Shown piece after piece: positions 1 to 64,000 of a DNA stretch of 64,000 nt; position 1 is the stretch's first letter, and each line of letters starts with the position of its first letter. Origin of the DNA: Malus domestica (Eukaryota; Streptophyta; Magnoliopsida; Rosales; Rosaceae); the NCBI RefSeq assembly GCF_042453785.1, contig NC_091670.1, positions 1,240,001 to 1,304,000 of the forward strand, given 5' to 3'. Under the pieces are notes generated by a model. That model was not told where the DNA came from and ran no database searches. It saw nothing but the letters and a program-made list of their open reading frames with translations. The translations under genes were made by a program, and so were the position numbers.

Positions 1-652
1 TGATGGACCAAAATTCCATTAACACAATGCTCGATCTGCAGGCCTAGACAATATTTGGTTTTCCCAAGGTCTTTCATTTCAAATTCGCTTTTCAGATATT
101 CAGCAGTTTTATGGAGCTCTTCAGGAGTCCCAACTAAGTTCATATCATCAACATATATTGCCACTATAGCAAATCCAGAGTTGGATTTCTTAATGAACAC
201 ACAAGGGCAGATGACATTGTTGATATATCCTTCTTTAATCAAATACTCACTGAGACGATTATACCACATTCGCCCAGATTGTTTCAACCCATATAGTGAT
301 CGCCTTAATTTGATTGAGAACATACCCCGTGGTTTGTTTGTTGCTTCAGGCAACTTAAGTCCTTCTGGGACTTTCATATATATGTCAGTATCTAATTCTC
401 CATATAGATACGCGGTGATGACATCCATAAGTCGCATGTCAAGTTTTTCTGAAATCACCAAACTTATTAAGTAACGGAACGTAATTGTGTCCATTACAGG
501 AGAGTATGTCTCCTCATAATCAATTCCAGGTCTTTGTGAAAAGCCTTGTGCAACGAGTCGTGCTTTGTATCTAGCAATCTCGTTTTTCTCATTGCGTTTC
601 CTTGTGAATACCCATTTATAACCTACGGGGTTCACACCAGGCGGGGTTTGGA
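1..652 (-). pseudogene. copia reverse transcriptase region (truncated by window)
   Basis: On the minus strand the RT catalytic signature IYVDDM can be read near 140-165, preceded by LRSLYGLKQSGRMWY-like sequence around 270-300. The RT is incomplete because the window starts inside it, and RNase H would lie outside. Fossil part of the copia copy. Confidence 0.8.
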
Positions 653-1582
653 CTACTGGTCCAAAAACACTTCGTCTTTCCAAGGATTTAATTCTGCCTG
701 GATTGCATCTTTCCACTTAGGCCAATCTTGTCTCTGTTTGCATTCATCAACAGAGCGGGGCTCAATATCATCACTTAATATAATTTCAGTGGCTATTGCA
801 AATGCAAACATGTCATTGATGATTATTTCATTTCGATCCCACAATTCATTAGTACATGCATAATTTATGGATATTTCTTTGCTTTCATGTACTTCTGTCT
901 CTTCAGGGACATGTGTCTCATCAAAGACATTTTCTTTTTCTGGAAGTACAGAGTCACGAATTGTGGATTTATCATTCAATTCCTTTTCTTGAATGATATC
1001 ATTTGGGTTCAATTGGGCCCTCATCTTTCTCTTTCGAGGGGCTGAATCTTTTGAACCTGGGGGTCTACCACGCTTCAGGCGTGCACTGGATGAATCATTC
1101 GCTGCCACTTTATTTTGTCCAACAGGGACATCAATTCTTGCAGGTGCGTTTGCAGCCGGTATATATGATTGTGTCACTTTCGAAGCATCATTAAATGCAT
1201 CTGGCATTTGATTAGCAATACCTTGAAGATGAACGATCCTTTTCACTTCGTTTTCACATTGAGTGCTTCTTGGATCAAAATGAGATAAGGTGGGAACAAC
1301 CCATGTTAGCTCTTGTCGTTCTTCTGGAACGGTCTTTTCTCCCCCTAACGACGGGAAAACTGTCTCATCAAAATGACAATCAGCAAAACGAGCTGTAAAC
1401 ACATCACCAGTCAAAGGTTCCAAATATCTAATGATAGATGGTGAATCAAAACCCACATAAATTCCCAATCTGCGCTGAGGTCCCATTTTAGTTCGTTGTG
1501 GTGGTGCAATAGGCACATAAACAGCACAACCAAAAACTCGTAAATGTGAAATATTTGGCTGATGTCCAAACACGAGTTGTAT

Positions 1583-2338
1583 TTATGAGTATTGGTGGTT
1601 GGCTATGGGTCTCAATCTAACCAATGATGCAGCATGTAATATGGCATGTCCCCATGTAGAAACTGGCAATTTTGTTTTCATGAGCAGAGTGCGGGCTATT
1701 AATTGAAGCCGCTTGATAAATGCCTTTGCTAAACCATTTTGAGTATGGACATGAGGAACAGGGTGTTCAACATTAATGCCCAGTGCCATACAGTAATCAT
1801 CAAAGGTTTGAGACGTAAATTCACCAGCGTTATCAAGTCGAATGGACTTAATGGGATGATCTGGGAACTGTGCTCGCAACTTAATTATCTGAGCAAGAAG
1901 TCTTGCAAAAGCTACATTTCGAGTAGACAATAGGCAAACATATGACCATCGGGTAGATGCATCAACCAAAACCATAAAATATCGAAATGGTCCACAAGGT
2001 GGTTGAATAGGTCCACAAATATCCCCTTGAATTCTTTGCAAAAATGATGGGGATTCATCATCAACCTTTAGTTGTGATGGTCTAATTACCAACTTCCCTT
2101 GGGAACAAGCCTTGCAAGGTTTATCATTCGAGACATTAATGTGTCTGCTCAGTAATGGATGTCCATTAGAGTTGGTAATGATTCTACGCATCATGGTAGA
2201 TCCTGGATGACCTAGACGGTCATGCCAAAGCATGTAAACCTTTGAATCAATGAACTTCTGGTTCATGACAGTATATGCCTCAACTGTCTTTATGTATGTA
2301 CAATACAATCCACTCGATAAACCATGCAACTTCTCCAA
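1583..2338 (-). pseudogene. copia integrase region
   Basis: The translation shows the pre-integrase zinc-binding stretch (WHDRLGHPG, CKACSQGK) followed by the rve core (GDICGPIQPPCGPFRYFMVL, RLDNAGEF). These are the usual landmarks of a copia integrase. The C-terminal connection towards RT lies at 653-1573, where the proline-rich linker typical of copia pol (PQRRLGIYVGFDSPSIIRYL) can be read. It is part of the broken element. Confidence 0.85.
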
Positions 2339-2367
2339 TATACGCTTCTGGGTATCATTGGAGGCAA

Positions 2368-3636
2368 GGTATTAAATATCGGTAATATCGGAAATATCGG
2401 TAGTCCGAAAACACGGAAATATCGATGGAAATATCGGGATAATATCGATATCGATAAAAATTACATGGAAACCACGGAAATTGTAAGAAAAACTTGGAAA
2501 TTTTTATTGAAACTTTGCAAGATGTTTATTTAGTCAATTATCTATTAGTTTATCACAAAAAATTGGAAGGAAATGCATTGCATGATGGATTTAACATTAT
2601 CAAGTTGATTATATAGCGAGCTGACAAACATTGTGAATGTAGAAAATATGTAATAATTAATGAAAGAAGTCTAAACACACCATAATCATTTATATATAAT
2701 GAATTAGTACAATATTTTACATTTTATACATTGCATGGTAAGATATATTAGTGACTCAGTACCACATAGAGTTCCTATGAGGTTCAAAATTATATATTGA
2801 CGTAAAATACTATGTCAAGAAAGTTGCCTTACAAGTTAGATGACTTTATCTTTATGTCTCTTTCTACCAATTTTTCATAAAGCAATCCATCAGTTGGTAT
2901 ATTTCTAGTTTAGAAGGGTCACATCTTCGAATAAGGCCTTAATGTAAAACCCTTCCCTTTAGTTTATAATTTTACTTTGTAGGTTTTTATTTTTATTTTT
3001 TTTTTAAATTATTGTTTTTGGATCTTAATTAGTGAGCCAAGGGGTCCACCCCCTTATTTTTGTCCCGATGCTCTCATCTCTCATCTCTCTCAGTCCTCTC
3101 TTTCTCTCCACTTTCCCATGCTCTCCCTCTCTCTGCAACTCTCATCATTCCTCCCTCTCTCTGCAACTCTCATCATTCCTTCTAGTTCTTCGGTTCTTCC
3201 CCAAACTCACACACACACACACCAGCACTCCCTCATCTCCCTCGTTCTTCTTCTCCCTCTGCTAGTGCAGACAAGGAACCAAAACCCAGTTTCCGGTGTG
3301 GACCGTGGGTTCCAAGGTGAAACTCCGTCGAGCTCCGACCACGGCATGCCTTGAAAATGGTATAGATCTCTTCCTCTTCCCTTGGGCTTCAGTTTGGTAG
3401 TTTATTTGACATGTGTTGGTCACGTTTTGGGGTTGACCGAAGCTTGTAAGCTCCGGCGTCCTCTTTCCGTTGAAACCAGGCCAAAATATCGCGATAGTTT
3501 CGGAAATATCACGATATTATCGATAATATCGCGATATTTTGACGAAAATCATTTGGATATTGAAAAAAAATCGGTTCCCTTAAAAACCGATAATATCGGC
3601 GATATTTCGCCGATATTATCGGCATTTCGGACCATG
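2368..3636. mobile_element. Non-autonomous DNA-transposon-like insertion inside the copia element
   Basis: About 1.27 kb interrupts copia between protease and integrase. Both flanks carry the same 11 bases with one mismatch (attggaggcaa at 2357-2367, attggaggtaa at 3637-3647), which looks like a target duplication of roughly 9-11 bp, so Mutator-like is the best guess. Both ends are built from short aatatcgg/atatcgat motifs (2375-2456 and 3482-3630) that can pair as a long imperfect inverted repeat. The middle (about 3030-3360) differs in character: it is CT-rich, has a doubled ctccctctctctgcaactct and is followed by GC-richer sequence, as in a plant 5' UTR and first exon. It may be a captured gene piece. 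No transposase is seen. Confidence 0.55.
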
Positions 3637-4098
3637 ATTGGAGGTAATGCATAAATATTCCACATTTTCTACACTTTTCGTTTCAAGGTGGTATCCATTT
3701 AGACGTATGTCTTTAAAACTCAACAAATTTCGAATTGACCGAGTAGCATATAATGCATTCTTTATAGACAATATTGTTCCATTTGGTAACATAATCTGGG
3801 CTTTTCCTGAGCCTTCAATTACATCTGATGGTCCTGATATTGTTGTTACCTTTACTTTTGCAAGTACCAAATTCGAGAAATACTTTCGATCTCGAAGTAT
3901 TGAATGCGTGGTTGCGCTATCTGCAAGACAAAAGTCTCCGCCATTGATCTTGTTTTGAGAATAACCATAATTTTTATCCATGATCTCTGAGTAAAGAAAA
4001 AGCAGTTTATTCATACTGGAATACTACTTTTATTGAATTGAAAATGCGAGCATTAAACCACAGGTACAAATAACATGAGTACATTAAACATAAATAAT

Positions 4099-5154
4099 TC
4101 AATCGGACCCATAAACTTCATTCCCTCTTTCATTAATAAAGTCTGTAGCATCCAGGTGGGTTGTGTTTAACTGTCCTGATAAATTGGTCACTGGATCAGG
4201 GGTTTCCATTGGTTTAGCCTGGTCAAGGAAATTGATCTCGACACCCTTCTCCTTGAAGGAGGCTTGATATAGTTCCACCAGATGCTTTGGGGTGCGACAA
4301 GTACGCGCCCAATGTCCGTTGCCACCACACCTATGGCAACCTCCTTCATGATTTCTAGGAGTGTTCACATGAGCTTTTCCTTTCTGGCGATTGGTATTTT
4401 TAAAGCTCGGGCCTGAATTATACCTTGGAACCTGGTTGTGAAACTGGACACCATGGTTCTTGCTTTTCCCTTTCCACCGACCTTGCTTGTGGCCACGTCC
4501 TCGTTTGTAATTATTGCCACTGGAGGATATGGTATTCCTTTCAAGGGAAGCAACATTCACTTCTGGGAACAGTGCTGATCCAGTAGGTCGGGAATTATGG
4601 TTTTTCATGAGAAGCTCATTGTTCTGTTCAGCTACCAGGAGCACAGATATCAGCTGGTTGTATTCAGTGAAGCCTCGCGCTCTATACTGCTATTGCAGTA
4701 CCATGTTAGAGGCGTGGAATGTGCTGAAAGTCTTTTCCAATAACATCTCATCAGTGATAGTATCCCCACAGAGTTTCATCTGAGAGGTAATTCTGAACAA
4801 CGCCGAATTGTACTCAGCCACTGATTTGAAATCCTGGATCCTTAGGTGAGTCCAGTCATAGCGAGCTTTTGGAAGAATCACCGTTGTCTGGTGATTGTAT
4901 CTGCTTTTCAAGGCATTCCAAAGGGCTAACGGATCTTCAACCGTTAAGTACTCGCTCTTTAGTGCCTCATCAAGATGGCGACGAATAAAAATCATGGCCT
5001 TTGCCCGATCTTGAGAGGATGAGCTGCTCTCTTCCTTGATGGTATCTCCAAGATTTGCTGCTTCCAGATGGATCTTGGTATCCAGTACCCATGTAAGGTA
5101 ATTCTTTCCAGTAATGTCCAGGGCAGCAAAATCAAGCTTTGCCAAGTTTGCCAT
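4099..5154 (-). pseudogene. copia gag region
   Basis: The N-terminal part (4690-5154) reads MANLAKLDFAALDITGKNYL and is a typical copia UBN2-type gag domain (LWNALKSRYNHQ). The later part (4099-4644) is rich in Gly, Arg and Asn and has a CCHC zinc knuckle, CHRCGGNGHWARTC, at about 4290-4340. In family terms this is the nucleocapsid that packages element RNA. It is a fossil part of the copia copy and not a host gene. Confidence 0.85.
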
Positions 5155-5334
5155 TTTCTTTTCTGAAAGAAAAATGAGGTGTGTAAGAACTTGCAGTAAT
5201 ATGTGTACTGGAGAAATATATTGTTAGAACTTCTGGTTCTTACAAATTTTTGATCTTCAGGCCAAAATGATAAGTACTCGAAACTTCAGGCTCGAGATTT
5301 ACACAATTAATGAGAAGGGCAATTGTACCGCACC

Positions 5335-5690
5335 ATTCTCATCGAAATAAGTATAGGATGGGTGATTATTCCGCACTACTTTAAACAGCAGGAAAATTTA
5401 AATATGTAGAGCACGGTGGACGATTATACCGCACCACCTAAAATTGCGATAAAATTTAAATATGCAAAGCAGGGTGGACGATTATACCGCACCACCTAAA
5501 ATTGCGATAAAATTAAATATGCAAAGCAGGGTGGGTGATTATCTCACACCACCTAAAATTGCGATAAAATTAAATAACGGGCAAATTTAAATATCCAGGA
5601 TAGAGCGGGCGATTATACCGCTCCACTTAAAATTTGCAGTAAAATTAGATCTGCAATCCAAGATAGGCGATAGAACCGCACAATCTTGGA
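5335..5690. repeat. Tandem repeat in the copia leader
   Basis: A unit of about 58-65 bases, containing ggtggacgattataccgcac followed by cacctaaaattgcgataaaa, recurs five to six times between the primer-binding site and gag. Copies diverge progressively towards both ends. Repeated leaders are known in plant LTR elements; no function can be read from it. Confidence 0.75.
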
Positions 5691-5929
5691 TTGCATAAAT
5701 AATCAGTGGGTTAGTAGTCAATATCTACACCAAACAAGAAATCAAGAATATAAGTGAATGTTAGTTGGAGAACTAGAAGTAAACATAGTGCAAATAATTC
5801 TTCGCGAGGGTATACCCAGCAATTGAGAGAAAGGAAGAAGAAGAACAGTAAAAACCTTAGAGGAAACTTTTTTTTTTCTTTCGGTGAAAGGAAATGAGAA
5901 ATGATTAGAGAGTCGTGCTGATAACGTGT

Positions 5930-6206
5930 TATAAATAGGCAAAATTTATAGAGAGATAACCTTTACTCGGGACAGGAACGAAGCAGTTGCAGAGTATTAT
6001 ACCAACACAAGCTGTTGCAGAGGAAGTAATGTATATTATTGCTATTAGATATATTTCTCTTTTCTTTCTTCTTCTTATTCACTCTTTTGCACAAATGAAG
6101 TGCTCTATTTATAGAGCCACTTCAATGGAAAATTACAAAACATTATTATTTAGCTTGTGAGTATATAGTACACACATGTGGGCAAACATACCCATTATTT
6201 ACAACA
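5930..6206 (-). repeat. 5' LTR of the copia element
   Basis: Read on the minus strand the LTR starts with tgttgtaaataatgggtatg at about 6206. It carries a TATA-like ctctataaatagagc about 90 bases in, then the transcribed part, and ends just before the primer-binding site. The inner boundary is uncertain by some tens of bases because the partner LTR is outside the window. Confidence 0.6.
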
Positions 6207-6812
6207 GAAAATGATTAATACCTTATATATAAAGAGAACACAAAAGGTGAATAGTGATTTTGGTATCATCACCCTTCAACAAAAATATTTGGACAAAAAT
6301 GCCCCCAAAACAAAAAATTTCAAAGACATCCCAAAATAAGGCTAGCAATAATGTGATTGAACTTCTCTATTTTTAAACACGTTCAAAACATCTTAAGAGA
6401 CGTGTAATGTCAGTTATAAAAAAAGTCTTTCGCATACTAATAATAATGAGATTAAATTAGTTATCAAATGATTATTATTATTTTTTAACAAACGATATTA
6501 TCTACACTAAAGGGGGGTGAGTTTAGCCTCACAATGGGCTAGGAATAATATGATTTAAATCAATTGTTCATTAAATATTATTTTCTCTATTCTTACTGTA
6601 AATTCTACCGAGACCAATTTTATTATGTGAATTCAGCTGCTTTAATTGGTTTATGAGGGGCTTCTTCTAGCATGATCTAAGATTATTCATTTACTTCAAA
6701 TATTTGACTTTCCTTTTGTCAATTTACGCATATAAATACATTTACATGTGTAAGTCATGCGTAGCATTCCGTGATTCAAAAAATATCTTCTACGCATGCA
6801 CGAAGGCTAGTA
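6207..6812. other. Gene-free AT-rich stretch
   Basis: No credible exon is seen on either strand. It contains one SINE 3' fragment (6479-6560). The rest is unclassified AT-rich DNA. Confidence 0.6.
6479..6560 (-). repeat. SINE 3' fragment
   Basis: Read on the minus strand, 'cccattgtgaggctaaact' and 'tagtgtagataatat' match the 3' half of the SINE at 17169-17340 (cccattgtgaggcttagcc, aatgtagataatattgt). The tRNA-like head is missing. Confidence 0.6.
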
Positions 6813-6821
6813 TTTAAAGAA

Positions 6822-7066
6822 GGGTTGTGATTTTCACACACCCTTAACTACCTTTCCCACACCCCTCCCTATTTTTTTAATAATTAATTGGTATCCTACT
6901 ATTTAATATTTCATATATACCCTTCCTACTTTTTTTATGGTAATTAATGAAAGATTAAATAGGAAGGGGTATATATGAAAGATTAAATAGTAGGATACCA
7001 ATTAAATACTAAAAAATAGAGAAAAGTGTGAAAAAAGTAGTTAAGGGTGTGTGAAAATCACAACCC
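6822..7066. mobile_element. MITE with 9-bp target duplication (Mutator type)
   Basis: A 245-bp element with terminal inverted repeats of about 30 bp. The left end is gggttgtgattttcacacac and the right end is its exact reverse complement, extending through cccttaactac. It is flanked by a perfect 9-bp duplication, tttaaagaa, at 6813-6821 and 7067-7075. The two arms stay partly complementary inward (aattggtatcctactattta and its complement), so the whole element can fold back. There is no coding capacity. A 9-bp duplication is the mark of Mutator-superfamily insertion. Confidence 0.9.
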
Positions 7067-7261
7067 TTTAAAGAATTGAGAGTACAACAGCAATTATGAA
7101 CTGAGATGCATTATCGAAGCACATACATTATATATTCCAAATGTAGTATATAAAAAAGGATATGTACAATTATACAAATCATTGTGACGAATATATAATT
7201 TGGGAAAGTTATCATCTATGTATATATCAAGCACATATGTCATCCTTTTTTTTTCTTCTCT

Positions 7262-7424
7262 GTTTTTTAATACATTGATATTTTTACATTAAGAAGAGGG
7301 AGAGTTCAGCTAAGCCACATAGTGGGTAACCTAATTTGGTATCGAATTCGTCATCTACGATATTCGAACCTAAGACTTTTCACTTCTGAGCGAAGAAGAA
7401 TACTACTAGACCGTAGTACTAAGT
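7262..7424 (-). mobile_element. tRNA-derived SINE
   Basis: On the minus strand it begins acttagtactacgg, has a B-box-like aggttcgaat about 60 bases in, continues through 'acccactatgtggcttagct' and 'cttcttaatgtaaaaatat', and ends in a short A-rich tail. It aligns throughout with the SINE at 17169-17340. The flanks atgtcatcctttt and atgtaatcctctt look like a decayed target duplication. Confidence 0.75.
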
Positions 7425-7676
7425 AGCATGTAATCCTCTTATTTGAAAAGACAAAAGCATACTTTAAGAACCTATGAAATTGCCAAAACGTTGCTGAGGT
7501 TTCATCTCTTTCCATTAAAATACTAGCTAGCTTATGGTTGTGGGAATCCGATTCTATTTCTCATGGTGCACATCAACTTGCAAACATTCAGTATCTGCAC
7601 AAAATTTTAAGGATATAAAGCTCAACTTTAACCGTCAAAAGAATGATCTTGTATTCTTCACCAAATTTTAATTGGG

Positions 7677-7829
7677 AAAGCACCCGGTACTGTTCACTTT
7701 AACGAAAAATCACATTTTTACACTAAAAAGTCAATCCTGGTACTATTCACTTTACCCTTTATTTTGTCCTTATCATTAAAACTCAAAGTTTTCAAGCCCT
7801 TTTCATTAGTTTTCCTATTTTTATAATCC
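7677..7829. repeat. Dispersed 'ggtactgttcacttt' repeat
   Basis: The stretch ggtactgttcactttaacg... through ttttcattagttttcct is recalled as a very common dispersed repeat in apple-type genomes. It recurs in degraded form at 52868-52985 in this window. Internally ggtactgttcacttt and ggtactattcacttt repeat about 59 bases apart. Superfamily is not determined. Confidence 0.55.
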
Positions 7830-8065
7830 CTTGTGCTCTGATGAAGCATTTGTCAAGATTGTAGAGTCATCAGGACGATCGTCCATTATTAATCATATTT
7901 ATGTTGTCCTAACTCGATCACCTGCACTGTTTACTTTTATCACAAAAAAATGATAATAATAATAATCTTATACAATTAAGAGTAGAACCATACAATATAA
8001 GTTATAATTTATTATGTCAAGTATCCGATGTAGGATTGTTTAAGCTTATAGGTTAATCTACTAGA

Positions 8066-8968
8066 AAACTTCATTTTAATCCTTGGCAAAGATGACTTTT
8101 TGATTAAAACCATGAGTAAGATCAAAATCTAATTTTAGTCCCTTGATGCATTAATAACCTCATTTATTAATTATATTTTGATTTTTTTAATTATTTATCT
8201 TTTTCTTTCTAATTTTTAATGTATTAATTTTATTTCATTATAATTTTTATTTTTATTTCATTCATCGTAATATATTTTGTTGTGAACATTTAGATAAACT
8301 AATTTTTGTTATACAATATATTTCGATGTACTTTATCTTCTTCATTTAGATATATTAAATTCATTATAATACATTTCGGTACATACATTTAGTTACACAC
8401 ATTTCGGTCATACATTTTGATACAAACATTTAGGTACATTAATTCAATATAATACATTTTTGGTACTAACATTTTGGTGCATACATTTCGGTACACATAT
8501 TTAGGTACATTAATTTAATATTAATACATTTCGGTGCATATATTTAGGTACATACATTTCAGTACTAACATTTAGGTACATTAATTCAATATAATACATT
8601 TTCGGTACTAACATTTCGGTGCATACATTTCGGTACACATATTTAGGTACATTAATTTAATATTAATACATTTCGGTGCATATATTTAGGTACATACATT
8701 TCAGTACTAACATTTAGGTACATTAATTGAATCTTTCAAGTTTGAAGAATGTTAAATAAAATTAATAAATTAAAAAACTCTTTTTTGGTCAAAAAAATAA
8801 ATTAAAATTTGTGTATTAATAAATTTAAATATTTAATGGGAAACATTAAATGAAATGCACATTAATTATTTTGAATTAAGGACACATTAGGGACTAAAAT
8901 CAATATTTAATCTAACACCAGGTTTTTTTTTAATTTTAATCTTCTTGAAGGATTAAAGTTCAAAAACC
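8066..8968. repeat. 0.9-kb repeat with imperfect inverted ends
   Basis: The left end (cattttaatccttgg ... ttttagtcccttgatgca) and the right end (tagggactaaaat ... gaaggattaaagtt) are imperfect inverted copies of about 80 bp. The interior is very AT-rich and dominated by short acatttcggtac/acatttaggtac motifs. No coding capacity was seen. Probably a non-autonomous DNA element, but no clean target duplication was found. Confidence 0.4.
8429..8728. repeat. 142-bp tandem duplication
   Basis: The motif tttaggtacattaattcaat starts at 8429, 8571 and (one base different) 8713, an exact spacing of 142. The two full units differ at only a few bases. Each unit is made of shorter degenerate motifs (acattt-c/a-ggtac, roughly 20-22 bases apart), so the array has two levels of repetition. 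Confidence 0.85.
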
Positions 8969-10610
8969 CCACTGTTAGATTAATATGATGATTGTTATTA
9001 GAGAAGATCTCACATGTCCTCAAAATGAGGACGACCTTTGGTGATCAGCACTGCATGTCAAGTATCCAATTTCTCTTGGTGCATACATCAAATTTCATTT
9101 GGATGTAAATTAATAACTTGTGAGCTAACGGAAAACAAATTGATCACTAACACATTTTTACTAGAGTCTATTTGCTAACATTTTTGTTTTTAGTTTTAAT
9201 TCGTAATTTTAGTGAAAATGGAGAATATTTAAAGAAGAGTGGGAAGGGACGATAAATTTTCATGTTTTTAATTTTCACTTTCTCCTTCATTTCTCCCTTA
9301 TTTTTTCTTCTCCTCCTTTCAGCCCTCATGCCTTCATATTGTTGGAGAATGAGAAAATAGAGAAGCATTTGAGATTGTGTTTTATTTCCTACCTTTAGGA
9401 GGAAGTAATATACATTTAGGTTTACTTGTCTAATTAATTAGGATTTTTTTCTATAATATGTTTTTGAGTTAACCTTTGTATCTTGAACTCTTATAAATAA
9501 CTCCTTATCGAGAAGAATAAAGGTTTGTGAGTGTGTAGGAGATTTACTGAGAAAATTCTCACATACTTTGAACTCTGCTGTGCTTGCTTCCCGGTGGGTG
9601 TACAAAGGAATATAGTTGCATGAAACCTGTAGATCATGAAAATGCTTCCGCTGTTTTGCCCGTGCCTACTTGTACCTTTGTTTCGTCTTTACACTAAATA
9701 ATTTTTAGGGTTTTGCTTTGCACTTGCCTTTGCGGCATTCCTTATTTGCTTTGCCTTTGCCTTTGTCTAGTCCTAAAATTTTAATTTTTCAAGATTTGTT
9801 GTACTTTTGCCCTTGCCATAGAATTTGTTGGTGCTTTGTGTGTTTGCCTTGCCATGCTTGCTTTGCCGTGTTGTTGTCTTGATGTAACCGTGTCTAGCCG
9901 TGACCATCCTTTCCTGATCGTGCCTCGATCTTGTGTTCTTATCATGATCTTATCGTTCTATTGCCCTACTGTCGTTTGTTGATCATAAACTCTACTTCCT
10001 ATATGATTTCTCTCCAAACTACGCTACTTGTCTTGTGGTTGTGACCATGTTCGTTGTATCTTTGAGACCTCTTCCCCTTCTTCTCTTCAGGGGGAGAAGG
10101 AGAACGAAGGCATGAATCTCTTTGGAAGAAAAATTGAAGTTTCTTGACCATCGATCGTTTGAGTGCTTCAACTGAGGACCAGTTGAGTTGCATGGACTTG
10201 TCATGTTTGAATCAAGTTTGTGTTGATAAACTTCGGTTTTCTTCTCGGCATCGTGAGTGTGAGGGGTAAGCAAATTAAGAAAGAATTGATAAAACAAATC
10301 AAAGTTTAATATTATAAAAGAGTTACCATACTAAAAGAACTTAAAGATGAAAATATACGAAGAGATTGATTGACCAAATGTACAATGATAGTTTTCGGCT
10401 ACCAGACAAATTAATATGTTTATTTTGTATGAAAGAACAAATACTTAATGTGTCATCGATGATGTATAAATGTAGCCATATTCATAAGTTTTATGCAACG
10501 TGTATATCACAAGTCCTAATTTTATGATAAACAACGACATTAAGGGGCGATATATTTGAGCTATTGCATAATGAACAAATGTCATACCCAAAGAATTACT
10601 GTATATAAAG
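8969..10610. other. Gene-free region with an LTR-like fragment
   Basis: No convincing exon chain is present. Around 9375-9600 the sequence resembles the promoter-to-R part of a plant LTR (tttaggtttacttg, then aactcttataaataactcc, then gaataaaggtttgtgag), so it may be a solo or truncated LTR. No partner or target duplication was found. The rest (9600-10610) is unclassified, with TTGCC-rich degenerate sequence at 9650-9880. Confidence 0.35.
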
Positions 10611-10628
10611 ACTTTATTTTTTATCCTT

Positions 10629-10753
10629 AGCGGTAGGTCTCGGGTTCGAGACTTGGGAGCAGCCTCTCCATAAATGGGGGTAAGGCTAGCTGACATTCAC
10701 CTCTCCCAGACCCTGCGTAAAGCGGGAGCCTTGTGCACTGGGTACGACCTTAG
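10629..10753 (+). mobile_element. Au-type SINE, 5'-truncated
   Basis: The sequence contains a pol III B box (gggttcgaga), then agcctctccataaatggggg, taaggctagc, cagaccctgcgtaaagcggg and gagccttgtgcactgggtac. This is the conserved body of the Au SINE family of angiosperms. The A-box head is not clear and the tail ends shortly after ggtacgacctta. Confidence 0.85.
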
Positions 10754-11105
10754 TGAGTTAGCTTTGCTACTTGTTTTGTTTTGCCATTTCTCTATTTAGG
10801 AATTGATCCACTTCCCATTTTGTGTAAACCATCCATCAATGGTCTGTATTAGGAGCTTACATCAACACTATTTTAATAGCTCGGAGACTGGAAAAATAGA
10901 CGATAAATGAACGATGGATATTGTCCAATTTTGCAGACATGAAATATTCATGCTTAGGCCGGAAACTGTCCAAGTCCCACCTAGCATGAAATACTGTCCT
11001 GTCTAAAAATTGCCCGCAGGAGGTTGAAATTTAGAAGTTCGATGGATTGCTTATTCTTAAAACTTAAGATTGTCGCTACAAAATTTACTTGAGGCACTTT
11101 AAAGA

Positions 11106-11297
11106 TGAGTGCATTTTTACTCACCACCATTTAGTATGGTGTATGCTCACCGCCTTATTTATCACCGTTAGATGAATTTGAAATTTGAGATTTGTTCCTA
11201 TTCACTACACGAATCTCTAAATTCAAACTTATATAACAGTGATAAATAGAATGATGAGCATACACCACACTAAATGGTGGTGAGCAAAAATACTCTC
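11106..11297. mobile_element. 192-bp MITE with 9-bp target duplication
   Basis: Terminal inverted repeats of about 45 bp: the left end has gcatttttactcaccaccat and the right end is the inverse of gcatttttgctcaccaccat with few mismatches, continuing through ttagt-a/g-tggtgtatgctca. The flanks are ctttaaaga (11097-11105) and ctttaagga (11298-11306), a 9-bp duplication with one mismatch, so Mutator type. The inner arms (atttgaaatttgagattt and gaatctctaaattcaaact) also pair. Confidence 0.8.
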
Positions 11298-11306
11298 CTT
11301 TAAGGA

Positions 11307-11990
11307 TATCTCGGACTTCTAAATAATATCATTGCTTATTCCCAACTGTATGTATCATTCAGTTATACTAATTTTAGAATTTAACCATTGCACAAATTCA
11401 TTAATCTCTATATCAATATCTGACTATTAATTTTTTGAACCATTCAGCAATATGTATTATGGAAAGACACTTTTCACATGCCTCTCCCCACTCCCAAGAT
11501 CACTTGTAAAGTGATTGTATGAAAATTGGTAGGAGAAGCAGAGGCATGAACTGTTTGGTCGCCGTGTCATTTTATGGACGAAAGTCTGAAATGATTATTC
11601 ATATTTAAGAATTGGATCATGCTAGAGAGGTCATCTTTTAAGACATATTTTGTAGATTATACGATGGAACAATTGATTGTTGGATTTCTTCTTTAAAATA
11701 TTGAAAAATAATAATTTAAGCATCAACTGTTATATCACGTAGTTTATAAAAAAAAATGGTTTACTTAGCATTTTTTTAGGATGATGTTATTTACATATTC
11801 ATTTTTACCTGATACACATCTCTTAATTTTTTGCCATCTTGATAGAATGAATTGAAAAAATCAATAAACAAAAATTAACAATGTTGTGAATAGCACTTCT
11901 CTTTTCTTAAGAATTTAAAAAGATTTCCCCAACTATTCGCCACGACATGCCCAAGTGTTCTCTTCATTTTTGAAGAGAGAGAGAGAAAGG
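11307..11990. other. Gene-free AT-rich stretch
   Basis: Nothing recognisable was found on either strand. It ends just before the CT-rich exon-like sequence at about 12000. Confidence 0.5.
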
Positions 11991-12582
11991 GAGAGTGGTA
12001 ATCCAACGTAAGAAAGCAGAAAGCCACCACAACAAACAGACACTGCAACTTTACAACGAAACAGACTCTGCAAAAACAAACTCTGCTCAACTTCTCATAT
12101 ATTCTGCTCTCATCTCATCTCCTGCTTATAATCTCTCTCTCTCTCTCTCTCTCAACTCTCGCCATGTTTTTCTGAGAAGTCTTTTAATTACTCTGCCCCC
12201 AATCCTGGAATTTTATGAAATTTCTGAAATCAAAGGTAATTCTAACAGAGCTTCAATTTCTTTAGTTACCCTTTTTTTTACTTCTTCAATTTTATGTTTA
12301 TTTCTTGAGAATTCAAGGACTAATCTAATTCGAATGCATGGGTACTCTGTCTTTTTTTGTTCTTTCTGTAGTTTCCAAATATATTCCAATTAAAAGAGTT
12401 TAATATAAAAATAGAGAAGGTTAATCAAATGAGTTCTTTCTATTTACTCAAACAAAAACAAAATGAGTTCTTCTATTTATGTATATTTTTTGTTGTTTAA
12501 TTTTAATTTGCAGGTTTTGGCTCAAAATCTGAGGGCCGTTTCTGCTGAAGTTGGAAGGGTGAATACAAATGTATATTTCCGG
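11980..12582 (+). other. Candidate 5' UTR exons (possibly of ACR3)
   Basis: From about 12000 the sequence has the look of a plant 5' UTR: purine/pyrimidine tracts, a (CT)n run at 12132-12153, then ctgaaatcaaag followed by a donor gtaattct at about 12236. A second short exon candidate lies at 12514-12582, bounded by tttgcag and gtacga. The ACR3 start codon at 19167 is preceded by an acceptor (gtcacag at about 19128), so ACR3 does have an upstream noncoding exon somewhere. If these pieces are that exon, the leader intron exceeds 6 kb. They could also be remnants of another gene. Confidence 0.3.
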
Positions 12583-14890
12583 TACGATTTCTTTTTTTTA
12601 ATTGCAGTTTTGACGTTAGAGTTTAGATTGATAAGTTACACTCTCACAGCCTGACAGCTTGTTGAAAGGAATAAGGCCCCTTTGTTATTGTTTTTTTTTT
12701 TAATAAAAGCTGTTCCACTTTAAAATTAAGAATTACAAAATTGTTTGATAAAAATAAAATATCTGTTTATTTTAAAAGCACTTCAACGTAGGTTGTTTTA
12801 AAAAGTTTTTTTGTAAAAAAAATATTTTCAATTCCAATAGTGTCTTCATTAGTTTTTAAAAACGACATTATTTATTTTTTAGTCACATTTTATCATTTGG
12901 AGAACAAAGTGGTTATCATAACCTACCGCTTCAAATACTGACTTTACACCACTACCGCCATTGGCACTACCATTGGTGCCGCCACCACCACAATCGTTAG
13001 TGCCGCCGCCATGACAACCATCATCATTGCAGCCACATGCCACCACCACCACTATAATCATGACCGTCACAACCATAATCGCCACGCTATCGATGTCGTT
13101 GCTCTTACCACCATTGGTACCCTTGCAGGCTTGCACCCTAAACACAACCCACTATTGACACAACAACCAAACCCCACTGCCACCACTGCCCCTGCCACGA
13201 TCGTTGTCGTTAACACCTTCATTATCATGTCTATTTTTGTCCTTATATACAATTATACAACTTTTATATTAAAATTTATCAAACGCTTTTACACTGCTTT
13301 TCAAGCTGATAATATTTTCAAAAATACAGTGTATCAAACTTTCAACTGGTTAATTTTACCGTTGATTACTCTTAAAAACACAACAAAAACAATTCTTTTA
13401 AAAAACACAAAAATCCCAAACTGACCTAAGAGCAAGTGCAATTTGTCATTTTGTTACTCTATGCCTCTCTCTCTGTCCTTGGTTCTAATTTTTTCCTAGA
13501 ATAATTAATGACTTTTTTTTATTAAAAATATGGAATGGACGGTCTTGATCCATTTACATGTTCATGGGTGGATTGATAGTCTTGGACGGTGGGGATTCGG
13601 ATGACGGTGCATAAACTTTGGAATCAAGTCTTTATGTCACCTCAATATGTTTTGGGTAGAACCAATATTTTGAGGGCTCTGTCTTTTCCTTTTTTATTTT
13701 AGATAGAATGTTTCATTGTATGTTTACCCCATTACTACCACTATCAGGTTGCATATTTTTTAGTTGTAAGTGAGAAAAAGGTTTTAGGTTCGCTTTTAGT
13801 AGATGGTGAATTTGATATCACATTATTATGATAGGATCATTGTATGACAAATTATCATTATTGAGGTAGCTTTCAAAGTGAGCCAAAAGTTCTATTTCTC
13901 TCCCATTCCATCACAAGATTTAGAATTGTAATAGTTTACACTTTTTGTTTGTTTGAACATCTAATTCTCCATTAAACTACACGTAAGCTAGAATACGATT
14001 TTTAGGCTCACTATGTCATCAATTTAATGAAGAATCAAACATTCAGTTAGACTGATGGTACAATTTCAATATGTTATGGTAATATGATGAAACATGAGAA
14101 ATTGAAATTTCTCGTGCCATTTTAAAAATTACCCAAAACCTATAAAGAGAAATGTAGTTAACCTTAATTTTTACTTGAAATTATGTTCAATTGAGTTTTG
14201 GTTGTTCAGGAAAAATTATCTGGTTGCGACAATCATATGGCAAGACTGATACATGTACCATTAAACTTAGGGTGAAATATTAATATACAAATGTTACATA
14301 TAAAAAAATTACATCTAAAGAAAGTTGAGCTTCCATCATAAAATTAATTGGCAATATGGGGAATAGTCCAACTTCTTATAACCCCTTGCAATGTTTCTCC
14401 TTTCACCTCTATGGTGTGGTACTCTGTTACTTTTTCATTCTCACACGCCTCTTCACATGTTCACGTTGTCACGTGTCCCTTCACGTGTGACCAATTTTGA
14501 AGCCAAACACTTGGAAAATACAAATTAGGTGATGTGGAGCATATGTGACCGTTGGACTTCAGATGTGGGCTAACCTAACTCTGATACCATGAAGAAAATT
14601 GATGTTCCCCTATAATACCAATTTGCAATATGAGGAGTAACCAACATTTTATAAGTTTTTGTAAGGTTTTTCCTTTCACCATGTGAGACTCTTTTACTCT
14701 CGCATCCTCACAACATCATGTAGCAATGTGACAATCTTGTACAATAGTATCTCACAATTCAGATGTATTTGAACATTAATGCAATGCATTTCTTCTTTTG
14801 TTATGTGGTACGTTGACAAAAAAATTTCCAATTGGAAAACTAAATGAATGATGTGAAAGGCTTATTAATGTGACTTTTCATGTGTTTGTT
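12583..14890. other. Gene-free region with degenerate CCACCA-rich tract
   Basis: At 12940-13210 a degenerate trinucleotide-like tract (accaccacc, gccgccacc, catcatcat) stands out from AT-rich surroundings. It gives Thr/Ala/His-rich open frames by composition alone. The outer parts (12672-13430) begin aaggccccttt and end caaactgaccta, loosely like hAT ends, but no clear target duplication was found. Confidence 0.4.
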
Positions 14891-14892
14891 AG

Positions 14893-15091
14893 GTAAGTGT
14901 GTAGTGTCGCAATTCTACATTTTCTGGCCAGGTGGTAGTTCTGAGGCTGCAGAATTGATTCTGTCATTTTGTATGCAGAATTTGGTACCACCATGTGAAA
15001 GTAGTTATCAACAATTTGGGATCACCTGCACTTCTTGGGGTGATTTGATTGTTTCCTACCAACATCCCTATATCTCTTTTGCACATAAAGG
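14893..15091 (+). other. Exon-like open stretch, unrecognised
   Basis: This stretch lies between an acceptor-like tttgttag and a donor-like aaag/gtactcg. It is open in one frame and reads without low complexity (YIFWPGGSSEAAELILSF, then FGITCTSWGDLIVSYQHPYI). GC content is higher than in the flanks. No family was recognised. It could be a captured or relic coding exon, or an alternative noncoding exon in a long ACR3 leader intron. Confidence 0.25.
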
Positions 15092-15099
15092 TACTCGCT

Positions 15100-17158
15100 T
15101 TCTCTCCCTGTAATATATCAAGTGTTCTTTGGTAGTTTAGGTCTTTTGTTTGGGTAAATAATTGGTCAAATATGGGCCTACAACAAGTACAACGAACAAA
15201 ACAACACAACGTAATAAGAGCCCACAGCAAAAAATCAGGCCTAACCCTAAAATACGAGATATTTTATATACTGATTGTACTGCTTTGTGGTGTACCATTC
15301 CACATGTTACCAGTGATTGTAAAACAAATGCATTTGTTTTATTAATGTATTTGGACGACAAGACTGATATATATCCCCACTCCTAGTCATACTAATGAAA
15401 AACAAATGCATGTATTACAGCTTGAGTGAAATCATAAAATTCCGTGACGATGTTTCAGATACACAAAAAAATTACTCCTAATACAAATACTACATTGGGG
15501 TGTTGTTGCCACTTCCACAGTTCCACCACTATGATAGGACTAAGCATCAACAGCATATTCGACCATACAACAATGGAGACTCCCTAAAAGGGAAACCCCA
15601 TACAAGCATACACCGTGGAAAGCCTTTCACCAAAGGAATCTTTTATTAGAGAATCTTTAAAAGAGATGTCAAATTTCAAAAATAAAATTTTAAATTAGGA
15701 ATTTATGTGGCACTTTGATCTTTTTTAAAGTCTTGTGCCCATATGTCAAATTAATCTATTATTTATTACATTATTTCCTTTTCATATTTGTAATAAATAT
15801 TTCTATAACAAAAAGCAACAATAAAAATGATAAAAAAAATATTAATCAATTAAAAATAGATTTGAAGTTGCTTTCAAATTTAACAGCAACCACCTTTGCT
15901 GCCAATCCACATCATGCCGCTTAAATATTGGCATTTCGGTTGGAAAACACTAATGTTGTCTATTTCAATATTATTGCTAATGTAAACTTTTTGACATCTC
16001 TTTTGAAGGTGCTCTAAGTAATAAATGAATTAGTGTGACAGTCAAGTTGCCGAAATGAAAAAGAACTTGATAAATTTATATCGGCTTGAAAGTATCTAAC
16101 ATACTTACATAAAAAAAAAAATCTAATATAATCTCCCCTCTCATGAAAAATGGGAAAACTTTAAAAAAATACAAGTAATTAGAAGAGGATTAACCATAGA
16201 AAAATAATAAAGCTCACCATTAATGACGAATTAACGATCGAATTAATTGCTTTCTAATAAAAACAAAGAAAACTAGGCTTGCTTCACTAATCTCCCAACA
16301 GAGAAACTCTTATTCAACAAAGCAAGCATTATTAGTATAAAGTTAATATGAACGGGCATCATTTCAGGGATAGCACTCGTCCACCAACTCAGGCCTTCCT
16401 TCAACTAGTCTGCGTGCACCATTCGGTGTTATGAGTCACTCACAATTCTTGACGCATTTAGGTTTGTCTCTCAGTTGTACGTATATGTCAAACCAGTAAG
16501 ATCCGCCTTTCCCATCAGGGTTATCACATGAACATGAACATCAACGCTATCGTCTTTGGACTTACAATGAACTGTAAGGTTACGACCATAACGCAAATAG
16601 TTAATCGTTGTGCCATGGGTTACGGGATTGACAATTTCCCGTAACATGTAGTTCTTAGCATCAGAAGAAATGTGAGAACCACTGCGCTTCTCATATGCAC
16701 AGCTATGCTTGCTTGGTTGATCTACTGATCTTATAGAGGATGAATGAAAGGGGAAATGTTGTTAGTGGGTGAATAATGGGTATATCGGGTTTCTTATATA
16801 CTAAAATAAATTCATGTATGTTTAATTGTGTACTTTATGGAAAGAGGCTCCTTTTCTTTTCTTCTCTTCTCCCTATTTTCTCTTTAAGAAAGGAAAAGGA
16901 TATGAGAAATTTATGGAGGATCTGCTGTGAGGCCGAATACAAATTGATGATTAAGTCTTTTATAATATTAATTCACGCATGTCCAATTACCTTTTTTTAG
17001 TGCAAACGATGATCTGCAGTAATCCTTATTAAAAGCCCAAAGGTGAAAGAATAGGGTTTGAACTCGGGACGTAGTGGGTTGAAGAAGGTGGTTCTAAATA
17101 TCAGGACAATCTATCAGTTGCCACAAGTCCAATCATTAAAGTTTAAACTCTAAATAAG
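15100..17158. other. Gene-free region
   Basis: No gene model could be supported. A stretch at 16330-16720 (gtcaaaccagtaagatccgc... caggttatcacatgaacatg) is less AT-rich and could be a decayed gene or element fragment, but nothing was recognised on either strand. Confidence 0.4.
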
Positions 17159-17168
17159 GGTTTCTATC

Positions 17169-17340
17169 GCCACTTAGTACTACGGCTGATAGTATTCTTC
17201 TTCACTTGTAAGTGAGAGGTCTTAAGTTCGATTCTTGCTACAGGCGACCTTGAACCACATTATTGATAACCCATTGTGAGGCTTAGCCTATTTCTCACCC
17301 CTTAATGTAGATAATATTGTATGCTAAAAAAAAAGAGGAA
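17169..17340 (+). mobile_element. tRNA-derived SINE with 10-bp target duplication
   Basis: It begins gccacttagtactacgg (A-box-like region), has a B-box-like taagttcgattct about 60 bases in, then a conserved body (gaaccacattattgataac, cccattgtgaggcttagcc, taatgtagataatattgt) and an A tail. It is flanked by a perfect 10-bp duplication ggtttctatc (17159-17168 and 17341-17350). It sits inside the left arm of the foldback repeat described next. Copies or fragments of the same family lie at 6479, 7262 and 43719. Confidence 0.85.
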
Positions 17341-17600
17341 GGTTTCTATCACAAATGGTCCTTGAAAATAACACAACCCATTAAGATGGTCTCTGAAATT
17401 GAAAATCGATCAATGTTGTCCTTAAAAATGGGTGTCGTAGAGCAATGTGTTCTTTGTATCACATTTTCGTCAAAAAAAAAAGTGATGAAAGAACCACATT
17501 GTTCTGTGGCACCCATTTTCAAAAACTACATTAATCGATTTCAATTTTATAGATCATTTTGATGAGATGAGTCAATTTCAAGATCATCTGCCATAAAAAG
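17341..17600. repeat. Foldback repeat carrying the SINE insertion
   Basis: The left arm (ggtccttgaaaataacac ... aaaatcgatcaatgttgtcc ... aaaaatgggtg) and the right arm (cacccattttcaaaaactac ... ttaatcgatttcaa ... atttcaagatcatctg) are imperfect inverted copies of about 110 bases around a centre near 17465. Its left end probably extends to 17150, upstream of the SINE. MITE-like; no target duplication was verified. Confidence 0.55.
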
Positions 17601-17812
17601 GGTGACTTGTTGAATCACCAACTCGGCAGATGCTTGCCAAAAATATAAATTTTGGCAGATCTTTAATAAAAATTCACGTTGCTTGGTCTAAAGCTACTAA
17701 TTTTTAAAATCATTTCAGCCAATCCTTCTATATATCGGGAGGAGTCCTCCTTTCCTAAAGTCATCATTATGAGGATTTGAAAGGATCAAATGAATATTAG
17801 TCACAAGATTAT

Positions 17813-18045
17813 AAGCTTGTTTGGATATATTTTTAAAATGATTGAAAGCGATTTTAATAAAAATATTTTTGGAAACAATCCTTAGTAAAAATGCAAGTAA
17901 ATCTTGAAAAAACACTTACACTTCTTCCTGGAAGAAACGCATAACTGATGTTTCTTGTACAAATCACTTCAAGTGCTTTTGGAATTCAAAAACATTTTCT
18001 CCAAAAGCGTTTTCAGCCACTTTAAAAGCACATCCAAACGAGTCA
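17813..18045. mobile_element. MITE, hAT-like
   Basis: The ends gcttgtttggatatatttt and (inverse) gactcgtttggatgtgctttt form terminal inverted repeats, and the body has the paired aaagcgattttaataaaaat and aaaagcgttttcagccactt. The tGTTTGGAT terminus is common in hAT-type MITEs. The flanks (attataa and catatat) give no clean 8-bp duplication. Confidence 0.5.
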
Positions 18046-19128
18046 TATATTAGTCTAGATCTAAATACGTAAAATATTTGACAACTTAATAAACCAAAAC
18101 CAACTTAAAATCCATGAACTAATGAAAATTCAATTTTTTTTGTTTTGGTTTATTAAATTGTCAAATATGTTAAGTTTTTTAATCTAAACTAATATAATTT
18201 TGTGGTTAATATGCATTTAGTAATCATGAGTCCCCAAAATGAGAACCTTAGGAGAGCACGACTGATATCGGAAGAGTGGGGTATGTGGATGGTTTGGGCA
18301 AGTAAAAGGGGTGTAATTTTTTTTTTCGTAACAGTAGATGTGGATGTTTAACAATTAAGAATTGGTTTTCAGTGCTACCAAATTTCAGCTTATTTACGAA
18401 ATACTGGAGCCTTTTTTTTCAACTTCAACTTATTTATGATTGCCAACAAACTTCAACTTATGTTACCACACCCAAACTTCAACTTATTCATAAAAATGTC
18501 ACCACACCCAAACTTCAATTTATTTGCGAAAATGTCACCGCCTCTTTTTTTTTTTTTTTTATCTTTAATATTAATAAAAGTCCATTAAGTGTTTTTCATT
18601 AAATTTTAGGCATTTTAAGCCATTTTCATTAAAAATCCAATAAACTATGGGTGTTGACACTCCAATTCCAAAAAGGTCTTCTGCACTCATTCAAGTGCTT
18701 ATTCTCTCATATTTTTACATGTTTTGAGTGGATGATGACTTCGTATTAGAGTGTTAATTACAACTCTTTGAATTAGGTGTTGTCTATCATAAGGGCTTCC
18801 TTTACCTCGGGATAAGGCTTGGTTGTTATTGTAAACTGTTTTCCAGTTTTGGAAAAAATCGATTCATTGTAGACTTTTAAGTAGATGAGAGAGTTGAATC
18901 ATAATCCCATACCGTGTTGTGCTAAGCTCGTGTCTCTTATTAACCTTTGTTACTCCGTGGATATTGTTAAAAGTTTTGTTTCGTGATTAAGATAAAGTAG
19001 TTACTATTGTGCCAACCCTTTTCGTTTTCTTGGTGTATGCATTAGTGTCGGCATTGAGTTCAAAACAAGTGTTTGTAACCAATTTATAATTCGTTAAACA
19101 CAGCAGTGTGAGCTATTCTATGTCACAG
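18046..19128. other. Upstream / leader-intron region of ACR3
   Basis: AT-rich sequence with a threefold short repeat (ttcaacttattt..., 18420-18530) and a poly-T run at 18548-18560. It ends in a good acceptor (ttctatgtcacag) about 38 bases before the ACR3 start codon. No promoter element was pinned down. Confidence 0.4.
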
Positions 19129-19166
19129 GACAGAACTTGAGGTTGATTGAAGAAGTGGTGACTTAA

Positions 19167-22100
19167 ATGGCTAGAGTTTGTTCGCCATACTTTGATCCTG
19201 AGTATGAGAACCTGAGCACAAGAATCAATCCCCCAAGGTATTCTCCCTCTGTGCGTATGAACTATTTAATCAAAATTCTATTTGGGTTTCACCGTTTCAT
19301 TCAGCGGGACTGTCATTGTATTTGTATTATCTTCTAGTTGTTTTACATCGTTGTACGTTTTGTTTGCAGGGTCTCCGTAGACAACTCTAGCTGCAGTGAC
19401 TGTACTCTAGTCAAGGTGATTTTTCCTTTTAACCGTTATAATTACGCTCCGTTGACACCAGATTCTTGCAATCATGTATGAAAATTGTTTTCTCCTTTGA
19501 ATTAATAGGTGATTATAGAATGAAATTCATAGGTTAATTTACCACTAAACGGAAGACATGTCTTTCCAACTCCTGCTGGAAAACCACCCAAAGACGGGAT
19601 TTAATTTGCTTCGTTCTTATCTTACACTCAGTGAACATGTATTCCAGCCATCATGTTGAAATTGGTGTGGGGGGTATGAACTTATGTGTAGGTTGACAGT
19701 GTCAACAAACCGGGAATTCTGCTTGAAGTTGTGCAAATCTTGACAGACCTTGACCTCATAATCACCAAAGCCTATATCTCCTCCGATGGTGGATGGTTCA
19801 TGGATGGTATGTATATTCTTCGGCTGATCTTTCCCTAATGCTTTGTCTGTTTAGTTGATTTCTTACACTATTGGATAGGCCTAGTCCTGTTGGCTCCGAA
19901 TCCTCTTTTGAATTGATAAATTTTTGCTTTCTGTTAGTTAATACCCTCCATGGAAAAAATGCCATGTTGAATTCACAGTTCTTGATTTGAACTCTTTACA
20001 CATAAGAATTTGATTGTCCACCCGTATCAAAGTCTTTGACCCTAGCTTGGCTGCACCTAAAATGAGATTAACAAATATATAGGTAATAAACTTTCGGAAA
20101 ACCTTATTTCGAAGAATAATGCATTGTGAGCATCACATTCCCTGCAATTGAGTACAAACATCGTATTATAACTTATTGAGGGAGATAAGTTTGTCATACT
20201 AAGAGGGCAGAACAAGAGTACGCAGCAACTCGTTGTGCTGTGTGCCTGCGCGCACGTGTATACAATTTATTGACATTTTGTGTTCTTTAATGGACAGTAT
20301 TTCACGTCACCGATCAGCAAGGAAAAAAAGTTACAGACAGTAAGACCATTGACTACATAGAGAAGGTAATCCCCTTGGTTCTTTTTTACTGCCACATGCT
20401 TTCCTGTGTTTTTGCAACCATCATCTGGGTCAAGATTCTCTTCATTCTAAATTGGACTTAATAATTTGCTTTACTAGAAACTGCAGGCACATGAACTGTC
20501 ATCTTGCATAAAGGGTTTCCTCTTTTTATCATTTCGTTGTTACAAAGGATTTCTTTTATGTGATCGGTGATATTAAGAGTGATCTTGTCTGTGATTTGTG
20601 TCATGCATAGGCTTTAGGACCAAAGGGCCATATCACAGACCTGCTGAATGCTTGGCCAGGAAAAGGGGTTGGAGTGCACTCTATCGGGGATCATACGGCC
20701 ATTGAGCTAATTGGCAGAGACCGACCAGGTCTCTTATCTGAGATCTCTGCTGTCCTTGCCAACCTTCACTTTAATGTAATTGCTGCCGACGTATGGACAC
20801 ACAATGGACGAATAGCTTGCGTTGTGTATGTCAATGATGATACTACATGCCAACCTGTGGAGGATCAAGCCAGGTTATCTACTATGGAGGAGCAGCTCAA
20901 GAACATCCTGCGTGGGTGTGAGGACGATGAGAAAGTTGGTCGCACTAGCTTCTCTATGGGGTTCACCCATGTTGATAGGCGGCTCCACCAGATGTTGTTT
21001 GCTGATAGGGATTATGAGGGTGGTGGACTGGCACATGAAGTTGATCACTTTCCTCCCTGCTTCCAACCAAAGATCGCCATTGAGCGTTGTGAAGAAAAGG
21101 GGTACTCGGTGGTTAGTGTGCGGTGCAAGGACCGTGCAAAGCTTATGTTTGACATCGTATGCACACTCACAGATATGCAGTATGTTGTTTTCCATGCCAC
21201 CATCTCATCTGATGGCCCATACGCATCACAGGTACATACTTCTCATGCTCATCTATTGGCCAATTTTCAAGTTTTTAAAACTATTCCTCTAACGGATGAA
21301 TTTTTTAGGTGGTTTCTTTTCTGTTTCTTGATTAAAATTCCGTAAACTGATGCTTATAGTTAACTGCAGGAGTATTTTATTCGTCACATGGATGGTTGCA
21401 CCCTCGATACTGAAGGAGAAAAGGAAAGAGCCATCAAATGTATTGATGCTGCAATTCGAAGAAGAGTAAGCGAGGTTAGTGAAAAATCTATCCAACTTTT
21501 AACGCTCGTTTTAAAAGCTTGTTTTGCTTCGAGTTAGTGCACATTTGAACTCAAGAATATATTATAAACTAATCCTGGTCCATGGACTTGCAGCTACACA
21601 GCATAAAAGGTTGTTGAGCATTTTCAACATAATATATATGCATTTAACTTGTAGTATGTATTCCAGCAATAGTATACAGGAGATCAAGTACATAATTTCC
21701 TCTTAACTAAATTGTTTCCTCCAATTAATATATAAAACATCCGAATGGAATTCCTTTTTAATTGAATCCCTGACGAAAATCTTTAAGAAGAAATATAGTG
21801 CATGGAAAAGTTGTTACATAATTTATAAATTCATCTGTTAAACCGTGCAAGTGAATGCAATAGAAGTGACCATTTTCTGATTTAAAGTTGAAAGCAATAG
21901 CATATCTTTCATAAGCCACCACATCTAATTCACATGAACTTGTATTTGTAAACTGTACTTTATGTTGGAAACAATGAGGACGTGAGTTCTTGGTCCGTGT
22001 AGACGATTAAATTGCCATGAAATTCAGGGTCTAAGGCTGGAGCTGTGTGCAAAGGATAGAGTAGGCTTGCTTTCTGAAGTAACAAGGATCCTGAGAGAGA

Positions 22101-22351
22101 ATGGATTGTCAGTTACAAGAGCAGGCGTCACAACAATTGGGGATCAAGGAATTAATATCTTTTATGTTAGAGATTCTTCAGGGAATTCTGTGGACATAAA
22201 GACAATCGAAGCACTTCGTAAAGAAATCGGACACACAATGATGTTCAATGTGAAGAAAGTCCCAACAAGTTCTGCTGAGGTGCCTGAGACTAAAGGATGG
22301 GCCAAGACAAGCTTCTTCTTTGGGAACTTGCTAGAGAGGTTCTTGGCTTGA
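19167..22351 (+). CDS. ACR3: ACT domain-containing protein ACR3
   Basis: Seven coding exons give 449 residues: 19167-19237, 19370-19415, 19692-19806, 20298-20365, 20611-21231, 21370-21474, 22028-22351. All introns are GT-AG and the phases join in frame. The product begins [20 protein letters not shown] and ends [12 protein letters not shown]. That matches recalled Arabidopsis ACR3 ([17 protein letters not shown]) better than ACR4. Four ACT domains are visible at about residues 35-105, 120-200, 255-330 and 335-410 ([68 protein letters not shown]). ACR proteins are plant-specific, non-catalytic and thought to sense amino acids or nitrogen status; the ligand is not known from sequence. An acceptor just upstream of the start codon (about 19128) implies a leader intron. 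The gene looks intact. Confidence 0.95.
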
Positions 22352-24177
22352 CAAGAGGTCCATATGAATATTGTAAGGTACATTGAAAATGTACAGAAGA
22401 ATAAATCTGTTCAGGAAGTTATCTGGACAGACTTTCTGCTTTTGTACTCTTTGTATAATATGTATGCATGTAAGTTTGAAACTTTTGGACTTTGCACAAC
22501 ACTCTCTTTTTACTTCTTTTTGACATTTGATCCTTATCTTGATTAGTCTTATGATTACGCTTCCCAAATGCCTCTTTGATATGTCAATCCAACTCTACTT
22601 TCATTATACATTGTGCAACTTTGTATTTTTTATTTTTTCACAAGCGATATTCTACACTAATTTACATCAAGGAGCGGACGAATGACGTAGTGGTTTCAAG
22701 AGGAAAGTCGTAGCCGCCAGAGCAATCTACCGCTTACAAAATTTGACTTTGCTTAATTTATTGTGTTAGCCAAGTACTATTCTCGGCCAAAAAAATATGT
22801 GTAGTTTAAGTTGCTATCACCATCGTTATCACCCTTCTCCTTACATGAGTAGTTCCCGAGATTCTATTGTAGGCTTCGAAAAGACCATGTCGTTTTAGTT
22901 CTAGCATTTTATTACATATATAAAAGAGATGATTGAATACATGTGTGGATCAATCAAGTAAAGTCGATTGAATGCCAGTGCGGATTCAATCGAGATTTTG
23001 AGTGATTTTTAATCACATATGTCATATTATTGTCACTCATACAAGATTTGTAGCTTACTTGGATTTTTGTTTTGATTTTGTGGTCAGTTTCAAAGTGTAG
23101 GGTTGTTTTTTAAGAGTAGCAAAGATAACAGTTAGAGATGAGGATTTCAAGTGGTGTAGCTGATGTGGGTAGGGCACTCGAGAGTAATTGTATTCTGCTG
23201 AATATATGATAATATTTAGATGTGAGTTTCAATGGATTTTATATATTTGTTTTAGAGCTTCATTCTTTTACCATGTGTCAATTTTGAACGTATTTCAAAA
23301 TCATTTCAAGACATGATAATCATAGACCGGGCCAAAAACATAGTGGTGGCCACATCATGCACCTTACAGGAAGGGTTTGAATGCAAGACCTCTAATAATT
23401 AGAGGCCTAAAAAAGTTTTAAAATGTTAATGGATGAACCAAAAATGCCTGTTAAGCTAAAATTGTGGACAAATATGACTAAATTTGACCAAAGAATATGA
23501 TTAGCTTGTAGTTAGGGTATGCTGAAAATAATCCATTCAGGGCAAGGAAGATTTTAGTTGCTTGCAACGGAAATTATTCTTTATTTTTTATCATTTATGT
23601 GTCAATATCCGCACATATGTGAATATTAGATTGAATTCATCCCATGCACTCAACTCTGGACAATCTGGTTTGCGGAAAGGATTTCGGATCCCTTCCACCT
23701 AATTTTTCTTATCAAACAATTTAGGCCCTTGAATTTGCACATACCACACATTGCCACATAAATATTACTTCAAAACATTAAAACACATTTGTCGTTTAAG
23801 TACTACATCTACACTCGAAAATAAGAGCCTAATAAAAAAATAATACATACACTACTAATCTATTACAAATTTTAAATGTGCAAGGATATGCAAAATGAAA
23901 CAGTTTTTGTTTTCAAGGTTGTGAAATCTTTCTCAAAAGTTTAAACCTCAATTTACAAAATCCTCGATTTACATCGATCATCATGAAATTGCATTGGAAC
24001 TTTGGCTTGATCTATTGCCTTCAAGAGTTATGTTGATGATGTTTTCAGTAAGGTTTTCCACGTCATAACTATTTTCTGCATAAACTAAGCATAGAAAAAC
24101 CAAACATTAAAAATCATTCAAATTATGAGAAGTTTACCAAAATAATTATGAAAAAAAATAAAACAATAGTACTATAC
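22352..24177. other. ACR3 3' flank and gene-free spacer before the satellite
   Basis: The first 200-300 bases are probably ACR3 3' UTR. A short piece at 22635-22680 (aagcgatattctacactaa) resembles a SINE 3' end on the minus strand. No gene is supported from 22700 to the start of the satellite. Confidence 0.5.
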
Positions 24178-27100
24178 CATACTTTTATTAAGTATAAACA
24201 TAAGATCTTGTGGTATCCACTAGTGTAAATATTTTAAATTGAAGATCAAATTCAATCATTGTATTCATATAAGGTCAAGGAGTGTAGTTGTAAAAAATCA
24301 TCAAAATCGGAGTTAAATTAACCGTTAAATCGTGATTTTTCATTTATAACCGTCGAAAAGTTTTGTCCCGTTACGTGCTCTCTGAATGTTTGTTTTTTGC
24401 AATTTTTGGCGTATGCGATCTCGAAATATATACAAACATGTTTGACGGTTGGATCATTGAAACTAGTTTCATAGAATGAGTATCCCATCAAAACAATAGA
24501 TTCAATAATACTTAAGAGTTTATTCATACTTTTATTAAGTATAATATAAGATTTTGTGGTATCCACTAGTGTAAATATTTTAAATTGAAGATCAAATTCA
24601 ATCATTGTATTCATATAGGGTCAAGGAGTGTGGTTGAAAAAAAACATCAAAATCGGAGTTAAAATGACCGTTAAATCGTGATTTTTCGTTTATAACCGTC
24701 GAAAAGTTTTGTCCCGTTACTTGATCTCTGAATGTTTGTTTTTTTGTAATTTTTGACGTATACAATCTCGAAGTATATATAAACATGTTTGATGGTTGGA
24801 TCATTGAAACTAGTTTCGTAGAATGAGTATCCCATCAAAACAATAGATTCACTAATACTTAATAGTTTATTCATACTTTTATTAAGTATAATATAAGATT
24901 TTGTGGTATCCACTAGTGTAAATATTTTAAATTGAAGATCAAATTCAATCATTGTATTCATATAGGGTCAAGGAGTGTGGTTGTAAAAAAACATCAAAAT
25001 CGGAGTTAAAATGACCGTTAAATCGTGATTTTTCGTTTATAACCGTCGAAAAGTTTTGTCCCGTTACTTGATCTCTGAATGTTTGTTTTTTGCAATTTTG
25101 GCGTATGCAATCTCGAAGTATATATAAACATGTTTGACGGTTAGATCATTGAAACTAGTTTCGTAGAATGAGTATCCCATCAAAACAATAGATTCACTAA
25201 TACTTAATAGTTTATTCATACTTTTATTAAGTATAATATAAGATTTTGTGGTATCCACTAGTGTAAATATTTTAAATTGAAGATCAAATTCAATCATTGT
25301 ATTCATATAGGGTCAAGGAGTGTAGTTGTAAAAAAACATCAAAATCGGAGTTAAAATGACCGTTAAATCGTGATTTTTCGTTTATAACCGTCGAAAAGTT
25401 TTGCCCCGTTACTTGATCTCTGAATGTTTGTTTTTTGCAATTTTGGCGTATGCAATCTCGAAGTATATATAAACATGTTTGACGGTTGGATCATTGAAAC
25501 TAGTTTCGTAGAATGAGTATCCCATCAAAACAATAGATTCACTAATACGTAATAGTTTATTCATACTTTTATTAAGTATAATATAAGATTTTGTGGTTTC
25601 CACTAGTGTAAATATTTTAAATTGAAGATCGAATTCAATCATTGAATTCATATAAGGTCAAGGAGTGTAGCTGCAAAAAATCATCAAAATCAGAGTTAAA
25701 ATGACCGTTAAATTGTGATTTTTCTTTTTATAACCGTCGAAAAGTTTTGTCCCGTTAATTGATCTCTGAATGTTTTTTTTTGTAATTTTTTACGTTTGCG
25801 ATCTCAAAGTATATACAAACATGTTTGACGGTTGGATCTTTGAAACTAGTTTCGTAGAACGATTATCCCATCAAAACAATAGATTCACTAATACTTAATA
25901 GTTTATTCATACTTTTATTATCCACTAGTGTAAATATTTTAAATTGAAGATCGAATTCAATCATTGTATTCATATAAGGTCAAGGAGTGTAGTTGTAAAA
26001 AATCATCAAAATCGGAGTTAAATTAACCATTAAATCGTGATTTTTCGTTTATAACCGTCGAAAAGTTTTGTCCCGTTACTTGCTCTCTGAATGTTTTTTT
26101 TTTCCAATTTTTGGCGTATGCGATCTCGAAATATATACAAACATGTTTGACGGTTGGATCATTGAAACTAGTTTCGTAGAATGAGTATCCCATTAAAACA
26201 ATAGATTCACTAATACTTAAGAGTTTATTCATACTTTTATTAAGTATAACATAAGATTTTGTGGTATCCACTAGTGTAAATATTTTAAATTGAAGATCGA
26301 ATTCAATCATTGTATTCATATAAGGTCAAGGAGTGTAGTTGTAAAAAATCATCAAAATCGGAGTTAAATTAACCGTTAAATTGTGATTTTTCGTTTATAA
26401 CCGTCGAAAAGTTTTGTCCTGTTACTTGCTCTCTGAATGTTTGTTTTTTCCAATTTTTGGCGTATGGGATCTCGAAATATATAAAAACATGTTTGATAGT
26501 TGGATCATTGAAACTAGTTTCGTAGAATGAGTATCCCATCAAAACAATAGATTCACTAATACTTAAGAGTTTATTCATACTTTTATTAAGTATAACATAA
26601 GATTTTGTGGTATCCACTAGTGTAAATATTTTAAATTGAAGATCGAATTCAATCATTGTATTCATATAGGGTCAAGGAGTGTAGTTGTAAAAAATAATCA
26701 AAATCGGAGTTAAAATGACCGTTAAATCGTGATTTTTCGTTTATAACCGTCGAAATGTTTTGTCCCGTTACTTGATCTCTGAATATTTGTTTTTTGCAAT
26801 TTTTGGCGTATGCGATCTCGAAGTATATATAAACATGTTTGACGGTTAGATCATTGAAACTAGTTTCGTAGAATGAATATTCCATCAAAACAATAGATTC
26901 ACTAATACTTAATAGTTTATTCATACTTTTATTAAGTATAATATAAGATTTTGTGGTATCCACTAGTGTAAATATTTTAAATTGAAGATTGAATTCAATC
27001 ATTGTATTCATATAAGGTAAATGAGTGTAGCTGCAAAAAATCATCAAAATCAGAGTTAAAATGACCGTTAAATCGTGATTTTTCTTTTTATAACCGTCGA

Positions 27101-29635
27101 AACGTTTTGTCCCGTTAATTGATCTCTGAATGTTTGTTTTTTGTAATTTTTGACGTATGCGATCTCGAAGTATATACAAACATGTTTGATGGTTGGATCT
27201 TTGAAACTAGTTTCGTAGAACGAGTATCCCATCAAAACAATAGATTCACTAATACTTAATAGTTTATTCATACTTTTATTAAGTATAACATAAGATTTTG
27301 TGGTATCCACTAGTGTAAATATTTTAAATTGAAGATCGAATTCAATCATTGTATTCATATAAGGTCAAGGAGTGTAGTTGTAAAAAATCATCAAAATCGG
27401 AGTTAAATTAACCGTTAAATCGTGATTTTTCGTTTATAACCGTCGAAAAGTTTTGTCCCGTTACTTGCTCTCTGAATGTTTTTTTTTTGCAATTTTTGGC
27501 GTATGCGATCTCGAAATATATACAAACATGTTTGACGGTTGGATCATTGAAACTAGTTTCGTAGAATGAGTATCATATTAAAACAATAGATTCACTAATA
27601 CTTAAGAGTTTATTCATACTTTTATTAAGTATAACATAAGATTTTGTGGTATCCACTAGTGTAAATATTTTAAATTGAAGATCGAATTCAATCATTGTAT
27701 TCATATAAGGTCAAGGAGTGTAGTTGTAAAAAATCATCAAAATCGGAGTTAAATTAACCGTTAAATTGTAATTTTTCGTTTATAACCGTCGAAAAGTTTT
27801 ATCCCGTTACTTGCTCTCTGAATGTTTGTTTTTTGCAATTTTTGGCGTATGCAATCTCGAAATATATAAAAACATGTTTGACAGTTGGATCATTGAAACT
27901 AGTTTCGTAGAATGAGTATCCCATCAAAATAATAGATTCACTAATACTTAAGAGTTTATTCATACTTTTATTAAGTATAACATAAGATTTTGTGGTATCC
28001 ACTGGTGTAAATATTTTAAATTGACGATCGAATTCAATCATTGTATTCATATAGGGTCAAGGAGTGTAGTTGTAAAAAATCATCAAAATCGGAGTTAAAA
28101 TGACCGTTAAATCTTGATTTTTCGTTTATAACCGTCGAAATGTTTTGTCCCGTTACTTGATCTCTGAATGTTTGTTTTTTGCAATTTTTGGCGTATGCGA
28201 TCTCGAAGTATATATAAACATGTTTGACGGTTGGATCATTGAAACTAGTTTCGTAAAATGAATATTCCATCAAAACAATAGATTCACTAATACTTAATAG
28301 TTTATTCATACTTTTATTAAGTATAATATAAGATTTTGTGGTATCCACTAGTGTAAATATTTTAAATTGAAGATCGAATTCAGTCATTGTATTCATATAA
28401 GGTCAAGGAGTGTAGCTGCAAAAAATAATCAAAATCAGAGTTAAAATGACCGTTAAATCGTGATTTTTCTTTTTATAACCGTCGAAAAGTTTTGTCCCGT
28501 TACTTGCTCTCTGAATGTTTGTTTTTTGTAATTTTTGACGTATGCGATCTCGAAGTATATACAAACATGTTTGACGGTTGGATCTTTGAAACTAGTTTCG
28601 TAGAACGAGTATCCCATCAAAACAATAGATTCACTAATACTTAATAGTTTATTCATACTTTTATTAAGTATAACATAAGATTTTGTGGTATCCACTAGTG
28701 TAAATATTTTAAATTGAAGATCGAATTCAATCATTGTATTCATATAAGGTCAAGGAGTGTAGTTGTAAAAAATCATCAAAATCGGAGTTAAATTAACCGT
28801 TAAATCGTGATTTTTCGTTTATAACCGTCGAAAAGTTTTGTCCCGTTACTTGCTCTCTGAATGTTTTTTTTTTGCAATTTTTGGCGTATGCGATCTCGAA
28901 ATATATACAAACATGTTTGACGGTTGGATCATTGAAACTAGTTTCGTACAATGAGTATCATATTAAAACAATAGATTCACTAATACTTAAGAGTTTATTC
29001 ATACTTTTATTAAGTATAACATAAGACCACTAGTGTAAATATTTTAAATTGAAGATCGAATTCAATCATTGTATTCATATAGGGTCAAGGAGTGTAGTTG
29101 TAAAAAATCATCAAAATCGGAGTTAAAATGACCGTTAAATCGTGATTTTTCGTTTATAACCGTCGAAAAGTTTTGTCCCGTTACTTGCTCTCTGAATGTT
29201 TGTTTTTTGCAATTTTTGGCATATGCGATCTCGAAATATATAAAAACATGTTTGACGGTTGGATCATTGAAACTAGTTTTGTAGAATGAGTATCCCATCA
29301 AAACAATAGATTCACTAATACTTAAGAGTTTATTCATACTTTTATTAAGTATATCCACTAGTGTAAATATTTTAAATTGAAGATCGAATTCAATCATTGT
29401 ATTCATATAGGGTCAAGGAGTGTGGTTGTAAAAAATCATCAAAATCGGAGTTAAAATGACCGTTAAATCGTGATTTTTTGTTTATAACCGTCGAAAAGTT
29501 TTGTCCCGTTACTTGCTCTCTGAATGTTTGTTTTTTGCAATTTTTGGCGTATGCGATCTCGAAGTATATACAAACATGTTTGACGGTTGGATCGTTGAAA
29601 TTAGTTTCGTATAATTCGTATCCCATGAAGTTCAA
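24178..29635. repeat. Satellite array, about 346-bp unit, 16 copies
   Basis: The landmark ataaccgtcgaaa recurs at roughly 24349, 24696, 25041, 25387, 25731, 26051, 26399, 26745, 27091, 27438, 27784, 28130, 28478, 28821, 29158 and 29488. Spacing is mostly 344-348 bases, with shorter spacings (320, 338, 330) where units lack about 15-25 bases before the ccactagtgtaa motif. Units are roughly 93-98% alike by eye. Variants recur every four units (see findings). The last unit stops at about 29630, where microsatellite-rich DNA begins. Each unit has an open frame of 80-120 codons on the minus strand, but unit length is not a multiple of three, so the frame does not persist. Confidence 0.95.
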
Positions 29636-29639
29636 TGGT

Positions 29640-29905
29640 GTGTGTGTGTATATATATATATATTTATTTATTAAGTAGATTTAAATCTATTTATTTTGTA
29701 TGTATAATTATTATAGTTTTTAGGGGTATCAAATTTAATATATATATATATATAATTATTATAGTATATATAATTATTATAATTATTATAGTAATTTAAT
29801 ATATATATATATATAATTATTATAGTTTTTAGGGGTATAAAATTGTTAAATTAATATATATATATATATATAATTATTATAGTATTTTTTTAGGGTTATA
29901 AATTA
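29640..29905. repeat. TA/ATTATTATAG microsatellite-rich tract
   Basis: Runs of (ta)n alternate with taattattatag and ttttaggggtata motifs, in at least three imperfect larger units. The same tract is at 39020-39280 with different (ta)n lengths. Confidence 0.8.
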
Positions 29906-29914
29906 TTAAATTAA

Positions 29915-30100
29915 TATTCTGCTTATCGTGTATCGTGTTACCCACGTGTATACCCGAACAAGCCCGTTATCTTAACAGGTGCTTATCGGGTTACCCGATA
30001 ACGACCCGTTTCGTTATCGTGTCGACCCGAACACCTGTTAATTTCGTGTCGTGTTGTGTCGGGTTATCGGGTCGTGTCAGGAATTGCCAGACCTAACTAA
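29915..30100. repeat. Dispersed cgggttatcgggtcgtgtc-type repeat (hAT-like end?)
   Basis: The stretch contains clustered cgtgttacccacgtgtatac, gggttacccgataacgaccc, cgtgtcgtgttgtgtcgggt and ends gaattgccagaccta. Such sequence is recalled as the end of dispersed non-autonomous hAT-like repeats in several dicots. It has an inverted-repeat character (aacaggtgcttatcggg and cccgaacacctgtta). A second copy is at 39293-39470. Confidence 0.35.
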
Positions 30101-30410
30101 AACACGGGCCCACTTTAAAGGTTATAATAATTTTAACCAAATTTCAAGGATCCAAATTGTTTAATGAGGAGGATTATGTATAAGCTGGTTTGGAATGCAA
30201 GCAAGCAGCCATGCACAGCTCTCTTGCTGGCCTCGAGTTGGCAGCAGACATGCACCCTCAAGAAACCAACATGATCCTTTTGGTGAGGATCTTAGGGATT
30301 CAAGAATCGTGTTCGTTTATCGTACATCGTGTGATCAATTTTTATCAAGTACTGTTTGTGTTTAATTTTAAATAAAAATATTTAAAATAATTTTTAACCG
30401 CACAAGGTAA

Positions 30411-30922
30411 TGTTGATGCACAAAATCAGCGAAGACTTTGGTACAACAGAAAGTGTCAGGTTTTGTGACCTTCGCTTGGTTGCTTCGGTCACTAGTGAGG
30501 ATAAGTACGTAAATGAATAGAGACAGAGAAGCAAACACAGGATGTACGTGGTTCACCCAGATTGGCTACGTCCACGGAGTAGAGGAGTTCTTATTAGTAG
30601 TGAAGGGCTTACACAAGTACAAAGGATCAAGCTCTCAATTTAGTGAGTTCTTGTGAATGATTTAACACAAATGGCATTAGCCAATATTGTGGGGGAATGA
30701 CCCCTATTTATAGAAAAACTTGTAGCTTTGTCACATTGACATGTGTCATGTTATGATTGGTTCTTGATGTCGACACGTGCTGCGCTCTGATTGGCCTCTA
30801 ATCTTGACACGTGTCGAGTAGTGATTGGCCTCCTGGTCGGAGGGGAACTCTTCTGGGTCCTTGACAGTATAGCGTTGGCCGGTGCTCGGTAGTTTCGGGA
30901 TTGGTCAAGTATGGTACAAACA
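30411..30922 (-). repeat. LTR (left; 3' LTR in element orientation)
   Basis: 512 bp, TG...CA ends, with a single base difference from its partner (cccctattt versus cccatattt). It is preceded by accgcacaaggtaa. Confidence 0.92.
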
Positions 30923-33009
30923 GTGCTCCCCTAAGTTCCCGAGTGAGGGAAACTCCTCGGTTGGGGACTTGCAAGATCCAATCCCTTGAGTAATCACGAA
31001 ACTTCTAAGTACCGAAGTGTGGTCTGATCTTCATCTGCCCTTCTCTGGAAGTACCTTTCCTCCATCCGGGAATGGTGTATTTAGCTGATGTTAACGCACA
31101 AGGTAATGTATCAATTTCACTTGAAGCTTAGTTGTAGTTTCGGGCTTAGTCAAGTGTGATACAAACCCTATAGTAGGAGTCCCCCAAGTCGCCGAGCTAA
31201 GAGATCTGCCGAAAGAGGTGACAGACAAGGTAGGCAGTCAAACTTCCAAGTAAGCAACCCAGGATCAGAGGTTTGACTTCGGCTTCCGGTTGATTGTTCT
31301 CCTTCTCCTTGTCTCTCATTCAACTGCCAGGATAAGGAGAAGCAAATAGATAAGAGATGATATGAGATACTTTTGCTTTTGAAGAAGTAACTTTCCACAG
31401 GCTTATTCTTGAACTGTGCTGGAGGGTTTTCTGGTGCCCTTCAGAGTATAAGGCCGACTCAAAAATTTGAGGGTCAAAACAAGTCCATCAAATCTAGAGT
31501 ACGTTCGACCTTGATGATATGGGATACTTTTGCTGTTGACGGAATAATGAATGTGGTATGGAAAGGTGTCGTGCTGTAGTGATCTGTTTCAGCTCACCGT
31601 TGAACCTTCTGCTTCAATCTTTTGCATGGCAGAAGTGGTGTGCAACCTTTGCATTTAAATGGTCCTTCAGAACATTCCTTCATAGTGACTCATCCACGCT
31701 TGGCAGCTTCAGTGTAAAGAGCCAATATCTGATCAACTGTCATGAGGTATTTGCCGGTGGAATTCGTGACCTTGACAGCAGTTGAGGATGAGTACTCGAG
31801 AGCAATGCTAAGTAAGCAACCAGGCAAAGGCTCCAGGCAGTCAGTTCCAAATTGGAGGTTTGATTTCAGGTTCCGACTGACTGCTCTCTTTCTCCTTGTC
31901 CTGCAGGTGTGGACAAGGACAAAGACAAAGATAGGGAGAAAGCATGATATGGGATACTCTTGCTTTCGACCCTGATGATATGAGATACTCTTGTTCTTGG
32001 TGTGGCTTATTTGCTGAGGTATTATCGGGGGGAAATAAAGCTGAGTATTTCGAGAGGTTATGTTGAGGGTGCCTTTTCGAATGCGAGAAAGGGTTGAGCA
32101 TTTTTGCAGGTTTGCCTGTCCGTTGAGGAGGGAGGTCAATGTATATAGGGATTTCCCAATAACAAGTAGTAATGCTATTCCTTTACCCTTCTTGCCAGCT
32201 TCACGTGTTTTAATTTTGTCAGAGCACTTTGAAAAAGTGGTATGTGGTATCTGGAAAGCTGATATTACGTGTGAAGATTACAGACAAGCTTTATCTAAGG
32301 AAATCTGGCTCTCGAAGTTCTGAGAGTTGTGCCTCTTCAGTTTTCGAACAAGCAATCCCGTCGAGGATCTGACTCTCGAGATTCGGAAAGCGGTGCTACT
32401 CCGGTTTTTGAGAAAGTAATTATGTTGGGAGTCTTTTCTCGAATGTGAGTAAAGGTTGGACGTTCTTGCCAACCTGTCTTGCCGCAAAACACGGAGGTCG
32501 ACACACATAGGGACTTTCCAGTTGTCAAGCAGTGGTGCTGTTCCTTTACCCTTATGGGTAATAGTAGGGTAGCTGGAACTTCGAAATTCTCGTGCCTAAA
32601 CTTTGTCAGAGATCTTTGACAAAGTTATATGTGGTACCTGAGGAGTTGATGGTGCATATGGAGAGCGGTGATTGAACAGTAAGATTCACGTGCTTTTTAC
32701 TTCACCAGAAATCTTCGACAGATTGCCCGTAATTTTCGCAAAGCTGATTGTGCATGTGACAGGTGCTGACGAGGCTGAAAAAGCAGGTGCTTCTTCGATT
32801 TCTGAGATCGGCCCTCGTGGTCTCTGAGCAGCCCAGCTTTTGAGAAAGCAAACGCCTCTTCGATTTCTGAAGCTCCGTCGAGTGCAGATTTTTATAGAGG
32901 CTGGCATTAAGTTCCACAGCACACCTGAATCTCTACCAGTAGAAGCTCATTTCTTGCACTTCTAAGATCTTGATTTGTCTGACCTCTTCCTTCTTCAACA
33001 CATTTGAAA
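30923..33009. other. LTR-element interior: divergent repeated blocks
   Basis: No protein domain is recognised. Several blocks recur in diverged form: gatatgggatacttttgct near 31360, 31520 and 31950; cccgagtgaggg-aaactcctcgg near 30940 and 33900; and a block of about 360 bases starting ttatgttgagggtgcc (32060) and ttatgttgggagtct (32421). A short piece at 31095-31160 resembles a shrunken LTR (see findings). Confidence 0.6.
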
Positions 33010-33684
33010 ATGTCTGGACCCTCCGACCGTCGTTTTGACCTGAACCTTGGAGAAGAGACAGCCACGCCTTCTCCAGACAACATATGGCGCCCATCCTTCA
33101 TATCCCCTACTGGTCCTCTTACCGTTGGGGATTCTGTGATGAAGAATGATATGACCGCTGCAGTGGTAGCCAGGAACCTTCTCACTCCCAAAGATAACAG
33201 ACTACTTTCCAAACGGTCTGATGAGTTGGCTGTTAAGGACTCTCTGGCTCTTAGTGTTCAGTGTGCAGGTTCTGTGTCTAATATGGCCCAACGCCTATTT
33301 GCTAGAACCCGCCAAGTTGAATCATTGGCTGCTGAAGTGATGAGTCTCAAACAGGAGATTAGAGGGCTCAAGCATGAGAATAAGCAGTTGCACCGGCTCG
33401 CCCATGACTATGCTACAAACATGAAGAGGAAGCTTGACCAGATGAAGGAATCTGATGGTAAGGTTTTACTTGATCATCAGCGGTTTGTGGGTTTGTTCCA
33501 AAGGCATTTATTGCCTTCGTCCTCTAGGGCTGTACCTGGTAATGAAGCTTCAAATGATGAACCTCCAATGCCTCCTCCTTCTGGGGTTTTGTCAAGTACT
33601 GAGGCTCCGGATAACCACCCTCCGGTGCTTTCTCTTTCTGGGGCTCTACCGACTGCTGAGACTTCCCCTAAGCAACCTTTGTGA
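33010..33684 (+). CDS. Antisense open frame (aORF) in the LTR element, 224 aa, coiled coil
   Basis: An ATG at 33010 opens 224 codons on the strand opposite to gag. The product starts MSGPSDRRFDLNLGEETATP. Its middle has a heptad-like charged stretch (VESLAAEVMSLKQEIRGLKH, then ENKQLHRLAHDYATN, about residues 100-145), followed by a Pro/Ser-rich tail with two similar segments (PPPSGVLSSTEAPDN and LSLSGALPTAETSPK). Frames of this type are recalled as uncharacterised proteins annotated many times in rosaceous genomes, as expected for a multicopy element. No function is known to me. It may be a captured host fragment kept as an additional ORF, or an annotation artefact of a non-coding spacer. The maintained frame in a young copy favours the former. 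Confidence 0.5.
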   Translation: MSGPSDRRFDLNLGEETATPSPDNIWRPSFISPTGPLTVGDSVMKNDMTAAVVARNLLTPKDNRLLSKRSDELAVKDSLALSVQCAGSVSNMAQRLFARTRQVESLAAEVMSLKQEIRGLKHENKQLHRLAHDYATNMKRKLDQMKESDGKVLLDHQRFVGLFQRHLLPSSSRAVPGNEASNDEPPMPPPSGVLSSTEAPDNHPPVLSLSGALPTAETSPKQPL

Positions 33685-34309
33685 AGGCTCCTTTTGTTTG
33701 TTTATTTTGACTCATGTATATGTACATATTTGTGGCTTATCGAAAATATTAATAAATAAGCTTTGCTTCATTTCAATATATTGTGTTAAATACACCAAAG
33801 CCTTCTTCATAAAGTTCTTTGAATTTTTGCTTTTGTTGAAACCTGTATTGTTGAAGCTTTGTGAGTGAAGCATGTAGTTTGAGGTAGTGTTCCCTTAATT
33901 TCCCGAGTGAGGAAAACTTCTCGGTTGGAGACTTGAAAAATCCAAGTCACTGAGTGGTTGTGAGACTGCCGAGTATTAAGGTGCAGTAGCATATGGTGGG
34001 AGTCCCCCAAGTCTTCAGGCGAAGAGAGTTGCCGAATGAGGTGTCTCGCTTGTTACTAATTTGTCAAAGTAACGAATCCTTGTTTCGATGTCACACATTC
34101 GCATATGCCTTGTCTAAAAATATTTCCAACTTTTGTGTGTTTGATGCTGCATGCTATTGACTAGACAAGATCAAGTGCAATTAGTAGCTTTTCTCTCTTT
34201 TTCATCTTTTTCTTTGGTGGAATTGCTTTTCGTTTCCACTAATCAGCCTGAGTGGATGCAAGATAACACCATTCTCTATAGCTCAGATCGCAAAGTCGTC
34301 TTCATGAAA

Positions 34310-34900
34310 GTTGTTCCTTATCTTGTGAACTACAACATCTCCAAATTTGAGATCCATCGGAGTAGTACAACTCCAGAAATTCAGGTATGATGAGTAACTG
34401 TTCATCAATTTTCTGTTAACCCGTCAGACTTGTTGTGAGCTTCTAAACTCCATTTTTTCTTGTTCATCTCAACATACTTTCTTCATCGAAGTTGTTCCTT
34501 AACTTGTGAACTACAACATATCCAAATTTGAGGTCCCTCGGAGCAGTATAACTCCAGAAATCCAGGTATGATGAGTGACTGTTTATCATTTGTCTGTCAA
34601 CCCGTCAGATTTGTTGTGAGCTTTGAAACTCTATTTTCTCTTGCTCAGATCAGCATGCTTTCTTCATTGAAGTTGTTCCTCAGCTTGTGAACTACAACAT
34701 ATCCAAATTTGAGATCCCTCGGAGCTGTATAACTCAAGAAATTTAGGTATGATGAATGACTGGTTATTATTTTTCTGTCAACCCGTCAGATTTGTTGTGA
34801 GCTTCGAAACTCCATTTTCTATTGTTCAGATCAGCATGCTTTCTTCATTGAAGTTGTGCCTCATCGTCTCTTTCATAACATATCAAAAATTCAGAATGAA
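34310..34900. repeat. 181-bp tandem repeat inside the LTR element
   Basis: gttgttcct/gttgtgcct begins at 34310, 34491, 34672 and 34853, an exact spacing of 181. Each unit contains gtgaactacaacat, ccaaatttgag and tctgt-t/c-aacccgtcaga. There are three full copies and partial ends, with moderate divergence between units. Confidence 0.9.
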
Positions 34901-35439
34901 CTAATGGTTAAATATTTCCAGATCTTCGAAACATCATAGCAGCTTCGAAATCTGCAAGAATCCGACTGTCATGTTTGGAGCTTCAACACTTTAATTTCCG
35001 TCGCTCAAACAGAAATGGTTCCTTCTTGAAAGTTGTTCATATGCTCAAAAACTATAGGGTGTCCAAAATTCAGCTCCATTGGAGAAGAGCAGAGGTTGCA
35101 GAAATTTGATAGATGAAAGGAGGCGGAAGAGGGAGAGAGAGAAAAAGTCTCTTGGGTTGGATTTCTATTTTGGGGCAGATTCCAAGTTTTGTAGCACCTT
35201 CATTATTGATGAATTGCTTGTACTTTTGTCCATTATGAAACTTGGGACTTTGGCTTGTTGTTGGATCTATTATAATATGTTTGGGAACATATATAAGTGA
35301 ATAAATAAGAAGGAAAATTTTGGGCCCTTGTGGGTGTAAAACAAAAAATGTTTATGTTTACCCAAGTGTTTTTGTACAAGTTCAAGGGCATCTTGGGTTT
35401 TGTGAACAAAATTTGTTTATTTGGAGCAAGGTTTTGTGT

Positions 35440-36058
35440 TGAAGCTTTGTAGGTGAAGCTTTGGAGGTGAAGCTTTGATGGTGAAGCTTTGTAGATGAAG
35501 CTTTCTGGGTGAAGCTATGTAGGTGAAGCTTTCTAGGTGAAGCTTTTTTAGGTGAAGCTTTGTAGGTGAAGCTTTTTTAAGTGAAGCTTTTCGGGTGAAG
35601 TTTTTTGGGTGAAGCTTTGTGGGTGAAGCTTTTTAGGTGAAGCTTTTTTAGGTGAAACTGTTTGGGTGAAGCTTTTTAGGTGAAGCTTTGTGGGTGAAGC
35701 TTTTTTAGGTGAAGCTGTTTGGGTGAAGCTTTTTGGAGGTGAAGTTTTTTTTTTTTTTTTTGGGTGAAGCTTTTTTAGGTGAAGCTTTTTGGGTGAAACT
35801 TTTTGGATGAAGCTTTTTGGGTGAAGTTTTGGAGGTGAAGCTTTTTGGGTGAAGCTTTGTGGGTGAAGCTTTTTAGGTGAAGCTTTGTGGGTGAAGCTTT
35901 TTTAGGTGAAGCTGTTTGGGTGAAGCTTTTTGGAGGTGAAGTTTTTTTTTTTTTGGGTGAAGCTTTTTTAGGTGAAGCTTTTTGGGTGAAACTTTTTGGA
36001 TGAAGCTTTTTTGGTGAAGTTTTGGAGGTGAAGCTTTTCGGGTGAAGCTGTTTTTTTT
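35440..36058. repeat. GGTGAAGCTTT minisatellite inside the LTR element
   Basis: More than 35 copies of ggtgaagcttt with variable spacers (tttgg, tgtgg, tttta, ggag) and poly-T runs. A larger repetition of about 190-200 bases is visible (gaagctttgtgggtgaagct...tttttttttttgggtg occurs twice, near 35680 and 35880). On the other strand it reads as Lys/Ser/Pro repeats (SPKKLHPKSFT), which is compositional. Confidence 0.9.
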
Positions 36059-36137
36059 TTTTTTTTTTTTTTTTTTTGGCGCTTGACACGGTTTTGATCA
36101 TGCATGTAGTGATAGAATTTGTTTCTTCTTATTGTAG

Positions 36138-36410
36138 ATGTCAGAGCCTGGAAGTTCTAGTGATGAGGGTTCTTCTAGCTTTAGCTCTAAGTCTGAGTCT
36201 GCAATGTCGGAGTCTTCAGGGTCTTTGTTAGAGTCCTGTACTAGAGAAACATTGGATGATCTTCCCAACCGTCAAACTTTAGCTATTGCTAGTTCTTCCT
36301 CCATGGCGTTGGGTGAGGGGGTTTCTCCTGATATGTCTTTGCCTCGGCGGAGGCATGGTTATAAGCCTGCGCCATCACCTCAGAGTAAGTCTTCCAAGTA
36401 TTGGCATTGA
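36138..36410 (+). CDS. Second antisense open frame in the LTR element, 90 aa, Ser-rich
   Basis: It begins MSEPGSSSDEGSSSFSSKSE and is acidic and Ser-rich, then basic at the end (LPRRRHGYKPAPSPQSKSSK). It lies directly 3' of the minisatellite and overlaps the gag region on the opposite strand at its end. The preceding ttgtag at 36133-36138 resembles a splice acceptor, so it could be a later exon of the same antisense transcript as the frame at 33010. This is inferred from position only. Confidence 0.3.
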   Translation: MSEPGSSSDEGSSSFSSKSESAMSESSGSLLESCTRETLDDLPNRQTLAIASSSSMALGEGVSPDMSLPRRRHGYKPAPSPQSKSSKYWH

Positions 36411-37720
36411 TCATGTATTTAAAGAAACAATCACGTAGGCCTGCCGTGAAGGCTTTGAGGGCAGTCTTGTCGTCTGCCTCGGCACACCGGGAGTATTCAT
36501 GGCTGAAGCGGCCAGCATACATACGTAATGACTCGTCTGGCCTCTGGCGGATAGTGTACAGGTCATCTGTAGAGTGCAAGCGATCGGTTTGGAAAATGTG
36601 TTGGGAAACAAATAGTTTCCTCAATTCCTCAAATGAGTCTACCGTCTCAGGTGTAAGACGACAATACCAATTTAGAGCTCCGCCAGAGAGGGTGGAGGGG
36701 AAGAGAAGACATCGCTCTTCGTCGGTGTGCATCCGATATGCCAGGGTGGACTCAAAGAGGTTAAGGTGCTCAATCGGGTCCTCTTTTCCAGTATAAAGTT
36801 GCAAGCCAAGCTTCTGCTTTGTCTTTGCTTGAAGGGGGTGTTGAGGATCCTCCTTGTAAGAGGGCCAGGCCTGGGTTGGTTCCAGTCAGGTATTTCAGCC
36901 TGACGTTCAGCCTTCAACTTGTTTACTTCCTCAAGAAGTTGTAGGACAAGGGGGTCCTGAGCGGAGTTATGTGCCACTGGAGCTTTCTTTCGTAAATCTC
37001 CATCTCCTCTTGGAATTAGGAAGGTTTGATCAAGGGCATGTGATTTTTCCCTGGACTCGCTGTACTGGCTTCCAGGGTATGTCTGTCGGAACACCTCTGA
37101 GTCCCCTGTACCCTCATGTCTCTCTAGGACTTGTTGCACCTTCCCCAAGTTGGTGGCCGGCTCGGGCCGTGGCAGGGGACCGAGTCTCTCAGACATCCTT
37201 GGGTCATTGATCTTTGAGCTTATATGGATGGAATTCTCTCGACGTTGCTTCAGGAAATCCCGACAATCGTGAAAGACGGCTTTCGATCCTTCTGCCCCTT
37301 CAGCAAAGAGGTGTCTCCCTCCGCTTCTCATGGTTCGGGTCGAAGCAACTGGGTTAAGAGAAGCCTCATGTTGATTATCAAATCGAGGGGTAATTTGTTC
37401 CCTATCAGGGATATCTATGTCGAATGCATGTGACCCTCCATGTTGGAAGGCACCCAGTTGATGGTTGACTTCCACGGGGGCAACAAGCTCGCGTGTCTGA
37501 GCTTGCCTAGCTTCGTGAAGTGTCTCGAATAGCTTCTCATATTGCTCCTGGAGGACCTCATTCCTCATTGCTATCTTGTTGTTCTGAGCTTCCAACTCAT
37601 CGACTTTAGCTTGAAGAAGAACTCGTTTTCCTTCCTTCTTTCGTTGTTTCGCACTATGTGCAAGGGGGGTGTCATTCTGTGTGCTGTGGCTTCCTTCGCT
37701 TCCCATGCTGGAGAGGGATG
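36289..37720 (-). CDS. gag-type open region of the young LTR element
   Basis: On the minus strand this part of the element reads through a coiled-coil, charged N-terminal part (about 37700-36850) and a retrotransposon gag core (about 36804-36430) with FPSTLSGGALNWYCRLTPET, FEELRKLFVSQHI and LRMYAGRFSHEYSRC. These match the Retrotrans_gag family of gypsy elements. No zinc knuckle or protease is visible beyond it. As a retroelement part it is reported only as a region. Confidence 0.75.
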
Positions 37721-37813
37721 CCTGATCAAAAGAAAGTGTACGAATGATAGAAACCAGCTTGACACAGCTGAAGAGAGTAGGAATAAGTGTCGTTTCCCAC
37801 AGACGGCGCCAAA

Positions 37814-38325
37814 TGTTGATGCACAAAATCAGCGAAGACTTTGGTACAACAGAAAGTGTCAGGTTTTGTGACCTTCGCTTGGTTGCTTCGGTCACTAGTG
37901 AGGATAAGTACGTAAATGAATAGAGACAGAGAAGCAAACACAGGATGTACGTGGTTCACCCAGATTGGCTACGTCCACGGAGTAGAGGAGTTCTTATTAG
38001 TAGTGAAGGGCTTACACAAGTACAAAGGATCAAGCTCTCAATTTAGTGAGTTCTTGTGAATGATTTAACACAAATGGCATTAGCCAATATTGTGGGGGAA
38101 TGACCCATATTTATAGAAAAACTTGTAGCTTTGTCACATTGACATGTGTCATGTTATGATTGGTTCTTGATGTCGACACGTGCTGCGCTCTGATTGGCCT
38201 CTAATCTTGACACGTGTCGAGTAGTGATTGGCCTCCTGGTCGGAGGGGAACTCTTCTGGGTCCTTGACAGTATAGCGTTGGCCGGTGCTCGGTAGTTTCG
38301 GGATTGGTCAAGTATGGTACAAACA
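37814..38325 (-). repeat. LTR (right; 5' LTR in element orientation)
   Basis: 512 bp, the partner of 30411-30922. In element orientation it is followed directly by the tttggcgccgtctgtggga primer-binding region. On the other side it abuts satellite sequence (agtatcccatcaaaat). Confidence 0.92.
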
Positions 38326-39005
38326 AGTATCCCATCAAAATAATAGATTCACTAATACTTAAGAGTTTATTCATACTTTTATTAAGTATAACATAAGATT
38401 TTGTGGTATCCACTGGTGTAAATATTTTAAATTGACGATCGAATTCAATCATTGTATTCATATAAGGTCAAGGAGTGTAGTTGTAAAAAATCATCAAAAT
38501 CGGAGTTAAAATGACCGTTAAATCGTGATTTTTCGTTTATAACCGTCGAAAAGTTTTGTCCCGTTACTTGCTCTCTGAATGTTTGTTTTTTGCAATTTTT
38601 GGCATATGCGATCTCGAAATATATAAAAACATGTTTGACGGTTGGATCATTGAAACTAGTTTTGTAGAATGAGTATCCCATCAAAACAATAGATTCACTA
38701 ATACTTAAGAGTTTATTCATACTTTTATTAAGTATATCCACTAGTGTAAATATTTTAAATTGAAGATCGAATTCAATCATTGTATTCATATAGGGTCAAG
38801 GAGTGTGGTTGTAAAAAATCATCAAAATCGGAGTTAAAATGACCGTTAAATCGTGATTTTTTGTTTATAACCGTCGAAAAGTTTTGTCCCGTTACTTGCT
38901 CTCTGAATGTTTGTTTTTTGCAATTTTTGGCGTATGCGATCTCGAAGTATATACAAACATGTTTGACGGTTGGATCGTTGAAATTAGTTTCGTATAATTC
39001 GTATC
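38326..39005. repeat. Satellite block, right copy (two units)
   Basis: This is the same satellite family as 24178-29635. It starts in mid-unit directly at the LTR end. The first 135 bases carry the private variants actggtgtaa and ttgacgatcg found only at about 28000-28030 in the left array. From about 38461 it follows the left copy from 29085 onward. Confidence 0.92.
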
Positions 39006-39779
39006 CATGAAGTTCAATGGTGTGTGTGTGTATATATATATATTTATTTATTAAGTAGATTTAAATCTATTTATTTTGTATGTATAATTATTATAGTTTT
39101 TAGGGGTATCAAATTTAATATATATATATATATATAATTATTATAGTATATATAATTATTATAATTATTATAGTAATTTAATATATATATATAATTATTA
39201 TAGTTTTTAGGGGTATAAAATTGTTAAATTAATATATATATATATAATTATTATAGTATTTTTTTAGGGTTATAAATTATTAAATTAATATTCTGCTTAT
39301 CGTGTATCGTGTTACCCACGTGTATACCCGAACAAGCCTGTTATCTTAACAGGTGCTTATCGGGTTACCCGATAACGACCCGTTTCGTTATCGTGTCGAC
39401 CCGAACACCTGTTAATTTCGTGTCGTGTTGTGTCGGGTTATCGGGTCGTGTCAGGAATTGCCAGACCTAACTAAAACACGGGCCCACTTTAAAGGTTATA
39501 ATAATTTTAACCAAATTTCAAGGATCCAAATTGTTTAATGAGGAGGATTATGTATAAGCTGGTTTGGAATGCAAGCAAGCAGCCATGCACAGCTCTCTAG
39601 CTGGCCTCGAGTTGGCAGCAGACATGCACCCTCAAGAAACCAACATGATCCTTTTGGTGAGGATCTTATGGATTCAAGAATCGTGTTCGTTTATCGTACA
39701 TCGTGTGATCAATTTTTATCAAGTACTGTTTGTGTTTAATTTTAAATAAAAATATTTAAAATAATTTTTAACCGCACAA
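38461..39779. repeat. Segmental duplication, right copy
   Basis: Near-identical to 29085-30405. After accgcacaa (39771-39779) it continues into unique AT-rich DNA (tatatgatgaatgg), whereas the left copy continues into ggtaa plus the LTR. Confidence 0.9.
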
Positions 39780-42700
39780 TATATGATGAATGGACATGAT
39801 TCACAAATCTTCTGAATCCTCACAAAAAGGATCCGACGAGGATCCGGAGAAAAATGCACATTAACACATAAGAAAATAACATTAAAATAAGCAAAATGCT
39901 ACCAAAATACACAAAGTAGTGCACTTGACTAAATAAGAGTAATGTTACTTATACCAACTTTTATATTAAATTTGCAAAACTTGTGATGTGTTATCGATAC
40001 AAAATAAGCATGTTAATAAACATTTTAACAATAATTTAATCTTCAACAACAACCATGCTATATAATTTGCAAAATATAATTTACATATATGGTTTTTTTA
40101 GCATTACCCGATTAAATTATCATTTGTTAATTCTTAGTTGTTCGTTGAATTCTTAGTTTTTTTAGCGTTATAACCGGAACATGATGATTAATTTATTCCT
40201 GTCAAAGGGGACTGCAAAGAGTACAGTAACACTAATCAAACTCTCACAAGCAAACGATTCTTATAAATTATTGTTTATTTTTAGAGTTTAGCGCTCAGGG
40301 TCTAACATAAAAAAAATATAATTTTTATATGTCAATCATGCAAACTTTTTCATGTGTAAAGAAAGACCAGAAGGTGTGCAGAATTCATGATCAAGATTAT
40401 CAAGAAAATGAGTTCCCCTATATGAAGAAGAAACAAACAAAAGATATGATGGAAAAATGTATCTCTTTAAAATTATTATCAAGGAGAGGAGAAGGGTTCC
40501 AAATTTTTACAATAATTATGAAAAAAGAAGGAATTTTAAATTTGGAATGCATGAATAAATTTTTTTATATTTAAATTAAAAAAGATACGTATGTGATATG
40601 CACCCACAAAAGATAAAACCAAAATTTGATTTCTGACGTCCACTAGCAAGCAAACATGAAATTACACCACTCATGCATTTCTGAAAGGTGAAGTGAAAGG
40701 AGATAAGAATGCTGATTCAATCACTTTCCTTTTGTCCAGGGAAAGGATATTATGGGATTTAATTGGTTACAAGTGTGAGACCTAATGATGAAGCATAATA
40801 TTCGACGTCGTTTTCTCGCGTCTACATGCACCCATTTGCATGTAAAGCCTCACTTAGGAATTTGGCAGAGATTTGTCCATCAAATACTACAGTTTCACGC
40901 CCAACAGTTTATAACCGAAACACGTTAAGATCATCTTCAGTAACGAAGAGCTAAATGTAACATTTGGCAATATTTTAGTCCTTTAAAACTTAAATCTCTT
41001 GTACCTGAGATTTGTTAATAAGTAGAATGATAACGCTTTCTTCATTTTCAGTAAATAACATATTCTTTATTTCACGCTAACATAACATTATTTGACCGTA
41101 TAAACATCATAATCATATCATTTTATATACTATGCAATCTATTGCAATCTGATCCTTATCACTCTTAATCTTATGCAATTCTAGGTAACCAAACGTGCTC
41201 TCAAGGATAAAAACGACTTGGCCCCAACTTCTAACTATATTTTGAAATCTATATCAAAAAACACTTAAATGAGTTGTTCAAATTAATTATTCCTTTAAAC
41301 TATGTACTTCTTTTATAGGCTAATTGTCATATGATCCACCTAAATTATTTAAGGTGCTTAGCTAAATTGCTATTAAGGATTAGTCTCTTTTATCTGCCAA
41401 AATATTAACATCAGTATGTATCTAATAGTTGCCTTCTTAACTGAAATTAGACGGTATGGCTGATTCATACTTAGGTTTTGACAGAAGGTATCTATCGCTT
41501 GCTTTGCTTTGCTTCCCAATTTTGCACGTTACATAGTGTCATCTAAAACCCAAAAGTTAAGCTATTATGTTACAAGGATCCGACCTCCCAAGTTGGCCAT
41601 TTGCTTTTGGATTCTGCCAACTGCATAATGGAAGGAAGACTTGGCCATTTTCCTCTCAACTTTCACTCAACTACTGATTTTTCTGCTATTGTCAATTTCC
41701 TCTATGAACTATATTAATCGTCATTTTCCGCTATTGTTATGCTTACCATTATTTCATCTAATTTTCCTTCCAAAAAAATGTCGCTCTTGTAATTAAATGT
41801 GACCCTCATATTTCTACTTTTTCATTTCTTGAAATTTGACATTTTTGGTGAAGTTAAGTAGATGAAATGTTGGAAAACATGATTGTACGTCGGAAATCAG
41901 GGGAAATTTTTCAGTGTGACAGGTACACGGAGTAGTACATCACATATCACTATACAAATGATGGGATATTTGTTTTAAAAAGTTAATAACTTAAAGAATA
42001 AAATTTCCCACCATTTATATAAAAACAGGTGGTGTACTCTCGGTGTTCTGATCACAATGAAAAATTTCTCCGAAATCAGCCATTAATAATAGTTTGGGAG
42101 ATTTGAGAAATAAGCAGTGAAGTACAAGATAAAATCAGCAATATACTCATATGTAAATTAAAATAAACGATACGTTTAAAAATTATAAAGATTTTGTCAG
42201 ACGGAATTGAAATTGAAATTAAAGAAATGTTCGACCACATGAATTAGTTTGAAGATATAAGGTTTTCCTATTATTATAGGTTGTTCAAATGTTTTCTCTT
42301 TCTTTTACTTCTCAAAGTTTTTTTTTTTATCAACAAAGAAATATATTAAACGTGAAAGCCTCTGGTACAACTATAGTTTTTTTTCTTCTCAAAGTTGAAA
42401 ACGTGATTTCATTAATTGTATTAGAAAAAAAATGGTGGGATACCTTTCACTTACGAACTCACTACAAGATTTAAACATAAAACCTCTAATTTAACATCAA
42501 AGCAACAACGGGTCTCATTTGTGCAACATAAACGGTTTTAAAGGATTTAATAAACAATTTTGACAACAGGAATAACGTGAGACAGAAATTCAATTTAGAG
42601 GTTATGTGACAAAATATTAGTTCAAGAAGTATTAGGGTTTGGGAAGAGTCTAGATGTAATCAAAGTTGTTTTCAATGATAACAGGCTGGATAAGGATCAT

Positions 42701-42988
42701 GGCAACAAGAAGGTCAATTGCCCTCATCGGCCTTTACTCTTTTTAAATTGTTTTTCTTTTTCCGTGTGCCTTTGGGTAATGGTTTCTATCAACAAAAATG
42801 CTGTACTCGATAAACAAAATGCCCTTTGGGTAATTACAAACTATTTTTCTTTCTTTGCTTTGTATAATCATATTTGTTATTTTATTTATTTTAGGGCGAC
42901 GAATAAAAATAAAGAGAAGTATATAAAGGAGAAACATGGCACAGCAAAGGGCATTTTGTTGAACATGAAGAATTCAGGGGTGAGATTG
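39780..42988. other. Gene-free AT-rich region
   Basis: About 3.2 kb without a supportable exon chain on either strand, with no clear repeat structure beyond AT-rich runs. Unclassified old repeat remnants are likely. Confidence 0.5.
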
Positions 42989-42998
42989 CTTTTAGGTG

Positions 42999-43212
42999 GG
43001 GAGCATTTTGCTCACCCTCATAAATTATGGTTATGATCCATATACACATAATTATGTGTCACGTGTTCTTTCACTTAATCTTAGTTTTTTTTTTAATTTA
43101 AAAAGTAACGTTAAATGTGAAAGTTAATTAAAGTTAGATAAAATGACACGTAACAAATAATTAAGTGTAATGAATATGCATTATAATTGTGTGGCGAGCA
43201 AAAATGTTTTAA
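42999..43212. mobile_element. 214-bp MITE, target duplication cttttaggtg
   Basis: It is flanked by perfect cttttaggtg copies (42989-42998 and 43213-43222). The ends are ggagcattttgctcaccctc and the inverse of aaaacatttttgctcgccac. It shares the gctcacc/gagcaaaaat terminus with the MITE at 11106-11297. The interior is AT-rich and partly self-complementary (acacataattatgtgtcacg and cgtaacaaataattaagtgt). Confidence 0.75.
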
Positions 43213-43222
43213 CTTTTAGGTG

Positions 43223-44150
43223 CGCTTACGGTTCTAAACAATTGGAATTTGGAATCTTCAAGTTCCACTCCACCTCTTACCCATTTGCCCTCTGGAAAAC
43301 TCCATCCTTTTGATTTTTCTCATATTCTTTCCTTCTTTTGGCACAATTCTTTTTCCCTTTTAAAAGGCTTGTTGACCGAAAAATAAATAAATTGTTAAAG
43401 GCTTAGTTATAGGAAAAAAGAAAAAGAAATTATTTTCATTAGAAACATTTTTGCCGTTTCAAATTGAGTAATGTTAATTAAAAATTAAATTATTACTTAA
43501 ATTGATTAGCGTGTTTATTTATTATTAATAGTATTTTATTTATTTTTCAAACTGAATTTACTTAATTCTCAACTGTCACCATCACCGTCTCTTCTTCTCG
43601 AATATGTTCTTTTTGTTATACTCATTTACAATGACATTTTTATGACACATAAATAAAAGTGCTTATTTATTTTTTGATTAATATAGTTTGAAAATGTGAC
43701 ACATAAATTATGTACAATTTAGTACTACAATTTATTGTTATTCTTCTTTATTTTTAAGTAAGAGATCTTAGTTTCGATTCTCACTAAAACAAATTTGAAC
43801 CACATTATCATAGCTAACTCAATATGAGATTTAGTCTACTCTCTCATCTTTTTAATGTAAATACTATTGTTTGTTAAAAAAACAAGAAAAAAAAAAAGTT
43901 CGTATGTATGTAAAAGTTTCTCCCTGCTCCAAACTTCCAAAGGATTCTGACAAATCAAGACCACACGTTTTGGGTCCCACCATTATCTCAAATCAGTTCA
44001 TCTTTTGGTCAAACATTAATATTCATTTGCAATGCCACGGGTCACATACACATACACGTCGCTGGTTCTCATCCCAGACGCTTCTCCCTCTCCCTCCCTG
44101 ACTCCCTCCTCTCTCTCTCTGATTAATCTGTCTTTTTCTTACCATCTAAA
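43223..44150. other. Upstream region of SKP2A
   Basis: AT-rich, containing the SINE. From about 43900 the sequence becomes CT-rich (cttctccctctccctccctg), which suggests approach to a transcription start. No TATA box was assigned with confidence. Confidence 0.4.
43719..43895 (+). mobile_element. tRNA-derived SINE copy
   Basis: The stretch ttagtactaca... attcttcttta ... gtaagagatcttagtttcgattctc ... gaaccacattatcatagcta ... atgtaaatactattgt ... A-rich tail follows the SINE at 17169-17340 throughout with more divergence, so it is an older insertion. Confidence 0.75.
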
Positions 44151-45004
44151 ATTTATAAAAGTTAATTAAAAGCTCTATCTCTCACGCTATTTGTGTATTT
44201 CATTTCACTGCCCCTCGAATACCGTCGCAGAGAGACTAAGAAAACGAAAACAAAGCCGCATGCAGATCATCAGCAACAACCTTGTACGGTTCTGGTACTT
44301 TCTCAAAACATCAGTCTTCTCCTTTTTTCCTCATATAACTGTTGTAAGCTGCCCTGTTTTCTTAGAAATGTTTGTTCTTCCTGGTATTGGTCAGTTTAAT
44401 CTTTCTAAATATTGCTGCAAATTGGTGTCATTTTTCAGAGCTTAAGTTTTTTATTTCTCTCTCAAAGTTGGCACCTTTCATGTTTTGAGTCCAAAATTAA
44501 TCTTCAACAGTGTCAAAATTGTTCCTTTCTTAATTTTAATTTGAGCTTTCATTGTTTCTAAAATGGGTTTGTTACAAAATTTTGGAAACAAAATTGAAAG
44601 GGGTCTTTTTGATTGGTGAACTTGCAGAGGCTGATCACAAGGTGAAAAATAATAATATAATTTTATTTGGAATTTTTTCTTTTAAAAAAATTGATGGGTG
44701 AGATTTACTGTACTATATATATTTGATTCTGCTATGTCTCTGCAAGTTTCTTAAGGTGTTGACACATGGCATGGGTTTGTGTTGGTACTCAAGTTTCTTG
44801 TCGTTTTACCCCTTCTGGTTTTTTTTTTTTTTTGGTTTGTTTATTTGTTTTTTTTTATGTAAATATTGAGGTGTGCTGGTATTTGTAAATGCTTATCCTT
44901 GTTTCTCTCTCTTGATTGAGGTGGTGGCAGAAACGAGGAACTTTTTCCGTTGGTTCGTGAAGGCGGTGGTGGTGGTGGGATTTTTGGGGTGAGAGCTTTT
45001 TGAA

Positions 45005-47528
45005 ATGGTGGGACAAGGAAACATCAAGACTGAGGACTTGAACTTGTGCTTTGAGAAGCTGATGATGTTTGCAAGTGCTTCTGGTGGAAGCGCTTCTGTT
45101 GGTGGGAAAATGAAGATGGAAGGAAGGGTGATGATCACCGATTGGAAGGATATTCCGATTGAGCTGCTTCTGCAAATCCTGGCGCTTGTCGATGATCAGA
45201 CGGTGATCACGGCATCTGGAGTCTGCAGTGGCTGGAGAGATGCTGTTTGCTTGGGCCTTACTCGTCTCTCCCTCTCATGGTACATATATTTTTTGCCTTC
45301 TCTATGTTATGTTTTTTATTGTTCAAAGAAAGGAACCAATATATTAACATCACCTGGTGGCATATGACCTTCGAAAATTCGATTTTTCGTTCGTGTGTGT
45401 GTGTGTTACTGTTGGGATTAAGTCCCTGGTTCTAGTAACTTCCAAAAGTATACGCTGTGTGTATAAATATTGCTTTGCCAGGCCGTTCTCTGTTTTCGTG
45501 TTATCCCTTTAGTGGTGGAATTGCTCTTTGGGACACAATATGATTCCTTCGGTTGTTTTTATGAATTTAAGTTCATCTGAACGACAGTTTTTATTTTTAA
45601 GATTATAAGAAATTGATGCCAATCTGCAAGAGTAGGCAGGGTTATGTGACAATGATTCTGTCATTAGGTGATTAGACTGATTGTATTGCTTACCCCTGCT
45701 GCGTACTTGTAAAGATTACAAAAGATTAACTTCTCGGAGTTGGTGATTGGCCTGTCTAAGGCTCTTTTCGAATTTCACGTTAATCTAGTGTGGGAGTAGA
45801 TTTAGTTTGTAATTTGTAGAATGCTTATGCTTATTCGTTCGGTTTTATATCAAGCTGGATTTTCTTTTGTGAATTCACAGGTATTTTGAATCCAAGGTAG
45901 TGGCAATTTTTGAGGCTTACCCTATATTAATTTGTGTTGGGTGGTTGTAAATTAATGTTGCTAGGGTCTAAATACGTTTGCTTATGTTAAGAGCTCGATT
46001 CCTTAGATGGAAGGAATCAAAGGGAAACCCTCGTGTAGGATGCTGAATCAAACACGGTTCAAAAAGGAACTAAAAATCTTATTAAATTTTAGGACTATCA
46101 AAAGCGTAGGAACTTAAAATGTTTGTAGAAGAATGTTTGTAGAAACTTTATGAATTGATTTAAGTCGTTCTTTTTAAAATGTTTTAAATGCCAACTTGAT
46201 CTGTCAACTATGTTATCAGGTGCACCAAGAACATGAACAGCTTGGTCCTATCTCTAGCTCCTAAGTTTACAAGATTGCAGACTTTAATACTGCGGCAAGA
46301 TCATAAACCCCAACTTCAGGATAATGCTGTTGAGAGCATTGCAAACTTCTGTCATGACCTGCAGGTCCTGGACCTCAGCAAAAGCTTCAAGCTCAGTGAC
46401 CGATCCCTATATGCCTTGGCTCACGGGTGCCCAAATCTTACAAAACTAAACATTAGTGGGTGCTCGGCATTCAGTGACATTGCTCTTGAATATCTTGCTG
46501 GATTTTGCCGAAAATTGGAAGCCTTGAATCTTTGTGGTTGCGGCAGGAGTGCATCAGACAGGGCATTGCAGGTAAAGCAAAGTTTAGATATTGATTTATT
46601 TATTTTGTGTATTAACTGAGTTGGCTCTATTAATACTATTAAGATCGCGTGCAGGCTATTGGGCATTACTGTAGTCAGTTGCAGTCTCTGAATCTTGGTT
46701 GGTGTGAGGATGTAAGTGATGTTGGAGTTATGTGTTTGGCACATGGATGCCCTGATCTCAGAACTGTTGATTTGTGCGGCTGTGTCCTAATATCAGGTAT
46801 TTGTTTTACAGTACTCGCTGCCTGTTACAGTTGGTTTTAGTGGTCATATTTCGTTAATGTTATTTTTCCACATGTATGTGTTGATGAGTGCATTGCAAAG
46901 GTGTACATGTTGCTATTATGAAAAGTTGCGTAGCCTTGACCGTGCTGCTTCAGAGTCGGTTATCGCAGTCCATTGTTAACCTTATGGTAGCCATTTCATG
47001 ATGTCTCAGTCAAATCCCTAATGTTTTGCTGGAAATTTTTAGGATATGCTCAGCTGACCCGAAAATATTATTGAACCGAAAGGGGAGACCCTAGAATTGA
47101 AGGTCTGATGCCTTTATTCTTTGATTGCAGATGATAGTGTGATTGCTTTGGCAAACAGGTGTCCTCATTTGCAATCGCTTGACCTTTACTACTGTAAGAA
47201 CATTACAGACAGAGCAATGTATTCCTTGGCCCAGAGTGTAGTGAAGAACAAGCCTGCGGCAATGTGGGAATCCCGGAAAGCCAGGAATGACGAGGAAGGG
47301 CTTAGGACCCTCAACATTAGCCAATGCACAGCACTCACCCCTTCTGCTGTTCAGGCGGTGTGCGACTCGTTCCCTGCACTTCACACCTGCTCTGGAAGGC
47401 ATTCCCTCATCATTAGCGGCTGTTTGAACTTGACGTCGGTGCATTGTGCCTGCGCTGTCCAAGCTCACCGCACTGCCAACGCCTTTCCTCATTCAGCTCA
47501 TGGAACCAATGAACGGGGATTAGGGTAA
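45005..47528 (+). CDS. SKP2A: F-box/LRR protein SKP2A/SKP2B
   Basis: Four coding exons give 388 residues: 45005-45279, 46220-46571, 46655-46796, 47131-47528. All introns are GT-AG and phases agree. The F-box is at about residues 46-82 (DWKDIPIELLLQILALVDDQ). It is followed by C-terminal leucine-rich repeats of the cysteine-containing type (LQVLDLSKSFKLSDRSLYAL, LQSLNLGWCEDVSDVGVMCL, LQSLDLYYCKNITDRAMYSL) and a conserved tail (PSAVQAVCDSFPALHTCSGR, then CLNLTSVHCACAVQAHR). The match to recalled Arabidopsis SKP2A/SKP2B is close over the whole length. In that family the F-box binds SKP1 in an SCF E3 ligase that degrades cell-cycle regulators such as E2FC/DPB, and SKP2A binds auxin. A versus B is not decided. 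Leader exons are likely at about 44150-44300 and just before the start (acceptor ggtggcag at 44929). Convergent with SHM3. Confidence 0.95.
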
Positions 47529-47962
47529 CGATCTGGTAAAGTGTTGAAAGGACCGAGAACCCTTAACCACTGTACATATGTTTGTATTGAGATGTAAGAT
47601 ATTGGTCGCAAATGGGCAGCAGCCATTTGTTGGAACCTACGGACTTTATCTTGACTTATGTTATCGGCTTTCGAATATTGAATTGTGCAGCATTTTTGGA
47701 TGCTCGAAAACAAATTTAGTTACTCAAAGCCGCTATGGTGGCCGTTCGCTTCTTAGAGCGCTTACCCGTCGACTCGTAAGTCATGGCTGTTGATGCGCCT
47801 CCCGTATACAAAACATCTAGCGTACGCAAAACCAAAAATCACTCAAATCTGAAGCCGTTGGATTAAGAGTTTACGGTTTCATAGAACCGTATCACAAGTA
47901 CAACATGAGTGATTAAACTTGAACTCCCTTATTGGAAGATTGACCAGATGTTGCTATACCGG
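47529..47962. other. Convergent 3' spacer between SKP2A and SHM3
   Basis: 434 bases between the two stop codons. It must hold both 3' UTRs and both poly(A) regions. No other feature was seen. Confidence 0.7.
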
Positions 47963-50900
47963 TTATACGCCAGGCATTGGGAACCGGGTGGTAAGAGCTT
48001 CAACTCTTGTCTGCAGATCGGACACTCGATCCTTTAGAGAGAACTCCGGGGAAGCTACAAACTTCATAAAGTCTTGGAGCTTCGGTCCTAGAACCGTGCG
48101 TTTGGCATCTATTGTTATCTGCACGCCCTCATGAATGTAGTCGGCAACTGCTACGAATTCTTTCTCTGTGAACCCTCTCGTCGTCATGGCAGGCGATCCA
48201 ATGCGAATGCCGCCCGGCACTACAGCACTCTTATCACCTGTTTCATCAAATAACAAGAACACCAATCAAATTCACTAATTTAGCCTAATCCTCAAATCCG
48301 CTGTCCTTCGTAATCATTTGATCCAAATGGGGACTTAAGACTCACCGGGTACTGAATTCTTGTTAAGGGTGATAGAAGCCATGTCAAGAATTTTCTCTAC
48401 TCGAGCTCCATCAATACCCTGTTGATAAAGGAAGCGTCAAACAACATTGGTAAATTAGATAGGTTATGAACCAATGCAAAAATCCAATCGTAACTTCAAT
48501 GCTTAATCAAATTCGATAACTTGCAATTAGAGAATAATTATCGTCCACATTTCAGAACAAGCTCTTACATGAGATGCAATAAGAATTCCATATTGAAGTT
48601 AAAACAAATAAATTACTTTAACAATCTAGGAACTTACTAAAGGCCGCAGATCCACAAGAACCAGATGGTTATCGCTTCCACCAGAAACTAGTTTGTATCC
48701 AAGTTCAGTCAATCGACTTGCAAGAGCCCTACAATTAGAGACCACCTACAAGGTAGAGTAGCCCCACAAACTTAGGACATGCCTCGGACACTATTTGCAT
48801 GAGGAAAGTATAATTGCAGTACCTGGTTCTGGTAAGCCTTAAATTCTGGGCACTGTGCATACTTCAGGCAAACTGCAAGGCCCCCGATAGTGTGGTTATG
48901 AGGACCACCCTACAAAAAGAACTCAAGCCTTTTATCGTTTTATCCTTTTATTTCTAAATTCAGAATATACATGATGAACTCTTACAGAAACACACAACTG
49001 ATTATATATAGTTCCAGTTATTTATCATGCAACAAATACAACTAACCTGTAAACCTGGAAAAACAGCATTGTTGATGGCAGATTCTAAATCGACCCCAAG
49101 AACCGGATCTTTCTTGAAGAAGATCATTCCACCTCTTGGGCCTCTTAAAGACTGAAGAGAAATGTCTTAAATTTGTCAGATCATCCAATTGTGGATCACA
49201 ACAAAGAGATCACATGCAAAGATGAAGCATACAAAAGCGGCACTTTGACATGTTTACAAGTCCATAACTTTTTTGAATTTGAAAAAATTTGGTGAAGTAT
49301 AAATACATGAGTGAAGAATACCTTGTGTGTTGTTGTGGTCACAATATCGCAGTAGTCAAAAGGATTTGCAAGCACAGAAGCAGCAACAAGCCCACTTATG
49401 TGAGCCATGTCCATCATAAGAAAAGCACCAACAGCATCCGCGATCTTCCCATAAAAATAGATGTAATTCATCAGTTGCCAAAGAAACCGGAGTGCTTATA
49501 AACGATAATAAATTTCGTATTATTATGCACATGAAAATTATATATGGAATCAGACATAAAATACTAACCTTCCTCATGCGAGGATAGTCAAAATCTCGAG
49601 GATAAGCACTAGCCCCAGCAATAATGAGTTTTGGTTTAAATCGGTCAGCCATTTCCTCAAGCTTGTCATAATCAACCAGACCTGGGTTTCGATTTTGTTT
49701 TATTTTGGGAGAAAAAAACCAACATCATTTCAAAAGAAAATAAATTCATATTTAGTACATCTGAAAGGCACCATCTTTCTTATTAAAAAAATGAAAAGAA
49801 TTACCTGTGGATTCATTGAGTCGATAAGACATGGACTCAAAATATATGGATGTGCCTGATACCCGCCGTTTAGGAGTCATGAAACCATGAGACAAATGTC
49901 CCCCATGAGACAAGTCCAAACCCTAAGTTACATCCACATATTAGTAGCCACCAATAGGAAAGAGTAAAACAAAGCCAAGAGGACAACTCACCATGAGACG
50001 GTCATGAGGTTTAAGAATTGCTGTATAAACTTCGAAATTAGCAGGAGAACCAGATAATGGTTGAACATTAACACCCCACTTCTTTCCGTCTAAGTGAAAT
50101 GCATCCAAAGCCCTTTTTTGGCATAGTGTTTCAAGCTCATCAATGTGCTCATTGCCACCGTAGTACCTGAATGTACAACCAAACGATGAGATACTAATAA
50201 TTTTAATAAAAGGTGCTTGTTGGACTCGCACTACACTGAGTCTGAGAATATGTACCTTTTACCTGGTAATCCTTCTGAATACTTGTTTGTGAGACATGAG
50301 CCGACTGCCTCCATCACTGCCCGGTAAGTAAAATTTTCAGAGGCAATAAGCTCAAGGCTCTTGAGCTGACGCTCCTTCTCCTTTGTAATAATTGCACGTA
50401 CCTCAGGGTCAGCCTCACTTAACCCATTGTCCACAAAACTGCTTCCACTACCTGTAAATCAAATAATAGAATTCATGAACAAGTCATACATAATTCATGC
50501 CGCCAACCAATGATTTGATACTTCATCAGATGCTGGGAAATTCGAGGCTGAACATATTGTTCTTTTGAAGATTTCTTTCTTTTAAAAAAGATTGGTTCTT
50601 CTTTCAAAGAATTAACTAATCAAATTCTGCAGTTCTACTGAAAGTAGTGATTACGAAACCTCTAAATATTGTGACATATGAGGAAAAAGATTTTTTGTTG
50701 TTTTTACAGTGCAAATTGACATTAAAAGTTCTATTACAGCACCATAACACTAGCAATACCAAAACCTAAGAAATTCCGAATGAAAACCTTAAAAAATACA
50801 TATCAATACAATCCACTAACGAAACCACAAATAAACAAACAGAAGTAATTGACATCGGTTCAACGGTTGGAGTATAACTACCTCCGATTTCAGGCAAGGG

Positions 50901-51113
50901 CACGGAGACAGAAGAAGATGGCCTTCCAGCAGTCAAGCTTCCTTCAATGTAAGAAGAATATCTAGCAGTACCGGTACCGGGCTTCACACGATTGAGCTTC
51001 AGCTGATGTGAATATCCGGTAAAGCTAAGCCCTTTGTTGGGAAAAGCTATTCCCTTTGTCCAAGTGGGTTGTTGAAGAGAACCCATCGCTGCAGCTCCAC
51101 CACAAGCCTGCAT
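47963..51113 (-). CDS. SHM3: Serine hydroxymethyltransferase, plastid type (SHM3)
   Basis: Eleven exons, high to low coordinate: 51113-50882, 50451-50256, 50166-49992, 49922-49805, 49681-49569, 49444-49322, 49151-49047, 48909-48823, 48745-48638, 48418-48346, 48237-47963. They give 534 residues, all introns GT-AG. The enzyme interconverts serine plus tetrahydrofolate with glycine plus 5,10-methylene-THF, using PLP. The PLP lysine is K319 in DIVTTTTHK at the exon 6/7 border. Other family marks are [48 protein letters not shown] and [12 protein letters not shown]. The first 75 or so residues ([16 protein letters not shown]..., Ser/Thr-rich, basic) look like a chloroplast transit peptide and resemble Arabidopsis SHM3 (MQACCGG), so plastid rather than mitochondrial. 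A leader intron may lie between 51180 and 51360. Confidence 0.97.
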
Positions 51114-51845
51114 CTTGGCTTCCAAATACAATAATACCTCACAAGCGTCCTGCAAACTCCACAGAAAACCCTGATACCAATATATATACACACATATATG
51201 TATATGTATTCAGAAACAGAAATTATATACAATAATTCACTCCTTAAACTTGTTTTACATATGATGGGGGTCTATCTGCAATTGAAAAGGGAAATATTTT
51301 GCCAAGCTAATGAATGAATAATATAAAGAGGGATTAATAGTAAATTACCCAATAATCAGGTAAGGCGGCGAGAGAGCTTCCTTTGCAATCCGGCGTAAGG
51401 GAATGAAACAAAAAAGGGAAAACGGTGGCAGTGGAGAGGAGAGGGTTTAGTGCCTCAGGGTTTTTGTTCTCAAAACACCCGGTTGGCCAACTTTTATATT
51501 TTAATTAAACAATTCAAATGTGAAGAAAAATTGTGGGGACGGAGTTAACTGGTAGGGAATCGACTTTACCCTCCCACTTGTTAACTTTTGTGGAGATAAC
51601 GGACGGAATCCGTTGATCATCAGCGATATGGAATGCAAGTTTGAGATGTAAAAATTATATTCACGTTATAAATTTAAATATAATACTAACACGTATTAAT
51701 AGAATTATTAACTGGACAATCTCATCTTGACCATCAGATAACAATGGTATTAAATGCACAGAAGTATTGTTGTCAATTCCCTAAATTACACTCTTTTTTT
51801 TAAGACAAAAATCTGATATTTCCTCTAAAAAAAACTGTAAATTTA
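51114..51845. other. SHM3 5' UTR and promoter region
   Basis: Minus-strand leader sequence is likely up to about 51470; a donor-like caggtaagg at 51358 lies on the other strand and is not used. Upstream of 51480 the DNA is AT-rich with no recognised elements before the foldback element. Confidence 0.4.
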
Positions 51846-51848
51846 TAA

Positions 51849-52752
51849 GGGTAAACTGTCGGTTTACCCCCTGAACTTTCACCTCATTTTCGATTTCCCC
51901 CCTGAACTTTTCTATTGGAAAATTAAGGACTCAAACTAATTTTTTTAGTCAATTTGCCCCCTACCATTAGTTTTTCATATATTCCATCCATATTTCCGTT
52001 AAGTGAGACCATGTGCATAACATGTGAGGATAGTTAAGTCATTTCAATTTAAAAATGATTAAAAACTGAAAATAAATAATAATAATAATTTTCCCTCTAT
52101 TTTTTCCCGCTAATTCCTATCCTCAATTTTAATTTTCCCTCTCATTCCTATGCATGAGAAATAACATATGGTGTTATTGTCTTCATAAGTAGCTAAGTTA
52201 ATCTTTTTTTTGAAGCATGTACTACCATTTTATTTTCTCTAACAAATTAATAATTTGACAAATGCTTATGGTGTTATTGTCTCCAAAGCAGTGCATTAAT
52301 ATAAGAAACGTGTCCATAAAAAAGACTAGGGTTTCTTATATTAATGCACTGCTTTGGAGACAATAGCACCATTAGCATTTGTCAAATTATTAATTTGTTA
52401 GAGAAAATAAAAATGGTAGACAATAACACCATATGTCATTTCTCATGCATAGGAATGAGAGGGAAAAATAAAATCGAGGATAGGAATTAGCGGGAAAAAA
52501 TAGAGGGAAAGTTTTGCTTTTTTTATTATTTTTAGTTTTTTAATCATTTTTAAGAGTGAAATAACTTAACTACCCTCACATGTTGTGCACATGGTCTCAC
52601 TTAACGGAAATATGGATGGAATATATGAAAAACTAACGGTAGGGGGCAAATTGGCTAAAAAAATTAGTTTGAGTCCTTAATTTTCCAATGGAAAAGTTCA
52701 GGGGGAAATCGAAAGTGAGGTGAAAGTTCAGGGGTAAACCGACAGTTTACTC
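51849..52752. mobile_element. 904-bp foldback element with 9-bp target duplication
   Basis: The two halves are inverted copies of about 400-430 bases. The left end gggtaaactgtcggtttacc is mirrored at the right end (gagtaaactgtcggtttacc on the other strand), and complementarity continues inward through cccctgaactttcacctca, taaggactcaaactaat, gagaccatgtgcataa and beyond. It is flanked by aatttataa on both sides (51840-51848 and 52753-52761), a perfect 9-bp duplication, so Mutator type. The centre (52262-52370) is a nearly perfect hairpin with about a 20-base loop. No transposase is present. Confidence 0.9.
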
Positions 52753-52867
52753 AATTTATAATGGACGGAATATGTTAGAGTATGTTTATTTACAAAACAA
52801 CCAAATGAATGAATAAAAATACCAGGGACCTTTAGGTTTTTGGATAGCTAAAAAATAGGAAGTTTTA

Positions 52868-52985
52868 ACGAAACATTCTTCGGTATTATTCACTTTTAAC
52901 GAAAATAACACTTCTACTTTAAAAAGTCACTTCTGGTACTATTCACTTACAATATTTTTTTGTCCTTTTCATTAGTTTTTTTTTT
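52868..52985. repeat. Degraded 'ggtactattcacttt' repeat
   Basis: ggtattattcacttttaacg ... actttaaaaagtcacttctggtactattcactt ... ttgtccttttcattag follows the repeat at 7677-7829 with gaps. Confidence 0.5.
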
Positions 52986-54091
52986 TTTTAATAAAGCTTA
53001 TTTCTTACAAATCTTCATGTAGAACTAAGGTCAAGAGACTCACGCTTTTGATATTACATTGTTACAGGGCTCACTTCATAATGTATTTTAAAAACTCAAC
53101 CGTCTATTTAAGACTACTCTTATAGATGATATTAATAAAAAATCATATAAATTGAAAACCATATTGACCGTCAGACTAAATATAGTATTTATGTACTTGT
53201 TTATTTTCTTCACTACTAGCGTATATATTGACGATTATGAATGAATTTTTGCAAAAATAATTACAAACTAAAAATGGTATTTCTGTACTAGTTCATTCTC
53301 TTCACTACTATACTGACAGTTTTAGTTTTAATATTTTCAAAAATAATTTATAAATAGTATTAATATTTAATATACATATATATTAATTTATCTAATGACA
53401 CAGTTACGAACAAATTTTTCCAAATAATTTATAAATAATGCATTAATATTTAATATAATAATTTATATAAAATTTTAAACGATTACAAGGGAGTAAAAAT
53501 AAAAGTTCGCCCGCATACGTTTAACCTTTTACGTTTGCAAACGTTAATAAAGCTTTTTTACTTGAATTGTTAGGGGCACCCACAGAGGTGCGCCCCTCCA
53601 AAAATAGGCGTATGCCACTTATAGCGATGAGCACACGGTATTCTTTAGTAAAAGGCGAAAGAATAGTTCGCTTTGTGCTCAACGCATGGCTCCGTAAGTT
53701 TACAAGCCCACAGGCTGCTTTATTTTATATTACCCACTCCGCCTCTTTCTCGCTTCTCCTCGTCGATGTGGGACTAAAACCCATACAACTTCTTGTTTTA
53801 GTTCAACCGTTCAACCGTTCAACTTGATTAAACCAAACAGCGATTAATTTTGTCTTGCTGCATTGGGGTTGTAGCAGTAGCTAGTAAGATTACGATTCTA
53901 TTTTCTCCAATTTTCCGAGAGGTATCAGCAAATCACAGAGAAAATTTCACATATAATGTTGGTGATTAACAATATATCACTGTACTTTGAAAATATTTTT
54001 GAAAAATGGAGTTGTTCCTCAGAAGTATAAAGGCATTGGGTAAATACATTTACACACAACACTGGCTTGCACCATTCAACATCGTATATTT
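52986..54091. other. Gene-free region downstream of dnaJ10-like gene
   Basis: AT-rich up to 53560. From 53565 to 53830 a GC-richer stretch (aggtgcgcccctccaaaaat, cacaggctgctttattttat, gatgtgggactaaaaccca) looks like part of a dispersed repeat, but it was not classified. The last part is the 3' UTR of the dnaJ10-like gene. Confidence 0.4.
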
Positions 54092-57000
54092 TCATTTGCT
54101 TTTGTACACAATCTCTTCGTCGTCGTCGACGTCATATGCTGGATTACAAAGGCATCTGAACAGTCTGCCAATACCCTGCTAGGGAAGAAAGAAAAATGAA
54201 CCATCAGCCACCGCTTCTCTCTAGCTGTTATTTCTTTGTTCGTCGATATATTTATATTTGTTTTTAAACACATGTGTAGATTAGTGTATACATGCTTTCG
54301 GTATATTGCGTTAGGTGTATAGGATCTTATAACATACCTGAGTGAGAAAGGGAGTTCTATATGAAAGCGGTTGGGGTGAATCCTCTTCAGAACTGCTATC
54401 TGAACTGCTTCCATCATCATCCTTGTCAACAGAACTTTTCCTTCTTGACGTTCCACCATTTCGCGTCTGCTTTTCCTCCTTAGGCCAGAAAACAAAGGAA
54501 AATTGTAGTGTCAGCAGATCATCGGTGACTAGACGTTACAGAATATCTAAGTTCGATCATTGATTAACATTACTCACATGTTAGCATCCTTTTCTAATTA
54601 CTTGATAATGAGCATGTATCTACAAACATACAAGGGAATTATAGGCATGAACAACCATTGCACTCAGATTTATTTCTTAGGTAGATGATCGATCAAGATG
54701 ACGATATCAAATGCATCATACATAAAAAATGTTCCTGTATAAGGATTTTGCAGAAAATTGTAATCAACTGAACCTGAAATATCCTTCCCAGATGTTTTAA
54801 CGCCAGAGCACGAGCTTTAAGTTCCTCCTTCCTAACATTATTTTCCCGTAAAACCTGAAGTCAAATTTCGAATCATGAGAAGGATCTGCACCAATCTTTT
54901 GAACATAATTCTTGCCAACACACAATAAGGAACTCAGCCCCAAAGACACTCTGATTTCTTGGCTTCCAGTCACAAAAATTGTAAAACCGTTGCTTTGTGA
55001 GTTCAGCAGGGAGACGTTATAAACTGACAGGGGCAAGAAACAATGTGGGAGATGGAAAAGAGAATCGAGTTCCATGAAAACTTATACTTGATGAAAGAAA
55101 CAAGTGCCCCCATTGATTGAAAGAAACCACTAACCATTTGGCAAACATGCAAGAGCGTTACTTCGATGTCCACCACATTGAGTTTCCACAATGAGTTCAA
55201 TAGTGTGTCTTTGTTTAAGCGTATATGCGATTCAGCATCATTTTCAGGGCCACTACCATCCATTTTAAATTGCCGACGGATTTCTTCCTGAAGCTGTAGC
55301 AACTGAAAAGCACCTGAACTCAATTTTATTCAACTTAATTAGTTGAAAAAATTAATTAAAGTTCCTAGTAGAATGTATGAAAAGCAGTGATTGAGGGGCA
55401 AACCCTTTGCAGCAGTCATCTGTGACTTCCAGAAATGTCCCTTATTACGGACCCACTCAGCCACGAATGGTACCCCTAGGAATATGGTTTTCTTTCCAAG
55501 CTCTTGTGCTGCTTGTCTCGAATATATGTAGCCAATAGTGTGCAGCATATCAACTCCAAAGGCTGCAAGTGTGACAAAGCATTAGTAATCTTCTCTATGC
55601 AACTTACAACTTCCACACTATGATATAATCACTATTCTATAAACTCATGACGCGAAAAGACAGATGGGGTGTCAAATGAGCAAAATACAAGAATCAAAGT
55701 CAGTTGCTTTGACAAAGCATACAAAAGTTTTCGTAGGGTCAGCTTCAGAAACTTATCCCACAATCATTCTCCTGAAACACTTGCAGGTTCAATAATGTGG
55801 ATAATACGGGCTCAGAAATTAGTAGCTACATCGAGCCAGAGTAATAGGAAGAAAGACAGAGAAAGCAGGTATATAAAATCAAAGCAAATAAAGATGCAAC
55901 AGCAAATTTCAAGAAATGCATGACTACTTTCATTTGAAGCAGTATAATCCGAGTTATGCATAAAAATGGTCACTGGATTTGAAGTGATATATAAAGTTCT
56001 TGTGCAGAACTTAAAACACCAAATAAAATTTGTTCTAATTGTAACATTATGCCATATCTTCATTAATCAAATAAGAAATAAAATGAAACTTAGTTGACCT
56101 GCATCAGAAAGTCGTTTAGCTTCGGATTCAGCATGCTCTAAGAATCCCTCTTTGTCACCTAGAACATATTGGTTAAGAAAACCTTTCAGCGAGTTAGCGA
56201 GCTTTTCTTCTCTTTCTTTCTGAACAGCCTGCGTTTTGTAGAGGAACAGTTGCATAAAAGGATTGAGAGTTAAGGAATTTAATGATAATTTCAAAGTGAA
56301 AGTTACGCCTAGCTATAAGATAGCCTGAAGATACTGAAACTATTGCAAACAGATATGAAATCGTCAAAGAGTGGTAATTAATGGATTCAGGAGGGAACAC
56401 CTTATGGGAACCGAAGTTATCAACCTACCACGGCGCCACCCCATAAAATTTTACATATAACCAGACATCAATTATGCATTTCAGTCACTTGCATGAGAAG
56501 AATGAACAGATTCCTTTCTAAGGAGAAAAATACTAGTATTTAGTTAATTCTCGAATTTACTTGCCTTCAATTTATCGTGCACCTTCTCGGTGCTGTCACC
56601 TTCACCAGCTAATTGAGAGGAAGCCATTGATGCTACTGCTACATGTCCTACGTAGTCCTCAAATAATTCACTTCCGAAAAGAAAAGCAAAAACAGCTGTG
56701 GGATCAAGCATGGTGTCCCTTGAGAGAGACATCGAAGTATTAATTATCAGGAAAAGATCAATGCACAGGAGATTAAGAATTAATAACGTTCTACCATAAT
56801 ACTCTCAAATTGTGTCAAGAATGTCTTAGATGAATAACCGCAAGAACAAGTAACAAAGGCTGTAAACGATCAATTAGCATGTGTGCGCGCGCGCACATGA
56901 GTGTCTACGAGCATAAGCAAATGTAAGTATTCTACCTAGATATGCAATGCTTTCCATTTCGATCATAAGCATCTCTTTGCACCGGATCACTCAAAACTTG

Positions 57001-57864
57001 ATAAGCTTCGCCTAGTACCTGGTAACAATAAGATTTATTAGATAAACGAAGAGAACAATCGCTCAAAATGTGCGAAATTCAACATATATGTCTTCGCTGA
57101 AATTTACTTGCAGCAGAGAAAAGTAATGACAGAGCAAGGCTGCCGTAAAAATTAGAGTTGATTGTCTTGAGGGTGGAAACCAATAATTCTTTAGACACCA
57201 TTTGATTCATAAGGGTGTAGAATTTGGTTAAAAGAAGGATTAAAAAGCAGTGGACTTGCCTGAAATCTTTCGGCAGCCTGAGGATCATTCGGATTTTTAT
57301 CCGGGTGAACTTGCTTTGCCTGCACAAATATTAGCTTCTCCCTATTAAATACTTGAACTTCTGATAAAAGTTTACTTGAATATGAAGATATAAGCTGCAT
57401 TATTTCGCCAAGATTTGAACAAAATAAAGCATAATCCTCAAACAAACATCACTGTAAGGCGATTTATGAATGAATCAGCTAGATATAACCGAAAAATAAT
57501 AAAATCAAAGCAAACAACACTGATCAACATTGAAAATAAATTATGTAAATAAAATGCAAAATTATATATCATTAAATATGCTAACATGCTTATCGAATTA
57601 AGGCCTCGTTTGGTATCCAAGATCGGATTGGATTAGATTTGATAACTCAGTAGATTCAATGTACATTGTAAAGCTAGCAAGAGATGCATGTCGCTGAATC
57701 TAGTGAGTTATCGAATCCAATCCAATCCAACTCCATACACCAAACGAGGGCTAAGCTGATAAAAGGAGGAGAAGAACCTTAAGATAATAAGCTTTGCGAA
57801 TTTCCTCCTCAGAAGCGGAGGGAGTGACGCTGAGGACATCGTAGTACTCAGTTTCTTTCACCAT
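54092..57864 (-). CDS. Chaperone protein dnaJ 10-like (J domain plus DnaJ-X domain)
   Basis: Ten exons, high to low: 57864-57778, 57319-57260, 57018-56936, 56718-56565, 56228-56099, 55562-55404, 55313-55135, 54854-54774, 54478-54338, 54175-54092. They give 385 residues. The J domain is residues 1-70 ([20 protein letters not shown]) with the HPD motif in [19 protein letters not shown]. It is followed by the DnaJ-X region ([62 protein letters not shown]) and a Ser/Asp-rich segment before a conserved tail ([20 protein letters not shown]). The match to recalled Arabidopsis dnaJ 10 (At1g76700) is close over the full length. The HPD motif recruits Hsp70; the client is unknown. Two introns (after exons 2 and 4) use GC donors, and no GT choice keeps the frame. 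Intron 1 carries a MITE. Confidence 0.95.
57602..57751. mobile_element. 150-bp Tourist-like MITE in intron 1 of the dnaJ10-like gene
   Basis: It is flanked by the trinucleotide TAA (57599-57601 and 57752-57754). Terminal inverted repeats: ggcctcgtttggtatcc on the left, the inverse of gccctcgtttggtgtatgg on the right, followed by pairing ggattggatt and aatccaatcc. A TAA/TTA duplication with ggcctcgtttgg-type ends is the mark of PIF/Harbinger (Tourist) MITEs. Confidence 0.85.
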
Positions 57865-58259
57865 TTCCTGCTTCAGCTGATCAGCTGATCAATCTGGAAA
57901 CAACCACTAAGCTCAGACAAGGAAAGCTAGAGAGAGAAAAAAAGTATAGAGAGAGCGTTGGCATTGCAGTGAGTGACTTTTGCAGGCTTGGCTTTCCAGT
58001 TCCACAGAAAAGAAAAAAAAAGAATAAAATAAACAAACTGCTTTTTCGCGGGAGCGGAAGGCAACAGTTGTTTTTAACTGTCTGTGTCCCCATGGAGTCA
58101 TGGACAATGGTGGCCCTTATGATTACCATGGAATGACAGCAGCAACTGCCATCTTACTTTCCACGATTTCTAGCGTGTTCCAGTGTATAATATACCGAAT
58201 GTTTTAGTTCTTAGATCCATAAGGTTTAACGACCAAAACTTGTACTGTATAATATACCG

Positions 58260-58745
58260 AACTACGCGCGCTGTTATTCATGCCGTATCTTTAGCTTGGG
58301 ATAAAGGTTGGCATTCCTTATGGATTGAATGGACTCCTCACTAGTTGTTCATCTTCTTTCTTCGTCCTCACCTTCCTTAACATCTATCCCTTGGAGGCTT
58401 TTGGTCAGTTGGCATAACTGTCGAGTTTTACTATCCTCCATGCAGGTTCAGATTTCTCATATTTTTAGAGAGGGTAATCAAGTTGCTGATTGTTTGGCCA
58501 ATTATGATGTTGATCACCTTGGTGTCCATTGGTGGGATTCATGCCCTCCTTATGCTGTAGCTGCTTATTCTCACAACCTTTTTAAACTTCCTTATTATAG
58601 GTTTTGCTAAAAGAGAGGTTTTGCTGAAAGAGGTTTTGAATTATTGTTATTAATTCTTTAATGGTATGGGTTTGGCCTCATGTCCCCCTTGACATATTGT
58701 ATTTTTCTTGTTTATCAATAAATTCTCCTCAAAGTCTCTTCCCAT
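58260..58745 (+). pseudogene. LINE 3' fragment with RNase H (RVT_3-like) remnant
   Basis: One frame reads SLAWDKGWHSLWIEW and, after a change of frame, HIFREGNQVADCLANYDVDH followed by WWDSCP and a C-terminal PYYRFC. The REGNQVADxLAN signature is the RNase H-like domain found at the 3' end of plant LINEs. The part before it is no longer in the same frame and contains stops. It ends with a 3' tail region (tcaataaattctcc). 5'-truncated and dead; it lies upstream of the dnaJ10-like gene on the opposite strand. Confidence 0.75.
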
Positions 58746-59968
58746 GATAGCAATGCTAGAGTGGGACAGACTTTGCGGTCAAATTTATTAAAAAAAAATT
58801 ATATATATATATATATAATACACCGGAAACATATTAGAAGTTTCGTTTACTTTACAGTTTTGCTTTTATCATTTTTTTAGTATGTTTTGATGCATAATAT
58901 ATTTTTTTTTATCTGTTAGATATTCTTGATCAGAAATTTAATGATTGAGATTTAACGACGTTGTATAGAATACACAGGACACGTACCAGAATTTTTATTT
59001 ACTTTATGTTTTTTTTATCTTCTTTTTTATCGACTTTCCAAGGTTTTCAGAGCAGTCACTGAGTTGGGTTCTTCGCTGTTGTGGGACTCTTGCCTTTTTT
59101 TCCATGTGCAGGTCCATGTAATCTGGCTTTTGCATGGGCATTTTTCAAATAGGCGACCCAGGTGGGGATTTCATTCGGAGGCTGGAGCTCCACTTCTTTC
59201 TTTTCAAATGGGTATTTGAGATCATATCCCCATCAAAGTGGAGATTTTATTATCTAACAATTTTTTCTTTCCAATAATGATATTTTATTTCAGGTTAAGG
59301 GATGAGGATTAAGATTAAGATATATAATGGACTCGTCATAATAATGAAGTATCTAATTTGTCAATTATGGGAGTCAAATTTAAGACTTTTCGAATACAAA
59401 TAAAGAAAAATGATATTAGACTGTAATTATAGTAACCATGATTCTAAAAAGCACTAGGCGTTAGTTGAGCCCAAGTAAACATGCTTGAGAAGACATGAGC
59501 TTGAGAAAGTGAAACCGATTAATGAGAAGCCATTGAACCCTATAAACTAGAAGCTTGAGATTGCCTTGGAGCTTGTTGTTGTGGCTGTGAATTAAGATTA
59601 AGAGAGACAATGCTTGAATTCAAATTGGTCAACTCTACCCAATACAAAAAGATAAACAATATAAAGTTGTTATAAACTTTAAAAAGCCTAAAAAATTTTT
59701 TTTTATACTATGTTGTTCGTTTCTGTTTAGTTTGCGGTTCAATTTTAAAACCGTAAAACCAAACCGTATGGTGCCGATTTCATCCATGTTTTAGTTATGA
59801 TTTTCGAATTCAAATGCCCATTCCTAGAGAATTATGAGATGAGATGACATAAAAATAAAATAAAAAAAAACTAATTCAGATCATATTTATTCAACCTGAA
59901 TTTAGATTTAACCCGGCCCAATAATAAAGAGTCGATCCATTCCAGCCAACATATTTTGGGCCTCCATT
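58746..59968. other. Gene-free region
   Basis: AT-rich with a (ta)n run at 58800-58817. No exon chain or clear element was found. The end merges into the leader of the next gene. Confidence 0.5.
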
Positions 59969-60025
59969 TGTGTGCAGCTTCCTAGTTTGTGGTTTGCGTC
60001 ACTTGCTCAGCTCAGCTCCGTCCGC

Positions 60026-60030
<5 letters not shown>

Positions 60031-60058
<28 letters not shown>
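60031..60058. repeat. (CT)14 microsatellite in the 5' UTR
   Basis: An uninterrupted (ct)n run just downstream of the presumed transcription start of the gene at 60650. CT runs are common in plant leaders. Confidence 0.9.
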
Positions 60059-60060
<2 letters not shown>

Positions 60061-60649
60061 ACCCACCGGCCACTGGCTTGCGAAAAGAGAAGGCAAGAGT
60101 TTGAAGCACATACAGGGTTTCCGCGCTCTTCGAGGTAATGACATCTTCCCCGACTTTCAGACTTTAGGACTGTGAGATTAGAGTAAAAAATTTCATCAGG
60201 GTTTAGTGTGGGTTTTTCAATTTCATCTTGAAGTTCTTGATATCCGCCATTGAAATGGAAACTAATACCTTTGAATTGTGCGTCCAAAACTATACACTGG
60301 GTTTCTTTCAATTTATGGGTATTTGAGTGATAGCGATGAAAACATGAATCTTTCTGTGCTGGTTTGATGGAAATGCTTTTGCTCACACCACCTCATTGAT
60401 TGCCGTCAACTGAGTTTAAATTTCGAGATTTGTGCTGTAGATAGATTGAATCACACTCGTCTAACGGCAATCAATGCGGCATTGAGCAAAATACAGTATG
60501 GTTTGATTTGCGGTCCACATTTTGTTGTTTTATATTCGATTTTGTTTGAGCTCATTGCAAGTTATGGGTAATTTGATTTCAGACTGGGACTGTTTAAGGA
60601 CATTCATCAACACTTGAAATAAAAAATCCATCTTTCTGTGATTGAAAAG

Positions 60650-62533
60650 ATGGGATTCGGAGCCCTAAGGTCCATTGTGCGACCTCTATCGCGAACCATA
60701 ATATCCCGAACCTCAACTTCCTCCATGACGTCCTTAGCTGCCAGCTGTGTGTGCCCCAAACCTGAACTCCCCTTCATTTCTGGTCGCCAAGCCCCATGGT
60801 TTTTTCCTGTCTCCAACTATTTTCACAGCTTGACAGATACTCGTTTTCCCAAACGTCGACCAGTAGACAAGCCACGTCGAAAAAGGGCCAGCGTAAGACC
60901 TCCAGGTTTGTTCTTCATCCTCAACCTAATACTCCTAATTTTAGTCGAACTCTTACTGAAGAATTACCTCTTGGATATTATATGATTGAACTGTTGGAAA
61001 TTTTGTGTTTGGTTTCTGAGGAAAGAAAGACACTTTCTTACCCTAGTGTTGGTAATGCTTGGCTTGTTGATTTACATTTAGGGTTTGGGAAGTGCTTTAG
61101 TTGGGTTTTTGAATTAATTGTAAGTCGATTATATTATTATTTGCTTGCAGGACCATTTGCTGCGGTTCAGTATGTTCCTGGTGAGCCAATAGTTCCTAAT
61201 AGACCCAATGAAGGAAGTGTGAAGAGGAGGAATGAGAAGAAGCGCATGAGGCAACGCCGCGCATTCATATTGGTGTGTGTTTCATGAATCTTATTATGTC
61301 TTAGGCTTTTGTTGTCTATTATTGTATAGAAATACAAGTGCGTTCAAAGAAACTAGAAAAGGAATCACATTATTAGAGTGTGTTTCGGAACTTCTTACTT
61401 GATGGTTTTCTGAACTGTAATCACTTATTCACAAACCTCCCCAAGCAATCTACTTAGTGTGAAACTTTTTAACAAAAGACTTTGATACAATAAAAAGTAA
61501 AACCATTTAATATAAGTTGTAGTTTATTTTATAAGAAGTTGTAACGTATTTATATAAGATGGCTGATTGTTCAACATAACGCTTATGTATGCCAAATTTT
61601 CTAACGTTAATGTACAAAGAAAGGTTATGCTTGATCACTCTCAATAAGCTAATTGGTGAAATCTCTAATCTGAAATTGTTTCAAGTATAAAACTGCGAAG
61701 GATTGGCCTTGTCCTTTTTGTTTTTTGTTTCAGATTACAGAGTTTGCGATTGTCATACTCAGAAATGCTTAGTTTTCCAGTGAAAGCTGAAAGAAAGGAC
61801 ATCATTCGTTTCACAGTAATAATATAGACAACTCTTCTAGTTTCTTGTGGATAGTGGAATACTAATTTCATAGATGGGTTAGGAGATCGGATGCAGTACA
61901 ATGAACTATGCGATTTAATGCTATATAGCTCAGTAACGCATATCTAGAGCCATTTTCGTGAAGCAGCATTCGTATACTTGAAATGGTTTTGCTTTCATAA
62001 ATAAATAGAAGCTGTTCAATCTCCAAATCCTGCTGTTGTCTTGACGGGGCAGCATAAATTTTTTTTCTGGCTAACTGATTACTTTGTTTTGGTAGCGCCT
62101 ACACTGGTTAGGAAGTTAGTGAATATAGAATGTTATACCGAGGTATATGAAACAATCTTGGGTAGTTTGGCATTTCTGTTGGGAACATGAGAAACCATCA
62201 TCACAATGGAGTCACTTTGGCCTGGGATAATCCTTTAGGTTGGGATGGGATTTCAGTTTCTTCCGACTTTCATAACATACAAGATCATGACTTGACCTTC
62301 AGTGTTTGTTGACCCCTTTCGCAGAAATGTCTCGCCTTTTAATATGCACTGCGTTTGAATTTGTGCAGGCAGAAAAAAAGAAAAGGAAAGCTCTGGTGCA
62401 GGAAGCTAAAAGGAAGAAAGTTATAAAGCGAGTTGAGAGAAAAATGGCTGCTGTTGCAAGGGAAAGAGCGTGGACTCAAAGACTCGCCGAGCTGCAGAAA
62501 CTGGAAGAAGAGAAGAAAAATTCCATGGCTTAG
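60650..62533 (+). CDS. Small basic protein of unknown function, probably organelle-targeted
   Basis: Three coding exons (60650-60905, 61151-61272, 62369-62533) give 180 residues with GT-AG introns in frame. A leader intron is likely (donor cgaggtaatg at about 60134, acceptor gatttcag at about 60582). The N-terminus MGFGALRSIVRPLSRTIISR is Arg/Ser/Leu-rich without acids, as in mitochondrial presequences. Next comes a basic linker (FPKRRPVDKPRRKRASVRPP), a short motif (GPFAAVQYVPGEPIVPNRPN), and a long Lys/Arg/Glu helix (RRNEKKRMRQRRAFILAEKK through ERAWTQRLAELQKLEEEKKN), likely a coiled coil. No domain was recognised. High charge and small size would suit a nucleic-acid-associated or mitoribosome-associated protein, but that is a guess. 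Convergent with RABC1. Confidence 0.8.
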
Positions 62534-63196
62534 CGTCACTACAGAACCCCGTTGCAGATTGCAGTTTGCTGAAAGTTTTCTCTATTACCAACGAGCACAT
62601 GACTTAGTCTCACCATGTCATTACTTTCATAGTATCTGTCAATTAGCAAACCTCTATCCGATTTTGTGTTTTCCCGGCTGTTTGGCAGGCAGTCTCTGTA
62701 TTTTGGAGATATGCAAACATTGGTGTTCTGTAGGCCATCTTGCTTGTTACAGTTTTGAGTATTCGTGTCGTTTAAATAAGATACAGATGGAGAGTTCCTT
62801 GACCCTCTCGTTTATTATCATTGAGGGTTTAGGGTTTAGGGTTTATGGTTTAGCTCAGAATCTTGGGTATTCTGCTCAGACAACAAATTGTTGGTTTAGA
62901 AATTGCAACTCCATCCCCACAGACTAACATACGATTGGACTAATTTAGTTTCCAAATTCACTTGAAAATGCAATAGTTAGTCATCTATACATGCATGTTA
63001 CCAACGAAATAACGCCATACGCAGGTAACGCGATGCGGAGCATGTAAAACTCCCACGAAACATAAACCCAAAACGTTAAACATTTCGATTCATCAGTCAT
63101 ACAGTTCACTTCTGTCGGATGGCGTTTTGTGAGGAAGAAAACAAAGGGAAACTATGCGAACAAATATTCAATCTTGATCTTGAACTCCAGTTACCA
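62534..63196. other. Convergent 3' spacer, with a telomere-like motif
   Basis: It holds the 3' UTRs of both neighbours. At 62824-62846 there are three adjoining plant-telomere-type units (gggtttagggtttagggttt) followed by a degenerate one. Confidence 0.7.
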
Positions 63197-63904
63197 TCAG
63201 CAGCAGCCACTTGATGCATCAGATTCTGGAGGTTTTTGCTTGAAGATGTTCTTTTTCACACCTGCTGAGCCCTCAGCTACGAGACTTGGTGTTTCCAATA
63301 TCTGCCGCATAGCATGGTACTATCACATCAGTACAAGAGCACACATCCAACTAAACCCATAATCTTTACCATCGGCCAGACAATCATATTGCTACGAACA
63401 ATCGTTTATGTTCATGCTAATATATAGATTGCAAACTATAGAATGAAAAAACAGCTTGTAAACCAAAAACCAACCAGATTTGACACTATCAGGGCACTAT
63501 GAGAAAACGATGCATGATGCCATTATGAAACAGAAGCGATTTCTACACACCCCTATTTATTTGACCATTGGATCCAAAGGAGAATCAAGGAACATAACTG
63601 AATAGGGGTGTGCAGAAGGAGAAAGTAGGTGTGTGAAAATCATTCCGCTGAAATTACAGTACCAACAACCATTTCCAATGTATCAATGTCGTAAGGGCTA
63701 AGCATGCAGCTACGAGGCAATCCAATAACATTAAGTAGTACGTAGAGAAAAGGCGGAAGCCATAATCTTGCATACCTTTAAGACAAGCTCCTCAAAGCAC
63801 TGCTCTACATTTACTCGTGTTTTGGCACTGCACTCAAGAAAAAGGCATCCATATTCCCTCGCAAATTCCATCCCCTCTTTTTTACTTACAGTCCTTTCAC
63901 TTTC
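63197..63904 (-). CDS. RABC1: Ras-related small GTPase RABC1 (Rab18 type), C-terminal part
   Basis: The last two coding exons lie in the window: 63904-63776 and 63301-63197; the 5' exons lie beyond 64000. They encode ESERTVSKKEGMEFAREYGC, LFLECSAKTRVNVEQCFEEL, VLK and ILETPSLVAEGSAGVKKNIF, KQKPPESDASSGCC, then stop. ECSAKT is the G5 guanine-binding motif and the C-terminal -CC is a geranylgeranylation site. The sequence follows recalled Arabidopsis RABC1 rather than RABC2 (which has ECSARTRQNVEQCF). Rab18-type proteins act on ER, lipid-droplet or endomembrane traffic. Incomplete only because of the window edge. Confidence 0.93.
63537..63655. repeat. MITE-like inverted repeat in the last RABC1 intron
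   Basis: The left gatttctacacacccctatt and right gtaggtgtgtgaaaatcatt (inverse: aatgattttcacacacctac) are inverted, as are cacacccctatt and aataggggtgtgc further in. The gattttcacacacc terminus is shared with the MITE at 6822-7066, suggesting the same broad family. No clean target duplication was found. Confidence 0.5.
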
Positions 63905-64000
63905 CTGGAAAATAAGATAACCTCAACATGGATTCTTGTGGATGGAATGCAAGAATAAAATTCGTATTTCGCATATGCATAACGACAAGCGATGTAATTT

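Follow-up and report, generated by a model that had tools for sequence, protein, structure and literature searches.

An LTR retrotransposon between direct host duplicates in a Malus satellite array: a probable case of one-ended integration

How did a retrotransposon come to stand between two near-identical direct copies of host DNA, with different bases on its two sides? The question is raised by a locus in a 64-kb stretch of Malus domestica DNA (here called the window), in which an LTR element lacks the matching 5-bp target-site duplication of a canonical insertion: its left flank reads GGTAA (30406–30410) and its right flank AGTAT (38326–38330).

The element and its host DNA

The element has the features of a canonical LTR retrotransposon, namely, near-identical LTRs with TG...CA ends (the single mismatch, at 30704, amounts to 1 in 512), a purine-rich tract adjoining 30923, and a primer-binding site (PBS), TGGCGCC, adjoining 37813.

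30411–38325, minus strand: LTR element, 7.9 kb, with LTRs of 512 bp each that differ by one mismatch
30411–30922, minus strand: left LTR (3′ LTR of the element), 512 bp
30923–37813, minus strand: internal region, between the two LTRs
36289–36804, minus strand: gag open frame (Pfam PF03732, E = 3.8e-16)
37814–38325, minus strand: right LTR (5′ LTR of the element), 512 bp

No polymerase domain was found in the other internal frames scanned (9 of the 27 listed internal frames were scanned); two of the nine gave only weak matches below the cut-off, and broken pieces could remain. Judged by its sequence, the element is apparently a recent, gag-only copy of Ty3/gypsy-like type, a superfamily name that we assume from the type of PBS.

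The “satellite” around the element is the core of a dispersed transposon, which we take to belong to the hAT superfamily from its end motif and 8-bp duplications.

23728–30095, plus strand: hAT-like nonautonomous element carrying the satellite array, with its left end, terminal repeat included, missing in this copy
24178–29626, plus strand: 346-bp tandem array (15.9 copies, Tandem Repeats Finder)
39647–39848, plus strand: hairpin-forming MITE (high-copy match on both strands; fold z-score of −3.1)

Homology to the hAT-like copies fetched from elsewhere begins at 23728 in 20/20 cases and ends at 30090–30099 in 18 of the 20, the exceptions being L026 (which ends at 30106) and L028 (which matches further, to 30403). 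Terminal repeats and 8-bp target duplications are present in these other copies: the left terminal repeat, about 120 to 205 bp long, was recognized in 17 of the 20, and the target duplications of those 17 are exact in 14 and have one mismatch in 3.

The duplicated blocks

The initial annotation had placed duplicate blocks with few differences at 29085–30405 and 38461–39779, with a 7.9-kb LTR element between them, nonmatching flanks, and a right LTR adjoining a satellite unit; all of this is borne out, with the near-identical blocks now delimited as 29083–30405 and 38466–39779. Its further claim that the left LTR directly abuts the duplicated block fails, as homology stops at 30405 and five nonhomologous bases separate the block from the LTR.

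29083–30405, plus strand: duplicated block, copy 1 (last satellite units, hAT right end, hAT flank, and part of the MITE)
38326–38465, plus strand: satellite segment from the LTR to the near-identical block, its first 139 bp equal to 27915–28053
38466–39779, plus strand: duplicated block, copy 2, which runs uninterrupted into the downstream DNA

The two blocks differ by 3 substitutions and 5 short indel events. Over the longer BLAST pairing (28954–30405 with 38326–39779, 97.7% identity), the differences are unevenly distributed: the first 140 bp alone hold 7 substitutions and an 11-bp indel; the stretch 38326–38464 matches a different array unit, 27915–28053 (139/139), and not the unit in register. 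When compared with a chimera of two array stretches and the tail, copy 2 shows 4 substitutions in 1,452 aligned bases, three of which can be polarized, all three being derived in copy 2. The array boundary allows two readings: an exchange near 29054–29083, which gives a block of 1.32 kb, or a block of 2.49 kb from 27915, with copy 2 later losing three units.

Chance satellite similarity is ruled out as the source of the duplication because the latter includes a stretch, 30096–30272, that is neither satellite nor MITE. Among the best 40 of 3,279 candidates, which were scored, there is no third near-identical place for this stretch; the whole tail (30096–30405) has a full match nowhere but at its own two positions in the window, and the remaining matches are partial and nearly all confined to the MITE, from about 30273 on. 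Copy 1 stops inside the MITE, at the base equivalent to 39779, and the bases that follow in the uninterrupted copy (39780–39783) are unpaired in the predicted fold.

The two junctions

30406–30408, plus strand: GGT, putative short filler at the aberrant junction, absent from the other copy
30409–30410, plus strand: AA, equal to the two bases between LTR and PBS, and a putative unprocessed cDNA end
38326–38330, plus strand: AGTAT, right flank, native satellite sequence

At the right junction (...CAAACA/AGTATC), the CA terminus is joined to native satellite at 38325/38326, and the array of copy 1 contains AGTATC 12 times, spaced by the unit length. On the left, 110 bases identical between the copies (30296–30405) run directly up to the flank, where copy 1 has GGTAA and the uninterrupted copy reads TATAT (39780–39784). 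An allelic variant is unlikely here because three differences in five bases adjoin 110 identical ones. Nor is GGTAA an ordinary MITE variant: its first base is T in 99 and G in one of the 100 MITE sites listed, from 198 matches to a pattern that admitted A, G, or T at that base. The aberrant junction shares only T/A bases with the appended DNA and contains three foreign bases, GGT, for which we identified no template. The BLAST match between the LTRs takes in the AA (30409–30922 versus 37812–38325), and the PBS side of the LTR junction reads TTTGGCGCC. Taken together, the junctions suggest a clean, processed right end in native satellite and a left end that was left unprocessed.

Elsewhere in the genome, the family shows conventional flanks where tested. 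The 5-bp flanks match in 26/26 other clean pairs that could be tested (10/10, 1, and 15/15), although these are not a random sample, as well as in 3/3 solo LTRs (L065, L093, and L102); the copy in the window is therefore exceptional.

One-ended integration and its alternatives

For this one locus in one assembly, we consider the one-ended (aberrant) integration of a recent copy of the LTR element to be the best reading and probably the correct one. One end is normal and joined to native target, and the other is joined to a 1.32-kb direct duplicate of right-side DNA. Integrase would have joined the right end only, inside the satellite array, leaving the left end free; host polymerase would then have extended this free end by copying downstream DNA, proceeding leftwards from inside the MITE, through the hAT flank, and into the satellite, where the extension could rejoin the left chromosome arm via the homology that satellite units share, in or out of register. 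The result would be a direct duplication where a normal insertion leaves 5 bp, and CCGCACAAGGTAA in the MITE would not be expected in an allele without the element.

A single event of this kind, with templated repair, would explain together why the right end is normal, why AA was left unprocessed on the left, and why there is a direct duplication. Copy 1 has its left boundary inside the satellite, where homology is on hand, and the divergence of the copies (4 in 1,452) and of the LTRs (1 in 512) points to similar ages, as one event predicts. Several points count against one-ended integration, among them that the derived state of all polarizable substitutions in copy 2 is not predicted by it, and that of the short homology usual at the aberrant end in HIV cases nothing clear is seen here beyond T/A.

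An assembly artefact, by which two haplotypes joined through or beside the element yielded a false duplication, is unlikely. The copies do diverge to a degree found between alleles of an outcrossing tree, and of the 17 contigs whose lengths were seen, 12 measure an exact multiple of 2,500, a hint of scaffold editing. However, there is no N anywhere in the window, a false join would have to hit the LTR terminus exactly and also introduce five bases that belong to neither side, and an ordinary insertion allele would carry AGTAT on the left as well.

It is quite unlikely that end joining captured linear cDNA as a bridge between two breaks on sister chromatids, one inside the MITE hairpin, the other within the satellite, so that the element became the filler of a tandem duplication. 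Such capture would account for the duplication, the foreign bases, and the unprocessed AA, and both the strong MITE fold (z-score of −3.1) and the position of the block end, beside an unpaired junction of the predicted fold, are in its favor. But an untouched LTR cDNA end is expected, from its end chemistry, to keep two extra bases, and the right end is CA without them, which suggests that integrase acted there. Insertion of filler DNA is known in plant end joining, as described for maize (PMC2686159).

Unequal exchange between two family copies, inserted at different sites within one locus on sister chromosomes or homologs, is very unlikely, although it yields a block-element-block layout with mismatched flanks. 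A compound element (L044) is present in the family, and an account of plant LTR retrotransposons attributes intact elements without target duplications to unequal recombination (PMC7251063). The process needs two family insertions within about 1.5 kb, plus the exchange, and it predicts TATAT, native to the site, as the left flank, not the observed GGTAA; the T found in nearly all listed MITE relatives at copy 1's G (above) argues in the same direction. The initial annotation was right that this is no simple insertion and that break repair starting from the element could explain it, but its proposal of a two-element exchange does not agree with the left flank. We consider it extremely improbable that the element first inserted normally in the array, flanked by AGTAT left and right, and that a separate break later struck the edge of its left LTR and was repaired from the sister chromatid: GGTAA has GTA in common with AGTAT and could be a damaged target duplication, but a second break would be needed within five bases of the LTR, and chance alone gives at least three shared bases out of five roughly once in ten comparisons (by arithmetic, with equal base frequencies).

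Comparison with known systems

Retrotransposition-linked rearrangements in cancer reportedly have the element at the rearrangement breakpoint, as here, but LINE-1, unlike an LTR element, inserts by target-primed reverse transcription and does without integrase. Tandem duplications made in plants by staggered nicks or by patch-mediated repair of breaks are likewise direct duplications that arise through break-end synthesis, but are not known to have an LTR element between the copies. Filler end joining at the maize p locus, as described, also leaves foreign or nearby-copied bases at the repair junction, but that event is a deletion creating a gene fusion (PMC2686159), whereas our locus has an inserted element and a duplication. 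Unequal recombination of plant LTR retrotransposons (PMC7251063) resembles our locus in its intact element and unmatched flanks; there, each flank would be expected to be native, in contrast to the non-native left five bases found here.

The closest likeness is to aberrant HIV proviruses, which, in the account cited here, follow impaired strand transfer by integrase and mostly have one normal end, the other end being attached, in the commonest case, to a duplicate of host DNA that is usually hundreds or thousands of base pairs long (PMC5041404). The explanation given there is that the free viral end is extended and then undergoes homologous recombination, and the aberrant end usually, but not always, has short homology to the appended DNA (PMC5041404). 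Our locus shares the one normal end and the other end on a direct host duplication instead of 5 bp, but differs from the HIV cases (obtained in culture with drugs or integrase mutants) in that a plant LTR element is involved, no trigger is known, the target is a satellite, and the aberrant end is untruncated (PMC5041404). Aberrant cases cited in the same source number 0/99 among unperturbed wild-type HIV integrations and 0/85 among those from PBMC; the event should therefore be rare (PMC5041404).

Among the titles and opening abstract lines that our literature search listed, no matching plant case appeared. We tentatively suggest, as something possible but short of probable, that plant LTR retrotransposons sometimes integrate at one end only, with repair of the free end giving rise to kilobase direct duplications, a distinct class of retroelement-made duplication in which satellites help by offering homology in any register. 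If this is true, such scars are now filed as unequal exchange or as elements without target duplications, which are usually ascribed to interelement recombination. The present locus can separate failed integration from exchange, since its empty site survives within the duplication and reveals the left five bases as non-native. The signature (an unprocessed end, foreign bases, and a native, uninterrupted copy), if real, could be searched for in plant genomes, and such a search could measure failed integration against exchange as a maker of local duplications.

Minor observations on the family

Lists of 40 scored candidates for each of two internal stretches did not clearly decide for or against a mosaic element, with its left and right halves from different copies. 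Mosaicism would be nondiscriminating in any case, because template switching in reverse transcription also makes mosaic elements. A 14-base pattern across the left junction has one match besides this locus (C13:21465289), which is at chance level, given 3 matches to the reversed control. GGTAA also precedes two further LTR copies, candidate donors of the left flank by DNA copying: that at C4:1975892 has GGTAA on both sides of the element and unrelated flanks, and that at C17:11300495 has one end only within the fetched stretch. About one GGTAA is expected by chance among the 695 left-end pattern matches, and we therefore claim no donor. The AA before the left LTR could be due to chance. Left flanks ending in AA are uncommon, however, at just 6 of the 100 listed (from the same 695 matches, which include some internal junctions), and three of the six are TCAAA, of which the one checked is a mutated PBS; this rarity favors the reading of the AA as an unprocessed end.

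Structure and junctions of the LTR element

The initial annotation placed the element between near-identical duplicates, and this is borne out: copy 1 (29083-30405) differs from the uninterrupted copy 2 (38466-39779) by three substitutions and five indel events, the latter mostly within AT or TG runs. The element lies on the minus strand, as the right LTR is bordered by the primer-binding side (TTTGGCGCCGTC) and the left LTR by the purine-rich tract. Comparisons were made within a genome of 651 Mb in 19 contigs, in which the window is G000:C10:1240001-1304000.

Features of the locus
30411-30922, minus-strand element, left LTR (512 bp)
37814-38325, minus-strand element, right LTR (512 bp; one mismatch between the LTRs)
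36289-36804, gag frame (PF03732, E 3.8e-16)
30096-30272, host DNA right of the hAT-like element
39647-39848, high-copy MITE in copy 2 (only part present in copy 1)

The element looks gag-only, since it has a gag frame and no polymerase domain was found in the other internal frames scanned (9 of 27 listed frames in all), two of which gave weak matches only, below the cut-off. LTR spacing is 11.6 to 15.5 kb in 10 of the 15 pairs of one sampled set of the family, and complete relatives may be among these. The internal region also holds tandem arrays at 35440-36053 and 34299-34861 (14-bp and 181-bp units).

As first described, the 5-bp flanks are mismatched (GGTAA left, AGTAT right). At the right junction (CAAACA/AGTATC), the CA end is set in native sequence of the 346-bp array, whereas the left junction reads CCGCACAA/GGT/AA/TGTTG. 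Because the uninterrupted copy reads CCGCACAA/TATAT at the equivalent site, and the 110 bases ahead of the junction are identical between the two copies, GGTAA is foreign; the left LTR therefore does not directly abut the duplicated block, as had been thought, but is separated from it by five bases (GGT plus AA). AA is also the sequence that separates the LTR from the primer-binding site, and this spacer would be expected at the end of unprocessed cDNA. Six left flanks ending in AA were counted by eye among the 100 matches listed; three of them read TCAAA, one of which was checked and proved to be a mutated primer-binding site.

Elsewhere in the family, 5-bp flanks match in every clean pair of three sampled sets (10 of 10, one further pair, and 15 of 15; a nonrandom sample, as both LTRs had to be among the matches listed, with L103, one nested case, and one compound case left out) and in all three solo LTRs. 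Locus L044 is a compound element, in which one LTR has a primer-binding site on one side and a purine tract on the other; L043 is a nested insertion in which 177 bp separate the two LTRs and a purine tract comes after each. At G000:C1:13904332-13917746, a solo LTR has AAATT on both sides, and a family LTR 13.4 kb away has AAATT on its left.

Origin of the duplicated block

Between the right LTR and copy 2 lie 140 bases, the first 139 being identical to array unit 27915-28053; beyond these, copy 2 tracks the unit beginning at 28954, except for a private base at 38465. The reading that needs fewer events has copy 1 stitched within the array near 29054-29083; the one that needs more has an original block of 2.49 kb (27915-30405), with three units later lost from copy 2. 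Over 1,452 aligned bases, 4 substitutions and five gap events separate copy 2 from a chimera built from two stretches of the array and the tail; given 1 difference in 512 between the LTRs, duplication and insertion look equally young by sequence divergence.

We favor, with moderate confidence, a one-ended integration as accounting for these features together: integrase would have joined the right end only, and the free left end would have been repaired by copying host DNA. Extension of that end would run into the satellite array, which would supply homology in any register; we infer the order of repair steps and the polymerase. HIV proviruses formed under impaired integrase are described as mostly having one normal end, with the second most commonly fused to duplicated host DNA, usually of hundreds or thousands of bp, and its authors suggest that the free viral end was lengthened on host DNA close by and that homologous recombination also took part (PMC5041404). 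Filler DNA is recorded at plant repair junctions in maize (PMC2686159). The interpretation draws on one locus in one assembly.

Three points stand against one-ended integration: no clear short homology was seen at the aberrant left junction, no template for its GGT was traced, and all three polarisable substitutions (of four) are derived in copy 2. These are 28054/38465; 29965/39339, where the copy 1 base is shared by 17 of 19 readable hAT copies; and 30295/39669, where, read by eye, 16 of 18 MITE relatives have the copy 1 base and none that of copy 2. The fourth, 30225/39599, sits in unique DNA.

An assembly join is unlikely, as a false join would probably not land exactly on an LTR terminus and create five bases native to neither side. 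Unequal exchange between two normal insertions of the family, put forward initially, is very improbable, since it calls for native sequence at each flank and the left GGTAA is foreign.

Carrier of the array and neighboring sequence

The array (24178-29626) is not a free-standing satellite but the core of a dispersed, non-autonomous hAT-like transposon with a body of 346-bp units, present in at least 37 other places (39 scored candidates). Of 20 copies examined, 17 have a recognisable left terminal repeat; their 8-bp target duplications are exact in 14 and bear one mismatch in 3. The ends (TAGGCCTGGCA) and 8-bp duplications point to the hAT superfamily. Arrays have 5.9 to 11.9 units in those 18 of the 20 copies (L009-L028) that are listed as a single array, and 15.9 in the window; the element is a mobile satellite whose length varies among copies.

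The window's copy starts at 23728, without its left end (a stretch of ~120 to 205 bp in other copies), and stops at 30095. Its right-hand 8 bp, ACTAAAAC, have no second occurrence within positions 1-24200 of the window, which together with the missing stretch argues for a second rearrangement or deletion at the left end. Copy 1 ends within the MITE, one position ahead of four unpaired bases of its predicted hairpin (z -3.1), and a link between the two is suggestive only. Near the locus, an open frame at 20674-21345 with ACT domains (PF01842, E 2.5e-18) is part of a plant ACT-domain gene.
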